From an uncultured Lutibacter sp. (GTDB lineage Bacteria > Bacteroidota > Bacteroidia > Flavobacteriales > Flavobacteriaceae): a stretch of 64,000 bases of DNA. The stretch spans positions 248,001-312,000 of the forward strand of contig NZ_CANLZZ010000005.1 of assembly GCF_947495725.1 (NCBI RefSeq), in the 5' to 3' direction. The notes under the pieces are model-generated. The model was not told the DNA's origin, searched no databases, and worked only from the letters and a program-made list of their open reading frames with translations. Below are positions 1 to 64,000 of the stretch, one piece after another; within the stretch, counting starts at the first letter, position 1, and each line of letters starts with the position of its first letter. The position numbers were made by a program, and so were the translations under genes.

Positions 1-1758
1 ACTAGAGTTTCCACCACCTTCTTTTCTGTCTTTGCTTCTTCTTCGACCTCCGCCGCTTCTTCCACCAGAATTATTTCCACCTCCATCACCGCTATTTCTG
101 CGTCTTGGGCCTCCGCCACCTCTTCCGGTGCGTTTCTTTTCGGTAATTTCAACATTAACTCCTCTTCCTTCAAAGCTAACATCGTTTTGTTGAAAGTTTG
201 AAATGGTTTCTTCAGTGTAATTTTTATCTAATTCAAAAAATGAAAATGTATCTAATATTTCAATTTGACCAATTTCTATATTTTTTGCAATTTGTTGATC
301 ATTAATTAAGCCAATTAATCTTGCAGGATTTAATTTATCTTTACGACCAATATTAATAAAGAAACGAGTCATATTTTCATCATCTCTTCGTTTTCCTCTA
401 GAATCATTATCACGACCGCTTCTCATTTGATCACTGTCGTTTAAATCGGGTGCATTTTCGTAATATGAAAGAAATGAGTTAAACTCTATTGAAACAAATC
501 TTTTTATCAATTCTTCTCTATCTAAACCTTCCAATTTTTCATATATAGAAGGTAAAAATTCGCTAATTTCAGTTTCATTAACTTTTATGTCGTGTACTTT
601 ATCAATTAATTTTAATAATTGATTTTGACAAATTTCTTTTCCAGTTGGAACAGGAGTACTCACAAACTTTTTACCAATAATTCTTTCAATAGGTCTAAGT
701 TTACCTTTTTCTCTTGCTGTTACAATTGCAATTGAAATTCCTTCTTTTCCTGCACGTCCAGTTCTACCACTTCTGTGTGTATACGATTCAATTTGGTCTG
801 GTAATTTATGGTTAATTACGTGCGTTAAATCATTTACGTCTAAACCACGTGCAGCAACATCAGTTGCTACTAGTAATTGAAGGTGTTTTTTGCGGAATTT
901 TTCCATAACACTATCACGTTGAGCTTGAGATAAATCTCCATGAAGTGCATCGGCGTTATATCCATCTTTAATTAATTTATCAGCAATTTCTTGTGTTTCT
1001 CTTCTTGTTCTACAAAAAACGATACTATAAATATCTGTATTTACATCGGCAATTCTCTTTAATGCTGCATATCTGTTTCTTTCTGAAACTACATAATATT
1101 GATGCGAAACTTGGTCCGATCCTTTATTTTTTTCACCTGAAGTAAGTTCAATAGGTTTGTGCATATAATTTTTAGCAATACTTTCCACTTCTCGAGGGAA
1201 AGTTGCCGAAAATAATAATGTTTGTTTTTCTTCTGGAGTAACTTCTAAAATTTTATCTAATTCATCTTTGAAACCCATGTTTAGCATTTCATCAGCTTCA
1301 TCTAAAACTAACCATTGAAGATTATTTAATTTCAATTGTCTTCTGTTAATTAAATCAACAGTTCTACCTGGCGTACCAACAACAATATGAACTCCTTTTC
1401 TAAGTTTTCTTATTTGTTCGTCGATATTTGCTCCACCATAAACGGCTGCAACTCTTAGTCCTTTAATGTATTTTGAAAATTCCTCAATGTTTTTAGCAAT
1501 TTGTAAAGCTAATTCACGAGTTGGTGATAAAATAATAGCTTGTGTATCGTTGCTATTAGTATCAATTTGCTCTATAATTGGCAAACCAAATGCAGCTGTT
1601 TTACCAGTTCCTGTTTGCGCAAAAGCTTTTAAATCTTGTTTTGATGCAATAACTTGTGGTATTGCTTTTTCTTGAATTTCTGTTGGGTTTTCATAGCCCA
1701 AATCGGTAAGGGCCTTAATGATATTTTCATTAAGTCCTAGGTCTTTAAATGTTGTCAT
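1..1758 (-). CDS. DEAD/DEAH-box RNA helicase, C-terminus cut by window edge (Gly/Arg-rich tail)
   Basis: Open minus-strand frame starting MTTFKDLGLNENIIKALTDLGYENPTEIQ; helicase motifs visible in reverse complement (TGTGKTAAFG-like, VLDEADEMLNMGF, GRTGRAG-like); RGG-like low-complexity tail at window start. Not in the ORF list because it runs off the edge. Confidence 0.9.
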   Translation of the reverse strand, partial: MTTFKDLGLNENIIKALTDLGYENPTEIQEKAIPQVIASKQDLKAFAQTGTGKTAAFGLPIIEQIDTNSNDTQAIILSPTRELALQIAKNIEEFSKYIKGLRVAAVYGGANIDEQIRKLRKGVHIVVGTPGRTVDLINRRQLKLNNLQWLVLDEADEMLNMGFKDELDKILEVTPEEKQTLLFSATFPREVESIAKNYMHKPIELTSGEKNKGSDQVSHQYYVVSERNRYAALKRIADVNTDIYSIVFCRTRRETQEIADKLIKDGYNADALHGDLSQAQRDSVMEKFRKKHLQLLVATDVAARGLDVNDLTHVINHKLPDQIESYTHRSGRTGRAGKEGISIAIVTAREKGKLRPIERIIGKKFVSTPVPTGKEICQNQLLKLIDKVHDIKVNETEISEFLPSIYEKLEGLDREELIKRFVSIEFNSFLSYYENAPDLNDSDQMRSGRDNDSRGKRRDDENMTRFFINIGRKDKLNPARLIGLINDQQIAKNIEIGQIEILDTFSFFELDKNYTEETISNFQQNDVSFEGRGVNVEITEKKRTGRGGGGPRRRNSGDGGGNNSGGRSGGGRRRSKDRKEGGGNSS

Positions 1759-1850
1759 TCTGTATAAATTATTGATTTACAGATGCCCATCTATAAACCG
1801 GTTAAAAAACGTGCAAAGGTACACTTAAAATAATGGTTTGGGCTATAAAA

Positions 1851-3269
1851 CTATTTTTTTTCTAGTTTATTTAATTCGGAATTAAATTTTTTAGAATCTA
1901 AATGTGTAAAACCATTTGTAACTATTCCAAAATTATCAATCATAATTGTACGTGGATAGTTGCTGGTTAAGTACTTTCGAGCGTAACTATCTTCGGGAAG
2001 TTTAAATTGCTTTTTATAATCAATAAGTTTTACGTTAGATGAATTTGATAAATTAAATAAATCGGATTGCATATTAATTCCTATAAACAAAATATTAGGA
2101 TGTTTTTTTTCTAATCTATTAATTGCTTTTAACAAGTAATCTGGGTTCATATAGTTTGAAGACCAAAAATAGATAACACACTTTTTGTTTTCTATAACAC
2201 TACTTACAGATAAAACTCTATCGTCGTAAGATTTTATATCAAAATTTTCTAGTGGTTTATGATTTACTACATATTCACTATCATTTACTAAATTTTGAAT
2301 TTCTTTTTTATAATTATCGTTTGAGCAGTTTTCTAAAAAAACTTTATAGGTATCATTATTAATAGAGCAGGTAGTTTCACGTTTTAAAAATTCATCTACC
2401 ACTGTTTTTTTTAGTAAAGAGTTTTTAAATTCTTCAATTTTAATATTATCAACAATAGCATTTAACATATTTACGGTTAAATTATTTTTAGTACTATCGC
2501 TTTCCTTTAATTTATAGCTAATATGGTAAAAGTAGTTTGTTATATAATTTCTATATGGATAAAAAGAAAGTAAATCTTCTTCGTTTAAATTTACATGTTT
2601 TCTAAATTCATAAAAATCATCATTAACTTCCGGAAAATTTTTAAGTTTTTTTACTTTTCTGTGGTAAAAAGGATATACTTCTTTTAGCCTATAAAGAGGA
2701 TAATAAATGGCGGCATTTGTTAATGTATTAAAACCGCTTGAAATTTCTTCGTTATTAATTTTAAACTCGTTGTAAATAGCTACCTTTTCTTTAGCAAAAT
2801 TTTCAATTTTATCAGAAAAATCATTTTCATTTAAACCAAAGTATTGATACATTTTTTGTTCTTCTTTTTCATTCTTTAAAAATAAATTAATCAAAAATTC
2901 ATTTTTACTGCTTCCTTTACCACTAAAAACCAACGATTCGTCAAAATCCCAAGTATTTAACCTAACCAATATACTGTCTTTTGGTTCTAAATAAATATAT
3001 TGAAACTCAATTCCGTGCTTAAATGTATATAAACCTTCTTTTAGTGATTTGTATTTTGAAAGAAAACGATTTTCTTTATCTAAAGTAATGGTGTCAATAA
3101 CTTCATTGTCTTTTAAAAGAAGTATAAAATTAGATTTAGGGTTAATTATTTGGCCACCAAAGTAAGTGACAGCATCTTTATCACTAGATGTTTTACAACT
3201 AGTAATAAGTAATAATGTTAATATTCCTAAAATATATTTCATTGTCATTGAATTCAAACAAAAGTACAT
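1851..3269 (-). CDS. TlpA/thioredoxin-like lipoprotein
   Basis: SpII signal (LLLITSC), C-terminal CVIYFWSSNYMNPDYL thioredoxin-like segment without CxxC. Confidence 0.6.
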   Translation of the reverse strand: MYFCLNSMTMKYILGILTLLLITSCKTSSDKDAVTYFGGQIINPKSNFILLLKDNEVIDTITLDKENRFLSKYKSLKEGLYTFKHGIEFQYIYLEPKDSILVRLNTWDFDESLVFSGKGSSKNEFLINLFLKNEKEEQKMYQYFGLNENDFSDKIENFAKEKVAIYNEFKINNEEISSGFNTLTNAAIYYPLYRLKEVYPFYHRKVKKLKNFPEVNDDFYEFRKHVNLNEEDLLSFYPYRNYITNYFYHISYKLKESDSTKNNLTVNMLNAIVDNIKIEEFKNSLLKKTVVDEFLKRETTCSINNDTYKVFLENCSNDNYKKEIQNLVNDSEYVVNHKPLENFDIKSYDDRVLSVSSVIENKKCVIYFWSSNYMNPDYLLKAINRLEKKHPNILFIGINMQSDLFNLSNSSNVKLIDYKKQFKLPEDSYARKYLTSNYPRTIMIDNFGIVTNGFTHLDSKKFNSELNKLEKK

Positions 3270-3358
3270 ACATCTTTAGGTTTTACTTGTTAATGAGATG
3301 TTAAATAAAGAAGTGAAGCTCTTAAATCTTTATTAAAAAATTTAAACAGAATTAAATA

Positions 3359-3388
3359 TTTGTAGTACCCGCTTTTTTGTTACTTTTG
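3359..3388 (+). promoter_or_regulatory. Candidate Bacteroidota sigma-A promoter for the ABC-F gene
   Basis: TTTG (3359-3362), 18 nt, TACTTTTG (3381-3388) matches TTTG-N~19-TAnnTTTG. Confidence 0.55.
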
Positions 3389-3400
3389 CACAAAATTTAA

Positions 3401-5041
<1,641 letters not shown>

Positions 5042-5054
5042 AAGATTAAGACAT

Positions 5055-5093
5055 AAAAAAAGGTGATTTTATTTTTATAAAATCACCTTTTTT
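5055..5093. terminator. Bidirectional intrinsic terminator
   Basis: AAAAAAGGTGATTTTAT-TTTTA-TAAAATCACCTTTTTT between convergent genes. Confidence 0.85.
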
Positions 5094-5117
5094 GGCTTTA
5101 TAAACTTTTTAATTGTT

Positions 5118-5564
5118 TTAATTTCTATTCATTCCACGTCGTTTGCCATATTCTTGCAATAACTCTCTATTAAAATCGCGTTCGGCTTTTTGAAGTTTTA
5201 ATATTTTAATTGCTGAAATTACTTTTTTGAGTTCCTTTGTTTGAGAAATTTTTAACTCTAGAATTTTTTCTTCAAAATCAATTCTATTATCGATAATTTT
5301 TTCAGCTTCTTTTTCAGTTAATTTATTCATTGAATTTACAAATTTCAACTTACGCATTCCAGATTCCATACTTAATTTTAATTCCTGGATTTTTGTTGAA
5401 TATTTATTGTAAACAGGCCAAAATTTTTCGGCTTCGGTAGGTGTTAAATTAATAGAGTTTGTTATATAGGTTGCTTTTAGTGCTTTTATGCGTTCCCGTC
5501 CTTGTGCATTTGATGCAAAAGAAATGGCTAATAAAAGTATAAATATAAATAATGATTTTTTCAT
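5118..5564 (-). CDS. Secreted Spy/CpxP-like protein of an ECF sigma operon
   Basis: Signal peptide ending SNAQ; helical LTPTEAEKFWPVYNKY motif; downstream of sigma/anti-sigma genes. Confidence 0.6.
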   Translation of the reverse strand: MKKSLFIFILLLAISFASNAQGRERIKALKATYITNSINLTPTEAEKFWPVYNKYSTKIQELKLSMESGMRKLKFVNSMNKLTEKEAEKIIDNRIDFEEKILELKISQTKELKKVISAIKILKLQKAERDFNRELLQEYGKRRGMNRN

Positions 5565-5565
5565 G

Positions 5566-6177
5566 TTAATTGTCTATAAGTAAAAGTTCAATATTTTCTT
5601 TGTATAAATAATCTTCAATATCATTTTCAGAAATTTTTTCAGAAATAAAATTGTTGTCAATTTCTACATCTGAATAAATATTTGCCATTTGATATGGGTC
5701 TAGGTCTACTAATCCGTTATCAATCCATTCTTCAATTTCTGTAGAGGCTAAAGATTCAAAGGTTACAGAATTAGAATTGTTGTTTAATAAGAAAATTAGT
5801 AAAAATGATGCCGCAGCTGCAATTGGGATTAAATATTTGGTTACTTTTTTAATTGATATTACTTTTGGTTTTGAGTTTAATTTTGATAGTACATTATCCT
5901 CAAAAGTTTCAAAATAATTATCTGGCACATAATTTTGTGCGCTCTCAGATAAGGTTTCAACTTTTAGTTTTGCAATTACTACATCTTCTAAATTTTCAAA
6001 ATAGTTTTCAGGGGTTTTAAATTCGTTAGTAGATTTGTTTAAATTATGAGTTACAATTTCAGCAATAATTCCATCTTCAACAGAATTAAAATATCCATCA
6101 GGTACAGTAAACCCTGAATTTTTAGGTGAAATTTCACTCAAAAGTGGTGCCATTTTATGTAATTCTTTTTTATTCAT
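5566..6177 (-). CDS. Probable anti-sigma factor (single TM)
   Basis: Three N-terminal PxxYFxxxED repeats, one TM (YLIPIAAAASFLLIFLL), directly downstream of an ECF sigma gene. Confidence 0.6.
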   Translation of the reverse strand: MNKKELHKMAPLLSEISPKNSGFTVPDGYFNSVEDGIIAEIVTHNLNKSTNEFKTPENYFENLEDVVIAKLKVETLSESAQNYVPDNYFETFEDNVLSKLNSKPKVISIKKVTKYLIPIAAAASFLLIFLLNNNSNSVTFESLASTEIEEWIDNGLVDLDPYQMANIYSDVEIDNNFISEKISENDIEDYLYKENIELLLIDN

Positions 6178-6209
6178 TTACTAATAAGACTTTAGTTTTT
6201 GGGTAAAGT

Positions 6210-6761
6210 TTAATGTGATTTTAAAAATTCTTCAATTTTTTTAACTGCGTGAAAATAAGAAGCTTTAAGTGCTCCAACAGAAGTTCCTAATATCTCAGAC
6301 ATATCGGCATATTTCATTTCATCAAAATATTTCATATTAAAAACCAATTGTTGTTTCTGAGGCAATGTAATTATTGCTTTTTGTAATAATTGCTGAATTT
6401 CATCACCTGTATAATCGATATCATTATTTAGATTATTTACCGTATTTAGTTGTAATTCGGATAAATCAACTTGAAGTTTTGAAGCTTTTTTATTTATAAA
6501 AGTTATAGCTTCATTTGTAGCAATTCTATACATCCAAGAATACAATTTGCTGTCTTCTTTAAATGAATGTATATTTTTAAAAACTTTTATAAAGGTATTC
6601 TGAAGTACATCATCAGCATCGTCATGAACATAAACAATTTTTCGAATATGCCAATACAAACGTTCTTTGTACAAAGACATTAATTTTCGAAATGCGAGTT
6701 CTTGTGTTTTTTTATTTTTTAATTGAGCAACTAATAATTTTTCGTTATCCACATGCAGCAT
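6210..6761 (-). CDS. ECF-type RNA polymerase sigma factor
   Basis: Region 2 (DADDVLQNTFIKVFKNI...SWMYRIATNEAI) and region 4 (LPQKQQLVFNMKYFDEMKYADMSEILGTSVGALKASYFHAVKKI). Confidence 0.93.
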   Translation of the reverse strand: MLHVDNEKLLVAQLKNKKTQELAFRKLMSLYKERLYWHIRKIVYVHDDADDVLQNTFIKVFKNIHSFKEDSKLYSWMYRIATNEAITFINKKASKLQVDLSELQLNTVNNLNNDIDYTGDEIQQLLQKAIITLPQKQQLVFNMKYFDEMKYADMSEILGTSVGALKASYFHAVKKIEEFLKSH

Positions 6762-6812
6762 TTACTGTTAGACAATTAAAATTAAGAAAGGTTTAATCAA
6801 TGACCAAATAAT

Positions 6813-8261
6813 TTACTTTTTAAATCGTCTTTTTGAGTAACCAAATAGTCGTTCGTCTTTAATTGTTTCTGCAATACCTGTTGGAAGCATTTCTTCCCAA
6901 CCGTGATCACCATTAGAGATCATTGCAAGAACTTTTATAGAGAATACTTCTAATATTTTTGGATCAAAATCGTCTAAATCAATAACTTTTCCATTGTATT
7001 TAAAGAATTTATATAGTTCTTTCATTCTAGGATGAACTCTTAAATTTTTACTTGTTACAATTTCTCCAGTTTTTTGATTTTTAAATGGGTACAAATAAAC
7101 TTTTAAATCTTTAAAGAATAATTTACCAAAGGCTTCTAAAATTCCACCACTAAGATTTCTATAGTATTTTTCATCAAAAATTTGAATAAAACTTGCTACT
7201 CCCATAGCTAATCCAATTCGTGCTTTTGTGAATTCAGAGAAGTAATCTACTAACTTATAGTATTCTTGGAAATTGGTAATCATTACATTTTGTCCTAAAG
7301 AACAAAGTAATTCGGCTCTATCTAAGAAATCGCGTTCATCAATTTCACCTTCGTTACTTAAATTAGTTAATGTTATTTCAAAAATAAATTTAGTATTTTC
7401 TTCTTTAACTTTATTTTCTTTTAAAAACATTTTATGAGCGAGTTTATACATATTCATGTTAACCTTGGTAACAGGTCTAAAACTCCCTCTTAAAGCTAAA
7501 ATATTAGCTTTGTATAACTGTTGTGCTGGTAATAAATTGTTTCCATCAGGTCCAAACATTACAGCATTTGTCATTCCATTTTTAACTAATAATAAACTCA
7601 TTAACCTATTATCTACATAAGAAAATCGTGGTCCATCAAAATTAATCATATCAATTTCAAGTTGCACTTTATGTAAATTATCATAAAGAGATTTTAATAA
7701 TTCTCTTGGTTTGTCATTAAGATAAAAGGCACCGTAAATTAGGTTTACACCAAGAATTCCTAATGTTTCCTGTTGTAGTTTAGCATCTGTTTCTTTAAAT
7801 CTAACATGTAAAACAATTTTGCTGTAATTTTCTAAGGGATCTAATTGAAATTTAATTCCAACCCAACCGTGACCTTTAAATTTTTTAGCAAAATCAATTG
7901 TTGTTACTGTATTAGCGTATGTGAAAAAAATTTTATTTGGATGTTTTTTACGACTTAATCGTTCTTCAATAACTTCTATTTCATAGGTTAACATTTTTTT
8001 TAACCTTGTTTCCGTTACATATCTTCCATCTTCTTCAATTCCATAAATAGCGTCAGAAAAATCCTTATCATACGCACTCATAGCTTTTGCTATAGTTCCA
8101 GAAGCTCCACCTGCTCTAAAAAAATGACGTACTGTTTCTTGTCCAGCTCCTATTTCGGCAAATGTACCGTAGGTATCTTTGTTAAAGTTAACTTTTAATG
8201 CCTTTTCTTTAGAAGACATTGCTACATTAATTTCTTTGTCGCCTTTTAATTTTAGAGCCAT
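6813..8261 (-). CDS. Conserved Bacteroidota protein, function uncertain
   Basis: Long ORF, 482 aa, well-formed start; no diagnostic motif I can name safely. Confidence 0.8.
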   Translation of the reverse strand: MALKLKGDKEINVAMSSKEKALKVNFNKDTYGTFAEIGAGQETVRHFFRAGGASGTIAKAMSAYDKDFSDAIYGIEEDGRYVTETRLKKMLTYEIEVIEERLSRKKHPNKIFFTYANTVTTIDFAKKFKGHGWVGIKFQLDPLENYSKIVLHVRFKETDAKLQQETLGILGVNLIYGAFYLNDKPRELLKSLYDNLHKVQLEIDMINFDGPRFSYVDNRLMSLLLVKNGMTNAVMFGPDGNNLLPAQQLYKANILALRGSFRPVTKVNMNMYKLAHKMFLKENKVKEENTKFIFEITLTNLSNEGEIDERDFLDRAELLCSLGQNVMITNFQEYYKLVDYFSEFTKARIGLAMGVASFIQIFDEKYYRNLSGGILEAFGKLFFKDLKVYLYPFKNQKTGEIVTSKNLRVHPRMKELYKFFKYNGKVIDLDDFDPKILEVFSIKVLAMISNGDHGWEEMLPTGIAETIKDERLFGYSKRRFKK

Positions 8262-8323
8262 AGTATATTTTTATTTGTGTAAAAATAGTAAAAAATGACA
8301 GTTTTATGAGGTAATTATTCGCA

Positions 8324-8361
8324 TAAAAAAAGGGTGAAAATTTAATTTCACCCTTTTTTTT
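8324..8361. terminator. Intrinsic terminator
   Basis: AAAAAAAGGGTGAAA-ATTTAA-TTTCACCCTTTTTTT. Confidence 0.85.
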
Positions 8362-8378
8362 ATATATGTTTTTTTGAA

Positions 8379-9770
8379 TTACATATTTTTAAGTTCCGCA
8401 ACCAATTCAGTTAGCGCTTTTTTGGCATCACCAAATAGCATACTTGTTTTTTGATTGTAAAATAATTCATTTTCAATTCCAGCATAACCTGGTTTCATAC
8501 TACGCTTGTTAATAATGATATGTTTTGCGTTTTCTACATCCAAAATAGGCATTCCGTAAATTGGGCTGGATGGATCGTTATGTGCGGCAGGATTTACCAC
8601 ATCATTTGCTCCAACAACAAATACCACATCTGTACTTTTAAATTCAGGATTAACATCTTCCATTTCAACTAACTTATCATAATCTACATTTGTTTCTGCT
8701 AAAAGAACATTCATATGACCCGGCATACGACCAGCAACAGGATGAATTGCATATTTTACATCAATTCCTTTACTTTCTAATAATTGTTCTAATTCGTGAA
8801 TTATATGTTGAGCCTGTGCAACTGCCAAACCATACCCAGGAACAATAATAACTTTGTTAGAATAGTTCATTAATATAGCAACATCACTTGCAGAAGCTTC
8901 TTTAACACTTCCTCCAGTTTTTCCTACAGACCCTGTTGCAGCAGCACTTCCTTCTCCAAATGCTCCAAATATAACATTTGAAAGTGGTCTGTTCATTGCT
9001 TTACACATAGCAAGCGTTAAAATTGTACCTGCAGAACCTACTAAAATACCACCAGTTAACATTACCATATTTCCATATAAAAATCCACCAAATGCAGCGG
9101 CTAAACCAGTAAATGAATTTAATAATGAAATAACAACAGGCATATCTGCACCACCAATTGGTAAAACAAATAAAATACCATATGCTAATGCGGCAAAGAA
9201 AAGTAAGTATAAAAATAACGAACTTTCAGAGCCACTAAATACCATAAAAGCACCAAAACCTAAAATTCCAATTAAAAATACATTATTTAAAATGTTATAT
9301 TTTGGTAATCGGATTGGTTTGTTCATAGTACCATTTAGTTTTGCCCAAGCAATCATACTTCCAGAAAATGAAATACTTCCGATAATCATTCCTGCAATAA
9401 TGGTTAAAATTGATAATTGATCACCAATGTAATGATGAAATTCTATCAGTCCAATTAATGCCGCACTTGCTCCACCCATTCCATTAAAAAGGGAAACTAG
9501 TTCGGGCATTTTGGTCATTCCAACTTTTTTAGCGACCATCCAACCTATTATGGTTCCAATTAAAATAGCTACTCCAATTAAAATGTAAATAATAGAAGCT
9601 ACCTCGCCTTGATATAAAAAGATGGTACCAATAATTGCCAATGTCATACCAGCTGCAGCAATTAAATTTCCTTTTCTTGCAGTTTCTGGATGTCCAAGCA
9701 TTTTTAAACCTAATATATAGGTTACTGATGCTATTAAATAAATAAATTCTAGACTAAATATATATTCCAT
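8379..9770 (-). CDS. pntB: NAD(P) transhydrogenase subunit beta
   Basis: Polytopic N-terminus; VIIVPGYGLAVAQAQ, HPVAGRMPGHMNVLLAE, NPAAHNDPSSPIYGMPIL signatures. Confidence 0.95.
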   Translation of the reverse strand: MEYIFSLEFIYLIASVTYILGLKMLGHPETARKGNLIAAAGMTLAIIGTIFLYQGEVASIIYILIGVAILIGTIIGWMVAKKVGMTKMPELVSLFNGMGGASAALIGLIEFHHYIGDQLSILTIIAGMIIGSISFSGSMIAWAKLNGTMNKPIRLPKYNILNNVFLIGILGFGAFMVFSGSESSLFLYLLFFAALAYGILFVLPIGGADMPVVISLLNSFTGLAAAFGGFLYGNMVMLTGGILVGSAGTILTLAMCKAMNRPLSNVIFGAFGEGSAAATGSVGKTGGSVKEASASDVAILMNYSNKVIIVPGYGLAVAQAQHIIHELEQLLESKGIDVKYAIHPVAGRMPGHMNVLLAETNVDYDKLVEMEDVNPEFKSTDVVFVVGANDVVNPAAHNDPSSPIYGMPILDVENAKHIIINKRSMKPGYAGIENELFYNQKTSMLFGDAKKALTELVAELKNM

Positions 9771-10078
9771 TATTTCTTCTTTTTAAACATTTCTAACATG
9801 CGGTCGGTAACTACAAATCCACCAACTACGTTTAAAGTTCCAAGTAAAACAGCTACAAATCCTAATGATAACGCTAAAATATTATCTGGTTCTGCACCTA
9901 ACATTACTAATATTGCACCAATAATTACAACACCATGAATGGCGTTTGCACCAGACATTAAGGGTGTATGCAATACGGCAGGTACATGGCCTATTATTTC
10001 AACCCCAACAAATATCATAAGAATTACGATATATATCATTTGGAGGTTATTGCTAATAAAATCTATAAATTCAGTCAT
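9770..10078 (-). CDS. pntAB: NAD(P) transhydrogenase alpha-2 (membrane) subunit
   Basis: 102 aa, three TM segments, GANAIHGVVIIGA; operon with pntB and pntAA. Confidence 0.9.
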   Translation of the reverse strand: MTEFIDFISNNLQMIYIVILMIFVGVEIIGHVPAVLHTPLMSGANAIHGVVIIGAILVMLGAEPDNILALSLGFVAVLLGTLNVVGGFVVTDRMLEMFKKKK

Positions 10079-10080
10079 AG

Positions 10081-11196
10081 TTATTCAGTTTTTCCGTTTT
10101 TTCTTATTTTACCGTTATGTACTATCAATGTTTCATCTGTAATTTCTTCTTCTAAATCCCAAACAAATTCGTTATCTTTTGTTAGGTGTTTTAAAAAGTT
10201 AAACATGTTTTTACCATATAAATCACTTGCGTTTGTAGAAACACTTTCAGGAGAAATTGTAGTTCCAATTATTTTCACTCCGTTTTTTATAACTGTTTTA
10301 TTTAACTTACTTAATTCAACATTTCCACCTTGTGCCGCTGCTAAATCTATAATTACAGCACCATTTTTCATTTGTTTAATTTGTTCTTCGGTAATTAAAA
10401 TAGGAGATTTTCTTCCTGGAACCATAGCGGTTGTTATTACTAAATCTGCTTGAAACAACGACTTATTAACAGCTTCTTTTTGTCTGCGTGCATAATCTTC
10501 AGAAGCGGCCTTTGCGTAACCACCTTCCGATTTTTCTTCGCCAGTGTTATCTACAGAAATAAATTTAGCACCTAACGATTCTGTTTGCTCTTTTGTTTCC
10601 ATTCTAATATCAGTTGCTTCAACAACGGCACCTAATCTTTTTGCGGTTGCAATTGCTTGTAAACCAGCAACTCCTACACCGTAAACTAGCACTCTAGATG
10701 GTGTAATTGTTCCGGCGGCGGTCATCATTAATGGAAATATTTTTGTCATTTCATAAGCTCCTAAAATAACAGCTTTATACCCCGCTAAATTACTTTGAGA
10801 ACTTAAAACATCCATATCTTGAGCTCTTGAAATACGAGGCATTGCATCCATAGAAAAAGCAGTTGCTCCTTTTTCAGCAATTGCTTTAATTAAATCTGGA
10901 TTCGATTTATGGAATAATTGACTCATTAAAATGTGAGAACTATCTATTAGTTTTAAGTCATCTTCATCAAAAGGATTGATTTTTACTAGCACTTTGGCTT
11001 CTTTAAAAACCACACCTCTAATATCTACGGTAGCTCCAATTTTTTCATAATCAGAGTTTTTAAAAGAAGAATTTACTCCTGCATCTTCCTCTACCAAAAC
11101 TTCAAAACCTTTTTCTATTAGTTGTTTTGCAATAATGGGAGAAATACAGACACGTCTTTCACCTTTTTGAGTTTCTTTTAGTATGCCTATTTTCAT
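10081..11196 (-). CDS. pntAA: NAD(P) transhydrogenase alpha-1 subunit
   Basis: MKIGILKETQKGERRVCISP; VYGVGVAGLQAIATAKRLGA Rossmann motif; AlaDH/PNT family. Confidence 0.93.
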   Translation of the reverse strand: MKIGILKETQKGERRVCISPIIAKQLIEKGFEVLVEEDAGVNSSFKNSDYEKIGATVDIRGVVFKEAKVLVKINPFDEDDLKLIDSSHILMSQLFHKSNPDLIKAIAEKGATAFSMDAMPRISRAQDMDVLSSQSNLAGYKAVILGAYEMTKIFPLMMTAAGTITPSRVLVYGVGVAGLQAIATAKRLGAVVEATDIRMETKEQTESLGAKFISVDNTGEEKSEGGYAKAASEDYARRQKEAVNKSLFQADLVITTAMVPGRKSPILITEEQIKQMKNGAVIIDLAAAQGGNVELSKLNKTVIKNGVKIIGTTISPESVSTNASDLYGKNMFNFLKHLTKDNEFVWDLEEEITDETLIVHNGKIRKNGKTE

Positions 11197-11490
11197 TTGG
11201 TATTTAAATTTAAAAATTGGTTAAATTATAGTTTTATGTTTGTTTGATTTTTTCGGGAAATTTGGTGAAGTCAGAGATTTATTAAGAAAATATTGGTAGA
11301 ATTTAAAGGGAGAAAAATCTCTGTTCATATTTATATGTTTAATATACAAAGTTAAAGTTAATTAATAAATAGAATATAAAGATTGATAAAAATCACAGAT
11401 TATAAATAATTTTATAAAACAACTGGTAAATTGGGTTATATGTAGTAATTGTTGCTTACATTAATTGAGATTATTCATTTTTTAATTTTA

Positions 11491-11521
11491 TTGGTTCATA
11501 GTTTTTGAAATAATATATTTG
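11491..11521 (+). promoter_or_regulatory. Candidate Bacteroidota promoter
   Basis: TTGG, 19 nt, TATATTTG (11514-11521) upstream of 11547 CDS. Confidence 0.45.
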
Positions 11522-11546
11522 TGGTACTCATAAAATTACATTTATT

Positions 11547-12311
11547 TTGAAAATAACATTTTTAGGTACCGGAACTTCTCAAGGTATTCCTGTTATTAAC
11601 TGTGATCATCCGGTTTGTCTTTCTAAAGATAAAAAGGATAAAAGATTGCGAGTTTCTATTTTAGTTGAATGGGACAATTTTGCATTTGTGGTAGATTGTG
11701 GTCCCGATTTTAGATACCAAATGTTAAGAGCAAATGTGAAAAAAATTGACGGTGTTTTTATTACTCACGAGCACGCAGATCATATTGGAGGTTTAGACGA
11801 TTTAAGACCATTTTGTTTTCAAATGGGTGCTGTTCCAATTTATGCACAAAAGAGTGTTTTAGAAAATTTGGCATATAGGTTTGAGTATATTTTTAATGAC
11901 AAAAATAAATACCCTGGAGCTCCAAAAGTTGTTAGTAAACCTATTAAAAATGAATTAATTACTTTAGGAGGTGTACAAATTTTACCAATAGAAGTAATGC
12001 ACGGAAATCTTAAAATTTTTGGTTATAAATTTAATAATACGGCTTATTTAACCGATGTTAAAACCATTAGCGAAGAAGAGAAAAAGAAGCTATATAATTT
12101 AGATGTTTTAATTATAAATGCAATACGGCATAAACCACATCACTCGCATTTAAATTTAGATGAAGCCTTAGCACTGGTAAATGAGTTAAAGCCAAAAAAA
12201 ACTTATTTTACACATATAAGTCATCATTTAGGATTTCACGAAGAAGTTGAAAAAACCTTACCAAAAAATGTTTATTTAGCATACGATGGGTTGGTTATAG
12301 AAATAGATTAA
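11547..12311 (+). CDS. MBL-fold metallohydrolase (PhnP/cyclic phosphodiesterase-like)
   Basis: GTGTSQGIPV; THEHADHIGGLDDLRPF; starts at alternative TTG codon. Confidence 0.88.
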   Translation: MKITFLGTGTSQGIPVINCDHPVCLSKDKKDKRLRVSILVEWDNFAFVVDCGPDFRYQMLRANVKKIDGVFITHEHADHIGGLDDLRPFCFQMGAVPIYAQKSVLENLAYRFEYIFNDKNKYPGAPKVVSKPIKNELITLGGVQILPIEVMHGNLKIFGYKFNNTAYLTDVKTISEEEKKKLYNLDVLIINAIRHKPHHSHLNLDEALALVNELKPKKTYFTHISHHLGFHEEVEKTLPKNVYLAYDGLVIEID

Positions 12312-12320
12312 TACGTTACT

Positions 12321-12893
12321 TTATTCAATTACTATTTTATATTTTCTTAGTAAACCAGCAATTTGATCTAATGAAAATTTAGCATTTTTTAAAGCGTTTT
12401 TTTCGGGGTCTATAGTATAATTAGTGGAAGTTCTAAAATCTGCCTTTTCTAAATTAGTGTTTTCAAAAGAGGCTCCTTTAAAATCGCAAGAGCTAAATAT
12501 TGAATTTGATAAATCGCATTTAACAAAATCTACTTCCTGTAAATTGCAATGAGCAAATTTGGTATTACTCATTTTAATGCTATAAAATGAAGATAAATTT
12601 AAATCACACTTATTTAGTGATATAGCAAATAAAAACTGATTGCATTCACTAAAATTAACGCCAACTAATTTGCATTTACTAAAATTAACGTCTTTAAATG
12701 AGGTGTTTTTAAGCTTGGATAAACTAAAATTACAATCTTCAAAATCGCACTCAATAAATTCGTTGTTAGATAAATCTAGTTTAGAAAAATTACAATTTTT
12801 AAAAGTACAGTTATCATATTCTGCTCTTTGAAATTTTTCAATAGTAAAATCTTTTCCTTTAAAGGTTTCTCCTTCAATATAAATATCGTTCAT
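12321..12893 (-). CDS. Pentapeptide-repeat protein
   Basis: Repeated A(D/N)Lxx-type pentads (CNFSKLDLSNNEFIECDFEDCNFS...). Confidence 0.9.
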   Translation of the reverse strand: MNDIYIEGETFKGKDFTIEKFQRAEYDNCTFKNCNFSKLDLSNNEFIECDFEDCNFSLSKLKNTSFKDVNFSKCKLVGVNFSECNQFLFAISLNKCDLNLSSFYSIKMSNTKFAHCNLQEVDFVKCDLSNSIFSSCDFKGASFENTNLEKADFRTSTNYTIDPEKNALKNAKFSLDQIAGLLRKYKIVIE

Positions 12894-12897
12894 AGTG

Positions 12898-13605
12898 TTA
12901 TTTTTTCATAGCTTCTTGTTTTAATTCTTTTGGCATTTTTTCAATTGCATATCGCAATGCAGTTCTAGGCATTTTAATTTTATGTTGCATTACATAATTA
13001 AAAATTGCTTGTTGGTTAGTTTGGCTAGCAACTTTTAACATCCATCCATATCCTTTTTGAACCATATCTTCGTTATCCAGCATTAAATTATCGGCAATTT
13101 CTAAAATATCATTTAAAAACAATCCATGTTTTGCTGGGAAAATAAGTGAAACTGCTGAAGCTCTTCGTTTCCACAAGTTTTTAGATTGTGTCCATTTTTT
13201 TAATTCTTCTAAATATTCAGGATATTGTTCTATAAAAAAACCAACAGTTTTTGTGCATAAAGTATCGCAAGTTGCCCAATTTGTAATGTAGCTATCAATC
13301 CAGTTTTCAAGAACCTTAAAATCATTGGGTTCTAATTGTTTTTTTAAAGCATAAGACCAATCGCAGGCAATAAGCGATTCTTCCATAATATTGGTTTCAA
13401 AAAGCGCTTTACAACCTTCAAAAACAACTTCTTTTGGTTCGTTTTTAATTATTTTAAAATGTTCTTTAGCTATTTGATGTACATACATAGCTTTAACTCC
13501 GTAATTGTTAAATTCTTCTTTAAAAAAACGTTTACTGGCAAGTTTAACCTTCGGATCACTGTATTTTAAAAGGTCTTCTCTTATTTTATTTAGAAGTTCA
13601 TCCAT
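12898..13605 (-). CDS. DNA alkylation repair protein (AlkD-like HEAT-repeat)
   Basis: FFKEEFNNYGVKAM, NWATCDTLCTKTVGFF, LWKRRASAVSLIFPAKHG. Confidence 0.85.
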   Translation of the reverse strand: MDELLNKIREDLLKYSDPKVKLASKRFFKEEFNNYGVKAMYVHQIAKEHFKIIKNEPKEVVFEGCKALFETNIMEESLIACDWSYALKKQLEPNDFKVLENWIDSYITNWATCDTLCTKTVGFFIEQYPEYLEELKKWTQSKNLWKRRASAVSLIFPAKHGLFLNDILEIADNLMLDNEDMVQKGYGWMLKVASQTNQQAIFNYVMQHKIKMPRTALRYAIEKMPKELKQEAMKK

Positions 13606-13706
13606 TAATTAATTTTAAAGGTGATATTAAACAATGTTTAAAATGATTATAATCATTGCAATTTAGGGAAATATTTTTTTTAAAATGACCTTCATCATTG
13701 TAAATA

Positions 13707-14240
13707 TTGGTACTATTTGGTTACTTCAAACAAATAAAAAAAATGTATTTATTAGGGTTTTTTATACTGGTTTTATTACTGCTTTTTTATGTGTTGTTTA
13801 AGCCTGTAATTTTGGTAGTAAACACTTCTACAAGTGAATATTACGTGCAAATGAAAGGGTTGTTTAAAGCAAGTTTAATAGGCGATGAAGAAACAGTTTT
13901 AAAGTTAAATTTAAAAGTTCTTTTTTTTAACTATAATTTTTATCCATTAAGAATGAAACTCAAACAGAAAAAAGAATTAAATAAACCAAAAGGAGAAATT
14001 AAAAATAGAAGAGTACTATTTAAAAAAGGACTAAAGTTTATAAAATCAATTAAAGTGAATAAAATGTATGTGAATATTGATACTGGAGATTGTATTGCAA
14101 ATGCAAAACTGTATCCAATGTTTACTTTTTTTAATTACCATTTTGGAACCTTTAAAATAAATTATATGGGAGAGAATGAAGTGGTTGTGAATTTAAAAAG
14201 CAGGCCATGGAATTTAGTGAAAGCGATTATTAACCTTTAA
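13707..14240 (+). CDS. DUF2953-like membrane-anchored protein (start may be 13743)
   Basis: N-terminal TM; KVNKMYVNIDTGDCIANAKLYP. Confidence 0.55.
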   Translation: MVLFGYFKQIKKMYLLGFFILVLLLLFYVLFKPVILVVNTSTSEYYVQMKGLFKASLIGDEETVLKLNLKVLFFNYNFYPLRMKLKQKKELNKPKGEIKNRRVLFKKGLKFIKSIKVNKMYVNIDTGDCIANAKLYPMFTFFNYHFGTFKINYMGENEVVVNLKSRPWNLVKAIINL

Positions 14241-14250
14241 AAATTATATT

Positions 14251-14625
14251 ATGGATTTACAATTAGAAGAATTATTAAAACAAATTACAGACTTTATGAA
14301 AACTGAAGCCAATACAGATACTGTTGTTGGAAAACAGTTTGATTTAGGAGAATTTAAATGTGTACCAGTTATTAAAGTTGGTATGGGATTTGGTTCTGGA
14401 GGAGGAGAAGGTCATGAAAAGAAAAGTAGTGGTGGTGAAGGAATGGGAGCTGGTGCTGGTGCAGGTGTAGGTATTGAACCAATTGGTTTTTTAGTTACAA
14501 AAGGCGATCAAATTTCTTTCATAGAAGCTGGTAAAGCACATGGCTTATCTGCAATGTTTGAAAAAGTTCCAGACATGGTTGAAAAAATTATTAAAGAGCG
14601 AAACAAAGAAGAGGTAGAGGTTTAA
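14251..14625 (+). CDS. GerW/YtfJ-family protein
   Basis: VVGKQFDLGEFKCVPVIKVGMGFGSGGGEG...GAGAGVGIEPIGFLV. Confidence 0.85.
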   Translation: MDLQLEELLKQITDFMKTEANTDTVVGKQFDLGEFKCVPVIKVGMGFGSGGGEGHEKKSSGGEGMGAGAGAGVGIEPIGFLVTKGDQISFIEAGKAHGLSAMFEKVPDMVEKIIKERNKEEVEV

Positions 14626-14760
14626 TGTAAAAACAATTAATCTCAATTCAATTTTTTGACAAAAATCACTCGAACTGTCAAATGTTTTAAAAATGCAAAA
14701 AGGGTATATTTATTAAATTCCTTATTAACATATTTGCGGTTGTAATAGTTTAATTAACAA

Positions 14761-14800
14761 AAAAACCTTGTAAAATTTTAAATAATCTTACAAGGTTTTT
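14761..14800. terminator. Intrinsic terminator
   Basis: AAAAACCTTGTAA...TTACAAGGTTTTT. Confidence 0.8.
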
Positions 14801-14820
14801 AATAGGTATACTTTTATAAG

Positions 14821-16161
14821 TTAATTTTTTGAAATGTAGTAAAATGGAATGGTCCAAGCTGTAATATCTTTTTTATCCTGCTTTTTCTTAACTTCTAATT
14901 TAGTTAATCCAGATTTAAGGTTAGAAAGATCTATATAACAAATTATTCCAGATTGATTGGTTTTTGGGTGTTCATATCTTAAAAAATCGACTTTTGTTAG
15001 TGTTCCATTTATATAAATAAGAACGTATTTTTGATAACATTTAAGCAGTTGTGCTCTTCTTTCTGTTCGTTGCTCCAAGCCCGATTTGTTTGGATCTTCA
15101 ATATAGGAACCACAAATCTCTTGTCTTATTTTTTTTTCGTGACTAAAAATAGGAATAAAAAGTTTTAAAACAGAAGATTCAACCTTATCAGATTCAATTT
15201 CTGGGCTCAATAAAAAATTGGCATCGTTATTTTCACTTTTATAATAGCTAGAGTACGATTTTGTTACATCAAAATAAGATTCTTGAGTAATAAGATATGG
15301 AATATTTGTATTGGTCATTTGATATACTGATACAAACATTCCAGATAAAATAAATATAAAAAGTAAGGAAATTAAGCTTTTCTTTTTTTTGAAATTTGAA
15401 CCGAAAATCATAAATACCTGAAGTATAGACTTATAAAGAGGTCCGTAGGTTATAATAGAGACCAATTTAACAATTCTAAAATTCCAAATTTGTAGGTTTT
15501 CCTTTTCTTTGTTCTTTTTTAGATTGGCTATTAAAGATATTATAGCTTGAACAAATATAGTTGCTAACAATAAAATGCCAGGTATTAAAAGTATATAGGA
15601 ATTAACATACTCGGAAAGTAAATTGAAAATTAATAAATAGATACTTGCAAATAAACCCAAATACATATAGGTGAGCAGGAAGGTAAATGCAACAGAAAAA
15701 ATAACGCTACACAACTCATCAACTTTTTGGATAGAGTCCTTTAATTTAGGAAGTATGGCTAGTATTTTTTCTGTATAAATTTTAGAATATGCGCTGTCTT
15801 CAACACTGTAATCGGGAAATACAGAATTTAAACCAACAAGACCAACCCAATAGGCTCGTAAAAAAAAATGGATAACGAACATTGAAATTAGAATACTTAT
15901 TGCTAAAAGCCCGAAAAAAACAATCATATAACCAATTAAATACTGACTAGGATCTAATAAGTTAATAAATTTGTTTGTAGCCCAATCAATTAAACCAAAC
16001 ATTTGTAGGGTTCCAAAAATTGAAATTGTAGATACTAATAATTCAGCTTCCCAACTTTCATCTTTTAGCCTTTGCAGCCAATTTTTGGGCGATTTCAAAG
16101 AAGGCGTTGTATCTATAGTCTTAGTTTTACTCATTCTTTTTTTTATTTTTATTCTGTTCAA
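14821..16161 (-). CDS. Multi-TM membrane protein, unknown function; likely true start at 16134
   Basis: At least four TM segments; internal ATG (MSKTKTIDTTPS) overlaps the stop of the upstream small ORF (ATGAGTAA). Confidence 0.75.
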   Translation of the reverse strand: MNRIKIKKRMSKTKTIDTTPSLKSPKNWLQRLKDESWEAELLVSTISIFGTLQMFGLIDWATNKFINLLDPSQYLIGYMIVFFGLLAISILISMFVIHFFLRAYWVGLVGLNSVFPDYSVEDSAYSKIYTEKILAILPKLKDSIQKVDELCSVIFSVAFTFLLTYMYLGLFASIYLLIFNLLSEYVNSYILLIPGILLLATIFVQAIISLIANLKKNKEKENLQIWNFRIVKLVSIITYGPLYKSILQVFMIFGSNFKKKKSLISLLFIFILSGMFVSVYQMTNTNIPYLITQESYFDVTKSYSSYYKSENNDANFLLSPEIESDKVESSVLKLFIPIFSHEKKIRQEICGSYIEDPNKSGLEQRTERRAQLLKCYQKYVLIYINGTLTKVDFLRYEHPKTNQSGIICYIDLSNLKSGLTKLEVKKKQDKKDITAWTIPFYYISKN

Positions 16162-16306
16162 TTAAAACTACCCCAATTAAAGACACACCAATAACAATTC
16201 CGCCTAAAGCATCTATAAATTTTTGTCCTTTAAAAACTGCGTATAAAGCAAATAATATGGAAGCGATTCCTATTACGATTATTAGATTTCTCATTGATGT
16301 ACTCAT
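16127..16306 (-). CDS. Small membrane protein, 59 aa (below ORF-track cutoff)
   Basis: MSTSMRNLIIVIGIASILFALYAVFKGQKFIDALGGIVIGVSLIGVVLIEQNKNKKKNE; translationally coupled (ATGAGTAA) to the following gene. Confidence 0.7.
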   Translation of the reverse strand: MSTSMRNLIIVIGIASILFALYAVFKGQKFIDALGGIVIGVSLIGVVLIEQNKNKKKNE

Positions 16307-16437
16307 TTTACAATTAATTTATGTTGGTTAATTTATTTTTTGCGAGTAATTTTTCCTAATTTAATAAATAAACACGGAACAGAAAATTAAAAAGATTTTT
16401 TGAAGTTTAACTCAATTAAATTTAGAGAGTATTAAAA

Positions 16438-17475
16438 CTAATAATTAGAACTTACTATTTTTACAATTCTATTGTACATTATTTCCGATAAATTCCAGTT
16501 GTAACCATTAAAATCTACCGTATTTGTAAATTGAATAACCACAGTATCTATATCCTTATGATATTTTGCTATAGTTTGGTATCCAGGAATTAAGCCTGTG
16601 TGCTCGTAGGTGTAGATTGATGAATATATTTCTTGTTCTTGTTTGTCTGTAAATACCGTTCCATTATTTAAGGCTCTTATAAATTTGCCTAAATCTTCTG
16701 CGGTTGCCAATATTGAGCCCACATTATTGGTTTTTAAATCCATACTGTAACCTACATAGTAACCGCTCATTACATCGTCTATGTTAACATTGTTTATAGA
16801 GCCAAAAGTGTGGTTTAAGTTTAGTGGAGTTAAAATCTCTTCTTGAATGTATTGGAATGTATTATATCCAAGTATTCGGTTCATTATTTTATCTAATAGC
16901 AAGTAGTTTGTGTTACAATATTCATAATCTTCGCCTGGCTTAAAATTTGCAGGTACATCCAAAACCAATTCAAGATTTTCGTCTGCTGTTTCTTTTGGTG
17001 TTAACCAATAATTTTGGGTATCAGTAAAATTTGGAATGCCACTTCTATGTTGCACCATCATTTTTAAGGTAATTTCGTTGGCAAATTCAATTCTGTTTTT
17101 CAACTCAGGTAAATAATAAGCAAGCGATTTATTTAAAACTAAACGTCCATCTCGCACCAATTTTGCAATAGCTACCGCATAATACAGTTTATTTACACTC
17201 GCTATTTTAAATAATGAATGAGGATCTGCAGCAATTTTGTTTTCCCTATTTTTATAACCCGAAGTATAAAATTGAGGTTGTTTACCTTTTGTATCTACAT
17301 AAACTATAATGCCATCGAATCCATAATTAGTGGCTTTATTTACTTGTTCTTGAACGGTTTTAGGTAATGGAGTTATCCAAGCTTTTACAATTGGCCAAGG
17401 AACAAAGTATAAAGAAATAGCTGTTCCAATAAACAATAAAATTCTAAATAGTTGTTTTGATTTTATTTTGGTCAT
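16438..17475 (-). CDS. Serine hydrolase, beta-lactamase/PBP (class C-like) family
   Basis: SVNKLYYA (SxxK), YEYCNTNY (YxN) motifs; N-terminal TM. Confidence 0.85.
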   Translation of the reverse strand: MTKIKSKQLFRILLFIGTAISLYFVPWPIVKAWITPLPKTVQEQVNKATNYGFDGIIVYVDTKGKQPQFYTSGYKNRENKIAADPHSLFKIASVNKLYYAVAIAKLVRDGRLVLNKSLAYYLPELKNRIEFANEITLKMMVQHRSGIPNFTDTQNYWLTPKETADENLELVLDVPANFKPGEDYEYCNTNYLLLDKIMNRILGYNTFQYIQEEILTPLNLNHTFGSINNVNIDDVMSGYYVGYSMDLKTNNVGSILATAEDLGKFIRALNNGTVFTDKQEQEIYSSIYTYEHTGLIPGYQTIAKYHKDIDTVVIQFTNTVDFNGYNWNLSEIMYNRIVKIVSSNY

Positions 17476-17493
17476 ATTGTTAAATATGGAAGG

Positions 17494-17997
17494 TTATTTT
17501 TTATCAGTTAGCTTTTCAAAAGTCATTTCAGAATCCCAACAATCTCCATAATCAGATTGGCATTTTAATTTAACACTATCTTTTAATAATTCTCCGTTAT
17601 ATTTCAATAATCCTCTAGAAATTGCAATTATTGATTTTTTTTCTAAATTTCTTTCCTGTTTTACAACTTTCATTAGAGAGTTTTCACAAAGTTCTCTTTT
17701 TCCAATTTCAAAACTTATAGTGTTATTTTCTATAGTAAGTTTTTTTATTTCATTTTTATAAAACAAAATTCCGAATCTGCTATTATCTTCAGCTCCGTAA
17801 TAAAGAGCGCTATATTTTCCGTTTAGTGTGTCAATTACCAAATAATGATTTTCGGATTGTTTAAGGGCTTTATATTCATAGATTCCGATTAATTCCGTGT
17901 TTAATTTTTTAGGTTCAGTTTTTATTTCCGATGTTTTTTTGTCGGAATTACAACTAATTAAACTCACTATTAAAATCAGTAATGAAATTTTTTTCAT
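17494..17997 (-). CDS. Lipoprotein, unknown
   Basis: SpII signal LIVSLISC. Confidence 0.7.
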   Translation of the reverse strand: MKKISLLILIVSLISCNSDKKTSEIKTEPKKLNTELIGIYEYKALKQSENHYLVIDTLNGKYSALYYGAEDNSRFGILFYKNEIKKLTIENNTISFEIGKRELCENSLMKVVKQERNLEKKSIIAISRGLLKYNGELLKDSVKLKCQSDYGDCWDSEMTFEKLTDKK

Positions 17998-18000
17998 AAT

Positions 18001-18135
18001 GTATGCTAACGTTGTTTGTATATAATTTGTTACGTTGTTAAAGCACCTAAATTAATAAATAAACACGAAAAAGAAAATACGCAATTCTTTTTATAAGCAA
18101 GGGGAGAACCAAGCAATTGATAATAGCTATTATTG
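18001..18135 (-). repeat. attC-like inter-cassette repeat (subfamily A)
   Basis: atGCTAACgttgttTGTATATAATTTGTTACGttgttaAAGCACCTAAATTAATAAATAAACACG...; shares the AAGCACCTAATTTARYAAATAAA core with copies at 25415, 29236, 30668, 32063. Confidence 0.55.
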
Positions 18136-18684
18136 TGGTTTATTTAAGTTTTTTCTGTTTTTTAATATTAGGAGTGTAATTATATAAATAGCTACAATTG
18201 CAAAGGGAATAGCAATAAATCTGTATTCGGGTAACAGATACCAAAGAATTAAAATTGTAACTGTTCTAGTTAATGTGTGAAAAATTCCAACCCAATGTTT
18301 TATAATCCAAGAAAATGGCACCCACATTAATCCGGTTAAAATTCCTACACTCATGGGAAGTGATGTATAATCAACTAAAAAAAATGGAATTGCAATTGAA
18401 TACACCAGAATTGCCTGACCAGCGGTGAAAAGAAAAAGTGTATCGAATTCGTTTTTTGGTTTGCTTTTATCTAAAAAATTTTCACCAGTGTATTTCGATA
18501 GAAACAAACCTAAATATACAATACTTCCAGTTCCAATAAAAATTGACCAAACGGCTACAAAATCAGAGAAAAATATCCCCATTATTCCAATGATAGTCCA
18601 AATAATTAGTCCAGCTAGTGGTGTAGCTAAAAATTTTTGATTGATATATTCAATTCTTTGTTGTTCTAATGTTCTTTCGTTCAT
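18130..18684 (-). CDS. DUF7010-like membrane protein
   Basis: Several TM segments; QQRIEYINQKFLATPLAGLIIW N-terminus. Confidence 0.6.
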   Translation of the reverse strand: MNERTLEQQRIEYINQKFLATPLAGLIIWTIIGIMGIFFSDFVAVWSIFIGTGSIVYLGLFLSKYTGENFLDKSKPKNEFDTLFLFTAGQAILVYSIAIPFFLVDYTSLPMSVGILTGLMWVPFSWIIKHWVGIFHTLTRTVTILILWYLLPEYRFIAIPFAIVAIYIITLLILKNRKNLNKPQ

Positions 18685-18733
18685 TTTATAAAATGTTTTG
18701 TGTACTATTTTAAGTTTTACTTTCTAAACTTAC

Positions 18734-19171
18734 TTAAATTTTAAATTCAATATCTCCATAGCCAGGCACAAAACTAGAATTATTGCATGTCATAAATTCT
18801 ATTTCACCTATTATTTTAAAAGGGTTCTTATTTTTTACTTTTATTCGCTGTTTAAATGTGGTTTTAGTTTCGAAGTACTTAATTTTTAAGTTAAAAACTG
18901 GGTCGTGAACTGTATGTCCTTTTTCTTCAGTGGTATTACCAATAAGCTCATAATCATTACTTTCTTCAAAAATGAAAATAGTAGGAAGTGGTCTATCTTC
19001 AGGTACTTTTTGAGAATATAAATGGTAATTTTTTTCAATTGAAGCATTAATTATTAAATCATATTCGGTTGCTGTTATTTTCTTAGTTTCTGTTGTCCAT
19101 TTTATAGGTTCAAGGATTTGAGAATAACTAACTGTTGTTATTAATAACAATAATAAAAGTAAATTTTTCAT
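18734..19171 (-). CDS. Stand-alone DsbD N-terminal-like (DsbD-alpha) domain protein, secreted
   Basis: Signal peptide; PIKWTTETKKI...HLYSQKVPEDRPLPTIF...EFMTCNNSSFVPG. Confidence 0.7.
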   Translation of the reverse strand: MKNLLLLLLLITTVSYSQILEPIKWTTETKKITATEYDLIINASIEKNYHLYSQKVPEDRPLPTIFIFEESNDYELIGNTTEEKGHTVHDPVFNLKIKYFETKTTFKQRIKVKNKNPFKIIGEIEFMTCNNSSFVPGYGDIEFKI

Positions 19172-19399
19172 GCGATTTTAAGTTATGTTTTTAAATTCTA
19201 GACCAATTTAAGCAAAAATAATATTTAGTATTGTATTTGGTTTTACGTTGTTGTTTTTTTATTTGTTCTACATCATTTTTTAATAAGTGCTATAAGGCGT
19301 ACTAAAAGGATGCTATTAAATAGTGTTAACTATTAGCATAAATAGTGTATTTTATTAGGGACTTTATTGTTAAAGTTGAGGGAGTTTGTTGTAAATTAA

Positions 19400-19425
19400 G
19401 TACTATATTTAATTAAATATAGTAC
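19400..19425. repeat. 26-bp perfect palindrome
   Basis: GTACTATATTTAATTAAATATAGTAC; followed by direct repeats AGTACAATAATTTT (19421, 19443). Confidence 0.7.
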
Positions 19426-19699
19426 AATAATTTTCTAATTTAAGTACAATAATTTTTAAAAAGTTGTAGATTATTTAGAGAAGTGCTTAAAACCTTTGAA
19501 AAACAAGGTGTTAACAACCAATTTAAAATTACTAAAAAAGTAGTAATAAAAACTGTTAAATACTACGTATTTATTAACAATTTAAAACCAAAATTTAATT
19601 TATAAAAAATAGCTATTATGTTTAATTCTGCAAAATTTTTAAATTTTACATTAAAGTAAGAATTCTATTTTTTATAAGTGTTCTAATTCAGTTCTTTTG

Positions 19700-20296
19700 T
19701 TAAAAATTAAATCCTAAGCCAACTTGGAAAACCCTATTTTTATTTTCGTGTTCTATGAAGCTTTCGGGGTATTCCAATTTTAAAATATCGGTTAAACCAT
19801 ATAAATATCTTGTTTCTACATATAAGCCAAAATCAAATTCATATTCAATACCTATTGTTGTTCCAAAATCAAAATTAGTGTAATCATTTATAGAGGTTCC
19901 CCAACTATCTTTAACTTTAGAAATATAACCTAAATAACCTCCAGCTAAAACAGAAAAATCATTAAACAGCCTTTTTTTCAAAACAATTGGTAGGTTAATT
20001 TGATTGATAATTGTTGTAGTTTCATAAAATGTATATCCTTGTTCAGAATACATTAATCCAATTTTTAATGCGGTACCATTTTTAGCTTTTAAATTAATAG
20101 GATACTCCATTTCACCTCCTATATAAAAAGAGTTTTTATTATGCTGTTTTCTGCCAGATGATGAACCGTTAATAATTACATTATATTCAATATTTGATAA
20201 GTTGTATCCTGCTTTTAGACTTAATTTTAGTGATTGACTTTGGTTGCTTTGTGTAATTAGAAAGAATACTATTCCTAGGTAATATTTTATGTTCAT
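19700..20296 (-). CDS. Outer-membrane beta-barrel (PorT/OmpA-like) protein
   Basis: LKLSLKAGYNLSNIEY...; C-terminal aromatic VGLGFNF. Confidence 0.7.
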   Translation of the reverse strand: MNIKYYLGIVFFLITQSNQSQSLKLSLKAGYNLSNIEYNVIINGSSSGRKQHNKNSFYIGGEMEYPINLKAKNGTALKIGLMYSEQGYTFYETTTIINQINLPIVLKKRLFNDFSVLAGGYLGYISKVKDSWGTSINDYTNFDFGTTIGIEYEFDFGLYVETRYLYGLTDILKLEYPESFIEHENKNRVFQVGLGFNF

Positions 20297-20354
20297 TTTT
20301 AATGTAAAATTTAAAACTATAATTGGTTCTTTTACGCTTTTTTAAACCTAATAA

Positions 20355-20500
20355 GTGCAGTTTTTTACGATGGTTTTGTGCAAGGTTAGTTGCGTTTTTA
20401 AGCTAAATATTTAGTAAATAATTACCGACCAAGAAAATCCGTAAAGACTTTCCAAAGTACGCGATAACAAGCAAATATTTTTATATGTTGTTGGCAATAG
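20355..20500 (-). repeat. attC-like inter-cassette repeat
   Basis: Left end (gene orientation) TTGCCAACAACATATAAAAATA, shared with the 28207 site; internal ATTACCGACCAAGAAAATCC shared with the 26280 site. Confidence 0.55.
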
Positions 20501-20511
20501 CTTTTTATTTA

Positions 20512-21306
20512 CTATTTAATGGAGGTACCAACTAAATTATAAAATTTATGAGCACTATCAATATACTTTTGATTTTCTACATATTTAGCTTTTTTATATT
20601 GTTGAAACATATTTGATGCCTTCTTAAATAATTTTTCGGCTTCTGGTGTTGTTAAAAAATCAACTATATATTTTCCTTTGTACTTTGCATATGCTGAATC
20701 TATTTGCATTGATATAAGGTCAGGTGATTTATATGAAATAACCGGTTTAGGATATGGTGAATAACCACCTTTGCAACATGAGCCTGATTCTAATTGGAGT
20801 CTTTCCAGTGCCTTTCCGTAGGTGGGATCTGTTTGACCATAAACGGTTCTATACACATTAGTTAATTTCATCATGCCAGAACACATTGCACATGGTTCTA
20901 ATGTTGTATATATTGAAAAGCCTTTTAAAGAAAAGGATTGAACACTGTCTAAATAGGATTGTATCACTCGAACTTCTCCATGTTGGGTTCCATTCATTTT
21001 AATATTTACTGAATTTCTTGCCCAGTTAACAACATATTTATCACTATCCACTAACACAGAACCAATGTTATATCCTCTACCTTCAAGAGCGTTAATTTGC
21101 CAATCTTTATGAACTACTGCATATGCCATTAAGGAATAAAAATAGTCAAGTTCTTGTTGTTCCAATGAAACCGAATCAACAGAAACTGAATCAAGAGTGC
21201 ATTCACATTTTTCAATATTTAATTCAGAATTAGGCTGTTTTATTACACATGAAAAAAAGCATATTGACAAAATAAAAATGCTAATTAAGAAATATGTTTT
21301 TTTCAT
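20512..21306 (-). CDS. Predicted exported (SpII) cytidine/nucleoside deaminase-like protein
   Basis: Zn-binding HGE...TLEPCAMCSGMM; lipoprotein signal LSICFFSC. Confidence 0.75.
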   Translation of the reverse strand: MKKTYFLISIFILSICFFSCVIKQPNSELNIEKCECTLDSVSVDSVSLEQQELDYFYSLMAYAVVHKDWQINALEGRGYNIGSVLVDSDKYVVNWARNSVNIKMNGTQHGEVRVIQSYLDSVQSFSLKGFSIYTTLEPCAMCSGMMKLTNVYRTVYGQTDPTYGKALERLQLESGSCCKGGYSPYPKPVISYKSPDLISMQIDSAYAKYKGKYIVDFLTTPEAEKLFKKASNMFQQYKKAKYVENQKYIDSAHKFYNLVGTSIK

Positions 21307-21356
21307 TAGAAATTTATTTATTAAGTTTTATAGATGATAATTAATTACCCAAATTA

Positions 21357-21491
21357 TTGCGAACGGGATTTTATAAGATTTGTGCGACTGGAAAATCGGA
21401 GATTTTTCGGACGTAGTAAATCGTTTGTTGAATGTTTGTCAGTTCGTTATTTATTTCAAATGTAAGCATAAATTATATGAGGTGTTAGCAA
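21357..21491 (-). repeat. attC-like inter-cassette repeat (subfamily B)
   Basis: TTGCGAAC (21357-21364)/GTTAGCAA (21484-21491), 6-nt and 3-nt spacers, inner imperfect arm TTATAAGATTT/AAATTATATGA. Confidence 0.7.
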
Positions 21492-21500
21492 AAGTTTTTA

Positions 21501-22067
21501 TCAGAATATATAATATCCTATGCTAAATTGAATCAAGGTATTTGTTCCTTTTTTCAATTCTCCATCATAGTTCGGTTTGTCGATAGCTTTAGTCAGACCT
21601 TGATAAAAATTCAATTCAAGAAATAAATCATTAATCTTTTGACCAAATCCAATATTTACTCCAAAATCAATCGTTTCTCCTTTGTTTAAAAAGTATGGGA
21701 GTTTTTCAGAAAGTAAAAATCCAATTTGAGGTCCCGCTAAAATATATGTCTTGTCATAAAATTTAAAATTTAATGGGAGATTTAAATATTCTGATTTATA
21801 ATCAATATGTTCAATACTACTACTTTCACCGTCTCGATTCCCTTGTTGTGAATAAACTAATTTTGGTCTAAATTTAATTTTTTCGGTTATATCAAATTCA
21901 TAAAATCCTCCTAAATGAAATCCCATTTTATCAGTAATATCAATTTGATTTAAAACTCCCTCTGAAATAGATGAATTATTTAATCCAATCAAAACTCCCA
22001 TTTTTTTTTGAGAGAAGGTTATTAGTGGTATTAAAATCAATAAAGTAATTGCAATCTTTTTTTTCAT
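21501..22067 (-). CDS. Outer-membrane beta-barrel (PorT-like) protein
   Basis: Signal peptide; MGVLIGLNNSSISEG...; IQFSIGYYIF C-terminus. Confidence 0.7.
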   Translation of the reverse strand: MKKKIAITLLILIPLITFSQKKMGVLIGLNNSSISEGVLNQIDITDKMGFHLGGFYEFDITEKIKFRPKLVYSQQGNRDGESSSIEHIDYKSEYLNLPLNFKFYDKTYILAGPQIGFLLSEKLPYFLNKGETIDFGVNIGFGQKINDLFLELNFYQGLTKAIDKPNYDGELKKGTNTLIQFSIGYYIF

Positions 22068-22088
22068 TTTTTGTCTTTTTTTATTTTT

Positions 22089-22218
22089 GCTAACGTGTTA
22101 GTGCATGAAAAGTTGCGGTTTTAAAACTACAATTTTCAGACTGTTAAATTTAAGTTTATTTTGTTTTAGAAACATTCTATATTTTACACTTTAGCAATTT
22201 TTTATGCACATTGTTAGC
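22089..22218 (-). repeat. attC-like inter-cassette repeat (subfamily C)
   Basis: GCTAAC (22089-22094)/GTTAGC (22213-22218); inner 16-bp stem GTGCATGAAAAGTTGC (22101-22116)/GCAATTTTTTATGCAC (22194-22209) with two G.T wobbles; 6/3 nt spacers. Confidence 0.75.
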
Positions 22219-23068
22219 TGCTGGGCTTTTGTTCTTTTCTAGCTACCATTCTCAGAACTGCATGTATTGTTGCTAAATAGTGATAAAATATCCAGCTATA
22301 CCAAATTGCTTTGTCATAATCCTTTTTCTGCTTTTCGTTGTGGTGTCTAATGCTAAAGTTATTTGCAATATTAAATATATCACCTTCATCTTTTGAATCA
22401 AGAACATCTTTCATTTCAGGTCTTAAGTACTCTAAAACATCCGCTAATTCCCTCAATGCTTCTTTTCTGTCTTCAAGAGTTGATTTATGTCTTCTAAATT
22501 TGGTTACAGCACGCTGGATTTTACTATTAATGTTTTCAATATCAGATGACGGAATATCAGCTTCAAGAAGAGGTGCAATATATTTGTCAGGTAGTTCAAG
22601 AATTTCACCGTCATTAGAAATTTCATATCCTTTCAGATAGTCCTTAATGACATAATTCATTTTTTCTCTAAAATATTGCTGACCATCAGTATTATTAAAA
22701 GTATCATAATGATGTCCACAATTATTGAACTGATGATAATATCCAGAAAGCGGTTTAGAGCAATGGTCATGTAGAAATTCTATCATATCAAATAAGTCAT
22801 CTTCTGAGTATGATTCTAGTTTTTCCTGAATCGGCCAAAGATTTTCTTTTTTTAATGATAAAAATATCATGGAGTCAATATCTCCACCTAATTCACCATT
22901 TACATCTCCTTGGTCGACACAATAATATCCAAAATATTTTTGAAAATATCCATCCTCGTCTAACTTGTTATAAGTAACGAGAAATAGTTTCTTCAATAGT
23001 TTTAAAGTAAGTTCAGGTGTCTCTTTTAGTTTACCTGTTCTTGAGGAATAATAATCTCTATTTTTCAT
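22214..23068 (-). CDS. Helical protein of unknown function, cassette-borne
   Basis: 284 aa, no signal, ends in hydrophobic helix WIFYHYLATIHAVLRMV. Confidence 0.65.
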   Translation of the reverse strand: MKNRDYYSSRTGKLKETPELTLKLLKKLFLVTYNKLDEDGYFQKYFGYYCVDQGDVNGELGGDIDSMIFLSLKKENLWPIQEKLESYSEDDLFDMIEFLHDHCSKPLSGYYHQFNNCGHHYDTFNNTDGQQYFREKMNYVIKDYLKGYEISNDGEILELPDKYIAPLLEADIPSSDIENINSKIQRAVTKFRRHKSTLEDRKEALRELADVLEYLRPEMKDVLDSKDEGDIFNIANNFSIRHHNEKQKKDYDKAIWYSWIFYHYLATIHAVLRMVARKEQKPSS

Positions 23069-23106
23069 TTAATTATCTCTGTTTTCGGTCTCGTTCTCGC
23101 CTTGCA

Positions 23107-23385
23107 GCTAACTCGTTATATATTCACATTATATGCGTTTATCCCATTTATTTATCCGTAAAACGTGTTATGTTTTACTTTTTTAATGGCGCTAAAAATT
23201 AAATTTAGTTGCAATTTTTTGTAGTATAAAATTAAAATAATTTATGTAACCAGGAAATATAAAACCCATTTTAATTAAAACCTTATAAAATTAAAGCCAA
23301 ATCTAAAAATTTGGCGGACTTTGCAAAAAAGCTAAACCTTAGTTTTAACAATTACTTGCACTATTTTTTATAAATATTGTTAGGC
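23107..23385 (-). repeat. attC-like inter-cassette repeat (subfamily D)
   Basis: GCTAAC (23107)/GTTAGGC (23379-23385; GCCTAAC on gene strand matches RYYYAAC); contains the ~220-bp block also at 28208 and 35270. Confidence 0.6.
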
Positions 23386-23618
23386 ACAGTACTTCTCGCA
23401 CTAATTGGCAATAATTTTCTATATGTTAAACAACGCCAAATCCATTCTAATGGTCCAAATCTGAAATATTTTAACCAAATCTTGCTAAATAGAATTTGAA
23501 AGGCGAAAACCATAATCGCTGTTAAAAATGTTTTTGACGGACTTAAAGTTTCGTAAAGTTTAAATCGGATTGAAGAAAATAAAAACAAACCAATATTTTG
23601 TGAAGTAGGATTTTCCAA
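23361..23618 (-). pseudogene. C-terminal fragment of a DUF418 membrane protein
   Basis: IWLKYFRFGPLEWIWRCLTYRKLLPI matches IWLKHYRFGPLEWAWRSLTYKKRIKI at the end of the full-length DUF418 protein 29396..30616. Confidence 0.75.
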
Positions 23619-23843
23619 ATACCAAAATGGAAGTAAATATTTGTATCATTCTTTTTTAAATGCACAAACTCCAACTACTATTAATTCATTAAGCGATATT
23701 ACTTTGAACATTTTACCGTTAAATCCGTGAGCATCATATTTTTTGTTAAAAGTTAATGGATTTACTCTAGTTTTTTTCCACAACAAAACAGAACGTTATA
23801 CAAAAACAAGTAAAAAAAACAATGAAGTAAGCGAATAGCAACA

Positions 23844-24659
23844 TTATTTTCCAAGTTTTAAAATTCTAATGGCACCTTGAATTACCAATACAAAAACGAT
23901 TGTTCCAATTATTAAATCAGGTTTGCTCGAACTTAACCAATTTACCATAAGTCCTGCGATTATGACACCTAAATTAATTATCACATCATTTGAGGTGAAA
24001 ATCATACTAGCTTTCATATGTGCCTCGTCTTTGCTCTTTGACTTTTGTAAAATGTAAAGACAAATTCCGTTTGCGATAAGTGCGAAAATAGAAACGATTA
24101 TCATTGTCGAAAAATCAGGAAGTTTCTCGTCTCCAAAAAATCTCCTTAAAACTTCCACAAATCCGATAATCGCAAGTGTTATTTGAAAATATCCAGCAAG
24201 TTTCGCAATCCGCTTTTTCTTTATTATCGTTCCGCCAACCGCAAATAAGCTAATTCCGTAAACAAAACTGTCGGCAAGCATATCCAAACTATCGGCAACA
24301 AGTCCCATAGATTTTGAGATAATTCCAGTTGTCATTTCGATTATAAAAAAAGCAAAATTGATTGCAAGTACAGACCAAAGTAGCTTTTTCTGATTTGCAT
24401 TTTCTTTAAATTCCGTTTGGTCGGTTTGTTCGGTCGAAATTTTCTTTCCGCCTAAATTCAGTTCGATAATATACTTTTCGATTTGGTCAATTTCTCCGCT
24501 GTGAAAAACGGTCAATTTTCTGTTTGGAATATCAAAGTCCAAATTCGCAATACTCGAAATTCCGTCCAATTTCATTCGGACTAAATTTTCCTCCGATGGA
24601 CAGTCCATTTTGGTAATTTCAAATATTGTTTTGTTCATTGAAATTTGTAGGTTATACAC
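23844..24659 (-). CDS. Cation diffusion facilitator-family transporter with N-terminal HMA-like region
   Basis: ADSLDMLADSFVYGISLFAVG, five to six TM; MDCPSEENLVRMKL. Confidence 0.85.
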   Translation of the reverse strand: MYNLQISMNKTIFEITKMDCPSEENLVRMKLDGISSIANLDFDIPNRKLTVFHSGEIDQIEKYIIELNLGGKKISTEQTDQTEFKENANQKKLLWSVLAINFAFFIIEMTTGIISKSMGLVADSLDMLADSFVYGISLFAVGGTIIKKKRIAKLAGYFQITLAIIGFVEVLRRFFGDEKLPDFSTMIIVSIFALIANGICLYILQKSKSKDEAHMKASMIFTSNDVIINLGVIIAGLMVNWLSSSKPDLIIGTIVFVLVIQGAIRILKLGK

Positions 24660-24684
24660 ATTGCTGTGCTTATTTTTTATTCAG

Positions 24685-25407
24685 CTATTGTTCTAGTTCT
24701 TTATCAATTTGAGAAATAATATCCTTAAGGCTTTCCTGGTTTATTACAAATGTTCTCCAATAATAAAAATTCTTTGATCGAAAATAAATATTAAGATCAG
24801 CTATTAAATATTCGTCTGTTAAATCACTAATGTTTTTATATGGCTCATAAGTTATTAAATGAGCATATTTATAATTTAAATCAGATGATTCCTGCCTCAA
24901 AATTTCAAATAGATTTTCATTGGTAGGTGCATTAAAAGTATAAAACCTTTGAATATTTGAATATAAGGTGTCATTTATTATAAGGTCAGAATTGCCATCA
25001 GCAATCATAGCATCGTAGGCACTTTTGCTTGACCGAAAGGGCATATCATATCCAAATAACTCCGAATAAGATATTTTGCTAATAGTATCAAAGCCTTCAA
25101 AGGAAGTTATTTCTTTTCGAGGATTAAATGAAGGTAAAACCTTTTTAAAGTACATAATCTCTCTTCCCCAATATGGTTTTAATTCTTCGATTAACTCTAA
25201 ATCTTTAACCATATCCGAACGAATTGCTTTCAAAATAGTGGTAGCTTTCATTTTGCCCTTTTGAACTTCATTCCAATTATTAATCTGCAATGCAATCAAA
25301 ATTCCTATAACAACAAGAATAATTTCTCCAATTGCGTAAATCAGATACTTACTGAATTTATTTTCAGTTAATAATCTTTGTCTAATTTTTCTAAAGAATT
25401 TTATCAT
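24685..25407 (-). CDS. DUF6090-family protein (paralogue 1)
   Basis: MIKFFRKIRQRLLTENKFSKYLIYAIGEIILVVIGILIALQINNWNE. Confidence 0.85.
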   Translation of the reverse strand: MIKFFRKIRQRLLTENKFSKYLIYAIGEIILVVIGILIALQINNWNEVQKGKMKATTILKAIRSDMVKDLELIEELKPYWGREIMYFKKVLPSFNPRKEITSFEGFDTISKISYSELFGYDMPFRSSKSAYDAMIADGNSDLIINDTLYSNIQRFYTFNAPTNENLFEILRQESSDLNYKYAHLITYEPYKNISDLTDEYLIADLNIYFRSKNFYYWRTFVINQESLKDIISQIDKELEQ

Positions 25408-25414
25408 TGGTTAA

Positions 25415-25515
25415 TGGCGTGTTTAAGCACCTAATTTAGCAAATAAAAAGCGAATAGAAAATGCGGGAGGATTTTCAGAAATAGGCGAGAACAAGCAATT
25501 ATTTATAGTCATTGT
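25415..25515 (-). repeat. attC-like inter-cassette repeat (subfamily A, one end truncated)
   Basis: GTGTTTAAGCACCTAATTTAGCAAATAAAAAGCGAATAGAAAATGCG...ATTGTTGTGC. Confidence 0.6.
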
Positions 25516-25525
25516 TGTGCTTTCG

Positions 25526-26257
25526 TTATTTTTTATTTATCTCAATCTTAATTAATTCTTTCAATTCATTGACATTATTTAGCATTTGCTTTAATTCAAT
25601 TATTTGTCTTTTTTCTGTGTAATTTTTAAGATATAAAGCGTTCTCAAGGGTCAATATTATTTCTGGGTAGTTTTCGGTATAATTTAAATGGCTATTTTCT
25701 TTCAAGTGATAAGTGTTTCTATAAAATCCTAAATTCCCTGCTTTTTGTAAATCACTTAAATAAACACTGTAATTTCCATTGGCTTGACTGACAATTCCTT
25801 CTTGTTTTCTCACAAGATTTATCAACTTTTTTCTGAAGTGAGCAGGTATCAATTTTATGTCTCCTGTTGATTCTAATGTTCCAATTGTATTAGAGTTAAA
25901 TGATGGATACCAAAAAGCAAGTTTGACTTGAGTTAGTGCGTTCATCATTTCGATAAGTTCTAAGTTTGATTCTTTAGTAAGTTGTAAATATTGTTCATAG
26001 GAAGCTATACTTTCACTAATTCGAGAAATTTTGTCTTTTATGTTGTCTGTCTCATCAGCCAAGTCTTCTTCTAATTGGTAATAGTAATTTTGAATAACAT
26101 TACTTTGTTTGCGGTTTTCATTCCAGTTATTAATTTGAAGCGCAATCAAAATTCCAATAACGACAAGAATAATTTCACCAACTGCGTATTTAAAATACTT
26201 TCCAGTTTTATTTTCCATTAGCAGGTTTTGACGGATTTTTCTAAAGAATTTTATCAT
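25526..26257 (-). CDS. DUF6090-family protein (paralogue 2)
   Basis: MIKFFRKIRQNLLMENKTGKYFKYAVGEIILVVIGILIALQINNWNENRK. Confidence 0.85.
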   Translation of the reverse strand: MIKFFRKIRQNLLMENKTGKYFKYAVGEIILVVIGILIALQINNWNENRKQSNVIQNYYYQLEEDLADETDNIKDKISRISESIASYEQYLQLTKESNLELIEMMNALTQVKLAFWYPSFNSNTIGTLESTGDIKLIPAHFRKKLINLVRKQEGIVSQANGNYSVYLSDLQKAGNLGFYRNTYHLKENSHLNYTENYPEIILTLENALYLKNYTEKRQIIELKQMLNNVNELKELIKIEINKK

Positions 26258-26279
26258 TGGTTATTGGTTGGTCATAATG

Positions 26280-26416
26280 AAGCACAACGGTTTTTGGTAT
26301 GTTTTGTAGCGTGTTTTAAACAACTAATTTTGTGAATAATTACCGACCAAGAAGATCCAAGAGGACTTTCAGAAGTAGGCGAGAACAAGCAATTATTTAT
26401 AGCCATTGTTGTGCTT
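26280..26416 (-). repeat. attC-like inter-cassette repeat
   Basis: Perfect 9-bp terminal inverted repeat AAGCACAAC (26280-26288)/GTTGTGCTT (26408-26416). Confidence 0.72.
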
Positions 26417-26419
26417 TCG

Positions 26420-27148
26420 TTATTTATTAATATTTTTATCTATGAGTTCAATAATATACTCTAAAGTTGCCATTAGATCCTTTTCTTCCTCTAATCCATT
26501 TTTTCGTATATCATGAAAAAGATGGTTTGTTGCCCATCTGAATTCGGGATGTTCAAATATTGACCTTAAATTATATCCCGTAATTTTTCCATCTTCAATA
26601 ATCATGGCATTGGTCCAATATGATTTTATCGAACTCTCTCTTTGAGTTTCTATTTTAAGTGTGCTTTCTAAAGCGTCTGTCGTTAAATCCTTTAAAGATG
26701 CCAGTAAATATTTCAGTTCCTTATTTGAAAGTTGATTAATTTGTCCTGAAGAGATAATGGAATTAAGTATCCCGTTTTGCGGATCATACGTTAAGTTATA
26801 ATCCAGTTTTCTGATTGATGCAGAAAACAGACTATCCGACATTTTATCAAAAGCTGCTCTGTCTCTAAAAAGCGCTCTCATTTCTATTGCCGTTTGAAAG
26901 GATATTTCGTTTCCCTCTATTGTGGATTCCAAAGCTTTCAGATTTATTATCATTTCTTGTTTAAGGTCTTTGAGAATAGACTGCTCTGCTTTTTTTAGCT
27001 TTCGGTCTTCATTCCAACCATTAATAGATACCGCAATTAGGATTCCAATTATCACCAAAAGAATCTCACCAACAGCATACTTCAAATACTTTCCAGTTTT
27101 GTTTTTTTCCATAAGGTCATAGCGTATTTTTCTAAAGAATTTTATCAT
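26420..27148 (-). CDS. DUF6090-family protein (paralogue 3)
   Basis: MIKFFRKIRYDLMEKNKTGKYLKYAVGEILLVIIGILIAVSINGWNEDRK. Confidence 0.85.
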   Translation of the reverse strand: MIKFFRKIRYDLMEKNKTGKYLKYAVGEILLVIIGILIAVSINGWNEDRKLKKAEQSILKDLKQEMIINLKALESTIEGNEISFQTAIEMRALFRDRAAFDKMSDSLFSASIRKLDYNLTYDPQNGILNSIISSGQINQLSNKELKYLLASLKDLTTDALESTLKIETQRESSIKSYWTNAMIIEDGKITGYNLRSIFEHPEFRWATNHLFHDIRKNGLEEEKDLMATLEYIIELIDKNINK

Positions 27149-27212
27149 TGGTTGGTTGTTTCTCTAAAGTTAGAATAATTATTTAATTCCGTTCGAGTGA
27201 GAATAATGAAGC

Positions 27213-27339
27213 ACAACGGGTTTGTATAACCAAAGTTGCGATTTGGATGTTACAATTTTTCTTTATTAAAATTAATGAATTTATATTTTCTAAACATTCT
27301 GTTTTACGGAATTAAGCAATTTTGGTTATACGGTGTTGT
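27213..27339 (-). repeat. attC-like inter-cassette repeat
   Basis: ACAAC (27213-27217)/GTTGT (27335-27339); perfect 11-bp inner arm GTATAACCAAA (27224-27234)/TTTGGTTATAC (27321-27331); 6/3 nt spacers. Confidence 0.78.
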
Positions 27340-27378
27340 AATTTGTTACTTTTCGGTTAATGCTATTCATAAATCAGC

Positions 27379-27834
27379 CTAATTCAATTCATATTCAATG
27401 TAGTCATTAAAAACTACAATTTGCTCTACAGGAATAATCTCAATCTTATTTATAATAGTATCTTTTAGAATTAAATTAAAATCAAATTCTTTATCTCTAT
27501 CCAATAAGTCAAAATCATATTTATCTCTGTTAATAATATCATTACTAAACCTTTTCAATAACTCTTTTTTAGAAATAATTTTGAATTTATTAATTTTACT
27601 CAAATCCATAATTCTCGAGCTTTTCTCTGTTTTTTTAGTGAAATTTATAAATATGAAACTATCACAAATTAAATATGAATCTTTTTCCCAATTTTGTCTT
27701 ACTATATTGGAATCACATTCAATCTCATTTTTATCGTATAAAACATAAATCTTTTCTGATGGTCTCGGAATAAAAATCAAAATCATTAATATAATCAAAA
27801 CGGAAGATGCTATTAAGTATTTGTATTTTTTCAT
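27379..27834 (-). CDS. Membrane-anchored hypothetical protein
   Basis: N-terminal TM; cassette-borne. Confidence 0.6.
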   Translation of the reverse strand: MKKYKYLIASSVLIILMILIFIPRPSEKIYVLYDKNEIECDSNIVRQNWEKDSYLICDSFIFINFTKKTEKSSRIMDLSKINKFKIISKKELLKRFSNDIINRDKYDFDLLDRDKEFDFNLILKDTIINKIEIIPVEQIVVFNDYIEYELN

Positions 27835-27991
27835 TTCAATTTATGTTTTTCAGATATAAACTTAATCTGTTTATTGTTCAATCAATTTAATGATTGAAAA
27901 AGTCAAAAATTTTTCTCAGCTTGTTTCAATTTTTCTTTTAAGCTTTTCCATTACGTTGTTCAATTCCGGAATTTTGCTAAAATCGAACCGC

Positions 27992-28183
27992 TCAATTTGT
28001 CATTTCTCTGTTCTCTGAAACCGAAATTTTATTTTTAAAATTCTTTAGATCATTTATTGTCATTCCAACACCTAAACCAATTAAAATTCCGGAAATAAAT
28101 CCAGTTAAATCGTTTTCCAATGAGAAAAAAGAGATAATTCCAATTATAATAATCGTAATTCCAAAAATTCTAGTTTTGTTCAT
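27992..28183 (-). CDS. Small two-TM protein (63 aa)
   Basis: MNKTRIFGITIIIIGIISFF...; paralogue at 34401..34574. Confidence 0.6.
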   Translation of the reverse strand: MNKTRIFGITIIIIGIISFFSLENDLTGFISGILIGLGVGMTINDLKNFKNKISVSENREMTN

Positions 28184-28208
28184 AGTTTCTGTTTTTCTGT
28201 AATAAATT

Positions 28209-28516
28209 ACAACTCGTTATATATTCATATTATATGCGTTTATCCCATTTATTTATCCATAAAACGTGTTATGTTTTACTTTTTTAATGGCGCTAATAAT
28301 TAAATTTAGTTGCAATTTTTTGTAGTATAAAATTAAAATAATTTATGTAACCAGGAAATATAAACCCCATTTTAATTAAAACCTTATAAAATTAAAGGCA
28401 AATCTAAAAATTTGGCGGACTTTGCAAATAAGTAGTTAGCTTTTGGTTTAGTGCTTAATAGTTAAGTTTTTAGCAAGTGTGCTATAACCAAACAATTATT
28501 TTTATATGTTGTTGGC
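28209..28516 (-). repeat. attC-like inter-cassette repeat (subfamily D block plus second half)
   Basis: ACAACtcgtta...GTTGGC; ~220-bp block near-identical to 23110-23335. Confidence 0.6.
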
Positions 28517-28554
28517 GGTAGAAATTAATTTTGTAGGGTGGTTGTAGGTGTTTT

Positions 28555-29205
28555 TTAGTTGTTGCTTTCTAAATATTTATTTATCTCTACTAAACAATCC
28601 TTGTATTTTTGCAACCTGTTTTGACTGGTTCTATAATAAGCTCCAAGGATATTCATAAATTCTTTAGAGGTGTATATTTCATCCTTTTGAATTGAACCTT
28701 TTACTAGGTCAAAATTATTTTTTAAATAGGGATAATAATCACTAGTATAAAGATTCATAGAAATTTCGTTGAAGGATTCTACCCATTTATAATATTCGTA
28801 CAAATTAACAATATTTTGCTTTTCTTCATAGTTTCTAATAAATCTAATATCTCCGGATTCTATCAATATTTTATAGGCGTTTTTTCTTATATAGACTCCT
28901 CCTAAATTCAATAATTCTAATGAAAGATGATTGGCCTTTATAAAATTGTTTTTGTTTTCTAATAGCTTAAAAAGCGTGTCCATTTTCATTAAATTCAATT
29001 CGTCATATTTTATTGCATTTTCAAATGATGTTTTATTTAGGTTAGTTTCTTTAATAATTTCTTTTGAGTGAATATCAATGGTTAAACTTTGTTCGTTTTC
29101 GAATGAACATTTGTTTAATTGAAACGCAATAAGAATTCCAACAATAACTACAACAAATTCCAATGAATGATTTAACCAATCGATTTTATGTCCTTTTATT
29201 TTCAA
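28555..29205 (-). CDS. DUF6090-like protein (paralogue 4, divergent)
   Basis: WLNHSLEFVVVIVGILIAFQLNKC resembles the DUF6090 TM segment. Confidence 0.65.
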   Translation of the reverse strand: MKIKGHKIDWLNHSLEFVVVIVGILIAFQLNKCSFENEQSLTIDIHSKEIIKETNLNKTSFENAIKYDELNLMKMDTLFKLLENKNNFIKANHLSLELLNLGGVYIRKNAYKILIESGDIRFIRNYEEKQNIVNLYEYYKWVESFNEISMNLYTSDYYPYLKNNFDLVKGSIQKDEIYTSKEFMNILGAYYRTSQNRLQKYKDCLVEINKYLESNN

Positions 29206-29235
29206 AATCTTCCTTTTTTTTGAATTGCTTAAAGC

Positions 29236-29360
29236 GCGTTTGTATTTGGTTTTGTGGCGTGTTTAAGCACCTAATTTAACAAATAAAAACAGAATAGAAA
29301 ATCCGCTAGGTTTTTCGCAAGTAGTCGAGGACCGGGTAATTAAGTTTGTATAGTGTTGCC
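29236..29360 (-). repeat. attC-like inter-cassette repeat (subfamily A)
   Basis: GCGTGTTTAAGCACCTAATTTAACAAATAAAAACAGAATAGAAAATCCGC...; left end GGCAACACTATACAAAC. Confidence 0.6.
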
Positions 29361-29395
29361 TTTGGTTAAATTATAAATTTAATTTTTAATAGATT

Positions 29396-30616
29396 TTAAT
29401 ATCGAATTTTTATCCGTTTTTTATAGGTTAAACTTCTCCAAGCCCATTCAAGTGGTCCAAATCGATAGTGTTTTAACCAAATATTACTTAGAATAATTTG
29501 AATAGCGACAATAATTATGGCAATAATAAACGTTGGAATTAATCCTATTTTTCCAAACAGACTAAATCCGAAATTATAAAAAATGACAAGCATTAAAACT
29601 GTTTGTAGAATATAATTACTCAAGGCTGTTCTTCCTACAGGAATCAAATATTTCAATACTTTTTTACCAATTACAGTTTGGGCAATTTTTATTATTGCCA
29701 TGATATAAGAAATACTAATAAGCAGTTGACCAACCAATGATAAGAATTTATAACGAATATTTTGAAAAGTAGGCAGTTCATATGCATTGCCTCCTAAAAG
29801 TTTTGCAGTAATAGTAATTAGTATCCCACCAATTAAAATAGTTAATATTAATAGTGTAGATTTTGGTGTTTTTTTAAAGAATTCTATCGAGGCTAGATAG
29901 TAACCCAAAAGAAAAATACCAAGTAATTTAAAATAGCCACCAGATGGTATATAGCTTAATTGCTTCCATATAAAATTATGAATATTTAACTTGAATATTT
30001 CAATAACAGAACCTTCTCTAAAAATATTAATAACATCTACATTCGACATATCCGGATAGGAAATGCGAGCAATTGGTACTTGATTTGTGTTTACAGGGGT
30101 ATTAGCCTGCAAGGCTTCAGTAAATGGTAAAAGAGCAAAATCCAATACATAGGGTATTAACAGAAAAAAGAGTGACCATCGAAGTAGTATTTTTGGTTTT
30201 ACATTTCGAAATAAAATTAGAATAAAACCATAAATAGAATATGTTAGTAATATATCGCCATACCAAAATAAAGTATGTAGAATACCTATAATTAGTAAAA
30301 TGAATAATCTTCTCCGAAACGTTCTTAAAAAATCAGCAGTTCTATCTCTGTTTTTGTTGAATTGTATATAAAAACCAACAGCAAATAAAATTGAAAATAT
30401 AGTGTAAAATTTACCTGAGACTATAATTCCTAAAAAATTATATAATTTATTATCTAACTCAAAGTTAGATATTTGCTTCAGTTCTTCAAAGGGCATAAAC
30501 AGGTAACCGCTAAAAAAACTCATATTCATAAAAATAATACCGAGTAGTGCAAATCCACGTAGAATATCTATAATTTCGATTCTTTTATTTGGTTCAATAG
30601 GCTTACTAATTTTCAT
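29396..30616 (-). CDS. DUF418-family membrane protein (YeiB-like)
   Basis: RIEIIDILRGFALLGIIFMNM; FGPLEWAWRSLTY C-terminal motif; ~10 TM. Confidence 0.9.
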   Translation of the reverse strand: MKISKPIEPNKRIEIIDILRGFALLGIIFMNMSFFSGYLFMPFEELKQISNFELDNKLYNFLGIIVSGKFYTIFSILFAVGFYIQFNKNRDRTADFLRTFRRRLFILLIIGILHTLFWYGDILLTYSIYGFILILFRNVKPKILLRWSLFFLLIPYVLDFALLPFTEALQANTPVNTNQVPIARISYPDMSNVDVINIFREGSVIEIFKLNIHNFIWKQLSYIPSGGYFKLLGIFLLGYYLASIEFFKKTPKSTLLILTILIGGILITITAKLLGGNAYELPTFQNIRYKFLSLVGQLLISISYIMAIIKIAQTVIGKKVLKYLIPVGRTALSNYILQTVLMLVIFYNFGFSLFGKIGLIPTFIIAIIIVAIQIILSNIWLKHYRFGPLEWAWRSLTYKKRIKIRY

Positions 30617-30667
30617 AAGATTATTTTTTTTATAAAATTATATTTTTCATTTGGAGACATAATGAAA

Positions 30668-30815
30668 GGTAATGGTTTGTGTATGATTTTGTTACGTGTT
30701 TAAGCGCCTAATTTAATAAATAAAAACAAAATAGAAATTCCGCGAAACACGTGCAAAGCAAATTGGCGTAGCAATTTTGTAAATAAGCGAGAAAAGCAAT
30801 TACTTAAAGCCATTG
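30668..30815 (-). repeat. attC-like inter-cassette repeat (subfamily A variant)
   Basis: ACGTGTTTAAGCGCCTAATTTAATAAATAAAAAC...AAATTGGCGTAGCAATTTTGTAAATAAGCGAGA...GCCATTGTTAGCAGC. Confidence 0.6.
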
Positions 30816-30835
30816 TTAGCAGCTGGCCTTTAATT

Positions 30836-32050
30836 TTAATGATGATGTTTCTCTTTATGCTGTCTCAATAAATCTTTTCCGTAATCATTTCCGTTTGGTG
30901 TCCTAACAACTGTATGAATATGGTTTTTTGAAGGTTTGCCGTCATCTGCGTTTGGAACTCCAACTACTTTTTGATGATCAAATTCAATTAAAATAACTGG
31001 ACTATGAATTCGATAGTAAAAAACAGCATTTTCAGAAGTGTTTCCAACCCAAGAAAACCAAGTATTATCAATATGAGCTTTTATTTCCTCCATTTTAACT
31101 TTGTCGTGTCCTTCACGAATATTGCTTATGTACAAATAAACTAATTCTAGTAGTTTTTGCCTTTGTTCCTTTGAAAAATTTGAGACCTGAATTCCTTCAT
31201 AATTGAGGCTTAAATTATCTTTATTAGCTTCAGCTACATTGTTATTGTCAGTTTTTACGTTTGAAATTGCAGCCTCTTTCTGTTGCTCCTGCGTTAGGGA
31301 TTGCATTAAAGCTAATCCAAAATTCTGTTCATCTTGAAATAGGGTATTTCCTTTATATTTTCCAGAAGTCGTAATTATTGGTTCTCCACCCATAAATACT
31401 GGTGACATTACAACTTGGTCTCCTAAAATAAAGTAGTTAATAACTAAATGATGTCCATCCAATTGCCAGCCCCAAGGTTTAGTACTTGAAGGTTTTCCCA
31501 TAATAGTAAAGAAATACAATTCTTCATCATAATCCAATGAACCATTGTTAAGCTCTTTAAGAGTTTGGTCAGTCTTCATTATGTCCTTGCTCAGTTGAAG
31601 TCCTTTAGCGCTTAATGATTCTTGAATTAATTTAAAAGCAATTTTCTTTTGAATTTCGGTCAATTCTTTTAAGCTAACACCTTGTCTGTCATATATACCA
31701 TTATCAACGTTACACCATTTCCTCCATTCCTCATCATTTATGTCAAATGTTGTGCGTTGTAGTTGTGAAGGTGATAAGCCATTTAAAAAATTTTCAGCAG
31801 CTTTTTGAATTGGTAAAGTTGAAACTCCTGTAGCACGAATTTGAAATAAATTTGTCGAATCGCTGTCTTTTGTAAAAATTCCAACATAAGGCTCTTTCAA
31901 AGCTTCTGTCTCCATTTTGGCAAATTGTTCTTTTACAGTATTAACCTCCTCAACATTATCCGTTGTTTTGTCATTTTCCTTTTGAGCCGCTTTCTTTTTG
32001 CAACTAAAAGCAGTTAAAAGTAAAAATAGTATGATTAAGTTTTTCATCAT
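30836..32050 (-). CDS. DUF3500-family lipoprotein
   Basis: SpII signal (LTAFSC); WGWQLDGHHLVINYFILGDQVVMSPVFMGGEP; HIHTVVRTPNGNDYG. Confidence 0.85.
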   Translation of the reverse strand: MMKNLIILFLLLTAFSCKKKAAQKENDKTTDNVEEVNTVKEQFAKMETEALKEPYVGIFTKDSDSTNLFQIRATGVSTLPIQKAAENFLNGLSPSQLQRTTFDINDEEWRKWCNVDNGIYDRQGVSLKELTEIQKKIAFKLIQESLSAKGLQLSKDIMKTDQTLKELNNGSLDYDEELYFFTIMGKPSSTKPWGWQLDGHHLVINYFILGDQVVMSPVFMGGEPIITTSGKYKGNTLFQDEQNFGLALMQSLTQEQQKEAAISNVKTDNNNVAEANKDNLSLNYEGIQVSNFSKEQRQKLLELVYLYISNIREGHDKVKMEEIKAHIDNTWFSWVGNTSENAVFYYRIHSPVILIEFDHQKVVGVPNADDGKPSKNHIHTVVRTPNGNDYGKDLLRQHKEKHHH

Positions 32051-32062
32051 TTCTGTTTTTTT

Positions 32063-32231
32063 AGCTAATAGCCAATGGGTTTTGGTATGTTTTGTTGAGT
32101 TGTTTAAGTACCTAATTTAGCAAATAAAAAGCGAATAGAAAATGCGGGAGACACGAGCAAAGAAAATTGGCGTAGTAATTTTTGTAAATAGGCGAGAACC
32201 AGCCATTAATTATACATGATTTAAGTTAGCT
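32063..32231 (-). repeat. attC-like inter-cassette repeat (subfamily A variant)
   Basis: AGCTAAT (32063)/GTTAGCT (32225-32231); shares AAATTGGCGTAGYAATTTTTGTAAATA insert with the 30668 site. Confidence 0.6.
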
Positions 32232-32407
32232 GTAGTTTTTTTTCAAATTTCCTGTACTAAGTCATATATTGGATAAATTAAAATCGAAAACTATTCCTAA
32301 GAGTATTAATCAGTCTAGTTAAATTCAGTTAATAAAAGTCCACATTTTAACATTAACGTTTTTACCAATAATGAATGGTTCAAATTAACAATTTTTAATA
32401 AGTTAGT

Positions 32408-32725
32408 TTATCTTGAAAATGCCTGAATTTCATCTATCAAACCTAATCGGCAAGCTCGATCTACAATGTCATAATCTAATCTTCTGTTAAAAAATAAGCA
32501 ACAATAATTCCGTTGAATAAGTGTTCCGTTAAACAAATAATATTTTAAACGTAAAACTCCAATTTCATTTTTCACTAAGCTTAGAGCATAGTCAACATAA
32601 CGAGTCATAGCTAAACTAGATTTATCAGTTAAATGTCCTATTATAAAATCTACATCTTCTGCATTTCCACTTTCTGCTCTTTCAATCAATTCCCCTAATT
32701 TTCCGTGAAATTTATTTTTAATCAT
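32408..32725 (-). CDS. Small cytosolic hypothetical protein
   Basis: 105 aa, helical; cassette-borne. Confidence 0.55.
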   Translation of the reverse strand: MIKNKFHGKLGELIERAESGNAEDVDFIIGHLTDKSSLAMTRYVDYALSLVKNEIGVLRLKYYLFNGTLIQRNYCCLFFNRRLDYDIVDRACRLGLIDEIQAFSR

Positions 32726-32756
32726 TGAATTTTGAGTTTATTATGTAGTCAATTAC

Positions 32757-32852
32757 AGCTAACGTGTTTTTATAAGATTAGTGCGACCTCATAAATATAC
32801 GCAGATTTTTCGATTTAGCCCGTTAGTCCGCATTAGGTTTAGGTTTTGTTGT
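32757..32852 (-). repeat. attC-like inter-cassette repeat (subfamily B, degenerate far end)
   Basis: AGCTAACGTGTTTTTATAAGATTAGTGCGACC matches the right end of the 21357 site. Confidence 0.5.
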
Positions 32853-32860
32853 ACGCAGTA

Positions 32861-33535
32861 TTATTTCGTACTAAATTTAATAACTACTGTTTTCCATTCC
32901 TGTCCAAATATGATGTTTTTATTAACATCCCAATTTTTATTTTGAAGAGCACTTAAGTAAACGTCTTTGATATTGACACTAATATTATCAACTTCTTTTC
33001 CTTCTCTAACTTCGATAATCTTACCTAATTTTTGTCCAGTAAGACTAGCAATCATTTGTGCTTTTTTATTCGCTTTTTCTAAAATCTTTGAAAACAACCT
33101 TTTTTCGTCCAATTCTGTATCTCCATATTCAATTTCCCCTACTGAAGCTGTGATGTAGTCTAACGTTTTCAATTCCGTCGTCAGTTTTTCCAACTGTTTA
33201 GAGGTTTTCAATTCAACGGCAAATCCTAATTTCCAAAATCCCGCATAATTGTGAATTTGAAATTCAGAGTTATTTAAAGGTCGGATTTTATAATTTTTGT
33301 TTTCAAGAAATAATTCAAGCTCCTTATACTTTTCGTGCATTTTTATCTTAGCAGAATTCTTGCCAATCGCTCCATTTTCATCATAGCGATTAAATTTGGA
33401 TTCACTTATTTGAACATTATATTCAAAATTGATTGGTTTCATTCTTATAGAATCTTTAATTTCTATTTCAATAAGTCCACTCTGACCAAATCCAAAATTG
33501 GTAATAAGTATAAATAGGTATATTATTTTCTTCAC
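32861..33535 (-). CDS. SIMPL-domain (DUF541) secreted protein
   Basis: Signal peptide; ILEKANKKAQMIASLTGQKLGKIIEVREG. Confidence 0.75.
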   Translation of the reverse strand: MKKIIYLFILITNFGFGQSGLIEIEIKDSIRMKPINFEYNVQISESKFNRYDENGAIGKNSAKIKMHEKYKELELFLENKNYKIRPLNNSEFQIHNYAGFWKLGFAVELKTSKQLEKLTTELKTLDYITASVGEIEYGDTELDEKRLFSKILEKANKKAQMIASLTGQKLGKIIEVREGKEVDNISVNIKDVYLSALQNKNWDVNKNIIFGQEWKTVVIKFSTK

Positions 33536-33559
33536 TTTTGATGGTTTTTTATATTACAC

Positions 33560-33687
33560 ACAACGGTTTTTTATGAGATTTGTGCGACTTTTTAAATCGT
33601 AATTTTCTGATGTTTAAATTTAAGTTATTTATATTTTAGAAACATTCTATTTTGTTGAATTTAGCAATTTTTTATGCGCGGTGTTGT
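33560..33687 (-). repeat. attC-like inter-cassette repeat (mosaic B/C)
   Basis: ACAAC (33560-33564)/GTTGT (33683-33687), 3-nt spacer GGT; one half subfamily B, other half subfamily C. Confidence 0.62.
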
Positions 33688-34018
33688 AAATAGTGATTAT
33701 GAGTTTAAATTAATCTATTCAGTACTATTTCTATCCGTTTCAATATTCAAATCTATCATATTTTTAAAATCAAGAATTTGTCTTTTAGTTTCTGTTTTTT
33801 TGATTTCTCAATAACATATTCAACTCAGAATTCACTCAGTTTAGTTAAAATTTATCTTTTAAATAGTATTATTCTGTTTCTCAATTCCGTAGTTGTGCTA
33901 AAAATCAATTTATTTCAATGAATTTTTAAGTTTATATTTTTTTAAAATGTTTTTTTTGTAAAAATTCAAATTCTGTTTGGATTAAAAATTAAGTTCTCTT
34001 AATAGGTCTCATAATAAT

Positions 34019-34336
34019 TTAATTTCCAAAGTTTAGCCAGAGAAAAAATAAAATTACACTTATGATTACGTGAAATATTGGAAGAAGTGAAATAATTAGA
34101 TTTTTCTTTTTTCTGTTTATCCAGCTATATAAAAAAGTCAATGGGTAAAGAGTAGAAAAGATCAAGAAAGAGTATGGTAAAAGCATTTCTAAAAATGACT
34201 CATTTCCAGATCGGTGTCCAGCAAGTGACATCATATTTACTAAAATTAGAAAAGGATAAATTCCAAATGGAATAATTGATATAACAAATAGAATCCTAAG
34301 TGTTAATTTTGATTCTTTTAAAAATTGAAATTTCAT
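34019..34336 (-). CDS. Small three-TM membrane protein
   Basis: 105 aa hydrophobic protein. Confidence 0.55.
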   Translation of the reverse strand: MKFQFLKESKLTLRILFVISIIPFGIYPFLILVNMMSLAGHRSGNESFLEMLLPYSFLIFSTLYPLTFLYSWINRKKKNLIISLLPIFHVIISVILFFLWLNFGN

Positions 34337-34400
34337 TCTTTTATTTTCTGTTTTTTAGGTTTCATAAAAGCTTACACAAATCAGGATTTACTCAGTTTAG

Positions 34401-34574
34401 TTAAAATTTAGTATTAAAATTAAACCCGCCAAAAACTGTTAAAACGAAACCGCTACCAACTATTGCTCCAATAAATGCATTAATCAACCAACCATTTTCT
34501 AAATTTTCAATTTTAAACATTAAAAATAATCCTATTAATAATATTATTATTCCTAGAATTCTTGTTTTATTCAT
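34401..34574 (-). CDS. Small two-TM protein, 57 aa (below ORF-track cutoff)
   Basis: MNKTRILGIIILLIGLFLMFKIENLENGWLINAFIGAIVGSGFVLTVFGGFNFNTKF; paralogue of 27992..28183. Confidence 0.55.
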   Translation of the reverse strand: MNKTRILGIIILLIGLFLMFKIENLENGWLINAFIGAIVGSGFVLTVFGGFNFNTKF

Positions 34575-34614
34575 TTCTTTCCTTTTTTTTTATTTTCATA
34601 AATTATAATAATCA

Positions 34615-34735
34615 TTGCAATTATCAAAAAGAAACTTGAAAATCGGAGATTTTTCGGTTGTAGTAAATCGTTTGTTAAATGTTTGTCGTTTGTACTAGTT
34701 CAAATTTAAGCATAAATTTTATGAGGTGTTGGCAA
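34615..34735 (-). repeat. attC-like inter-cassette repeat (subfamily B)
   Basis: TTGAAAATCGGAGATTTTTCGGTTGTAGTAAATCGTTTGTTAAATGTTTGTC...ATGAGGTGTTGGC, near-identical interior to the 21357 site. Confidence 0.62.
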
Positions 34736-34742
34736 CTGTATT

Positions 34743-35249
34743 TTAATCTTTTTTTACAAATCTCATATATTCAAATTTCCCATCATTAACTGGAATTAAA
34801 TTAGATAAAATCAATCCTTTATCAGATTTCAACACTTTATATGCTATAAATGATTTATAATATGAGTTTTTTTCTCTTTTTTCAATTGTTAGATTTAGAG
34901 TGTTATCTGAATTCTGTTTGTTATAAATCAAATTCCACTCTCCATTCATTTCCAATACAAGAGAATCTGATTTTTCAAAATAATATTTTCCATTAACTAA
35001 CTTAACTGGAGCATTCTTAATTGTAAATGTCAAGTCAGTTTTAATTGAAAGAATAAATTCATCAATTTTTTCAATCTTATCAAACTTATCAATCGAACTT
35101 GAGTGAATTATATAATCACCAATTACTTTTTCTTGCGTTATTTTATCAGGAATTTTGTTAAACTCTTTATCTTCTATTTTTTCATTGATTACACATGCGA
35201 AATTTATCGTAAAAATCAGACTGAATAGTAAATACTTTAAATTTTTCAT
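34743..35249 (-). CDS. Lipoprotein, unknown
   Basis: SpII signal FTINFAC; beta-rich. Confidence 0.65.
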   Translation of the reverse strand: MKNLKYLLFSLIFTINFACVINEKIEDKEFNKIPDKITQEKVIGDYIIHSSSIDKFDKIEKIDEFILSIKTDLTFTIKNAPVKLVNGKYYFEKSDSLVLEMNGEWNLIYNKQNSDNTLNLTIEKREKNSYYKSFIAYKVLKSDKGLILSNLIPVNDGKFEYMRFVKKD

Positions 35250-35270
35250 AATCTATCTTTTTATATTGTT

Positions 35271-35440
35271 GCCAACTCTGTTATATGTTCATATTAAATA
35301 CACTTATCCCATTAAATTATCCATAAAACGTGTTATGTTTTACTTTTTTAATGGAGCTAATAATTAAACGTAGTTGCAATTTTTTGTAGTATAAAATTAT
35401 AATAATTTATGTAACTAGAAAATATAAATACTGTTTTAAA
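35271..35440 (-). repeat. attC-like inter-cassette repeat (subfamily D), last copy before the PFK gene
   Basis: GCCAACTCTGTTATATGTTCATATT...AAAACGTGTTATGTTTTACTTTTTTAATGG. Confidence 0.55.
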
Positions 35441-35442
35441 CT

Positions 35443-35482
35443 AAAACCTTGTAAAATTATGGAGTAATTTTACAAGGTTTTT
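35443..35482. terminator. Intrinsic terminator downstream of the PFK gene
   Basis: AAAACCTTGTAAAATTA...TAATTTTACAAGGTTTTT. Confidence 0.8.
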
Positions 35483-35500
35483 AATATGGTAAACAGTTAA

Positions 35501-36697
35501 TTATTCGCTTGTCATAATAAATAACGGATTCATTTCAAAGCTGTTATAATACGGTCTTAAGCGTTCGGTATTGTAAAATTTTTCAATATTTACTAGTTTA
35601 GATTTTCCAACAACAACATCAATAGGAACGTTATCGTAGCGTCCATTTTTAAGTACTACTAAACGTCCGTGAACACCTTTTAAAATAAGGTCTAAAGCTA
35701 AATTTCCATAAGCCATTGGTACAATAGAATCTACCGCATCTGGATCGCCACCACGTACTAAATATCCTAATTTTTGATTTATTACATTAATTCTTGTACC
35801 GTTATTATAAGTTGGGGAAAGCGATTTTAAGTTTTCGGAAACCATTTCACCAATTCCACCTAATTTTGCGTGTCCAAATTGGTCTTTTTCCGAATTTTTA
35901 AACACCATATCACCACCTTCAAACATAGCACCTTCAGAAACTAAAACCACCGAATAATTACTTGGGTTTTCATAACGATCTCTAACCAATTGTTCGGTTA
36001 AATTTTCTATTTTAAACTTGTATTCTGGAATAACACAGCGGTTTGCCGCACCTGCCATTGTTGGTAACATTGCTGTAAAACCAGCATAACGCCCAAAAAC
36101 TTCCAATACTAAAAAACGCTCGTGCGAACCAGCAGAAGTTCTTAAAGTATTGGTCATATTTATAGTTCGGGTAATGCAAGTACTAAAACCAATACAATAA
36201 TCGGTTCCTGGTACATCATTATCCATAGTTTTAGGAATGGCAACCACTTTAAAACCTTCTTTATACAATCTAACAGCATAACTTAAGGTATCGTCACCAC
36301 CAATTGGAATTAAAAAATCAACACCTAAATATGCTAAATTATCTAACACTACAGGTGTCATATCATTAAATTCTTCGTTGTAGGTATCTTTTAAATGTTC
36401 GGGTACTCTTCCTTTAGGTAAATGACTTGGACGTGTTCTAGAACTGTGTAAAAATGTTCCACCTGTTCGTCCGGCTTTGTTAACAATAATTTGAGTTAGT
36501 TCCACATAATTATTACTATTATCGGCTTTCGGATCTTGAATAAGTTCAACAATTCCGGCCCATCCACGTCTTAATCCAATTACTCTATAACCTTCGCGCA
36601 TTGCTCTAATAGTAATTGCTCTAATAGCAGGGTTTAAACCCGGAACATCTCCACCACCTGTTAAAATTGCGATAGTTCCTTTAATTTTTTTTGCCAT
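35501..36697 (-). CDS. 6-phosphofructokinase family, PPi-type signature residues
   Basis: LTGGGDVPGLNPAIRA; IGGDDTL; IPKTMDNDVPGTD. Confidence 0.9.
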   Translation of the reverse strand: MAKKIKGTIAILTGGGDVPGLNPAIRAITIRAMREGYRVIGLRRGWAGIVELIQDPKADNSNNYVELTQIIVNKAGRTGGTFLHSSRTRPSHLPKGRVPEHLKDTYNEEFNDMTPVVLDNLAYLGVDFLIPIGGDDTLSYAVRLYKEGFKVVAIPKTMDNDVPGTDYCIGFSTCITRTINMTNTLRTSAGSHERFLVLEVFGRYAGFTAMLPTMAGAANRCVIPEYKFKIENLTEQLVRDRYENPSNYSVVLVSEGAMFEGGDMVFKNSEKDQFGHAKLGGIGEMVSENLKSLSPTYNNGTRINVINQKLGYLVRGGDPDAVDSIVPMAYGNLALDLILKGVHGRLVVLKNGRYDNVPIDVVVGKSKLVNIEKFYNTERLRPYYNSFEMNPLFIMTSE

Positions 36698-36892
36698 AAT
36701 ATGTGTGTTTAAGTTAACAAATAAGATTTTTATTGAAAGGAGAAAATCCTTGATTATAAGGCGTATTCCAATAAAACTACTCTCAAATTTACAGATTTAT
36801 TCAATTAAAACATACTATTTAGTCTTAAATTTGAAGTCTATTTTTTCAATATTTTTTTTAATAATAGGCACCATTTTTATTTTTTTATTATA

Positions 36893-36932
36893 TTAGCCTA
36901 CATATTTAGCATTGTTAGCTTATATTTTTAGC
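36893..36932 (+). promoter_or_regulatory. Candidate operator: four TTAGC boxes
   Basis: TTAGC at 36893, 36906, 36915 and 36928 (13/9/13 spacing) directly upstream of the S24 regulator ATG. Confidence 0.4.
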
Positions 36933-36935
36933 ATT

Positions 36936-37709
36936 ATGAATTTTATATCGAAAAACATTAAACATATTAGGGTTTTAAAAGGTTTAACTCAAGAGCAACT
37001 TGCACAAGAATTGGATGTATCTCGTTCGCGCATAAGTTCTTATGAAGAGCATAGGGCTGTTCCTCCAATAGAGTTTTTAATAATTTTGTCCGATTATTTT
37101 AACATTTCTATTGATATTTTGGTTAAAAATGACTTGTCTAGTGCAACCGATGCCAGTTTTTTAAAAGTAGGAGAGAAGCGATTGCTATTTCCAATAACTG
37201 TTGATAGCGATGATGAAGATTTAATAGAGGTAATTCCGGTTGAAGCTTCAGCAGGTTATTTACGCGGTTATTCCGATCCGGAGTATATAGAACATTTAAA
37301 CAAAATAAAACTGCCATTTTTGCCAACAGGAACCCATAGAGCATTTCCAATAAAAGGAGATTCAATGCTTCCGGTTAAAAGTGGTTCCTACATTGTTGCT
37401 CGATTTATTGAGGATATTAGGGATTTAAAAAGTGGAAAAACATACATTGTACTTACATTAAATGATGGTATTGTTTATAAGCGTGTTTTTGATAAAATTG
37501 AAGAACATCAAATGCTACTATTAGTTTCGGATAATAAAAAATACGATCCGTATTACGTGCCTGTAGATGAAGTGTTAGAATTATGGGAATTTACGTGTAG
37601 CATTAATACGCAAGAATACGACGAACATGAATTAAAAATAAGCAGTATTGCGGCAATGTTAACACAACTAGGAGTAGAATTAAAAGAACTTGAAAAGTCT
37701 GTAAATTAA
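36936..37709 (+). CDS. XRE-HTH + S24 peptidase LexA/CI-like regulator (ORF track begins at 36912)
   Basis: HTH QEQLAQELDVSRSRISSYE; Ala-Gly site (VEASAGYLRGY); GDSM serine; YKRV lysine. Confidence 0.88.
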   Translation: MNFISKNIKHIRVLKGLTQEQLAQELDVSRSRISSYEEHRAVPPIEFLIILSDYFNISIDILVKNDLSSATDASFLKVGEKRLLFPITVDSDDEDLIEVIPVEASAGYLRGYSDPEYIEHLNKIKLPFLPTGTHRAFPIKGDSMLPVKSGSYIVARFIEDIRDLKSGKTYIVLTLNDGIVYKRVFDKIEEHQMLLLVSDNKKYDPYYVPVDEVLELWEFTCSINTQEYDEHELKISSIAAMLTQLGVELKELEKSVN

Positions 37710-39067
37710 TGTATGCAATAGTTGATATAGAAACCACAGGACATAGTTCTAAAATTACCGAAATATCTATTTTTATTTTTGATGGTAAAAAAGTAATTGA
37801 TGAATATACAACACTTGTAAATCCAGAGTGTAGTATTCCTCCGTTCATTACCAATTTAACAGGAATAAACAACGCAATGGTTGGCAATGCACCAAAGTTT
37901 TACGAAGTTGCCAAAAAAATACAAGAAATTACCGAAGATTGCATATTTGTAGCGCACAATGTAAATTTTGATTACAATATTATTCATAAAGAATTTAAAG
38001 ATTTAGGATTTGAGTTTAAAAGAAAAAAACTGTGTACCATCCGATTGTCTAGAAAATTAATTCCAGGATTAAATTCGTATAGTTTAGGAGCACTTTGTAG
38101 CACCCAAAACATAGAAATTAAAGACAGGCACAGAGCAAAAGGAGATGCAGAAGCAACTACCATTTTATTTAAACAATTATTACAATTAGACGAGCATCAA
38201 ATTGTAATTAATTCATTTTTAGATCCTCGGTCAAGACAAGCAACTTTACCACCTTTATTACCAAAAAAAATAGTTGATAATTTGTCTGAAAAAGCGGGTG
38301 TTTATTACTTTAAAAACGAAAAAAACGAAGTAATTTATGTTGGTAAGGCAAACAACATTAAACAACGAGTAATAAGTCATTTTTACGATAAAGCAAAAAA
38401 AGAAGTTTCTATGTGTTTAGAAACCGCTAATATAACTTTTGAAGAAACCGGAAGCGAATTGATAGCTTTGTTATTAGAATCTTCAGAAATTAAAAAATTA
38501 TACCCAAAATTTAATAGAGCACAAAGAAGAACACAAGAAAGTGTTGGTTTGTTTAGTTATGAAGATAGAGACGGAATATTTCATATAGCCTATAATCGGT
38601 TAAAACTAATTCCAAATCCGTTGATGAAGTTTTACAATGTAGCCGAGTGTCGCAATTTTTTGGAAAAATTATGCGAAGAATTTGAGTTGTGTCCAAAGTA
38701 TTGCAACTTACAATCTAATATTGATACTTGTTTTCATTATCAAATAAAACAATGCAAAGGTGTTTGTAAAGGAGAAGAAACACCTAAAGAGTACAATAAA
38801 AGAGTTGAAAAAGCTATAAAATCGATAAAATTTAAGTCTGAAAATTTCATTATTAAAGAGTCTGGGAGAGAAAAAAATGAAAATGCTTATGTACTAATTG
38901 TAAATGGTGTTTATAAGGGTTTTGGTTATGCAAGTAATGATCAACAATTAAATTCAACCGATGATTATTTTGAAATAATTACTGCGCAAAAAGACAATAA
39001 CGATGTAAAACGAATTTTAAAATCATATGTTGAAAAGAATGTAGGTCAAATATTTCAGTTAAATTAG
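37709..39067 (+). CDS. DEDD exonuclease (Pol III epsilon-like) fused to GIY-YIG/UvrC-N (Cho-like)
   Basis: VDIETTG..., AHNVNFDYNII, HRAKGDAEAT; AGVYYFKNEKNEVIYVGKANNIKQRV. Confidence 0.9.
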   Translation: MYAIVDIETTGHSSKITEISIFIFDGKKVIDEYTTLVNPECSIPPFITNLTGINNAMVGNAPKFYEVAKKIQEITEDCIFVAHNVNFDYNIIHKEFKDLGFEFKRKKLCTIRLSRKLIPGLNSYSLGALCSTQNIEIKDRHRAKGDAEATTILFKQLLQLDEHQIVINSFLDPRSRQATLPPLLPKKIVDNLSEKAGVYYFKNEKNEVIYVGKANNIKQRVISHFYDKAKKEVSMCLETANITFEETGSELIALLLESSEIKKLYPKFNRAQRRTQESVGLFSYEDRDGIFHIAYNRLKLIPNPLMKFYNVAECRNFLEKLCEEFELCPKYCNLQSNIDTCFHYQIKQCKGVCKGEETPKEYNKRVEKAIKSIKFKSENFIIKESGREKNENAYVLIVNGVYKGFGYASNDQQLNSTDDYFEIITAQKDNNDVKRILKSYVEKNVGQIFQLN

Positions 39068-39073
39068 CTATAA

Positions 39074-39493
39074 ATGAAGAAGGACCATAATAAAACACGG
39101 CTAGATTTAACTATTTTTGAAAGCAACGGTAAAATTGAATTTTTTCAAGTTGTAAAAAGAAATAGGTTTAGAGCTGCAAAAGCACTGAATGTTTTTTTAA
39201 TTGGAATTAAAAATGAAGCTTCAGATTCTAAAGAAACATCTCGAATAATTGTAAAGTACATTTCAAATCAAAAAATTTCAAAAACCGAAGAAAAGCATTT
39301 AAAAACCCAAGTTTACGATGTGTTTAAAATTTTAGGAATTGGAGTGCCATTTATGTTAATTCCTGGTGCAACATTGCTAATACCGTTTTTATTAAAGGCT
39401 GCCGAAAAAAAGGGAATTGATTTAATTCCATCAAACTTTAAGACAGCTACAAATAAAAATGCTAAAATAAATACGCATACTAAAATCAATTAA
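39074..39493 (+). CDS. LETM1-like domain protein
   Basis: KILGIGVPFMLIPGATLLIPFLLKAAEKKGIDLIPS. Confidence 0.65.
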   Translation: MKKDHNKTRLDLTIFESNGKIEFFQVVKRNRFRAAKALNVFLIGIKNEASDSKETSRIIVKYISNQKISKTEEKHLKTQVYDVFKILGIGVPFMLIPGATLLIPFLLKAAEKKGIDLIPSNFKTATNKNAKINTHTKIN

Positions 39494-39504
39494 AATAGAA
39501 GGTT

Positions 39505-39717
39505 ATGAGTTTAATAACAATTAAAAGATCGCATTTAGAAACAGATTTACTTATACTTAAAGGTAGGCTAGAGTCTGAGGGTATAAAATGTTATATGAGA
39601 AATGAATTTACAACTCAAATAATGAATTACTTACCTTCATTTGAAGTTGAACTTCAGGTATCGGAATTAGATCTTGAAAGGGTGAAAGAAATTTTAAAAG
39701 AATTTGAAGATAATTAA
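39505..39717 (+). CDS. DUF2007-family protein
   Basis: ETDLLILKGRLESEGIKCYMRNEFT...FEVELQVSELDLERVKEIL. Confidence 0.8.
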   Translation: MSLITIKRSHLETDLLILKGRLESEGIKCYMRNEFTTQIMNYLPSFEVELQVSELDLERVKEILKEFEDN

Positions 39718-39973
39718 GTAAGTTATTACTTTCAACACTCTAAATTTCCTTTCCTTTCATTTCTTTTTCCTTCAATTATTTTAATTCTGTGTTAAATTTA
39801 GAAATGACGATTCTAAAAATTTTAATCAACTACAAATAAAACACCTACTATTAATAATAAAACGGTGTTAAATTAAATAGTACACTTTATTCTTAAATTA
39901 ATACTAAATAGTATTTTATTTATAAAAAATGTCCATTCATTTTATAATTGAACCGTTTTATTAGAAAGCTCTT

Positions 39974-40039
39974 AATAAACTGTTAAATAAACTGTTAAAT
40001 GCTTAAATTTATTGTAGCATTTAACAACTTAATAAATGC
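39974..40039 (+). promoter_or_regulatory. Tandem repeat plus mutually exclusive hairpin arms upstream of lipoprotein 1
   Basis: AATAAACTGTTA x2 (39974-39997); GTTAAATGC (39994-40002), GCATTTAAC (40017-40025), TAAATGC (40033-40039). Confidence 0.45.
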
Positions 40040-40106
40040 CTGCTACTGTCGCTATAATTTAAGGGGCTTTTATTAAGGATTCATATAACAGTTTAATTTA
40101 AGTATT

Positions 40107-41114
40107 ATGAAACATATAATAAAAATTACCTACCTATTTTTAGTATTAATTATTGCGATTAGTTGCGAAAAAGATAATGAAATATTGCTTGAAAATTCAG
40201 AAATGAATAATCAAAAAAAGAATTTGATGCAGCGCGAAGAAGTAAACCCATCCGTTTGGTTTTATTGGACGCCAGAAGAGTTTGGATGTACTATTTTGCC
40301 AACACAAAATTTTGCTGAAACTAATTACAGTGGCGCTTTTGCGGCTCCAATAGACCAATATACAAATACGCTTCAATTTTCGCCAGGAAATATTTTGCCT
40401 GGGATATTATTTAATGTGGCTAATTCAATTCATACGAATGATGCCTTTTTTATTCCTTCAAATTCTTGGGGCTACCCTTTTGTTTTAATGTCAAATTACG
40501 ATGACGGAGAATTAATTATAAACTTCACGAATAATGACGTTAAAGATGTAAGTATGCGACTATTTGATATGCAAACTACTGATATAAATGTAACTATTTA
40601 TGGGGAAAATGACCATTATATTGCACAAACGTTGACACATTATAATCATCCGGATGATCGTGCTGAAGGACGTTTTATGGGGCTTCATTCTGATGAGTCT
40701 ATTAAAAAAATTGTTATTAGTTCAACTTATGGTTATGAAGGGGTTGATATGATTTCATTTGGAAATTGTAATAATCCGGATTTAGATGATGATGGTATTT
40801 TAAATGAAGACGATCCGTTTCCAGAATCAAATGTAAGCGAATACTTATCAATTGGTGAGCATATGTTAGAAATTGAAAATATATTTATAGATGAAGGTGT
40901 AACAATGATGGACGAAATAGATGCTTTAATTGACGATATTAATGAACAATATAATGGAGGTAACTGGGACGAGCTGCACCGAGATTTTACTAAAGAACTA
41001 TTAAAACTAACGTATTATTGGAGAAGAGACCGATTAATTACAAGAGGCGAACGTTCTGCTATATATAGTGCAGGTTGGCGAGCCCAAGTCCCTTTTAATA
41101 ATATACCGTTATAA
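40107..41114 (+). CDS. Array lipoprotein 1: divergent member, single TSP3-like motif, divergent C-terminal domain
   Basis: SpII (AISCEKDNE); [33 protein letters not shown]. Confidence 0.85.
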   Translation: MKHIIKITYLFLVLIIAISCEKDNEILLENSEMNNQKKNLMQREEVNPSVWFYWTPEEFGCTILPTQNFAETNYSGAFAAPIDQYTNTLQFSPGNILPGILFNVANSIHTNDAFFIPSNSWGYPFVLMSNYDDGELIINFTNNDVKDVSMRLFDMQTTDINVTIYGENDHYIAQTLTHYNHPDDRAEGRFMGLHSDESIKKIVISSTYGYEGVDMISFGNCNNPDLDDDGILNEDDPFPESNVSEYLSIGEHMLEIENIFIDEGVTMMDEIDALIDDINEQYNGGNWDELHRDFTKELLKLTYYWRRDRLITRGERSAIYSAGWRAQVPFNNIPL

Positions 41115-41124
41115 ATAATTTCAT

Positions 41125-41160
41125 AAAAAAAACTGCTAACTAAAAATAGCGGTTTTTTTT
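41125..41160 (+). terminator. Intrinsic terminator
   Basis: AAAAAACTGCTA...TAGCGGTTTTTTTT. Confidence 0.75.
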
Positions 41161-41204
41161 TAGTCTTTGATACAACTCATATTTTAACCAATAAAACAAG
41201 TATT

Positions 41205-42545
41205 ATGAAAAAATTAAAACTCACCTTGTATTTAGCACTCGCAGCAATTATGTTTGTAAGCTGTGAGGAAGAAATAACAGTAGTAGAGGACTTAGAATTA
41301 ACAAAACAAATAATTGAAGTTCCTCAAGAAATGTCAACATCAGATATTGAGCTGGATCCAAACTGGATTCCACCAAAAGTAAATTTTATTAATAAATCTT
41401 TTAGCAATAGGGATAATGTAGCTCCAACAACTAATATTGCAGTGTTTCAATCATATTATTATTCATCATGGATTTCATTCTTTAATGCTAATGGATATAA
41501 TGCTGTTGGCATTGGCCAATCTGAAATAGATAACGGAGGTTTATCAAATTATGATGTACTGTATCTTCAAAGATCTTTTAGTTATAACTCAACTACAATA
41601 GCTCAAATTAAATCTTTTGTAAATAACGGAGGAATTTTAATTTCAGAATATACAGCCACACAGCAGATTTTATTTTACTTTGGTTTTAGTAGTGAGCCTA
41701 TGGCAACTGGATATAGGATTGATTGTTATTCTAATATTGTTAACGTTAATATGGAACATCCTATTACAGTGGGTTTGCCTTCTAGTTTTAGTGGAGGAAA
41801 CCAGACTGGATGTTATTGGGATTATATTAATTTAAGTTCTGATTTTGAAATATTTGCTACTTTTAATAGGGATCAACTTGGTAATGGGATTGATCCTGTG
41901 GGAGGAACTTATTGTTATGGTAATGGTGTATGGGTAGCTTTTTTCTCTGATTTTGCAGATTTAAATGGTAGTAATGCATCTGAACTACTTCTTTCAATAA
42001 ATATGATTGAGTATGCTTTAGCATCGTGCGGACCTGTAGATATGGATGAAGACGGTATTTCAGATATTGAAGACAATTGCCCATACACACCAAATGAAGA
42101 TCAAGCAGATTTGGATGATGATGGAATAGGTGATGTTTGTGATAATTGTCCAGATATGGCAAATGAAACACAATCAGATTTTGACGACGATGGAGAAGGT
42201 GATGCTTGTGACGATGATGATGATAACGATGGAGTAAAAGATTTTAGAGACAACCATCCTTTCTCAAACACAACAGAAGACTTTTATATAAGTGGAGCAG
42301 AATGTTTCTTAGATATTGAAAACCAATTTGCGCGTAACGGTTCTACAATGATGGACGAACTAGATAGCTTAATTGAAGACATTAACAGCCAATACGATGG
42401 AGATAACTGGGAAGAATTAAACCGTGATTTCTTAAGAAAACTATCTGGTATTACTTATATGTGGAGAAGAGACCGATTAATTAGCCGAGGCGAACGTAAT
42501 GATATTTTAGATTGTGCTAGAAACGCACATATACCTGGTTATTAA
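41205..42545 (+). CDS. Array lipoprotein 2: ThuA/GATase-like N-domain + TSP3 repeats + conserved C-domain
   Basis: [18 protein letters not shown]...[46 protein letters not shown]. Confidence 0.85.
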
Positions 42546-42885
42546 GATATAAACTAATTGTAAACCATAATTTAAAAACTAAAAACCTGCTAATTATTTT
42601 AGCAGGTTTTTTTATTGTTTTACCTACACCTATATAAAACAGTTATAAAATTAAGTTATTTACAATAGGTGTAAATCTAATTAAACAGTTATTTAATTAC
42701 CGTTTATTTACGTTATCGTGTATTTTATTAGAAATACTTTAATTTTTTAATAAAACAAATAGATATAATTAAATTTACATAACATTTAAAAGAAACTATG
42801 TTGCTCCCCACAATTATTAGGAGCGCTTAAATTGTAACTTTTAATGGAAAAAATCTAAAATTTAACTAATCAACACCTAAAAACA
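42546..42885 (+). repeat. Array intergenic repeat copy 1 (terminator + leader with hairpin)
   Basis: AAAAACCTGCTAATTATTTTAGCAGG terminator; hairpin GCTCC (42803-42807)/GGAGC (42820-42824); near-identical to four other copies. Confidence 0.9.
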
Positions 42886-44424
42886 ATGAAACATTTAAAA
42901 AAAAATGCTTATTTATTTGAATCTGTAGTTTTCGCATTATTTCTATTAACTGCTTGTAACTTGGAACCTGATCAACTAGAACATAAAGAACTAAGTTCTC
43001 AAGCATCGGTTATTCCAGGGACTGTAAGTTTTCTTAAAGAAAAACCTACCTCTAATATGAATGTCAAAAATGTCAAAAGTCGAGAACTTATTTCACCTAA
43101 TTTTTCAGCTAATTCAGTAAACGTGAATACAGATTTTAAAACTTTTGGAGCTGGAAATATGAAAAATGTCTATTCGGGATCTATTGAAATTTTAGGTCTA
43201 ACTGGTATTATAAAAGGAGCCTATATTTATTGGCATGGAAATACGAATTCTATCTTGACAGATTTTTCTCTAACAATTAATGAAACAGAAGTAGCCGGAG
43301 AAAATATTGGGATTTCAGGGAGCAATTGTTGGGCTGAGTCAAATTCGATAGCTTTGAAAGCAGATATTACTGATATCGTTTCTTCTTCAGGAAACGGCAT
43401 TTATGAACTAGCAGATTTTTCAGGTTTAAATCCGAATGGGGCATCTATAGTAGTTTTTTATGATGATGGAATAGATACTAATAATAGAGATGTTTTTCTA
43501 ATTGAGGGAAACGATTCTAATATTGAATTTTCCGGAATAGGAGGAAATCTAATGGCTCCATCAGATAATTCAGGCTGGGACGCTAATTTCCCTCCTATAG
43601 AATACAATTCAGGAATAGCAAACCTACAATTACACGTGGCTGACGGTCAGCCTTCTGTAGATGGAGAGATTGATATAAATTCTGTAACAATAGAAATGGC
43701 TAGCGATATTTTTAATGGAAATTTAGGTGCTTTTTGGGATATTTATACAAACGATATTTCATCACAATTGACAATCGGAAATAACAACCTTAATCTTACC
43801 TCTCTTATTAATAATGACTGTCTCGCACTAGTGCTCGCAATTATTGATGTATCAGCTATTTCTAAAGATAAAGACGAAGACGGAATTCCAAACGAAGACG
43901 ACAATTGTCCAAACACACCAAACCCAGACCAAGAAGATATGGATGAAGATGGTATAGGAGATGTTTGTGACGATGATATTGATGGAGATGACATTATGAA
44001 CGAATACGATAACTGCCCGTTAACACCAAACAGCAACCAAGCAAATTATGATGGAGACGATGAAGGTGATGCTTGTGACGACGATGATGATAATGATGGT
44101 GTAAAAGATTCTAGAGACAACCATCCTTTCTCAAACACAACAGAAGACTTTTATATAAGTGGCGCAGAATGTCGTTTAGATATTGAAAACCAATTTGCGC
44201 GTAACGGTTCTACAATGATGGACGAACTAGATAGTTTAATTGAAGACGTTAACAGCCAATACGATGGAGATAACTGGGAAGAGTTAAACCGTGATTTCTT
44301 AAGAAAACTATCAGGTATTACTTATATGTGGAGAAGAGACCGATTAATTAGCCGAGGCGAACGTAATGATATTTTAGATTGTGCTAGAAACGCACATATA
44401 CCTGGTTATTACGATATAAACTAA
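42886..44424 (+). CDS. Array lipoprotein 3: DUF3344-like N-domain + TSP3 + conserved C-domain
   Basis: SpII (LTACN); [13 protein letters not shown]...; TSP3 repeats; conserved C-domain. Confidence 0.85.
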
Positions 44425-44754
44425 TTTGTAAACCATAAATTAAAAACTAAAAACCTGCTAATTATTTTAGCAGGTTTTTTTATTATTTTACGTACACCTA
44501 TATAAAACAGTTATAAAATTAAGTTATTTTACAATAAGTGTAAATCTAATTAAACAGTTATTTAATTGCCATTTATTTACGTTATCGTGTATTTTATTAG
44601 AAATACTTTATTTTTTTAATAAAACAAATAGATGTAATTAAATTTACATACCGTTTAAAAGAAACTATGCTACTCTCCATTATTATTAGGAGTGCTTAAA
44701 TTGTTACTTTTAATTGAATAAGTTTAAAAATTAACTAGCTAACACACAAAAACT
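44425..44754 (+). repeat. Array intergenic repeat copy 2
   Basis: Hairpin variant ACTCT (44672-44676)/GGAGT (44689-44693). Confidence 0.9.
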
Positions 44755-46110
44755 ATGAAACATTTAAAAAAAATCGCTTATTTATTAGTAACAATAGCTT
44801 TTGCTATAAGCTGTGAGAAAGAAACAGATGTTCAATCATCTGTTGAATTTGATGCTACTTTAAAACAAAATAATTTAGACAAATATTTACATGGACAAGA
44901 ATCTAATCTAATTGGATCTTTCTCCAAAGATGATTTGGAATCCGTTAAAATATATTTAGAAGAAAACAAATCTTTAGCGCAAAAATATGACCGACAAAGT
45001 GCCAAAATTATTTCTAAAAATGAGGGTATGGTAATTTATGATAATGAAGATGATTTAACTCTTACTTGTGAATATTATACTCATGAGGATTTTGTTCCTT
45101 CGATTCTCTTCTCTAATAATCTTACAGGTTATGGATTTTTGGGAGTTTTAAGCAGCACTTACGATAATAATTTTTTTAATCCTGGAGATATTCAGCCAGG
45201 TTTTGAATTGTATAGTGGAACTAAAAATGCTGATTATCTTTTTTTGTATAATGGGGAGTATGGTAATTACAACATAATGAACAATAGAAAGAGCAATATA
45301 CTTCATATTGATTTTACAATATTAAATGTAAATACAGTTGGATTAAATTTAGATGGAAGTTTTCAGGATGGCCTTTTTTCAATAAGTATTTATAACCATT
45401 CTGATGAACTAATAGGCTTTTATGATACTGAATTATTGAGTAGAACTTTTTTAGGTATTAAAACAAATGAATTTATTAAAAATATAGTGATAAAAGCAAC
45501 AATATATTCAATAGGGATTGATGATTTATTTTTTGGTAATTGTGAGATAGGAGATAGAGACGAAGACGGTATTTCAGATGTTGACGACAACTGCCCAACT
45601 ACTCCAAACCCAGACCAAGCAGATTTGGATGAAGATGGTATAGGAGATGTTTGTGACGATGATATTGATGGAGATGACATTATGAATGAATATGATAACT
45701 GTCCGTATACACCAAATAGCAACCAAGCAAATTATGATGGAGACGATGAAGGTGATGCTTGTGACGATGATGATGATAACGATGGTGTAAAAGATTCTAG
45801 AGACAACCATCCTTTCTCAAACACAACAGAAGACTTTTATATAAGTGGAGCAGAATGTTTCTTAGATATTGAAAACCAATTTGCACGTAACGGTTCTACA
45901 ATGATGGACGAACTAGATAGTTTAATTGAAGACATTAACAGCCAATACGATGGAGATAACTGGGAAGAATTAAACCGTGATTTCTTAAGAAAACTATCTG
46001 GTATTACTTATATGTGGAGAAGAGACCGATTAATTAGCCGAGGCGAACGTAATGATATTTTAGATTGTGCTAGAAACGCACATATACCTGGTTATTACGA
46101 TATAAACTAA
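44755..46110 (+). CDS. Array lipoprotein 4
   Basis: SCEKETD; beta-sandwich-like N-domain; two TSP3 units; conserved C-domain. Confidence 0.85.
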
Positions 46111-46437
46111 TTGTAAACCATAATTTAAAAACTAAAAACCTGCTAATTATTTTAGCAGGTTTTTTTATTGTTTTACCTACACCTATATAAAACAGTTATA
46201 AAATTAAGTTATTTACAATAGGTGTAAATCTAATTAAACAGTTATTTAATTACCGTTTATTTACGTTATCGTGTATTTTATTAGAAATACTTTAATTTTT
46301 TAATAAAATAAACAGATATAATTAAATTTACATAACATTTAAAAGAAACTATGTTGCTCCCCACAATTATTAGGAGCGCTTAAATTGTAACTTTTAATGG
46401 AAAAATCTAAAATTTAACTAACTAACACCTAAAAACT
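46111..46437 (+). repeat. Array intergenic repeat copy 3
   Basis: Hairpin GCTCC (46356-46360)/GGAGC (46373-46377); near-identical to copy 1. Confidence 0.9.
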
Positions 46438-47766
46438 ATGAAACACCTAAAAAAACTAACCTATTTACTACTAACAATAACATTGTTGGTAAGTTGTGAA
46501 AAAGAAACCGATGCTTTACCTGAAAATTCTGAAATGAATATTCAGAATGAATTATACAATTACCCAAATTACTCAGCCGCTGATTCTAATAAAAACAATA
46601 CCATTTTAAACAGTAAATCTGAAATTGTAATTCCAATAGAAGATCCTTGTCAACTAATTAACGGTAGCTTTGAAACTGGTGATTTTACTGGTTGGAATAT
46701 TGTAACTAATGGAACGCCTTATCCCCCATCATGGCAAGTTTCGGGTTCTGATAGTGGTATAGGTTTTGGTATGGACAGCACCTCACCACAAGATGGGTCA
46801 ATGGTTGCTTGGAATAGTTTTGATGGTTTTACTCCAGTGGATTTTGTAATGTACCAAGATGTATATATTTGTGGATGTAATGTTCAATTATCTTGGGAAA
46901 ATAGAATTCAATGGGATTTTGAAATAACTGGAGCTAATTTTGCTGATGAACCAAGAACTTTCGATGTGCAATTAAGGGACCCAATTAGCAATAATGTTAT
47001 TACAACTTTATATAGTTTCTCAACTGGGACGCAAGATACAAATCCATCTGGAGATACTGGATGGCTAACCCATACAGCCGATCTTTCTAGCTATACGGGA
47101 ACTACTGTAAGATTATATTTTTCGGAAGTTATCCCACAAGGATTGACAGGTCCTGCTCAAATAGAATTTGATGTTATAGAAATAATAGACTTAGACTATG
47201 ATTGTGACGGCATTCCAAACGAAGACGACAACTGTCCAGAAACACCTAATGCAGACCAAGAGGATAACGATAAAGATGGAATAGGTGATGTTTGTGATGA
47301 AGATGACGACAATGATGGTATTTTAGATGAATACGATAACTGCCCGTTAACACCAAACAGCAACCAAGCAAATTATGATGGAGACGATGAAGGTGATGCT
47401 TGTGATGATGATGATGATAACGATGGTGTAAAAGATTTTAGAGACAACCATCCTTTCTCAAACACAACAGAAGACTTTTATATAAGTGGAGCAGAATGTC
47501 GTTTAGATATTGAAAACCAATTTGCGCGTAACGGTTCTACAATGATGGACGAACTAGATAGTTTAATTGAAGACATTAACAGCCAATACGATGGAGATAA
47601 CTGGGAAGAGTTAAACCGTGATTTCTTAAGAAAATTATCTGGTATTACTTATATGTGGAGAAGAGACCGATTAATTAGCCGAGGCGAACGTAATGATATA
47701 TTAAGTTGCGCTAGAGATTCTGGTATTCCTTATTATGATATGCCAATGTATAATGTTCCTAGATAG
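46438..47766 (+). CDS. Array lipoprotein 5: jelly-roll-like N-domain ([13 protein letters not shown])
   Basis: [25 protein letters not shown]3; conserved C-domain. Confidence 0.85.
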
Positions 47767-48093
47767 CTAAAACCATAAATTAAAAACTAAAAACCTGCTA
47801 ATTATTTTAGCAGGTTTTTTTATTGTTTTATGCATACCTATATAAAACAGTTATAAAATTAAGTTATTTACAATAGGTGTAAATCCTAATTAACAGTTAT
47901 TTAATTACCGTTTATTTGTGGAACCGTGTATTTTATTAGAAATACTTTAATTTTTTAATAAAATAAACAGATATAATTAAATTTACATAACATTTAAAAG
48001 AAACTATGTTGCTCCCCAAAATTATTAGGAGCGCTTAAATTGTAACTTTTAATGGAAAAAATCTAAAATTTAACTAATCAACACCTAAAAACT
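47767..48093 (+). repeat. Array intergenic repeat copy 4
   Basis: Hairpin GCTCC (48011-48015)/GGAGC (48028-48032). Confidence 0.9.
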
Positions 48094-49455
48094 ATGAAAC
48101 ATTTAAAAAAAATTATCTATTTACTACTAACAATTACATTGATTGTAAGTTGTGAAAAAGAAACTGTTGCTGAACCTGAAATTTTTAATCAGGATCAACA
48201 AAAAATAGAATTAAAAAATCTACCTCTTGAAACTGGAGCGTTTATGAACGAAATTGAGTTTCAAAGAATTTTAGAAAACTCACCTCAACCAGCAACTAAA
48301 AATAAAGATTTTCAAGGTAAAGTTTTTGATGAAATATCTGGTTTAACCTTTTATTATGATCAAAATGAGTTTAATTTAAATGGATGTGAAAATCTTGAAT
48401 TAGAAGATTTTGAGTCTTCAATAAATTTAAACACCGATTACAGTTTAATTTATAATAATCTAGATGAATCCGAGAATAATGGAGTTTATGCTGAAGGAGA
48501 TATCTCTGAAAATGTATTTTTCTATGCTTCTGCAGGTGGACCTACAGGAGATATGGTTGTAATGCCAGGCGGTTTAGAAAATAACTATGCATCTACCTAT
48601 TTAAGAACACATTATACAAGTAATGATTATGAAATTCATTATTTAAATATAGAATTTGAAAATAACGATGTATTTAATGTTAGTATGGATCTTATATCAC
48701 ATTGGAATAATATTTTACCAATGAAATTAGATTTTTATGATGAAGACGGAATAATTGGTACTACAACTGTTCCTAATATAACTAATTCTCCAACTTATTT
48801 TGGTATTAAAAGTTTAAGCCCAATAAAAAGAATTACCCTCAATTTATTGGGATATGGTTGGGAAACCATAGATAATTTAAGATTTGGAACTTGTAACCCA
48901 GACATTGACGAAGACGGCATTTTAAACGAAGATGACAATTGTCCAAACACGCCAAACCCAGATCAAGCAGATATGGATGAAGATGGTATAGGAGATGTTT
49001 GTGACGATGATATTGATGGAGATGACATTATGAACGAATACGATAACTGCCCGTTAACACCAAACAGCAACCAAGCAAATTATGATGGAGACGATGAAGG
49101 TGATGCTTGTGACGATGATGATGATAACGATGGTATAAAAGATTCTAGAGACAACCATCCTTTCTCAAACACAACAGAAGACTTTTATATAAGTGGAGCA
49201 GAATGTTTCTTAGATATTGAAAACCAATTTGCACGAAACGGTTCTACAATGATGGACGAACTAGATAGCTTAATTGAAGACATTAACAGCCAATACGATG
49301 GAGATAACTGGGAAGAATTAAACCGTGATTTCTTAAGAAAACTATCTGGTATTACTTATATGTGGAGAAGAGACCGATTAATTAGCCGAGGCGAACGTAA
49401 TGATATATTAAGTTGCGCTAGAGATTCTGGTATTCCAGGAGTATTGATTAGATAA
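48094..49455 (+). CDS. Array lipoprotein 6
   Basis: [20 protein letters not shown]-type beta-sandwich N-domain; TSP3; conserved C-domain with alternative tail. Confidence 0.85.
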
Positions 49456-49479
49456 TAAATACTAAAACAAATTAACATC

Positions 49480-49513
49480 AAAAAAAGCCTTTCAACATTT
49501 GAGAGGCTTTTTG
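49480..49513 (+). terminator. Intrinsic terminator (different from the array type)
   Basis: AAAAAAAGCCTTTCAACATTTGAGAGGCTTTTTGC. Confidence 0.75.
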
Positions 49514-49749
49514 CTTTCAATTAATCAGTCTTTCTAAAAAAATAATTAAATAAAAAGAGTTGATTTTAGGTGTTTAATAATAATATTCCTAAATTAGTTT
49601 AGGATTTAGGAAAGTGTTAACTTTAAATAATAAGTAAATTCATACCCTCTCAACAAGCAAACCTTATAGTTAATGTTGCTTTTTAAATTCATTTCATCGC
49701 TTTATTGAATAAGAAAGAATAATTATTATTAATTTAAATTACATAAACA

Positions 49750-51219
49750 ATGAAACATTTAAAAATTACCTGCTATCTAATTTTACTTCTTGTTTTTACT
49801 ATAAGTTGTGAGAAAGAAGCAATTACTTCTTCTGAGAACATAAAAGTTGAACTAGATGAAAACTTTAATTTTAAAGATTATCAAGCTATTCAAAAAATGA
49901 TTAATGCAGGTTTTGATTTTAACACTTATTTTAAAACCTTACCTGTAAAAACAACAAAAAATACTACTAAAATTAAGGCAAAACTAAGCGAAGAAGCAGG
50001 ACTTACTTATTATACTGATATGGAAAATTTTATAGATATTTCATGTGATGTAATGACATTAGAAGATTTTGAAGAAGCAAGATACAGAACACCTGATGGT
50101 ACAATTGTATTTTTTTCTGAAAATTTAGATGCAACAACAAATAATGGAGTGTTTTTGCCTAATGAAATTGCGACAGGTGTGGTGTTTAGTGTAGAGAAAG
50201 AAGAAGAAGAACCAGATGGAAGAGAAGGTACTTTAGCTGTTGCAGACCTTCCTTATGGACCTTCTAAACAGTTAGCTCCGGTGAGTGATAATGCCTTAGT
50301 AATAGATTTTATTTCAAATGATATTAGTACTGTAAGTATGGATATAAGGTTGTCATTTGACGCTACTGGAGATGTAAATATCACAATTTCAGGAGAAAAT
50401 GGCATTATAGATTATTACACTTTTAATTCGGGAGCAAACACATTTTGGGGAGTAAAAGCAAATGAGCCAATTACTCAAATTACAGTACAAGCAGGTGGTG
50501 GCCCAAGAACACCAGGAGCTTGGATTGACAATTTGTCATTTGGATCTTGTTTCCCAGATTTTGATAATGATTTAATTCCAGATGCTATTGATAATTGCCC
50601 TGAAACACCAAACCCAGATCAAGCAGATATGGATGAAGACGGAATAGGTGATGTTTGTGATGATAGCGATGATGATGGTGTTTTTGATGATATAGACAAC
50701 TGCCCAACTACTCCAAATCCAGACCAAGCAGATTTGGATGAAGATGGTATAGGTGATGTTTGTGACGATGATATTGATGGAGATGACATTATGAATGAAT
50801 ATGATAACTGTTCGTATACACCAAACAGCAACCAAGCAAATTATGATGGAGACGATGAAGGTGATGCTTGTGATGATGATGATGATAACGATGGTGTAAA
50901 AGATTCTAGAGACAACCATCCTTTCTCAAATACAACAGAAGACTTTTATATAAGTGGAGCAGAATGTTTCTTAGATATTGAAAATCAATTTGCACGAAAC
51001 GGTTCTACAATGATGGACGAACTAGATAGCTTAATTGAAGACATTAACAGCCAATACGATGGAGATAACTGGGAAGAGTTAAACCGTGATTTCTTAAGAA
51101 AACTATCTGGTATTACTTATATGTGGAGAAGAGACCGATTAATTAGCCGAGGCGAACGTAATGATATTTTAAGTTGCGCTAGAAACGCACATATACCTGG
51201 TTATTACGATATAAACTAA
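49750..51219 (+). CDS. Array lipoprotein 7 (extra TSP3 units; chimeric tail)
   Basis: SCEKEAI; three to four TSP3 units; conserved C-domain. Confidence 0.85.
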
Positions 51220-51242
51220 TTTGTAAACCATAAATTAAAACT

Positions 51243-51276
51243 AAAAACCTGCTAATTATTTTAGCAGGTTTTTTTG
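51243..51276 (+). terminator. Intrinsic terminator (array type)
   Basis: AAAAACCTGCTAATTATTTTAGCAGGTTTTTTT. Confidence 0.85.
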
Positions 51277-51525
51277 TTAAATTATTTAAATACGAACAGC
51301 TAAAGGTTACAGTTTCTATACCTAATTAAAACCGTTGTATCTACTATTATAGAAGTTTTAACAATTGTTGAATCTATTATCAAATCAAATCAAACATCTT
51401 TTTATTATTTTTTATTCCGTATATTGCTGTTTTTATTAGGTATTATAAAATATATTAACAATTAAAATGCTATATACTCAATATTACCTATGTAAAAACA
51501 TACTAATTAAAAATCAACAAACACT

Positions 51526-52860
51526 ATGAAACATTTAAAAAAAATCACCTATTTACTTTTAATAGCAGTTTTTGCAATTAGTTGTGAAAAAGAAACTTTA
51601 ACGCTAGAAAATTCAGCTTCTGAAACAAAAAAAATACAAAATCTGCCCGATGATGCCCCAATGTCATTATTTGAAATAATGAAAACTGGAGGTTTAGATG
51701 CTTATTTTAGAGAACAGAAAGCCTTACAAGACAAAAGCGCTTCACCAACAAAAACTGCACAACGCTCATATAATGAAAATGTAATGTTTTTTAATACTGC
51801 CGAAGAATTTGGTAATAACAACTTAACAACAGAAGATTTTGAAAATGCCATTGAAGATTATTCTTGGGATGATTATCATGAAAATCTAAGTGATCCGACT
51901 TACAGTTATTATCTTAGTTTCGGAACTACCTACTCGTTTCCAGGAATATTAAATGAAAATAATTTACATAACAAATTTAATCCTGGTGATTTTACATCAG
52001 GTATTTCTTTTGAACAAAAAATAAATGAGGAAATGCTTGAAGTTGATTACAATGCACAATATTTCCGTTATTATTTTGAGGAGAACGATGAAGAAGTGCG
52101 TGAGCGACTTGAAGGATGGATTGATAATAATGGTTTCTTTATTAGTAGAAGTAACTATAATTATCCAAATTGTCCAAGTTGTAATAATAGCTATGATAAA
52201 ACACTTTTCTCAAATTATAGTTTTACTGATCTTGTAATTAAATTTACTGAATCAGATGTAAATTCGGTTAATTTTACATTAACATATAATAATTATTATA
52301 CATATAAAGTTTATGATACGGATGAAAACTTAATAGCTACTGACTATTCTTATAGTTATAATAATTTTTGGGGTGTAAAATCAAATATTTCTATTGGGAA
52401 AATTGAAATTTTGGGTTATATGTACGGCCCTTATAATGTTAATAATGATGAAATAAGTTTTGATTATTATAACAGATCTCAACCAAATTTAGAAAATGCT
52501 TCTTTTGGAAATTTAGACGATTTTGATAATGACGGTGTAAGAAATTCTAGAGACAACCATCCTTTCTCAAACACAACAGAAGACTTTTATATAAGTGGAG
52601 CAGAATGTTTCTTAGATATTGAAAACCAATTTGCACGTAACGGTTCTACAATGATGGACGAATTAGATAGTTTAATTGAAGACATTAACAGCCAATACGA
52701 TGGAGATAACTGGGAAGAATTAAACCGTGATTTCTTAAGAAAACTATCTGGTATTACATATATGTGGAGAAGAGACCGATTAATTAGCCGAGGCGAACGT
52801 AATGATATTTTAGATTGTGCTAGAAACGCACATATACCTGGTTATTACGATATAAACTAA
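51526..52860 (+). CDS. Array lipoprotein 8 (TSP3 region almost deleted)
   Basis: SCEKETL; N-domain joined via DDFDNDGVRNSRDNHPF to the conserved C-domain. Confidence 0.85.
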   Translation: MKHLKKITYLLLIAVFAISCEKETLTLENSASETKKIQNLPDDAPMSLFEIMKTGGLDAYFREQKALQDKSASPTKTAQRSYNENVMFFNTAEEFGNNNLTTEDFENAIEDYSWDDYHENLSDPTYSYYLSFGTTYSFPGILNENNLHNKFNPGDFTSGISFEQKINEEMLEVDYNAQYFRYYFEENDEEVRERLEGWIDNNGFFISRSNYNYPNCPSCNNSYDKTLFSNYSFTDLVIKFTESDVNSVNFTLTYNNYYTYKVYDTDENLIATDYSYSYNNFWGVKSNISIGKIEILGYMYGPYNVNNDEISFDYYNRSQPNLENASFGNLDDFDNDGVRNSRDNHPFSNTTEDFYISGAECFLDIENQFARNGSTMMDELDSLIEDINSQYDGDNWEELNRDFLRKLSGITYMWRRDRLISRGERNDILDCARNAHIPGYYDIN

Positions 52861-53190
52861 TTTGTAAACCATAAATTAAAAACTAAAAACCTGCTAATTA
52901 TTTTAGCAGGTTTTTTTATTGTTTTAAGTAAACCTATGTAAAACAGTTATAAAATTAAGTTATTTTACAATAAGTGTAAATCTAATTAAACAGTTATTTA
53001 ATTGCCATTTATTTACGTTATCGTGTATTTTATTAGAAATATTTTATTTTTTTAATAAAACAAATAGATATAATTAAATTTACATGGCGTTTAAAAGAAA
53101 CTATGTTGCTCCCCAAAATTATTAGGAGCGCTTAAATTGTAACTTTTAATGGAAAAAATCTAAAATTTAACTAACTAACACCTAAAAACT
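52861..53190 (+). repeat. Array intergenic repeat copy 5
   Basis: Hairpin GCTCC (53108-53112)/GGAGC (53125-53129); array terminator. Confidence 0.9.
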
Positions 53191-54477
53191 ATGAAACATT
53201 TAAAAAAAATTATCTATTTACTATTAATAGCTGTTTTTGCAATAAGTTGTGAAAAAGAAAGTGACACTGTCATAGAAAATTCAGAAATGAAGACACAAGA
53301 AAATATACCTGCTTCTGATTATATTAATTTTAATAGTGATGATTTTACAACTCAGAGCAAAAAATCAAATATAAAATCTAAAACTGTTGATGAAACATCA
53401 GGAATTATTACTTATTATAATGAGGAAGACTTCCTGTTAGATACTTGTGATGACTTGATACTTGAAGATTTCGAACCAACAAATAAACAAAACTACACCA
53501 TAAGTTCTCCTCTTAATGAATTCACATCCAACAACCTATATGATCCTGGTGAGATTGTTTCAGGAGTTTCGTTTAACCTTGAAGGAGGCTATAATGAATT
53601 CTATGTAAACGAAACCAATACATCAGGAAATTTTAAAATTACAACTAATAGGTCCAGTGATTTTTTAGTTATTGACTTTACAGAAAGCTCATCTTATTAT
53701 ATTAGTTTTGAATTATTTGGCTGGAGGGGGGCAAACTATTATAATATAGTTGAATTATATGACGATGAAGGCCTTATTTATTCAAATTCATTTATGACAG
53801 TTTCGTCAAGTGAAGGATTATTTATTGGATTTATTTCCCAAACACCTATAACTAAAATAATTGTAAACAGCTCTAGTTATGAGACAATTGACAATCTAAG
53901 ATTCGGAGTTTGCAATCCAGACATTGACGAAGACGGTATTTTAAACGAAGACGACAATTGTCCAAACACACGAAACCCAGACCAAGAAGATATGGATGAA
54001 GATGGTATAGGTGATGTTTGCGATGATGATATTGATGGAGATGACATTATGAATGAATACGATAACTGTCCGTATACACCAAACAGCAACCAAGCAAATT
54101 ATGATGGAGACGATGAAGGTGATGCTTGTGATGATGATGATGATAACGATGGTGTAAAAGATTTTAGAGACAATCACCCTTTCTCAAACACAACAGAAGA
54201 CTTTTATATAAGTGGAGCAGAATGTCGCTTAGATATTGAAAACCAATTTGCGCGTAACGGTTCTACAATGATGGACGAACTAGATAGCTTAATTGAAGAC
54301 ATCAACAGCCAATACGATGGAGATAACTGGGAAGAGTTAAACCGTGATTTCTTAAGAAAACTATCTGGTATTACTTATATGTGGAGAAGAGACCGATTAA
54401 TTAGCCGAGGCGAACGTAATGATATTTTAGATTGTGCTAGAAACGCACATATACCTGGTTATTACGATATAAACTAA
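53191..54477 (+). CDS. Array lipoprotein 9
   Basis: [20 protein letters not shown] beta-sandwich; TSP3; conserved C-domain. Confidence 0.85.
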
Positions 54478-54500
54478 TTTGTAAACTAAAAATAAAAACT

Positions 54501-54534
54501 AAAAACCTGCTAATTATTTTAGCAGGTTTTTTTT
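54501..54534 (+). terminator. Intrinsic terminator (array type)
   Basis: AAAAACCTGCTAATTATTTTAGCAGGTTTTTTTT. Confidence 0.85.
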
Positions 54535-54578
54535 ATATTAAAATTTAATATGGACGGTAAATTGAAAGGAGATTTACA

Positions 54579-55751
54579 CTAATCTATTATTTCCAACTCA
54601 ATTAGTTCGCAATTCATATCGTTGCGCTGTAAACCATTCACTTCAAAAAGTGCGTTAAATTCTGAATTCGGATTCGGAATTTTTTTATAAAACTCTTTTA
54701 ATTGTTCTTTTGAAGTAAACATTTTTAGGGTGGCAATAACACCAATATCATGATTAGATACAAAAAATAGTGCGTAATTACCATTATCCATTTTTTGATA
54801 AGAAACCATTGCATATTCCTTGTAATTCACTTTATAAATTTGTGGCACATATTTTTTTATTCCATGAGCACTTTTAAAACTGTAACCATCAATTTCAGCC
54901 TTAAAAACCTTGCTATTCTTTAAGAAAAGCGATTTACTAGTAGTCATATACTTAGATTGACCAATATAAATTACATTTTTATCGGCGTAATCTGAAAATT
55001 GAACATCGCTTTCTAACAATAGATCAAAACTACTATTGAATTTATGAAACCATTGGTCTAAATAATGAATCCCAAATGGAGCCATTTTTGTTAGCATAGT
55101 AAAACTTGATTTCTTAAGATCTAAATTAGGGTTTTCATTTTCGTACTTTTCTAAAGTATTAGAACTAATAATATCAGGATACATTGCAAAATGAGCATTC
55201 TTTTTCGAAGTTCTATCCGAAACTATAAACTTATCGGCAATTACACAAAGTGAATTGTTTTTTGAAAGATAAGGTTTCCATAAATAAGTTGGTCTATTGT
55301 TTTTAATAATAAATACTCCTAACAAAGAAATAAGTAATAGTCCTAAAGTTATAAATAATAATTTTTTTGATATTTGAAACTTAAAATAAGATTGCTTAAA
55401 ATTACTAGCTTTTTCTTCAATATTTTGTTTAAAGCTAAGGTTGTATTGACCCTTTTCAATATGAAACATAATTGTTTCACTATCAGCAGTTTCTTCGTAA
55501 TATTCGTCTAACTTTTTACGTAGATTATAAACGTAAACTCTAACTTTACTATTCTTTTGTTCAGAGTCATAGTTTTCATTTAATAATTCAATTCCTATGG
55601 TTTGTTCTTTTACATCATTTTTAGCAATTGCTTGGTCAATTAGGTATCTTAAAATTCGAATATGAAGGGCCGATCTTTTAAATAATTTATGGGTTCTAAT
55701 CCTTTCAAATGCATTTTCAATTTCTTGGATTTCGAAATTCTTATGTGTCAT
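54579..55751 (-). CDS. ToxR/CadC-like membrane-anchored winged-helix transcriptional regulator
   Basis: N-terminal wHTH-like ...KVRVYVYNLRKKLDEYYEE...IEKGQYNLSF; one TM (LLFITLGLLLISLLGVFII); large extracytoplasmic domain. Confidence 0.75.
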   Translation of the reverse strand: MTHKNFEIQEIENAFERIRTHKLFKRSALHIRILRYLIDQAIAKNDVKEQTIGIELLNENYDSEQKNSKVRVYVYNLRKKLDEYYEETADSETIMFHIEKGQYNLSFKQNIEEKASNFKQSYFKFQISKKLLFITLGLLLISLLGVFIIKNNRPTYLWKPYLSKNNSLCVIADKFIVSDRTSKKNAHFAMYPDIISSNTLEKYENENPNLDLKKSSFTMLTKMAPFGIHYLDQWFHKFNSSFDLLLESDVQFSDYADKNVIYIGQSKYMTTSKSLFLKNSKVFKAEIDGYSFKSAHGIKKYVPQIYKVNYKEYAMVSYQKMDNGNYALFFVSNHDIGVIATLKMFTSKEQLKEFYKKIPNPNSEFNALFEVNGLQRNDMNCELIELEIID

Positions 55752-55797
55752 TACTATTTGTTAAATACATTAATATCTAGTTGTTTACGCCAGATGT

Positions 55798-55815
55798 AAC
55801 AGTTAAATAACCGTT
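55798..55815. promoter_or_regulatory. Candidate operator between the regulator and the propeller genes
   Basis: AACAGTTA-AA-TAACCGTT, near-perfect inverted repeat (7/8). Confidence 0.4.
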
Positions 55816-55918
55816 ATAATTACTGTAAATATAGTCATTTGTTATAGCTATTAGAACATTGAACACGTTTTTATTAATATTTAGAGGGTAAATTTATAGT
55901 CTAAAATTAAATCGAAAT

Positions 55919-58495
55919 ATGAAAAACATTTATTACTTACTTTTTTTAATTCCGTTTTTAGCAAATGCTCAAATGGATAATGCTTTTTTTAGAAAAATTG
56001 CGACAAAAAAAATTAGTTCAGATGCTTCTGTAGAATGGAAAAACTTTGGCCCAGGAATGTCTGGTTATAATGAAGAGTTTTGGTGTCACCCAACAGATGT
56101 AAATGTAATGTTTATGGGGCCAGATATGCACGTGAGTTATGGTTCTTGGGACAATGGAAAATCTTGGCAAACCATTAAAGATTCTGATGGTTTTGGAAAA
56201 GATTTAGAACGAGTTTTAGATATTGAGTTTTCAACTAAAAACCCTGATTTTGGACTTGCTTTAGAACGAAGAGGTAACATATTTGAAACAACTGATAGAG
56301 GAAGAACTTGGGAGTTAATCTATACAATACCGGGAGCTACAAAATTTGGAACAAATGTGCATACTCAAATTGCAATTCATCCTACAAATGATGATATTTG
56401 GTTTGTTGGCGCTGGAGATTTTTGGAATGTGAAAGACAACCATAGATCTAAAAAAAATATTCACGGAAAAAAACATCCTAGAGCAAAATACGGATACGTT
56501 TTAAAAACTACTAACCACGGAAAATCTTGGAAAAAAGTAGCAATAAATATTTCTGAAAATTTAGATGTTGCACGTATTATTTTCAATCCAAATAACCCAA
56601 AACAACTTTTTATTGCAACAAATTATGGTGTTTTTGTAAGTAATAATGAAGGTGAAGATTGGAAGCCTAGTGGAAAAGGATTACCAAATAATTTACCTCG
56701 CGATTTTACTTCGTATTACAATCCAAAAACAAAAGAATTTGTTTTGTATTTAGTTGAACAAACAATTTACGAACCAAAAGGTAAAAGTATTTCAACAAAA
56801 GGAGGTGTTTATAAAAGTACTGATAACGGAAAAAGTTGGGAAAATATTACGGGTAATTTAGGTGTAAACTTCAATAAAATTAAAGACGCTTCACACAGAA
56901 ATAATTATCATAAAGCATTGAGTTACTTTTTAGGTGAAAACTCAAAAAAACTATATCCTCAATTTCCAGAAAACACCTATTCAGGATTTAATAGAATTGT
57001 TGTAAATCCAATAAATAAAAATGAAATTTATTTAGTAGCTAATCAACGTCACGATAAAAGTTTTGGACCTGGTGATGCTTGGAAAACTGAAGATGGTGGA
57101 AAAACTTGGGTTATAATTGCACGTGCTGGTGAATATTGGTTTAATAAAAAAGATAAAGCATATTGGGAAAGTAACCAAAATCCAATTGGAGCAAACGTAG
57201 AATTTTCTCACGTAAGTCGTTCTTATGAAGAACAAAGTGAAACAAGATTTGGAAACCGTTTATTGGCAATTAATTCTGTTGGTGAAGTTTTTATTGGTGT
57301 TGGTCAACAAACGCAACGTTCTAACGATGGCGGAAGTTCTTGGCAACAAATTGATGATATTGAAACTGCGCCTGGAAGTAATGCTTGGATAGGTCGTGGT
57401 GATAGTGATTTACCAGGACGTTATATGTTACTTGAAACTGGAATAAAAGACCGATATTTATTATGTTCTGGTGAACATGGTTTATGGCAAACCGCCGATT
57501 TAGGTAATTACCCTGATAAAGATGCTGTGGCTGTAAAACAAATAGAAGGTCAAGTACACGATCATAGTGGAAATCACGGAGCACATTCAATTTCTACGGT
57601 GGCGGTTCATCCAAATGATCCTAATACTATTTATATTTTAATGTGGCGTCAAGAACACCGCGGTAAGTTTAGAAGAAGTACTGATGGCGGTAAAACTTGG
57701 GAAAATATAGCAACCATTTTTGAAGCTGATAATGGATCTTGGGAAGATTTAGGTTATCAATATTCTTTAACTGTTGACCCTGTAAATCCAGAGAATATTT
57801 ATTTCTGCGCAATTAAAAGACCAATTCAAGAAGTTGGTGGAGGAAGTAAAGGAAAATTGACTAAAGGAGGTTACGGCGTGTATCATTCACCTGATGGAGG
57901 TTATACTTGGAACCTAAAAAATAATGGATTGCCACAAAATGCAAGTGTTAGAAGAATTGTAATGCATCCAGATAATCCAAAAACGTTATATGCTTGTTTA
58001 AATAAAAGAGGAAAAAAAGACCCTTCAGGTTTATACATTTCAACTAATAAAGCCAAATCTTGGAAAAAGATGAATATTCCTTCAGAAATTGAAGGTGTAA
58101 ACAACATTTTTATTGATAGAAATACTAAAGACATGTATTTATCTGCAGGTTTTAGAACTGGTTCTATTGAAACCGGTGGAGTTTGGAAAAGCACAAACAA
58201 CGGTAAAACTTGGAAAAAATTCTTTAAAGCTCCTTATGTATGGCAAACCGAAGTTTCTCCATTAAACCCAAACTTGATTATGGTAAATGTTCCTGCTCAG
58301 GTTGAATCAAAATTTGATCAATTTAAAAATCCTGGAATTTATTTAACAAAAAACGGAGGGAAAAGTTGGGAAAAGATTAATAAAGGTATTGGACAACCAG
58401 ACAAAATGGTAGATATAAAATTTGACCCTTATAATGAAAACATTATTTGGAGTGCAGCTTGGGGAAGTGGCTGGTTTAAAGCTATTATTAAATAA
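55919..58495 (+). CDS. Secreted Asp-box (BNR) double beta-propeller, GH74/VPS10-like
   Basis: Signal peptide LANAQ; many SxDxGxTW boxes. Confidence 0.8.
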   Translation: MKNIYYLLFLIPFLANAQMDNAFFRKIATKKISSDASVEWKNFGPGMSGYNEEFWCHPTDVNVMFMGPDMHVSYGSWDNGKSWQTIKDSDGFGKDLERVLDIEFSTKNPDFGLALERRGNIFETTDRGRTWELIYTIPGATKFGTNVHTQIAIHPTNDDIWFVGAGDFWNVKDNHRSKKNIHGKKHPRAKYGYVLKTTNHGKSWKKVAINISENLDVARIIFNPNNPKQLFIATNYGVFVSNNEGEDWKPSGKGLPNNLPRDFTSYYNPKTKEFVLYLVEQTIYEPKGKSISTKGGVYKSTDNGKSWENITGNLGVNFNKIKDASHRNNYHKALSYFLGENSKKLYPQFPENTYSGFNRIVVNPINKNEIYLVANQRHDKSFGPGDAWKTEDGGKTWVIIARAGEYWFNKKDKAYWESNQNPIGANVEFSHVSRSYEEQSETRFGNRLLAINSVGEVFIGVGQQTQRSNDGGSSWQQIDDIETAPGSNAWIGRGDSDLPGRYMLLETGIKDRYLLCSGEHGLWQTADLGNYPDKDAVAVKQIEGQVHDHSGNHGAHSISTVAVHPNDPNTIYILMWRQEHRGKFRRSTDGGKTWENIATIFEADNGSWEDLGYQYSLTVDPVNPENIYFCAIKRPIQEVGGGSKGKLTKGGYGVYHSPDGGYTWNLKNNGLPQNASVRRIVMHPDNPKTLYACLNKRGKKDPSGLYISTNKAKSWKKMNIPSEIEGVNNIFIDRNTKDMYLSAGFRTGSIETGGVWKSTNNGKTWKKFFKAPYVWQTEVSPLNPNLIMVNVPAQVESKFDQFKNPGIYLTKNGGKSWEKINKGIGQPDKMVDIKFDPYNENIIWSAAWGSGWFKAIIK

Positions 58496-58501
58496 TTTAC
58501 T

Positions 58502-61180
58502 ATGAAAAAAATCAATATTCTTTTCAGTTTAGTTCTAGCCACAACATTTTTTGTTAGTTGCAATCAAGATTCAAATAAAGATAGGGAAGCTTTTTTCTCG
58601 AAGATTAGAATTGAGAGAATACAATCCGACCAATCAATTGAATGGAAAAACTTCGGCCCAGGTATGTCTGGTTATTGCGAAGAGTTTTGGTGTCATCCAA
58701 CAGATGCTAACGTTATGTTTATGGGGCCAGATATGCACGTAAGTTATGGTACTTGGGATAATGGAAAATCTTGGCAAACTATTAAAGATTCTGACGGTTT
58801 AAGTCTTGAAATGAAAAGAGTATTGGACATAGAATTTTCATTACAAAATCCTGATTTTGGAATGGCTTTAGATTGGAACGGATGGGTTTATGAAACTAAA
58901 GACAAAGGTCGTTCTTGGACTAAAACCAAAGAACTAGGAAAAAGTTATAAAGAAATTGGCATAGATCCTAACGATCCAGATTCATTTAAAAAAGGTTGGT
59001 ATTTTGAACAAGAAGGAACTCGACACAGTGAGTTAGCAGTTGACCCATCTAACGAGAATATTTGGTATGTAGGTGCTGGTGATTTTTGGAATGTAAAAAA
59101 TAATGTTAGAACCAGAAAAAACCCAAATGGAGTTGCATTTAAATATGCTTCTTATGGATATATTTATAAATCTACAGATAAAGGAAAAACTTGGAAAAAA
59201 ATAACCCAAGGCTTACCTAAAAATACCGATGTCGGAAAAATTATTGTCAACCCAAATAACAATAAAAATGTTATTATGGCTACTAATGTTGGTTTGCTTC
59301 TTAGTTTTGATGGTGGTTTATCTTGGGAAAATACATCAAAAGGATTACCAAATAACTTACCTCGAGATTTAACTTCATTTTATAATGAAAAAACAAAAGA
59401 GTTTGTACTATTTTTAGTTGAACAAACAATGTATAAACCAAAAGGTAAAAGCATTTCAACAAAAGGTGGCGTATTTAAAAGTACAGATGGAGGAAAAAAT
59501 TGGGTGAGTATTACTGGAGATTTAGGTGTTAATTTCAACAAAATAACCGATGCTTCACACCGAAATAATTATCACAAGGCATTAAGTATTTTTTTAGGTG
59601 AAAAATCAAAAGAAAAGTATCCTGAGTTTCCAAAAAACACCTATTCAGCTTTTAATAAAATAGTTGTAAATCCAACAAATAAAAACGAAATTTATTTAGT
59701 GGCTAATCAACGTCACGATAGAAGTTTTGGTCCTGGTGATGCTTGGAAAACAGAAAATGCAGGAAAAACTTGGGTAATTTGTGCACGTTCTGGTGAATAT
59801 TGGTTGAATAAAAAAGATGAATCTTATTGGATTAGTAAAGGAAATCCTATTGGAGCAAATGTAGAATTTTCACACGTAAGCAGATCTTATGAAGAACAAA
59901 ATGAAACTCGTTTTGGAAATAGATTTTTAGTAATCAATTCAAAAGGAGAAGTATTTATACAAATTGGTCAGCAAACACAACGATCTTCAGATAACGGTAA
60001 AACTTGGCAACAAATAGATGATTTTGAAACTTCTAAAGGAAGTGGAAAATGGATTGGACGTGGCGATAGTAATTTGCCAGGAAGGTTTATGCTGCACGAA
60101 ACAGGAATTAAAGGAAGAAGGTTGTTATGTAGCGGTGAACACGGTTTATGGCAAACAACAAGCTTAGATGGCTGGAAAGACAAACAAGCAGTTGCAGTAG
60201 AACAAATTGATGGACAAGTTCACGATCATAGCGGAATGCAAGGACAACATTCTACTTCAACTGTGGCGGTTCATCCTAATGATCCTAATACCATTTTTAC
60301 ATTAAGTTGGCGTCAAGAACACAGAGGGAAATTACGCAAAACTACCAATGGAGGAAAAACTTGGGAAAATATAGCAACCATTTTTGAAGCAGATAATGGA
60401 CCTTGGCAATCAGTTGCTCCTCAAAACTCACTATTAATAGATCCTAACAATCCTAAAAATATGTATTTCTGTGCTACGAGTCATAAAATTTCTGAAATTG
60501 GCGGAAGCAAAGCACAAGAATTAACCAAAGGAGGTTATGGTTTTTACCGCTCTTTTGATTGTGGTTTAACCTGGAATTTAAGTAATGAAGGGTTTCATAA
60601 AGAATTTAGTATTCGAAGAATAATAATGGATCCAGAAAATTCAGAAACCTTTTATGCTGCTTCAAATGATGACAATGGAGGTTTGTACATTTCAACAAAT
60701 AAAGGAAATAATTGGAGTAAAATTAAAATTCCTTCAGAAATAAAAGCTGTTAACAATGTATTTATTGATAGAAATACCAAAGATGTTTTTATAAGTACAG
60801 GTAGAAGAAATGGAACTTATAATGAAGGTGGTGTTTGGAGAAGTAAAAACAACGGTAAAACTTGGGAGCAAATTTTTAAAGCACCTTACGTTTGGCAAGC
60901 TGAAACCTCACCTGTTAATCCAGAATTAATAATAATTAGTGTTCCTGGTCAAATAGTTAGTAGAGCTACAGAATTTATGAATCCAGGAATTTATCTTTCA
61001 AAAGATGATGGAAAAAACTGGACTAAAATCAACAAAGGTTTAGGAAATCAAGATAAAATGGTAGATGTAAAACCAGATCCATATAACGAAAATGTTATTT
61101 GGAGTGCAGCTTGGGGTTCAGGTTGGAATATTGCTTATTTAAACGGAACAAAGGAAGGTTATTTGTCTTCTGAAAATTAA
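58502..61180 (+). CDS. Asp-box (BNR) beta-propeller lipoprotein, tandem paralogue of the preceding gene
   Basis: SpII FFVSCNQD; collinear with 55919..58495 over its length. Confidence 0.8.
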   Translation: MKKINILFSLVLATTFFVSCNQDSNKDREAFFSKIRIERIQSDQSIEWKNFGPGMSGYCEEFWCHPTDANVMFMGPDMHVSYGTWDNGKSWQTIKDSDGLSLEMKRVLDIEFSLQNPDFGMALDWNGWVYETKDKGRSWTKTKELGKSYKEIGIDPNDPDSFKKGWYFEQEGTRHSELAVDPSNENIWYVGAGDFWNVKNNVRTRKNPNGVAFKYASYGYIYKSTDKGKTWKKITQGLPKNTDVGKIIVNPNNNKNVIMATNVGLLLSFDGGLSWENTSKGLPNNLPRDLTSFYNEKTKEFVLFLVEQTMYKPKGKSISTKGGVFKSTDGGKNWVSITGDLGVNFNKITDASHRNNYHKALSIFLGEKSKEKYPEFPKNTYSAFNKIVVNPTNKNEIYLVANQRHDRSFGPGDAWKTENAGKTWVICARSGEYWLNKKDESYWISKGNPIGANVEFSHVSRSYEEQNETRFGNRFLVINSKGEVFIQIGQQTQRSSDNGKTWQQIDDFETSKGSGKWIGRGDSNLPGRFMLHETGIKGRRLLCSGEHGLWQTTSLDGWKDKQAVAVEQIDGQVHDHSGMQGQHSTSTVAVHPNDPNTIFTLSWRQEHRGKLRKTTNGGKTWENIATIFEADNGPWQSVAPQNSLLIDPNNPKNMYFCATSHKISEIGGSKAQELTKGGYGFYRSFDCGLTWNLSNEGFHKEFSIRRIIMDPENSETFYAASNDDNGGLYISTNKGNNWSKIKIPSEIKAVNNVFIDRNTKDVFISTGRRNGTYNEGGVWRSKNNGKTWEQIFKAPYVWQAETSPVNPELIIISVPGQIVSRATEFMNPGIYLSKDDGKNWTKINKGLGNQDKMVDVKPDPYNENVIWSAAWGSGWNIAYLNGTKEGYLSSEN

Positions 61181-61209
61181 TAAATATTAAAAGCTTAGAG
61201 TATAAAAAA

Positions 61210-63411
61210 ATGAACATATTATCTATTAAAAACTTAATTCTAATACTTCTAATTATTTCTCCATTTTTGGTGAAAGCTCAAGAAGTTGATTTTTCTTTTC
61301 AAAATAAGGAATTACCAATTGATGTAAGAGCGAAAATTTTGGTTTCTCAAATGACATTGGATGAAAAAATAAGTCAAATGGTACACGCTTCAGCAGCTAT
61401 TCCAAGATTAAAAGTTGCAGATTATAATTGGTGGAGTGAAGCATTACACGGTGTTGCACGTAATGGAAAAGCAACTATTTTTCCACAAGGAATTGGATTA
61501 GGTGCAACCTTTGATCCTGAATTAATAAAAGAAGTTGCATCTGCAATATCTGATGAAGCAAGAGCAAAATATTCAATTTCTCAAGCTATGGGAAATCATA
61601 GTAAATTTGCGGGACTTACTTTTTGGTCTCCAACTGTAAATTTGTACCGTGATCCTCGTTATGGTCGTGGACAAGAATCATATAGTGAAGATCCTTTTTT
61701 AATGTCTAAAATTGGAGTTGCCTTTGTAAAAGGTTTACAAGGAGATGATCCAAATTATTTAAAAACTGCAGCTTGTGCAAAACATTTTGTAATGCATTCT
61801 GGTCCTGAACACGGTAAATTAGAATTTAACGTTGAGGTTTCTAAACAAGATTTAAACGAAACTTATTTCCCAGCCTTTAAAGCTTTAGTTGAAGATGCAA
61901 AAGTAGAAGGTGTAATGACAGCTTATAATATGGTTTTTGGAAAGCCTTCTTGTACTAGTGAATTTTTAGTGAAAGAAACATTAAGAGAAAACTGGAATTT
62001 TGATGGGTATGTAACTTCAGATTGTGGAGCTATTTCAGGTGCTGCAGGAAAACAAGGATATGCAAAAACAGCTTTAGATGCTTCGGCATTGGCTTTAACT
62101 GCAGGCATAAATCTAAATTGTGGAGGTACTTATAAAAACTTAAAAAAAGCATTAGAAAAAGGATTAATTACGGAAGAATTAATCAATAAAAGAGTTATCC
62201 AATTGTTTAAAACTCGTTTCCGTTTAGGAATGTTTGATAAGCAAGAAGATGTTCCTTTTTCAAAAATTGGACCTGAAGTAATTCATTCAGAAAAGCATAT
62301 TGCATTATCTCGAGTAGCAGCACAAAAATCTATTGTTTTATTAAAAAACAAGAATAATGTATTACCACTTTCTCCTGAAATAAAAATTCCTTATGTAACA
62401 GGACCTTTCGCAAATTCAAACGATATGTTAATGGGAAGTTATTATGGCGTTAGTACAGGAATGGTAACTATTGTAGAAGGTATTACAGATGCTGTTTCTT
62501 TAGGAACTTCATTAAACTATAGAAGTGGAGCTTTGCCGTTTCAACTAAATCCAAACCCAAAAAACTGGGCGCCAAATGTAGCTGCAGAATCTGATGTTAC
62601 TATTTGTGTTGTTGGAACAACTGCAGATTTAGAAGGAGAAGGTGTTGATGCAATTGCTTCGGCTCACGGAGGTGATAAACCTAATTTAAAATTGCCAGAA
62701 AATCAGATTAAATACATTCATCAAATTATTGAAAAGAAAAAAGATAAACCTTTAATATTGGTAATTGCTAGTGGAGGTCCGGTTTCTTTAGAAGGAATTG
62801 AAGAGCATTGCGATGCTATTCTTCAAATTTGGTATCCGGGTGAGCAAGGTGGAAATGCAGTTGCTGATGTGTTGTTTGGAAAAGTATCTCCTTCAGGAAA
62901 ATTACCAATTACATTTCCTAAAAACGTAGATCAATTACCATCTTATGATGCATATTCTATGAAAGGTAGAACATATAAATATATGACTAAAGATCCAATG
63001 TTTCCTTTTGGTTATGGGTTAACATATTCGAAAACAGAATTCAGTAACTTGGTTTTAAATTCAACAAAATTGAAGAAAAAAGAAACGTTAGAAGTAACTG
63101 TAGATGTTGAGAATGTTGGGAATTTTGATATTGAAGAAGTAGTACAACTATATATATGTCCAGAAAATGTTTCAGGAGGAATTCCTTTAAAAAGTATGAA
63201 AGGATTTAGTAGAGCTTCATTAAAAAAAGGAGAAAAGAAATCAGTTTCATTTTCAATTAATCCAGAAGATTTAAAAGTTGTAAATGAGGAAGGAGAAAGA
63301 GTTTGGAGAAAAGGTAATTACAAAATAGTAGTTGGAAATGCATCACCGGGAGATTTAAGTGTAAAACTTGGAGCATCAGTTCCTCAAACAGCAATAATTC
63401 AACTGAAATAA
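61210..63411 (+). CDS. GH3-family glycoside hydrolase
   Basis: WWSEALHGVARNG; SPTVNLYRDPRYGRGQESYSEDP; AACAKHFVMHSGPEHGK; GYVTSDCGAI (nucleophile region); FPFGYGLTYS. Confidence 0.95.
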   Translation: MNILSIKNLILILLIISPFLVKAQEVDFSFQNKELPIDVRAKILVSQMTLDEKISQMVHASAAIPRLKVADYNWWSEALHGVARNGKATIFPQGIGLGATFDPELIKEVASAISDEARAKYSISQAMGNHSKFAGLTFWSPTVNLYRDPRYGRGQESYSEDPFLMSKIGVAFVKGLQGDDPNYLKTAACAKHFVMHSGPEHGKLEFNVEVSKQDLNETYFPAFKALVEDAKVEGVMTAYNMVFGKPSCTSEFLVKETLRENWNFDGYVTSDCGAISGAAGKQGYAKTALDASALALTAGINLNCGGTYKNLKKALEKGLITEELINKRVIQLFKTRFRLGMFDKQEDVPFSKIGPEVIHSEKHIALSRVAAQKSIVLLKNKNNVLPLSPEIKIPYVTGPFANSNDMLMGSYYGVSTGMVTIVEGITDAVSLGTSLNYRSGALPFQLNPNPKNWAPNVAAESDVTICVVGTTADLEGEGVDAIASAHGGDKPNLKLPENQIKYIHQIIEKKKDKPLILVIASGGPVSLEGIEEHCDAILQIWYPGEQGGNAVADVLFGKVSPSGKLPITFPKNVDQLPSYDAYSMKGRTYKYMTKDPMFPFGYGLTYSKTEFSNLVLNSTKLKKKETLEVTVDVENVGNFDIEEVVQLYICPENVSGGIPLKSMKGFSRASLKKGEKKSVSFSINPEDLKVVNEEGERVWRKGNYKIVVGNASPGDLSVKLGASVPQTAIIQLK

Positions 63412-63423
63412 AACATACATTTA

Positions 63424-64000
63424 ATGAATAAAATATTTTCAATCTTAGTAATGGCTTTAATTTTTGTGCAAACCAGTTTTGCACAAATCAATGTTTATGA
63501 AAAACCTAGATCAAATACACTTGTAAAAACTGTTCAATGGGAAGTAAATGATTTACTTTTTAAAACAAGAAAAAATGTTAAATCACCACACAAAAAAAGT
63601 GTTTTTGCAATTGTAAAAGGAAGAGATGGGGAACAAAAAATACCGTTGTTTTATAATGGAAATAAAGAGTGGGTTTTTCGTTATTCAAGTTCAACAATTG
63701 GAACTAAATCATATGTTTTAGAATCTGAAGTAAAAGAGTTGAATGGTAGAAGAGGTAAGTTTGTTATTTCAGAAAATAAGAAAAAAGAACGTCACGGAGG
63801 AATTGTAAAAAATGAAGATGACAAAAGACATTTTTATTATGAAGATGGTTCACACTATTTTAATCTTGCTTTTGAGTGCGATTGGTTATTTGCATTAGAT
63901 TATGGTCAAAAAGAAATTTCTAAAACAAAACATCTATTAAATTTAATAAACCAAAACGGATTCAATCAGATTGTTATGAATGTGTATGCTTATGATCCGG
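63424..64000 (+). CDS. DUF5060/DUF4038-like putative glycoside hydrolase, truncated by window edge
   Basis: MNKIFSILVMALIFVQTSFAQINVYEKPRSNTLVKTVQWEVNDLLFKT...FYYEDGSHYFNLAFECDWLFALDY. Confidence 0.7.
   Translation, partial: MNKIFSILVMALIFVQTSFAQINVYEKPRSNTLVKTVQWEVNDLLFKTRKNVKSPHKKSVFAIVKGRDGEQKIPLFYNGNKEWVFRYSSSTIGTKSYVLESEVKELNGRRGKFVISENKKKERHGGIVKNEDDKRHFYYEDGSHYFNLAFECDWLFALDYGQKEISKTKHLLNLINQNGFNQIVMNVYAYDP

Follow-up and report, generated by a model that had tools for sequence, protein, structure and literature searches.

The I2 insertion of integron integrases has been described as necessary for capturing cassettes and as present in no other protein, and its deletion as abolishing the activity of IntI1 (PMC7790495). 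Whether I2 created hairpin recombination has been called unresolvable, the ancestor being missing (PMC7790495). The method of IntegronFinder requires the I2 profile (PMC9668308). In the portions of Smyshlyaev et al. 2021 considered here (PMC8138268), the 'Integron-like' recombinase subgroup is described as having an incompletely conserved catalytic-domain insertion, and this insertion is treated as essential to integron function.

A cassette array in the Lutibacter window

The window, i.e. the whole 64-kb stretch of Lutibacter sp. DNA that was analysed, holds a partly decayed gene-cassette array with three attI copies. Gene annotation of the 64-kb window reveals no integrase; the integrase sits on another contig of the source genome, C8. 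The bottom strand of attC, here the plus strand, can adopt the folded layout R' (..AAC), 6 nt, 16-bp stem, variable loop, stem, 3 nt and R'' (GTT..), an arrangement termed 6/3 in the following. A covariance model, suggested as a check by an earlier sequence-only reading of this DNA, was built without the source genome in its training set (R1) and detects nine window sites, exclusively on the plus strand and confined to 18.0-30.8 kb, with E values from 1e-14 to 3e-3. An Rfam search gave no match. The features are listed below, where E values refer to R1 and the numbered 6/3 sites are those named by the sequence-only reading.

16438..35249, minus strand: cassette genes (beta-lactamase fold, deaminase, AbiJ-like, cation efflux, three DUF6090, SIMPL, others)
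18004..18138, plus strand: attC-type site, right end decayed (E 3.5e-6)
20365..20496, plus strand: attC-type site of the deaminase cassette (E 6.6e-12); R'' box GTTGGCA matches its own cassette start TGCGAAC at 6/7 bases
21358..21490, plus strand: attC, first 6/3 site (E 2.6e-9); GCGAAC-GGGATT-TTATAAGATTTGTGC...GCATAAATTATATGA-GGT-GTTAGC; stem with three wobbles and one A.A mismatch
22088..22219, plus strand: attC, second 6/3 site, 16-bp stem (E 1e-14); GCTAAC-GTGTTA-GTGCATGAAAAGTTGC...GCAATTTTTTATGCAC-ATT-GTTAGC
23107..23331, minus strand: attI copy and about 200 nt (direct repeat D1, attI motif; integrase absent nearby); ...ATATAACGA^GTTAGC; the ~200-nt flank is repeated at 28207 and 35270
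25389..25520, plus strand: attC-type site (E 3.9e-10); the next gene overlaps its left end
26282..26414, plus strand: attC-type site, R'/R'' GCACAAC/GTTGTGC (E 2e-12)
27211..27341, plus strand: attC, third 6/3 site, 16-bp stem with one wobble (E 1.5e-14); GCACAAC-GGGTTT-GTATAACCAAAGTTGC...GCAATTTTGGTTATAC-GGT-GTTGTAA
28207..28432, minus strand: attI copy and flank (direct repeat, attI motif); ...ATATAACGA^GTTGTAA
29229..29361, plus strand: attC-type site, decayed (E 1.1e-7)
30667..30821, plus strand: attC-type site, decayed (E 0.0026)
32070..32232, plus strand: attC-type remnant, right end GTTAGCT matching the R' box at 32757
32756..32854, plus strand: attC left half, truncated (repeat D18); R' CAGCTAAC-GTGTTT
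33558..33689, plus strand: attC-type site with unpaired arms of two different stem types (repeats, end boxes)
34634..34734, plus strand: attC right half (repeat D19); GCATAAATTTTATGA-GGT-GTTGGC
35270..35461, minus strand: attI copy at the array head, beside phosphofructokinase (attI motif); ~43 nt common with the attI that belongs to the intact C8 integron (L016:8549)

A cassette unit comprises one gene on the minus strand and an attC, and seven window cassettes have both end boxes closing exactly. The end boxes of one cassette match in 172/216 pairs, compared to 18/289 for hairpin partners and 4.2% at random, and the longest ORFs are oriented along the array in 162/172 cases. Where a cassette is duplicated within one array (97.4% identity), the flanks diverge exactly from between AA and C outward at both ends, the breakpoints being AA^C/G^TT. 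As in integrons, the arrays have one orientation with mostly one gene and one attC per unit, and the same ends on both cassette sides with a crossover at G^TT. The 6/3 hairpins are attC-type cassette ends and, to judge from their sequences, represent the predicted recombination sites of an integron in marine Flavobacteriaceae. A search for the empty site of the window array beside phosphofructokinase found relatives homologous only up to ~35462, the left flank being unaligned. The window also holds other repeats.

Spacing, stem and strand of the hairpins

The sequence-only reading had proposed that asymmetric 6/3 spacers mark a lineage-specific attC type used as a folded bottom strand. Its spacers were borne out at all three named sites (21358-21490, 22088-22219 and 27211-27341), with the 27 kb site ranking first and the 22 kb site second in an AAC...GTT hairpin scan of the 64-kb window, and the two G.T wobbles that it had seen in the stem at 22089 indeed occupy positions 7 and 12 of a 16-bp stem. 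The five positions given as right ends (23113, 28214, 32764, 33565 and 35277) proved to be left, R'-side ends on the plus strand; three of them (23113, 28214 and 35277) belong to attI copies rather than to attC. Of the hairpins at 34 loci, 72 are spaced 6/3 and 7 more keep the same register, compared to 7 matches at any spacing and 0 at 6/3 in a Markov-shuffled control. Spacer lengths, whose random variation would have spoken against the proposal, are constant across Flavobacteriaceae, with an asymmetry of 6/3 in the Lutibacter window and 5/1 in distant relatives. The asymmetry is not distinguishing, however, because the attC sites of canonical IntI integrons from this phylum are asymmetric as well, measuring 6/2 in 21/42, although near-symmetric spacers were measured at two attC of the R46 class 1 integron. 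The 6/3 asymmetry was hence dropped as the novelty, and what stands of the proposal is a lineage-specific attC type, probably read as a folded bottom strand, as supported by the fixed spacing, the covarying stem and the rule for the cassette ends. Traits absent from that reading are the lack of extrahelical bases, the fixed G.T pairs at positions 7 and 12 and the I2-less integrase elsewhere in the genome.

Stems are bulge-free in 98/111 hairpins of the I2-less type versus 0/42 canonical attC of the phylum, and extrahelical bases on the L''-R'' arm, which belong to the classical description of attC, occur in 1/111 versus 42/42 in the phylum's canonical integrons. G·T wobbles are present at stem positions 7 and 12 in 170/196 cases each; over 55 distinct stems the frequencies are 82% (position 12) and 80% (position 7), and the covariation set gives G.U in 28/28 at position 12 and 25/28 at position 7. 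Compensatory changes affect 13/16 stem pairs, with 98 double-change cells observed versus 27 in shuffled and at most 29 in slid alignments. The sites are, like attC, covarying imperfect palindromes; they have both R and L boxes, and their central spacer is unpaired. Because the stem covaries, recognition of the folded strand is argued for. Comparison of the fold energies of both strands, likewise proposed by the sequence-only reading, identifies the bottom-strand stem as the more stable one in 195/196 cases. The G.T pairs of the bottom strand are A.C mismatches on the opposite strand, and the wobbles favour the bottom-strand fold. From covariation and strand energies we infer that DNA may be used in single-stranded form.

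The integrase and its attI

Contig C8 carries an intact array, in which the integrase is followed by seven cassettes with seven 6/3 sites. This integrase is a complete tyrosine recombinase of 393 aa; it has an N-terminal domain of 95 aa and lacks the I2 insertion. I2, the signature of integron integrases, is absent from both the alignment and the model, and the IntI1 I2 stretch faces a gap in all displayed family members; IntI4 is aligned in two pieces flanking the I2 region, and TIGR02249 scores 199 bits versus a cut-off of 265. The catalytic residues are invariant in the family alignment, the catalytic tyrosine of the C8 integrase being Tyr355, and the closest solved relative by sequence and by fold is XerA (5hxy). 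In the tree, the genome's own two Xer-type recombinases join E. coli XerC/D (99/99), separate from the I2-less family, whose placement relative to IntI and Xer is not settled by this tree. A HARP-like N-terminal domain was considered and rejected, as Pfam, PDB sequence and fold searches did not support it. Hereof, Pfam returned a weak DUF5710 match only (0.0045, 3/20 members), PDB sequences no match and the fold search no significant match (best E 0.23).

As in integrons, attI (ATATAACNN^GTT) adjoins the integrase gene, lying directly 3' of it. The motif is found 27-213 nt past the stop codon at 36/46 integrases, compared to a background of 0.005 per 700 nt, and has AAC + 6 nt + TAT in common with the left half of attC. 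The source genome and L. litoralis share the segment HU gene-integrase-attI (81%), and past attI only the attC repeats. In 19/35 cases a TAnnTTTG-like (-7-like) box lies ahead of attI (background 2.6%); a -33 TTG element of the cassette promoter Pc was not found before attI in these 35 cases.

Array-associated orthologues of the I2-less integrase are distributed across Lutibacter and Flavobacteriaceae, in many genera with the array directly 3' of the integrase, and relatives are found in about half of the sampled Bacteroidia genomes. The attC covariance model has matches in 36/38 genus genomes. Integrase-less G033 yields zero sites; in G006 and G005 the integrase was undetected and 11 and 2 sites are present, as remnants would be.

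Origin of the hairpins and comparison with known systems

We consider it highly probable that the window is a partly decayed array of a Flavobacteriaceae chromosomal integron system with a putative I2-less integrase and folded-strand attC. The I2-less integrase would act on the folded bottom strand of attC, cut in R' across a 6-nt spacer arranged as in attI, put circular cassettes into attI and excise cassettes between attC sites. The G.T wobbles at positions 7 and 12 may serve as strand and register landmarks instead of extrahelical bases. The window array has no integrase of its own, so that the only possible supply would be in trans, from contig C8.

The hairpins could also be ordinary attC, moved by a canonical IntI that acts in trans or has since been lost. 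The window array is indeed, as in CALIN, an attC cluster with no nearby integrase, 84/297 genomes of the GTDB phylum have a canonical IntI, and IntI1 recombined an attC of a Polaribacter phage (PMC9892861); the same phage has 6/3 hairpins. However, the source genome has no canonical IntI, its only near match being the I2-less C8 recombinase, which scores below the cut-off, and above-threshold IntI hits come from a single genome of its class and from no genome listed for the family. Moreover, in many genera the arrays directly follow the I2-less integrase, and the extrahelical bases of all 42 canonical sites are absent from these hairpins, which makes a canonical IntI very improbable. A Xer-like, double-stranded recombination at the attI-resembling core R'-6 nt-L', with the hairpin not being the substrate, would agree with XerA as closest solved relative, the absence of I2 and the AAC + 6 nt + TAT of both attI and attC left half. 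Such a reaction needs no complementarity of L' and L'', yet compensatory substitutions are seen in most stem pairs, and the polarity of the wobbles favours the folding of one strand in nearly all cases; we therefore regard it as unlikely. Dispersed intergenic repeats or transcription terminators with no role in recombination are hardly conceivable: the sites are intergenic and foldable and the window has other repeats, but end boxes match across genes and not across the hairpin, duplication breakpoints are exact, and the sites are all oriented on the same strand and lie 3' of one integrase family. An RNA role would not preserve the wobbles either, because they are A.C mismatches in the transcript.

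Returning to an I2-less integron system, we lean slightly towards the wider view that a Bacteroidia integron lineage recombines folded single-stranded attC hairpins by means of an I2-less integrase, which would read two G.T wobbles instead of extrahelical bases, whether or not its N-terminal domain assists. If true, hairpin recombination predates I2 or arose twice. A natural I2-less integron family, with sites devoid of the I2-contacted bases, would render the need for I2 directly testable. Because I2-profile searches would miss the I2-less integrase by construction, the number of cassette genes in Flavobacteriaceae, anti-phage-like ones among them, may be underestimated.

Compared to chromosomal (sedentary) integrons, the Flavobacteriaceae system shares an integrase gene adjoining attI, same-strand arrays, RYYYAAC...GTTRRRY ends with the crossover G^TT, a G right after the R' AAC and the longer spacer on the R' side. 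It differs in an integrase without I2 and with an extra 95-aa N-terminal domain, and in attC with fixed G.T wobbles and no extrahelical bases; furthermore, its integrase faces the array, whereas that of chromosomal (sedentary) integrons faces away. With Xer (XerA/XerC/XerD) it has in common XerA 5hxy as nearest solved structure and the lack of I2, but the family stands apart from the genome's own Xer-type enzymes, carries the N-terminal extension and adjoins cassette arrays. Like CALIN, the window has sites and cassettes and no integrase; unlike CALIN, it has retained attI copies, and its sites are of the type found in the I2-less system. The 'Integron-like' subgroup of Smyshlyaev et al. (PMC8138268), in which the insertion is incompletely conserved, is a candidate home of the I2-less family. 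Set against the open-access journal literature, the I2-less system is, on sequence grounds, a putative new integron variant.

Sites, cassette ends and footprints of exchange

Three hairpins with a 6-nt spacer on the R' side and a 3-nt spacer on the R'' side (6/3), reported in a sequence-only reading, are all present in the window as described. When the whole window was scanned for AAC...GTT hairpins with any spacers of 0 to 9 nt, the sites at 27 kb and 22 kb ranked first and second, both as 6/3; if R'' is GTTGTT, the length of the right spacer is uncertain by 3. The supposed "right ends" of that reading are in fact left (R') ends on the + strand, and three of them (23113, 28214, 35277) represent copies of attI. 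Its proposed check, a covariance model of the 6/3 site, was trained on 28 sites, all from other genomes than this one, and matches in 36 of 38 genomes of the genus (35 matches in this genome), with zero matches in G033, a genome without integrase.

In integrons, the circular cassette has matching ends, so that R'' should match the R' of the same cassette and not its hairpin partner. The R''/R' 7-mers of the same cassette indeed match in 172 of 216 adjacent site pairs, those of hairpin partners in 18 of 289 (4.2% for random pairing). Seven window cassettes close exactly, others being decayed.

Exactly closing window cassettes (right end; paired left end)
near 21.5 kb; near 22.1 kb
near 22.2 kb; near 23.1 kb
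near 25.5 kb; near 26.3 kb
near 26.4 kb; near 27.2 kb
near 27.3 kb; near 28.2 kb
near 32.2 kb; near 32.8 kb
near 34.7 kb; near 35.3 kb

Cassettes have a median length of 857 bp, and 162 of 172 longest ORFs are directed along the array. In one array (L057) two cassettes are 97.4% identical end to end, and their flanks diverge outward from exactly AA/C on both sides. Between this genome and L. litoralis, the HU gene, integrase and attI can be aligned (81%), while beyond attI only attC repeats are common to both. Judged from sequence, the matching ends, the duplicate breakpoints and the stop of homology at attI are footprints of site-specific exchange.

The window also holds three successive DUF6090 paralogue cassettes (24685-27148) with alike 166-nt gene starts and an own attC-type site after each, and a + strand run of large, similar ORFs (41205-54477), the two scanned having thrombospondin type 3 repeats.

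The integrase and its platform

The window belongs to contig C5, and within its searched part no recombinase gene is coded. The host genome (4.24 Mb, near Lutibacter litoralis) carries one on contig C8 (locus L016), which may act in trans on the window array:

L016:8716-9897, contig C8, minus strand: tyrosine recombinase, 393 aa

Seven same-strand genes follow, with hairpins of the window's types between them. In a gapped scan all seven hairpins fit R'AAC, 6 nt, stem...stem, 3 nt, GTT R'', that at L016:889-1074 being better drawn as 5/3. Beside the integrase lies a divergent HU-family gene (L016:10311-10715), in a stretch common to this genome and L. litoralis. Three of the seven adjoining cassettes (L016:1093-5751) resemble anti-phage genes, namely a SpbK-like TIR protein (5e-43), an OLD/AriA-like ATPase (7e-30) and a weak PLD/PbeA match.

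The catalytic residues R231, K256, H320, R323, H346 and Y355 are invariant in the family. The IntI1 stretch forming I2, the insertion specific to integron integrases, is absent from every aligned member, the predicted structure has no helix at this place, and IntI4 matches in two pieces, one either side of it. Unlike canonical IntI, the family integrase lacks I2. Its N-terminal domain (residues 1-95, predicted beta-beta-alpha-beta-beta-alpha-beta, with conserved W44-S45 and W51) gave no confident match, similarity to DUF5710 being weak.

Most Lutibacter genomes have an orthologue, as do members of Polaribacter, Tenacibaculum, Winogradskyella, Psychroserpens, Bizionia, Seonamhaeicola and others; among 295 genomes from the class, 140 have relatives. 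At 54 named loci, 194 sites lie downstream of the integrase, 133 of them at 6/3, and few upstream, in draft genomes whose arrays often stop at contig ends. Chained arrays are also present in more distant relatives, where the spacers are 5/1, 5/3 and 6/3.

Of 46 named loci, 36 have a motif ATATAAC-NN-GTTR, the attI, 27-213 nt past the stop codon of the integrase; elsewhere the motif's frequency is 0.005 per 700 nt. Copies occur in the window, inside a 222-nt repeat and with no integrase:

23107-23331: attI copy
28207-28432: attI copy
35270-35496: attI copy

Each carries about 200 nt of flank found downstream of phosphofructokinase. A phosphofructokinase-HTH-exonuclease block borders the window array; in L. 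oceani the integrase directly adjoins this block, and in L. flavus (G032) a truncated integrase lies near the copy of the block there. These arrangements make a relic that lost its own integrase the best reading of the window array.

Two of the window copies sit within the array, where each adjoins the right half of a long attC type. Second integrase copies broken by stop codons or truncation (G030:C5:135608-136765, G032:C8:730727-731353) accompany an intact one in both genomes. About 50 nt upstream of attI, TTATCC[CG]G is conserved in most loci, in some of them with GGGATAA completing an inverted repeat; these are possible accessory integrase sites.

Proposed use of a folded strand and comparison with canonical integrons

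The main alternative to use of a folded single strand is a double-strand Xer-like reaction on the sites. Stem covariation counts against it, with compensatory change in 13 of 16 stem pairs. In 195 of 196 sites the stem is more stable on the bottom strand. Selection of sites for pairing inflates pairing percentages, while leaving the wobble pattern and the end rule unaffected. Use of the folded bottom strand thus seems the better reading, and the 3-nt spacer opposite the 6-nt one would keep the bulge.

Taxon-specific attC models have been built without Bacteroidota (PMC8352920), and the Bacteroidetes example of IntegronFinder 2.0 is a complete integron in Salinibacter (PMC9024848). IntI1 recombined 5 of 6 attC sites from three phages, among them P12002L_attC2 of Polaribacter phage P12002L (PMC9892861). 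This phage carries 6/3 hairpins, one of which may be the site tested; several hairpins of this type lie at about 31.1-39.7 kb (L183), sharing their strand with the phage genes and thus oriented opposite to cassette arrays. No description of this I2-less system was found in the open-access literature, preprints and most subscription journals lying outside the search.

For comparison, 42 sites of 12 IntI loci of the phylum were measured identically. The spacer asymmetry, which the sequence-only reading set apart from classical attC, is no difference, since these canonical sites are likewise asymmetric (6/2 in 21 of 42). A G after the AAC of R', known in classical attC (PMC2727003), is also common to both (canonical 41/42, family 193/196). 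Among the site features, the stem does differ: every one of the 42 canonical sites has a base left unpaired in the L''-R'' arm, most often at positions 6-7 and 11-15, whereas 98 of 111 family stems have no unpaired base and only one has it on this arm. Instead, G.T wobbles whose G belongs to the R' arm occupy stem position 7 in 170 of 196 sites and position 12 in the same number; many sites being related copies, such counts overstate independence, and the clustered values of 82% and 80% of 55 distinct stems are safer. The wobbles hence lie approximately at the places of the extrahelical bases and may serve in their stead. I2 helps to hold the extrahelical bases of attC (PMC7790495). The observation of both losses suggests that loss of I2 goes together with loss of these bases.
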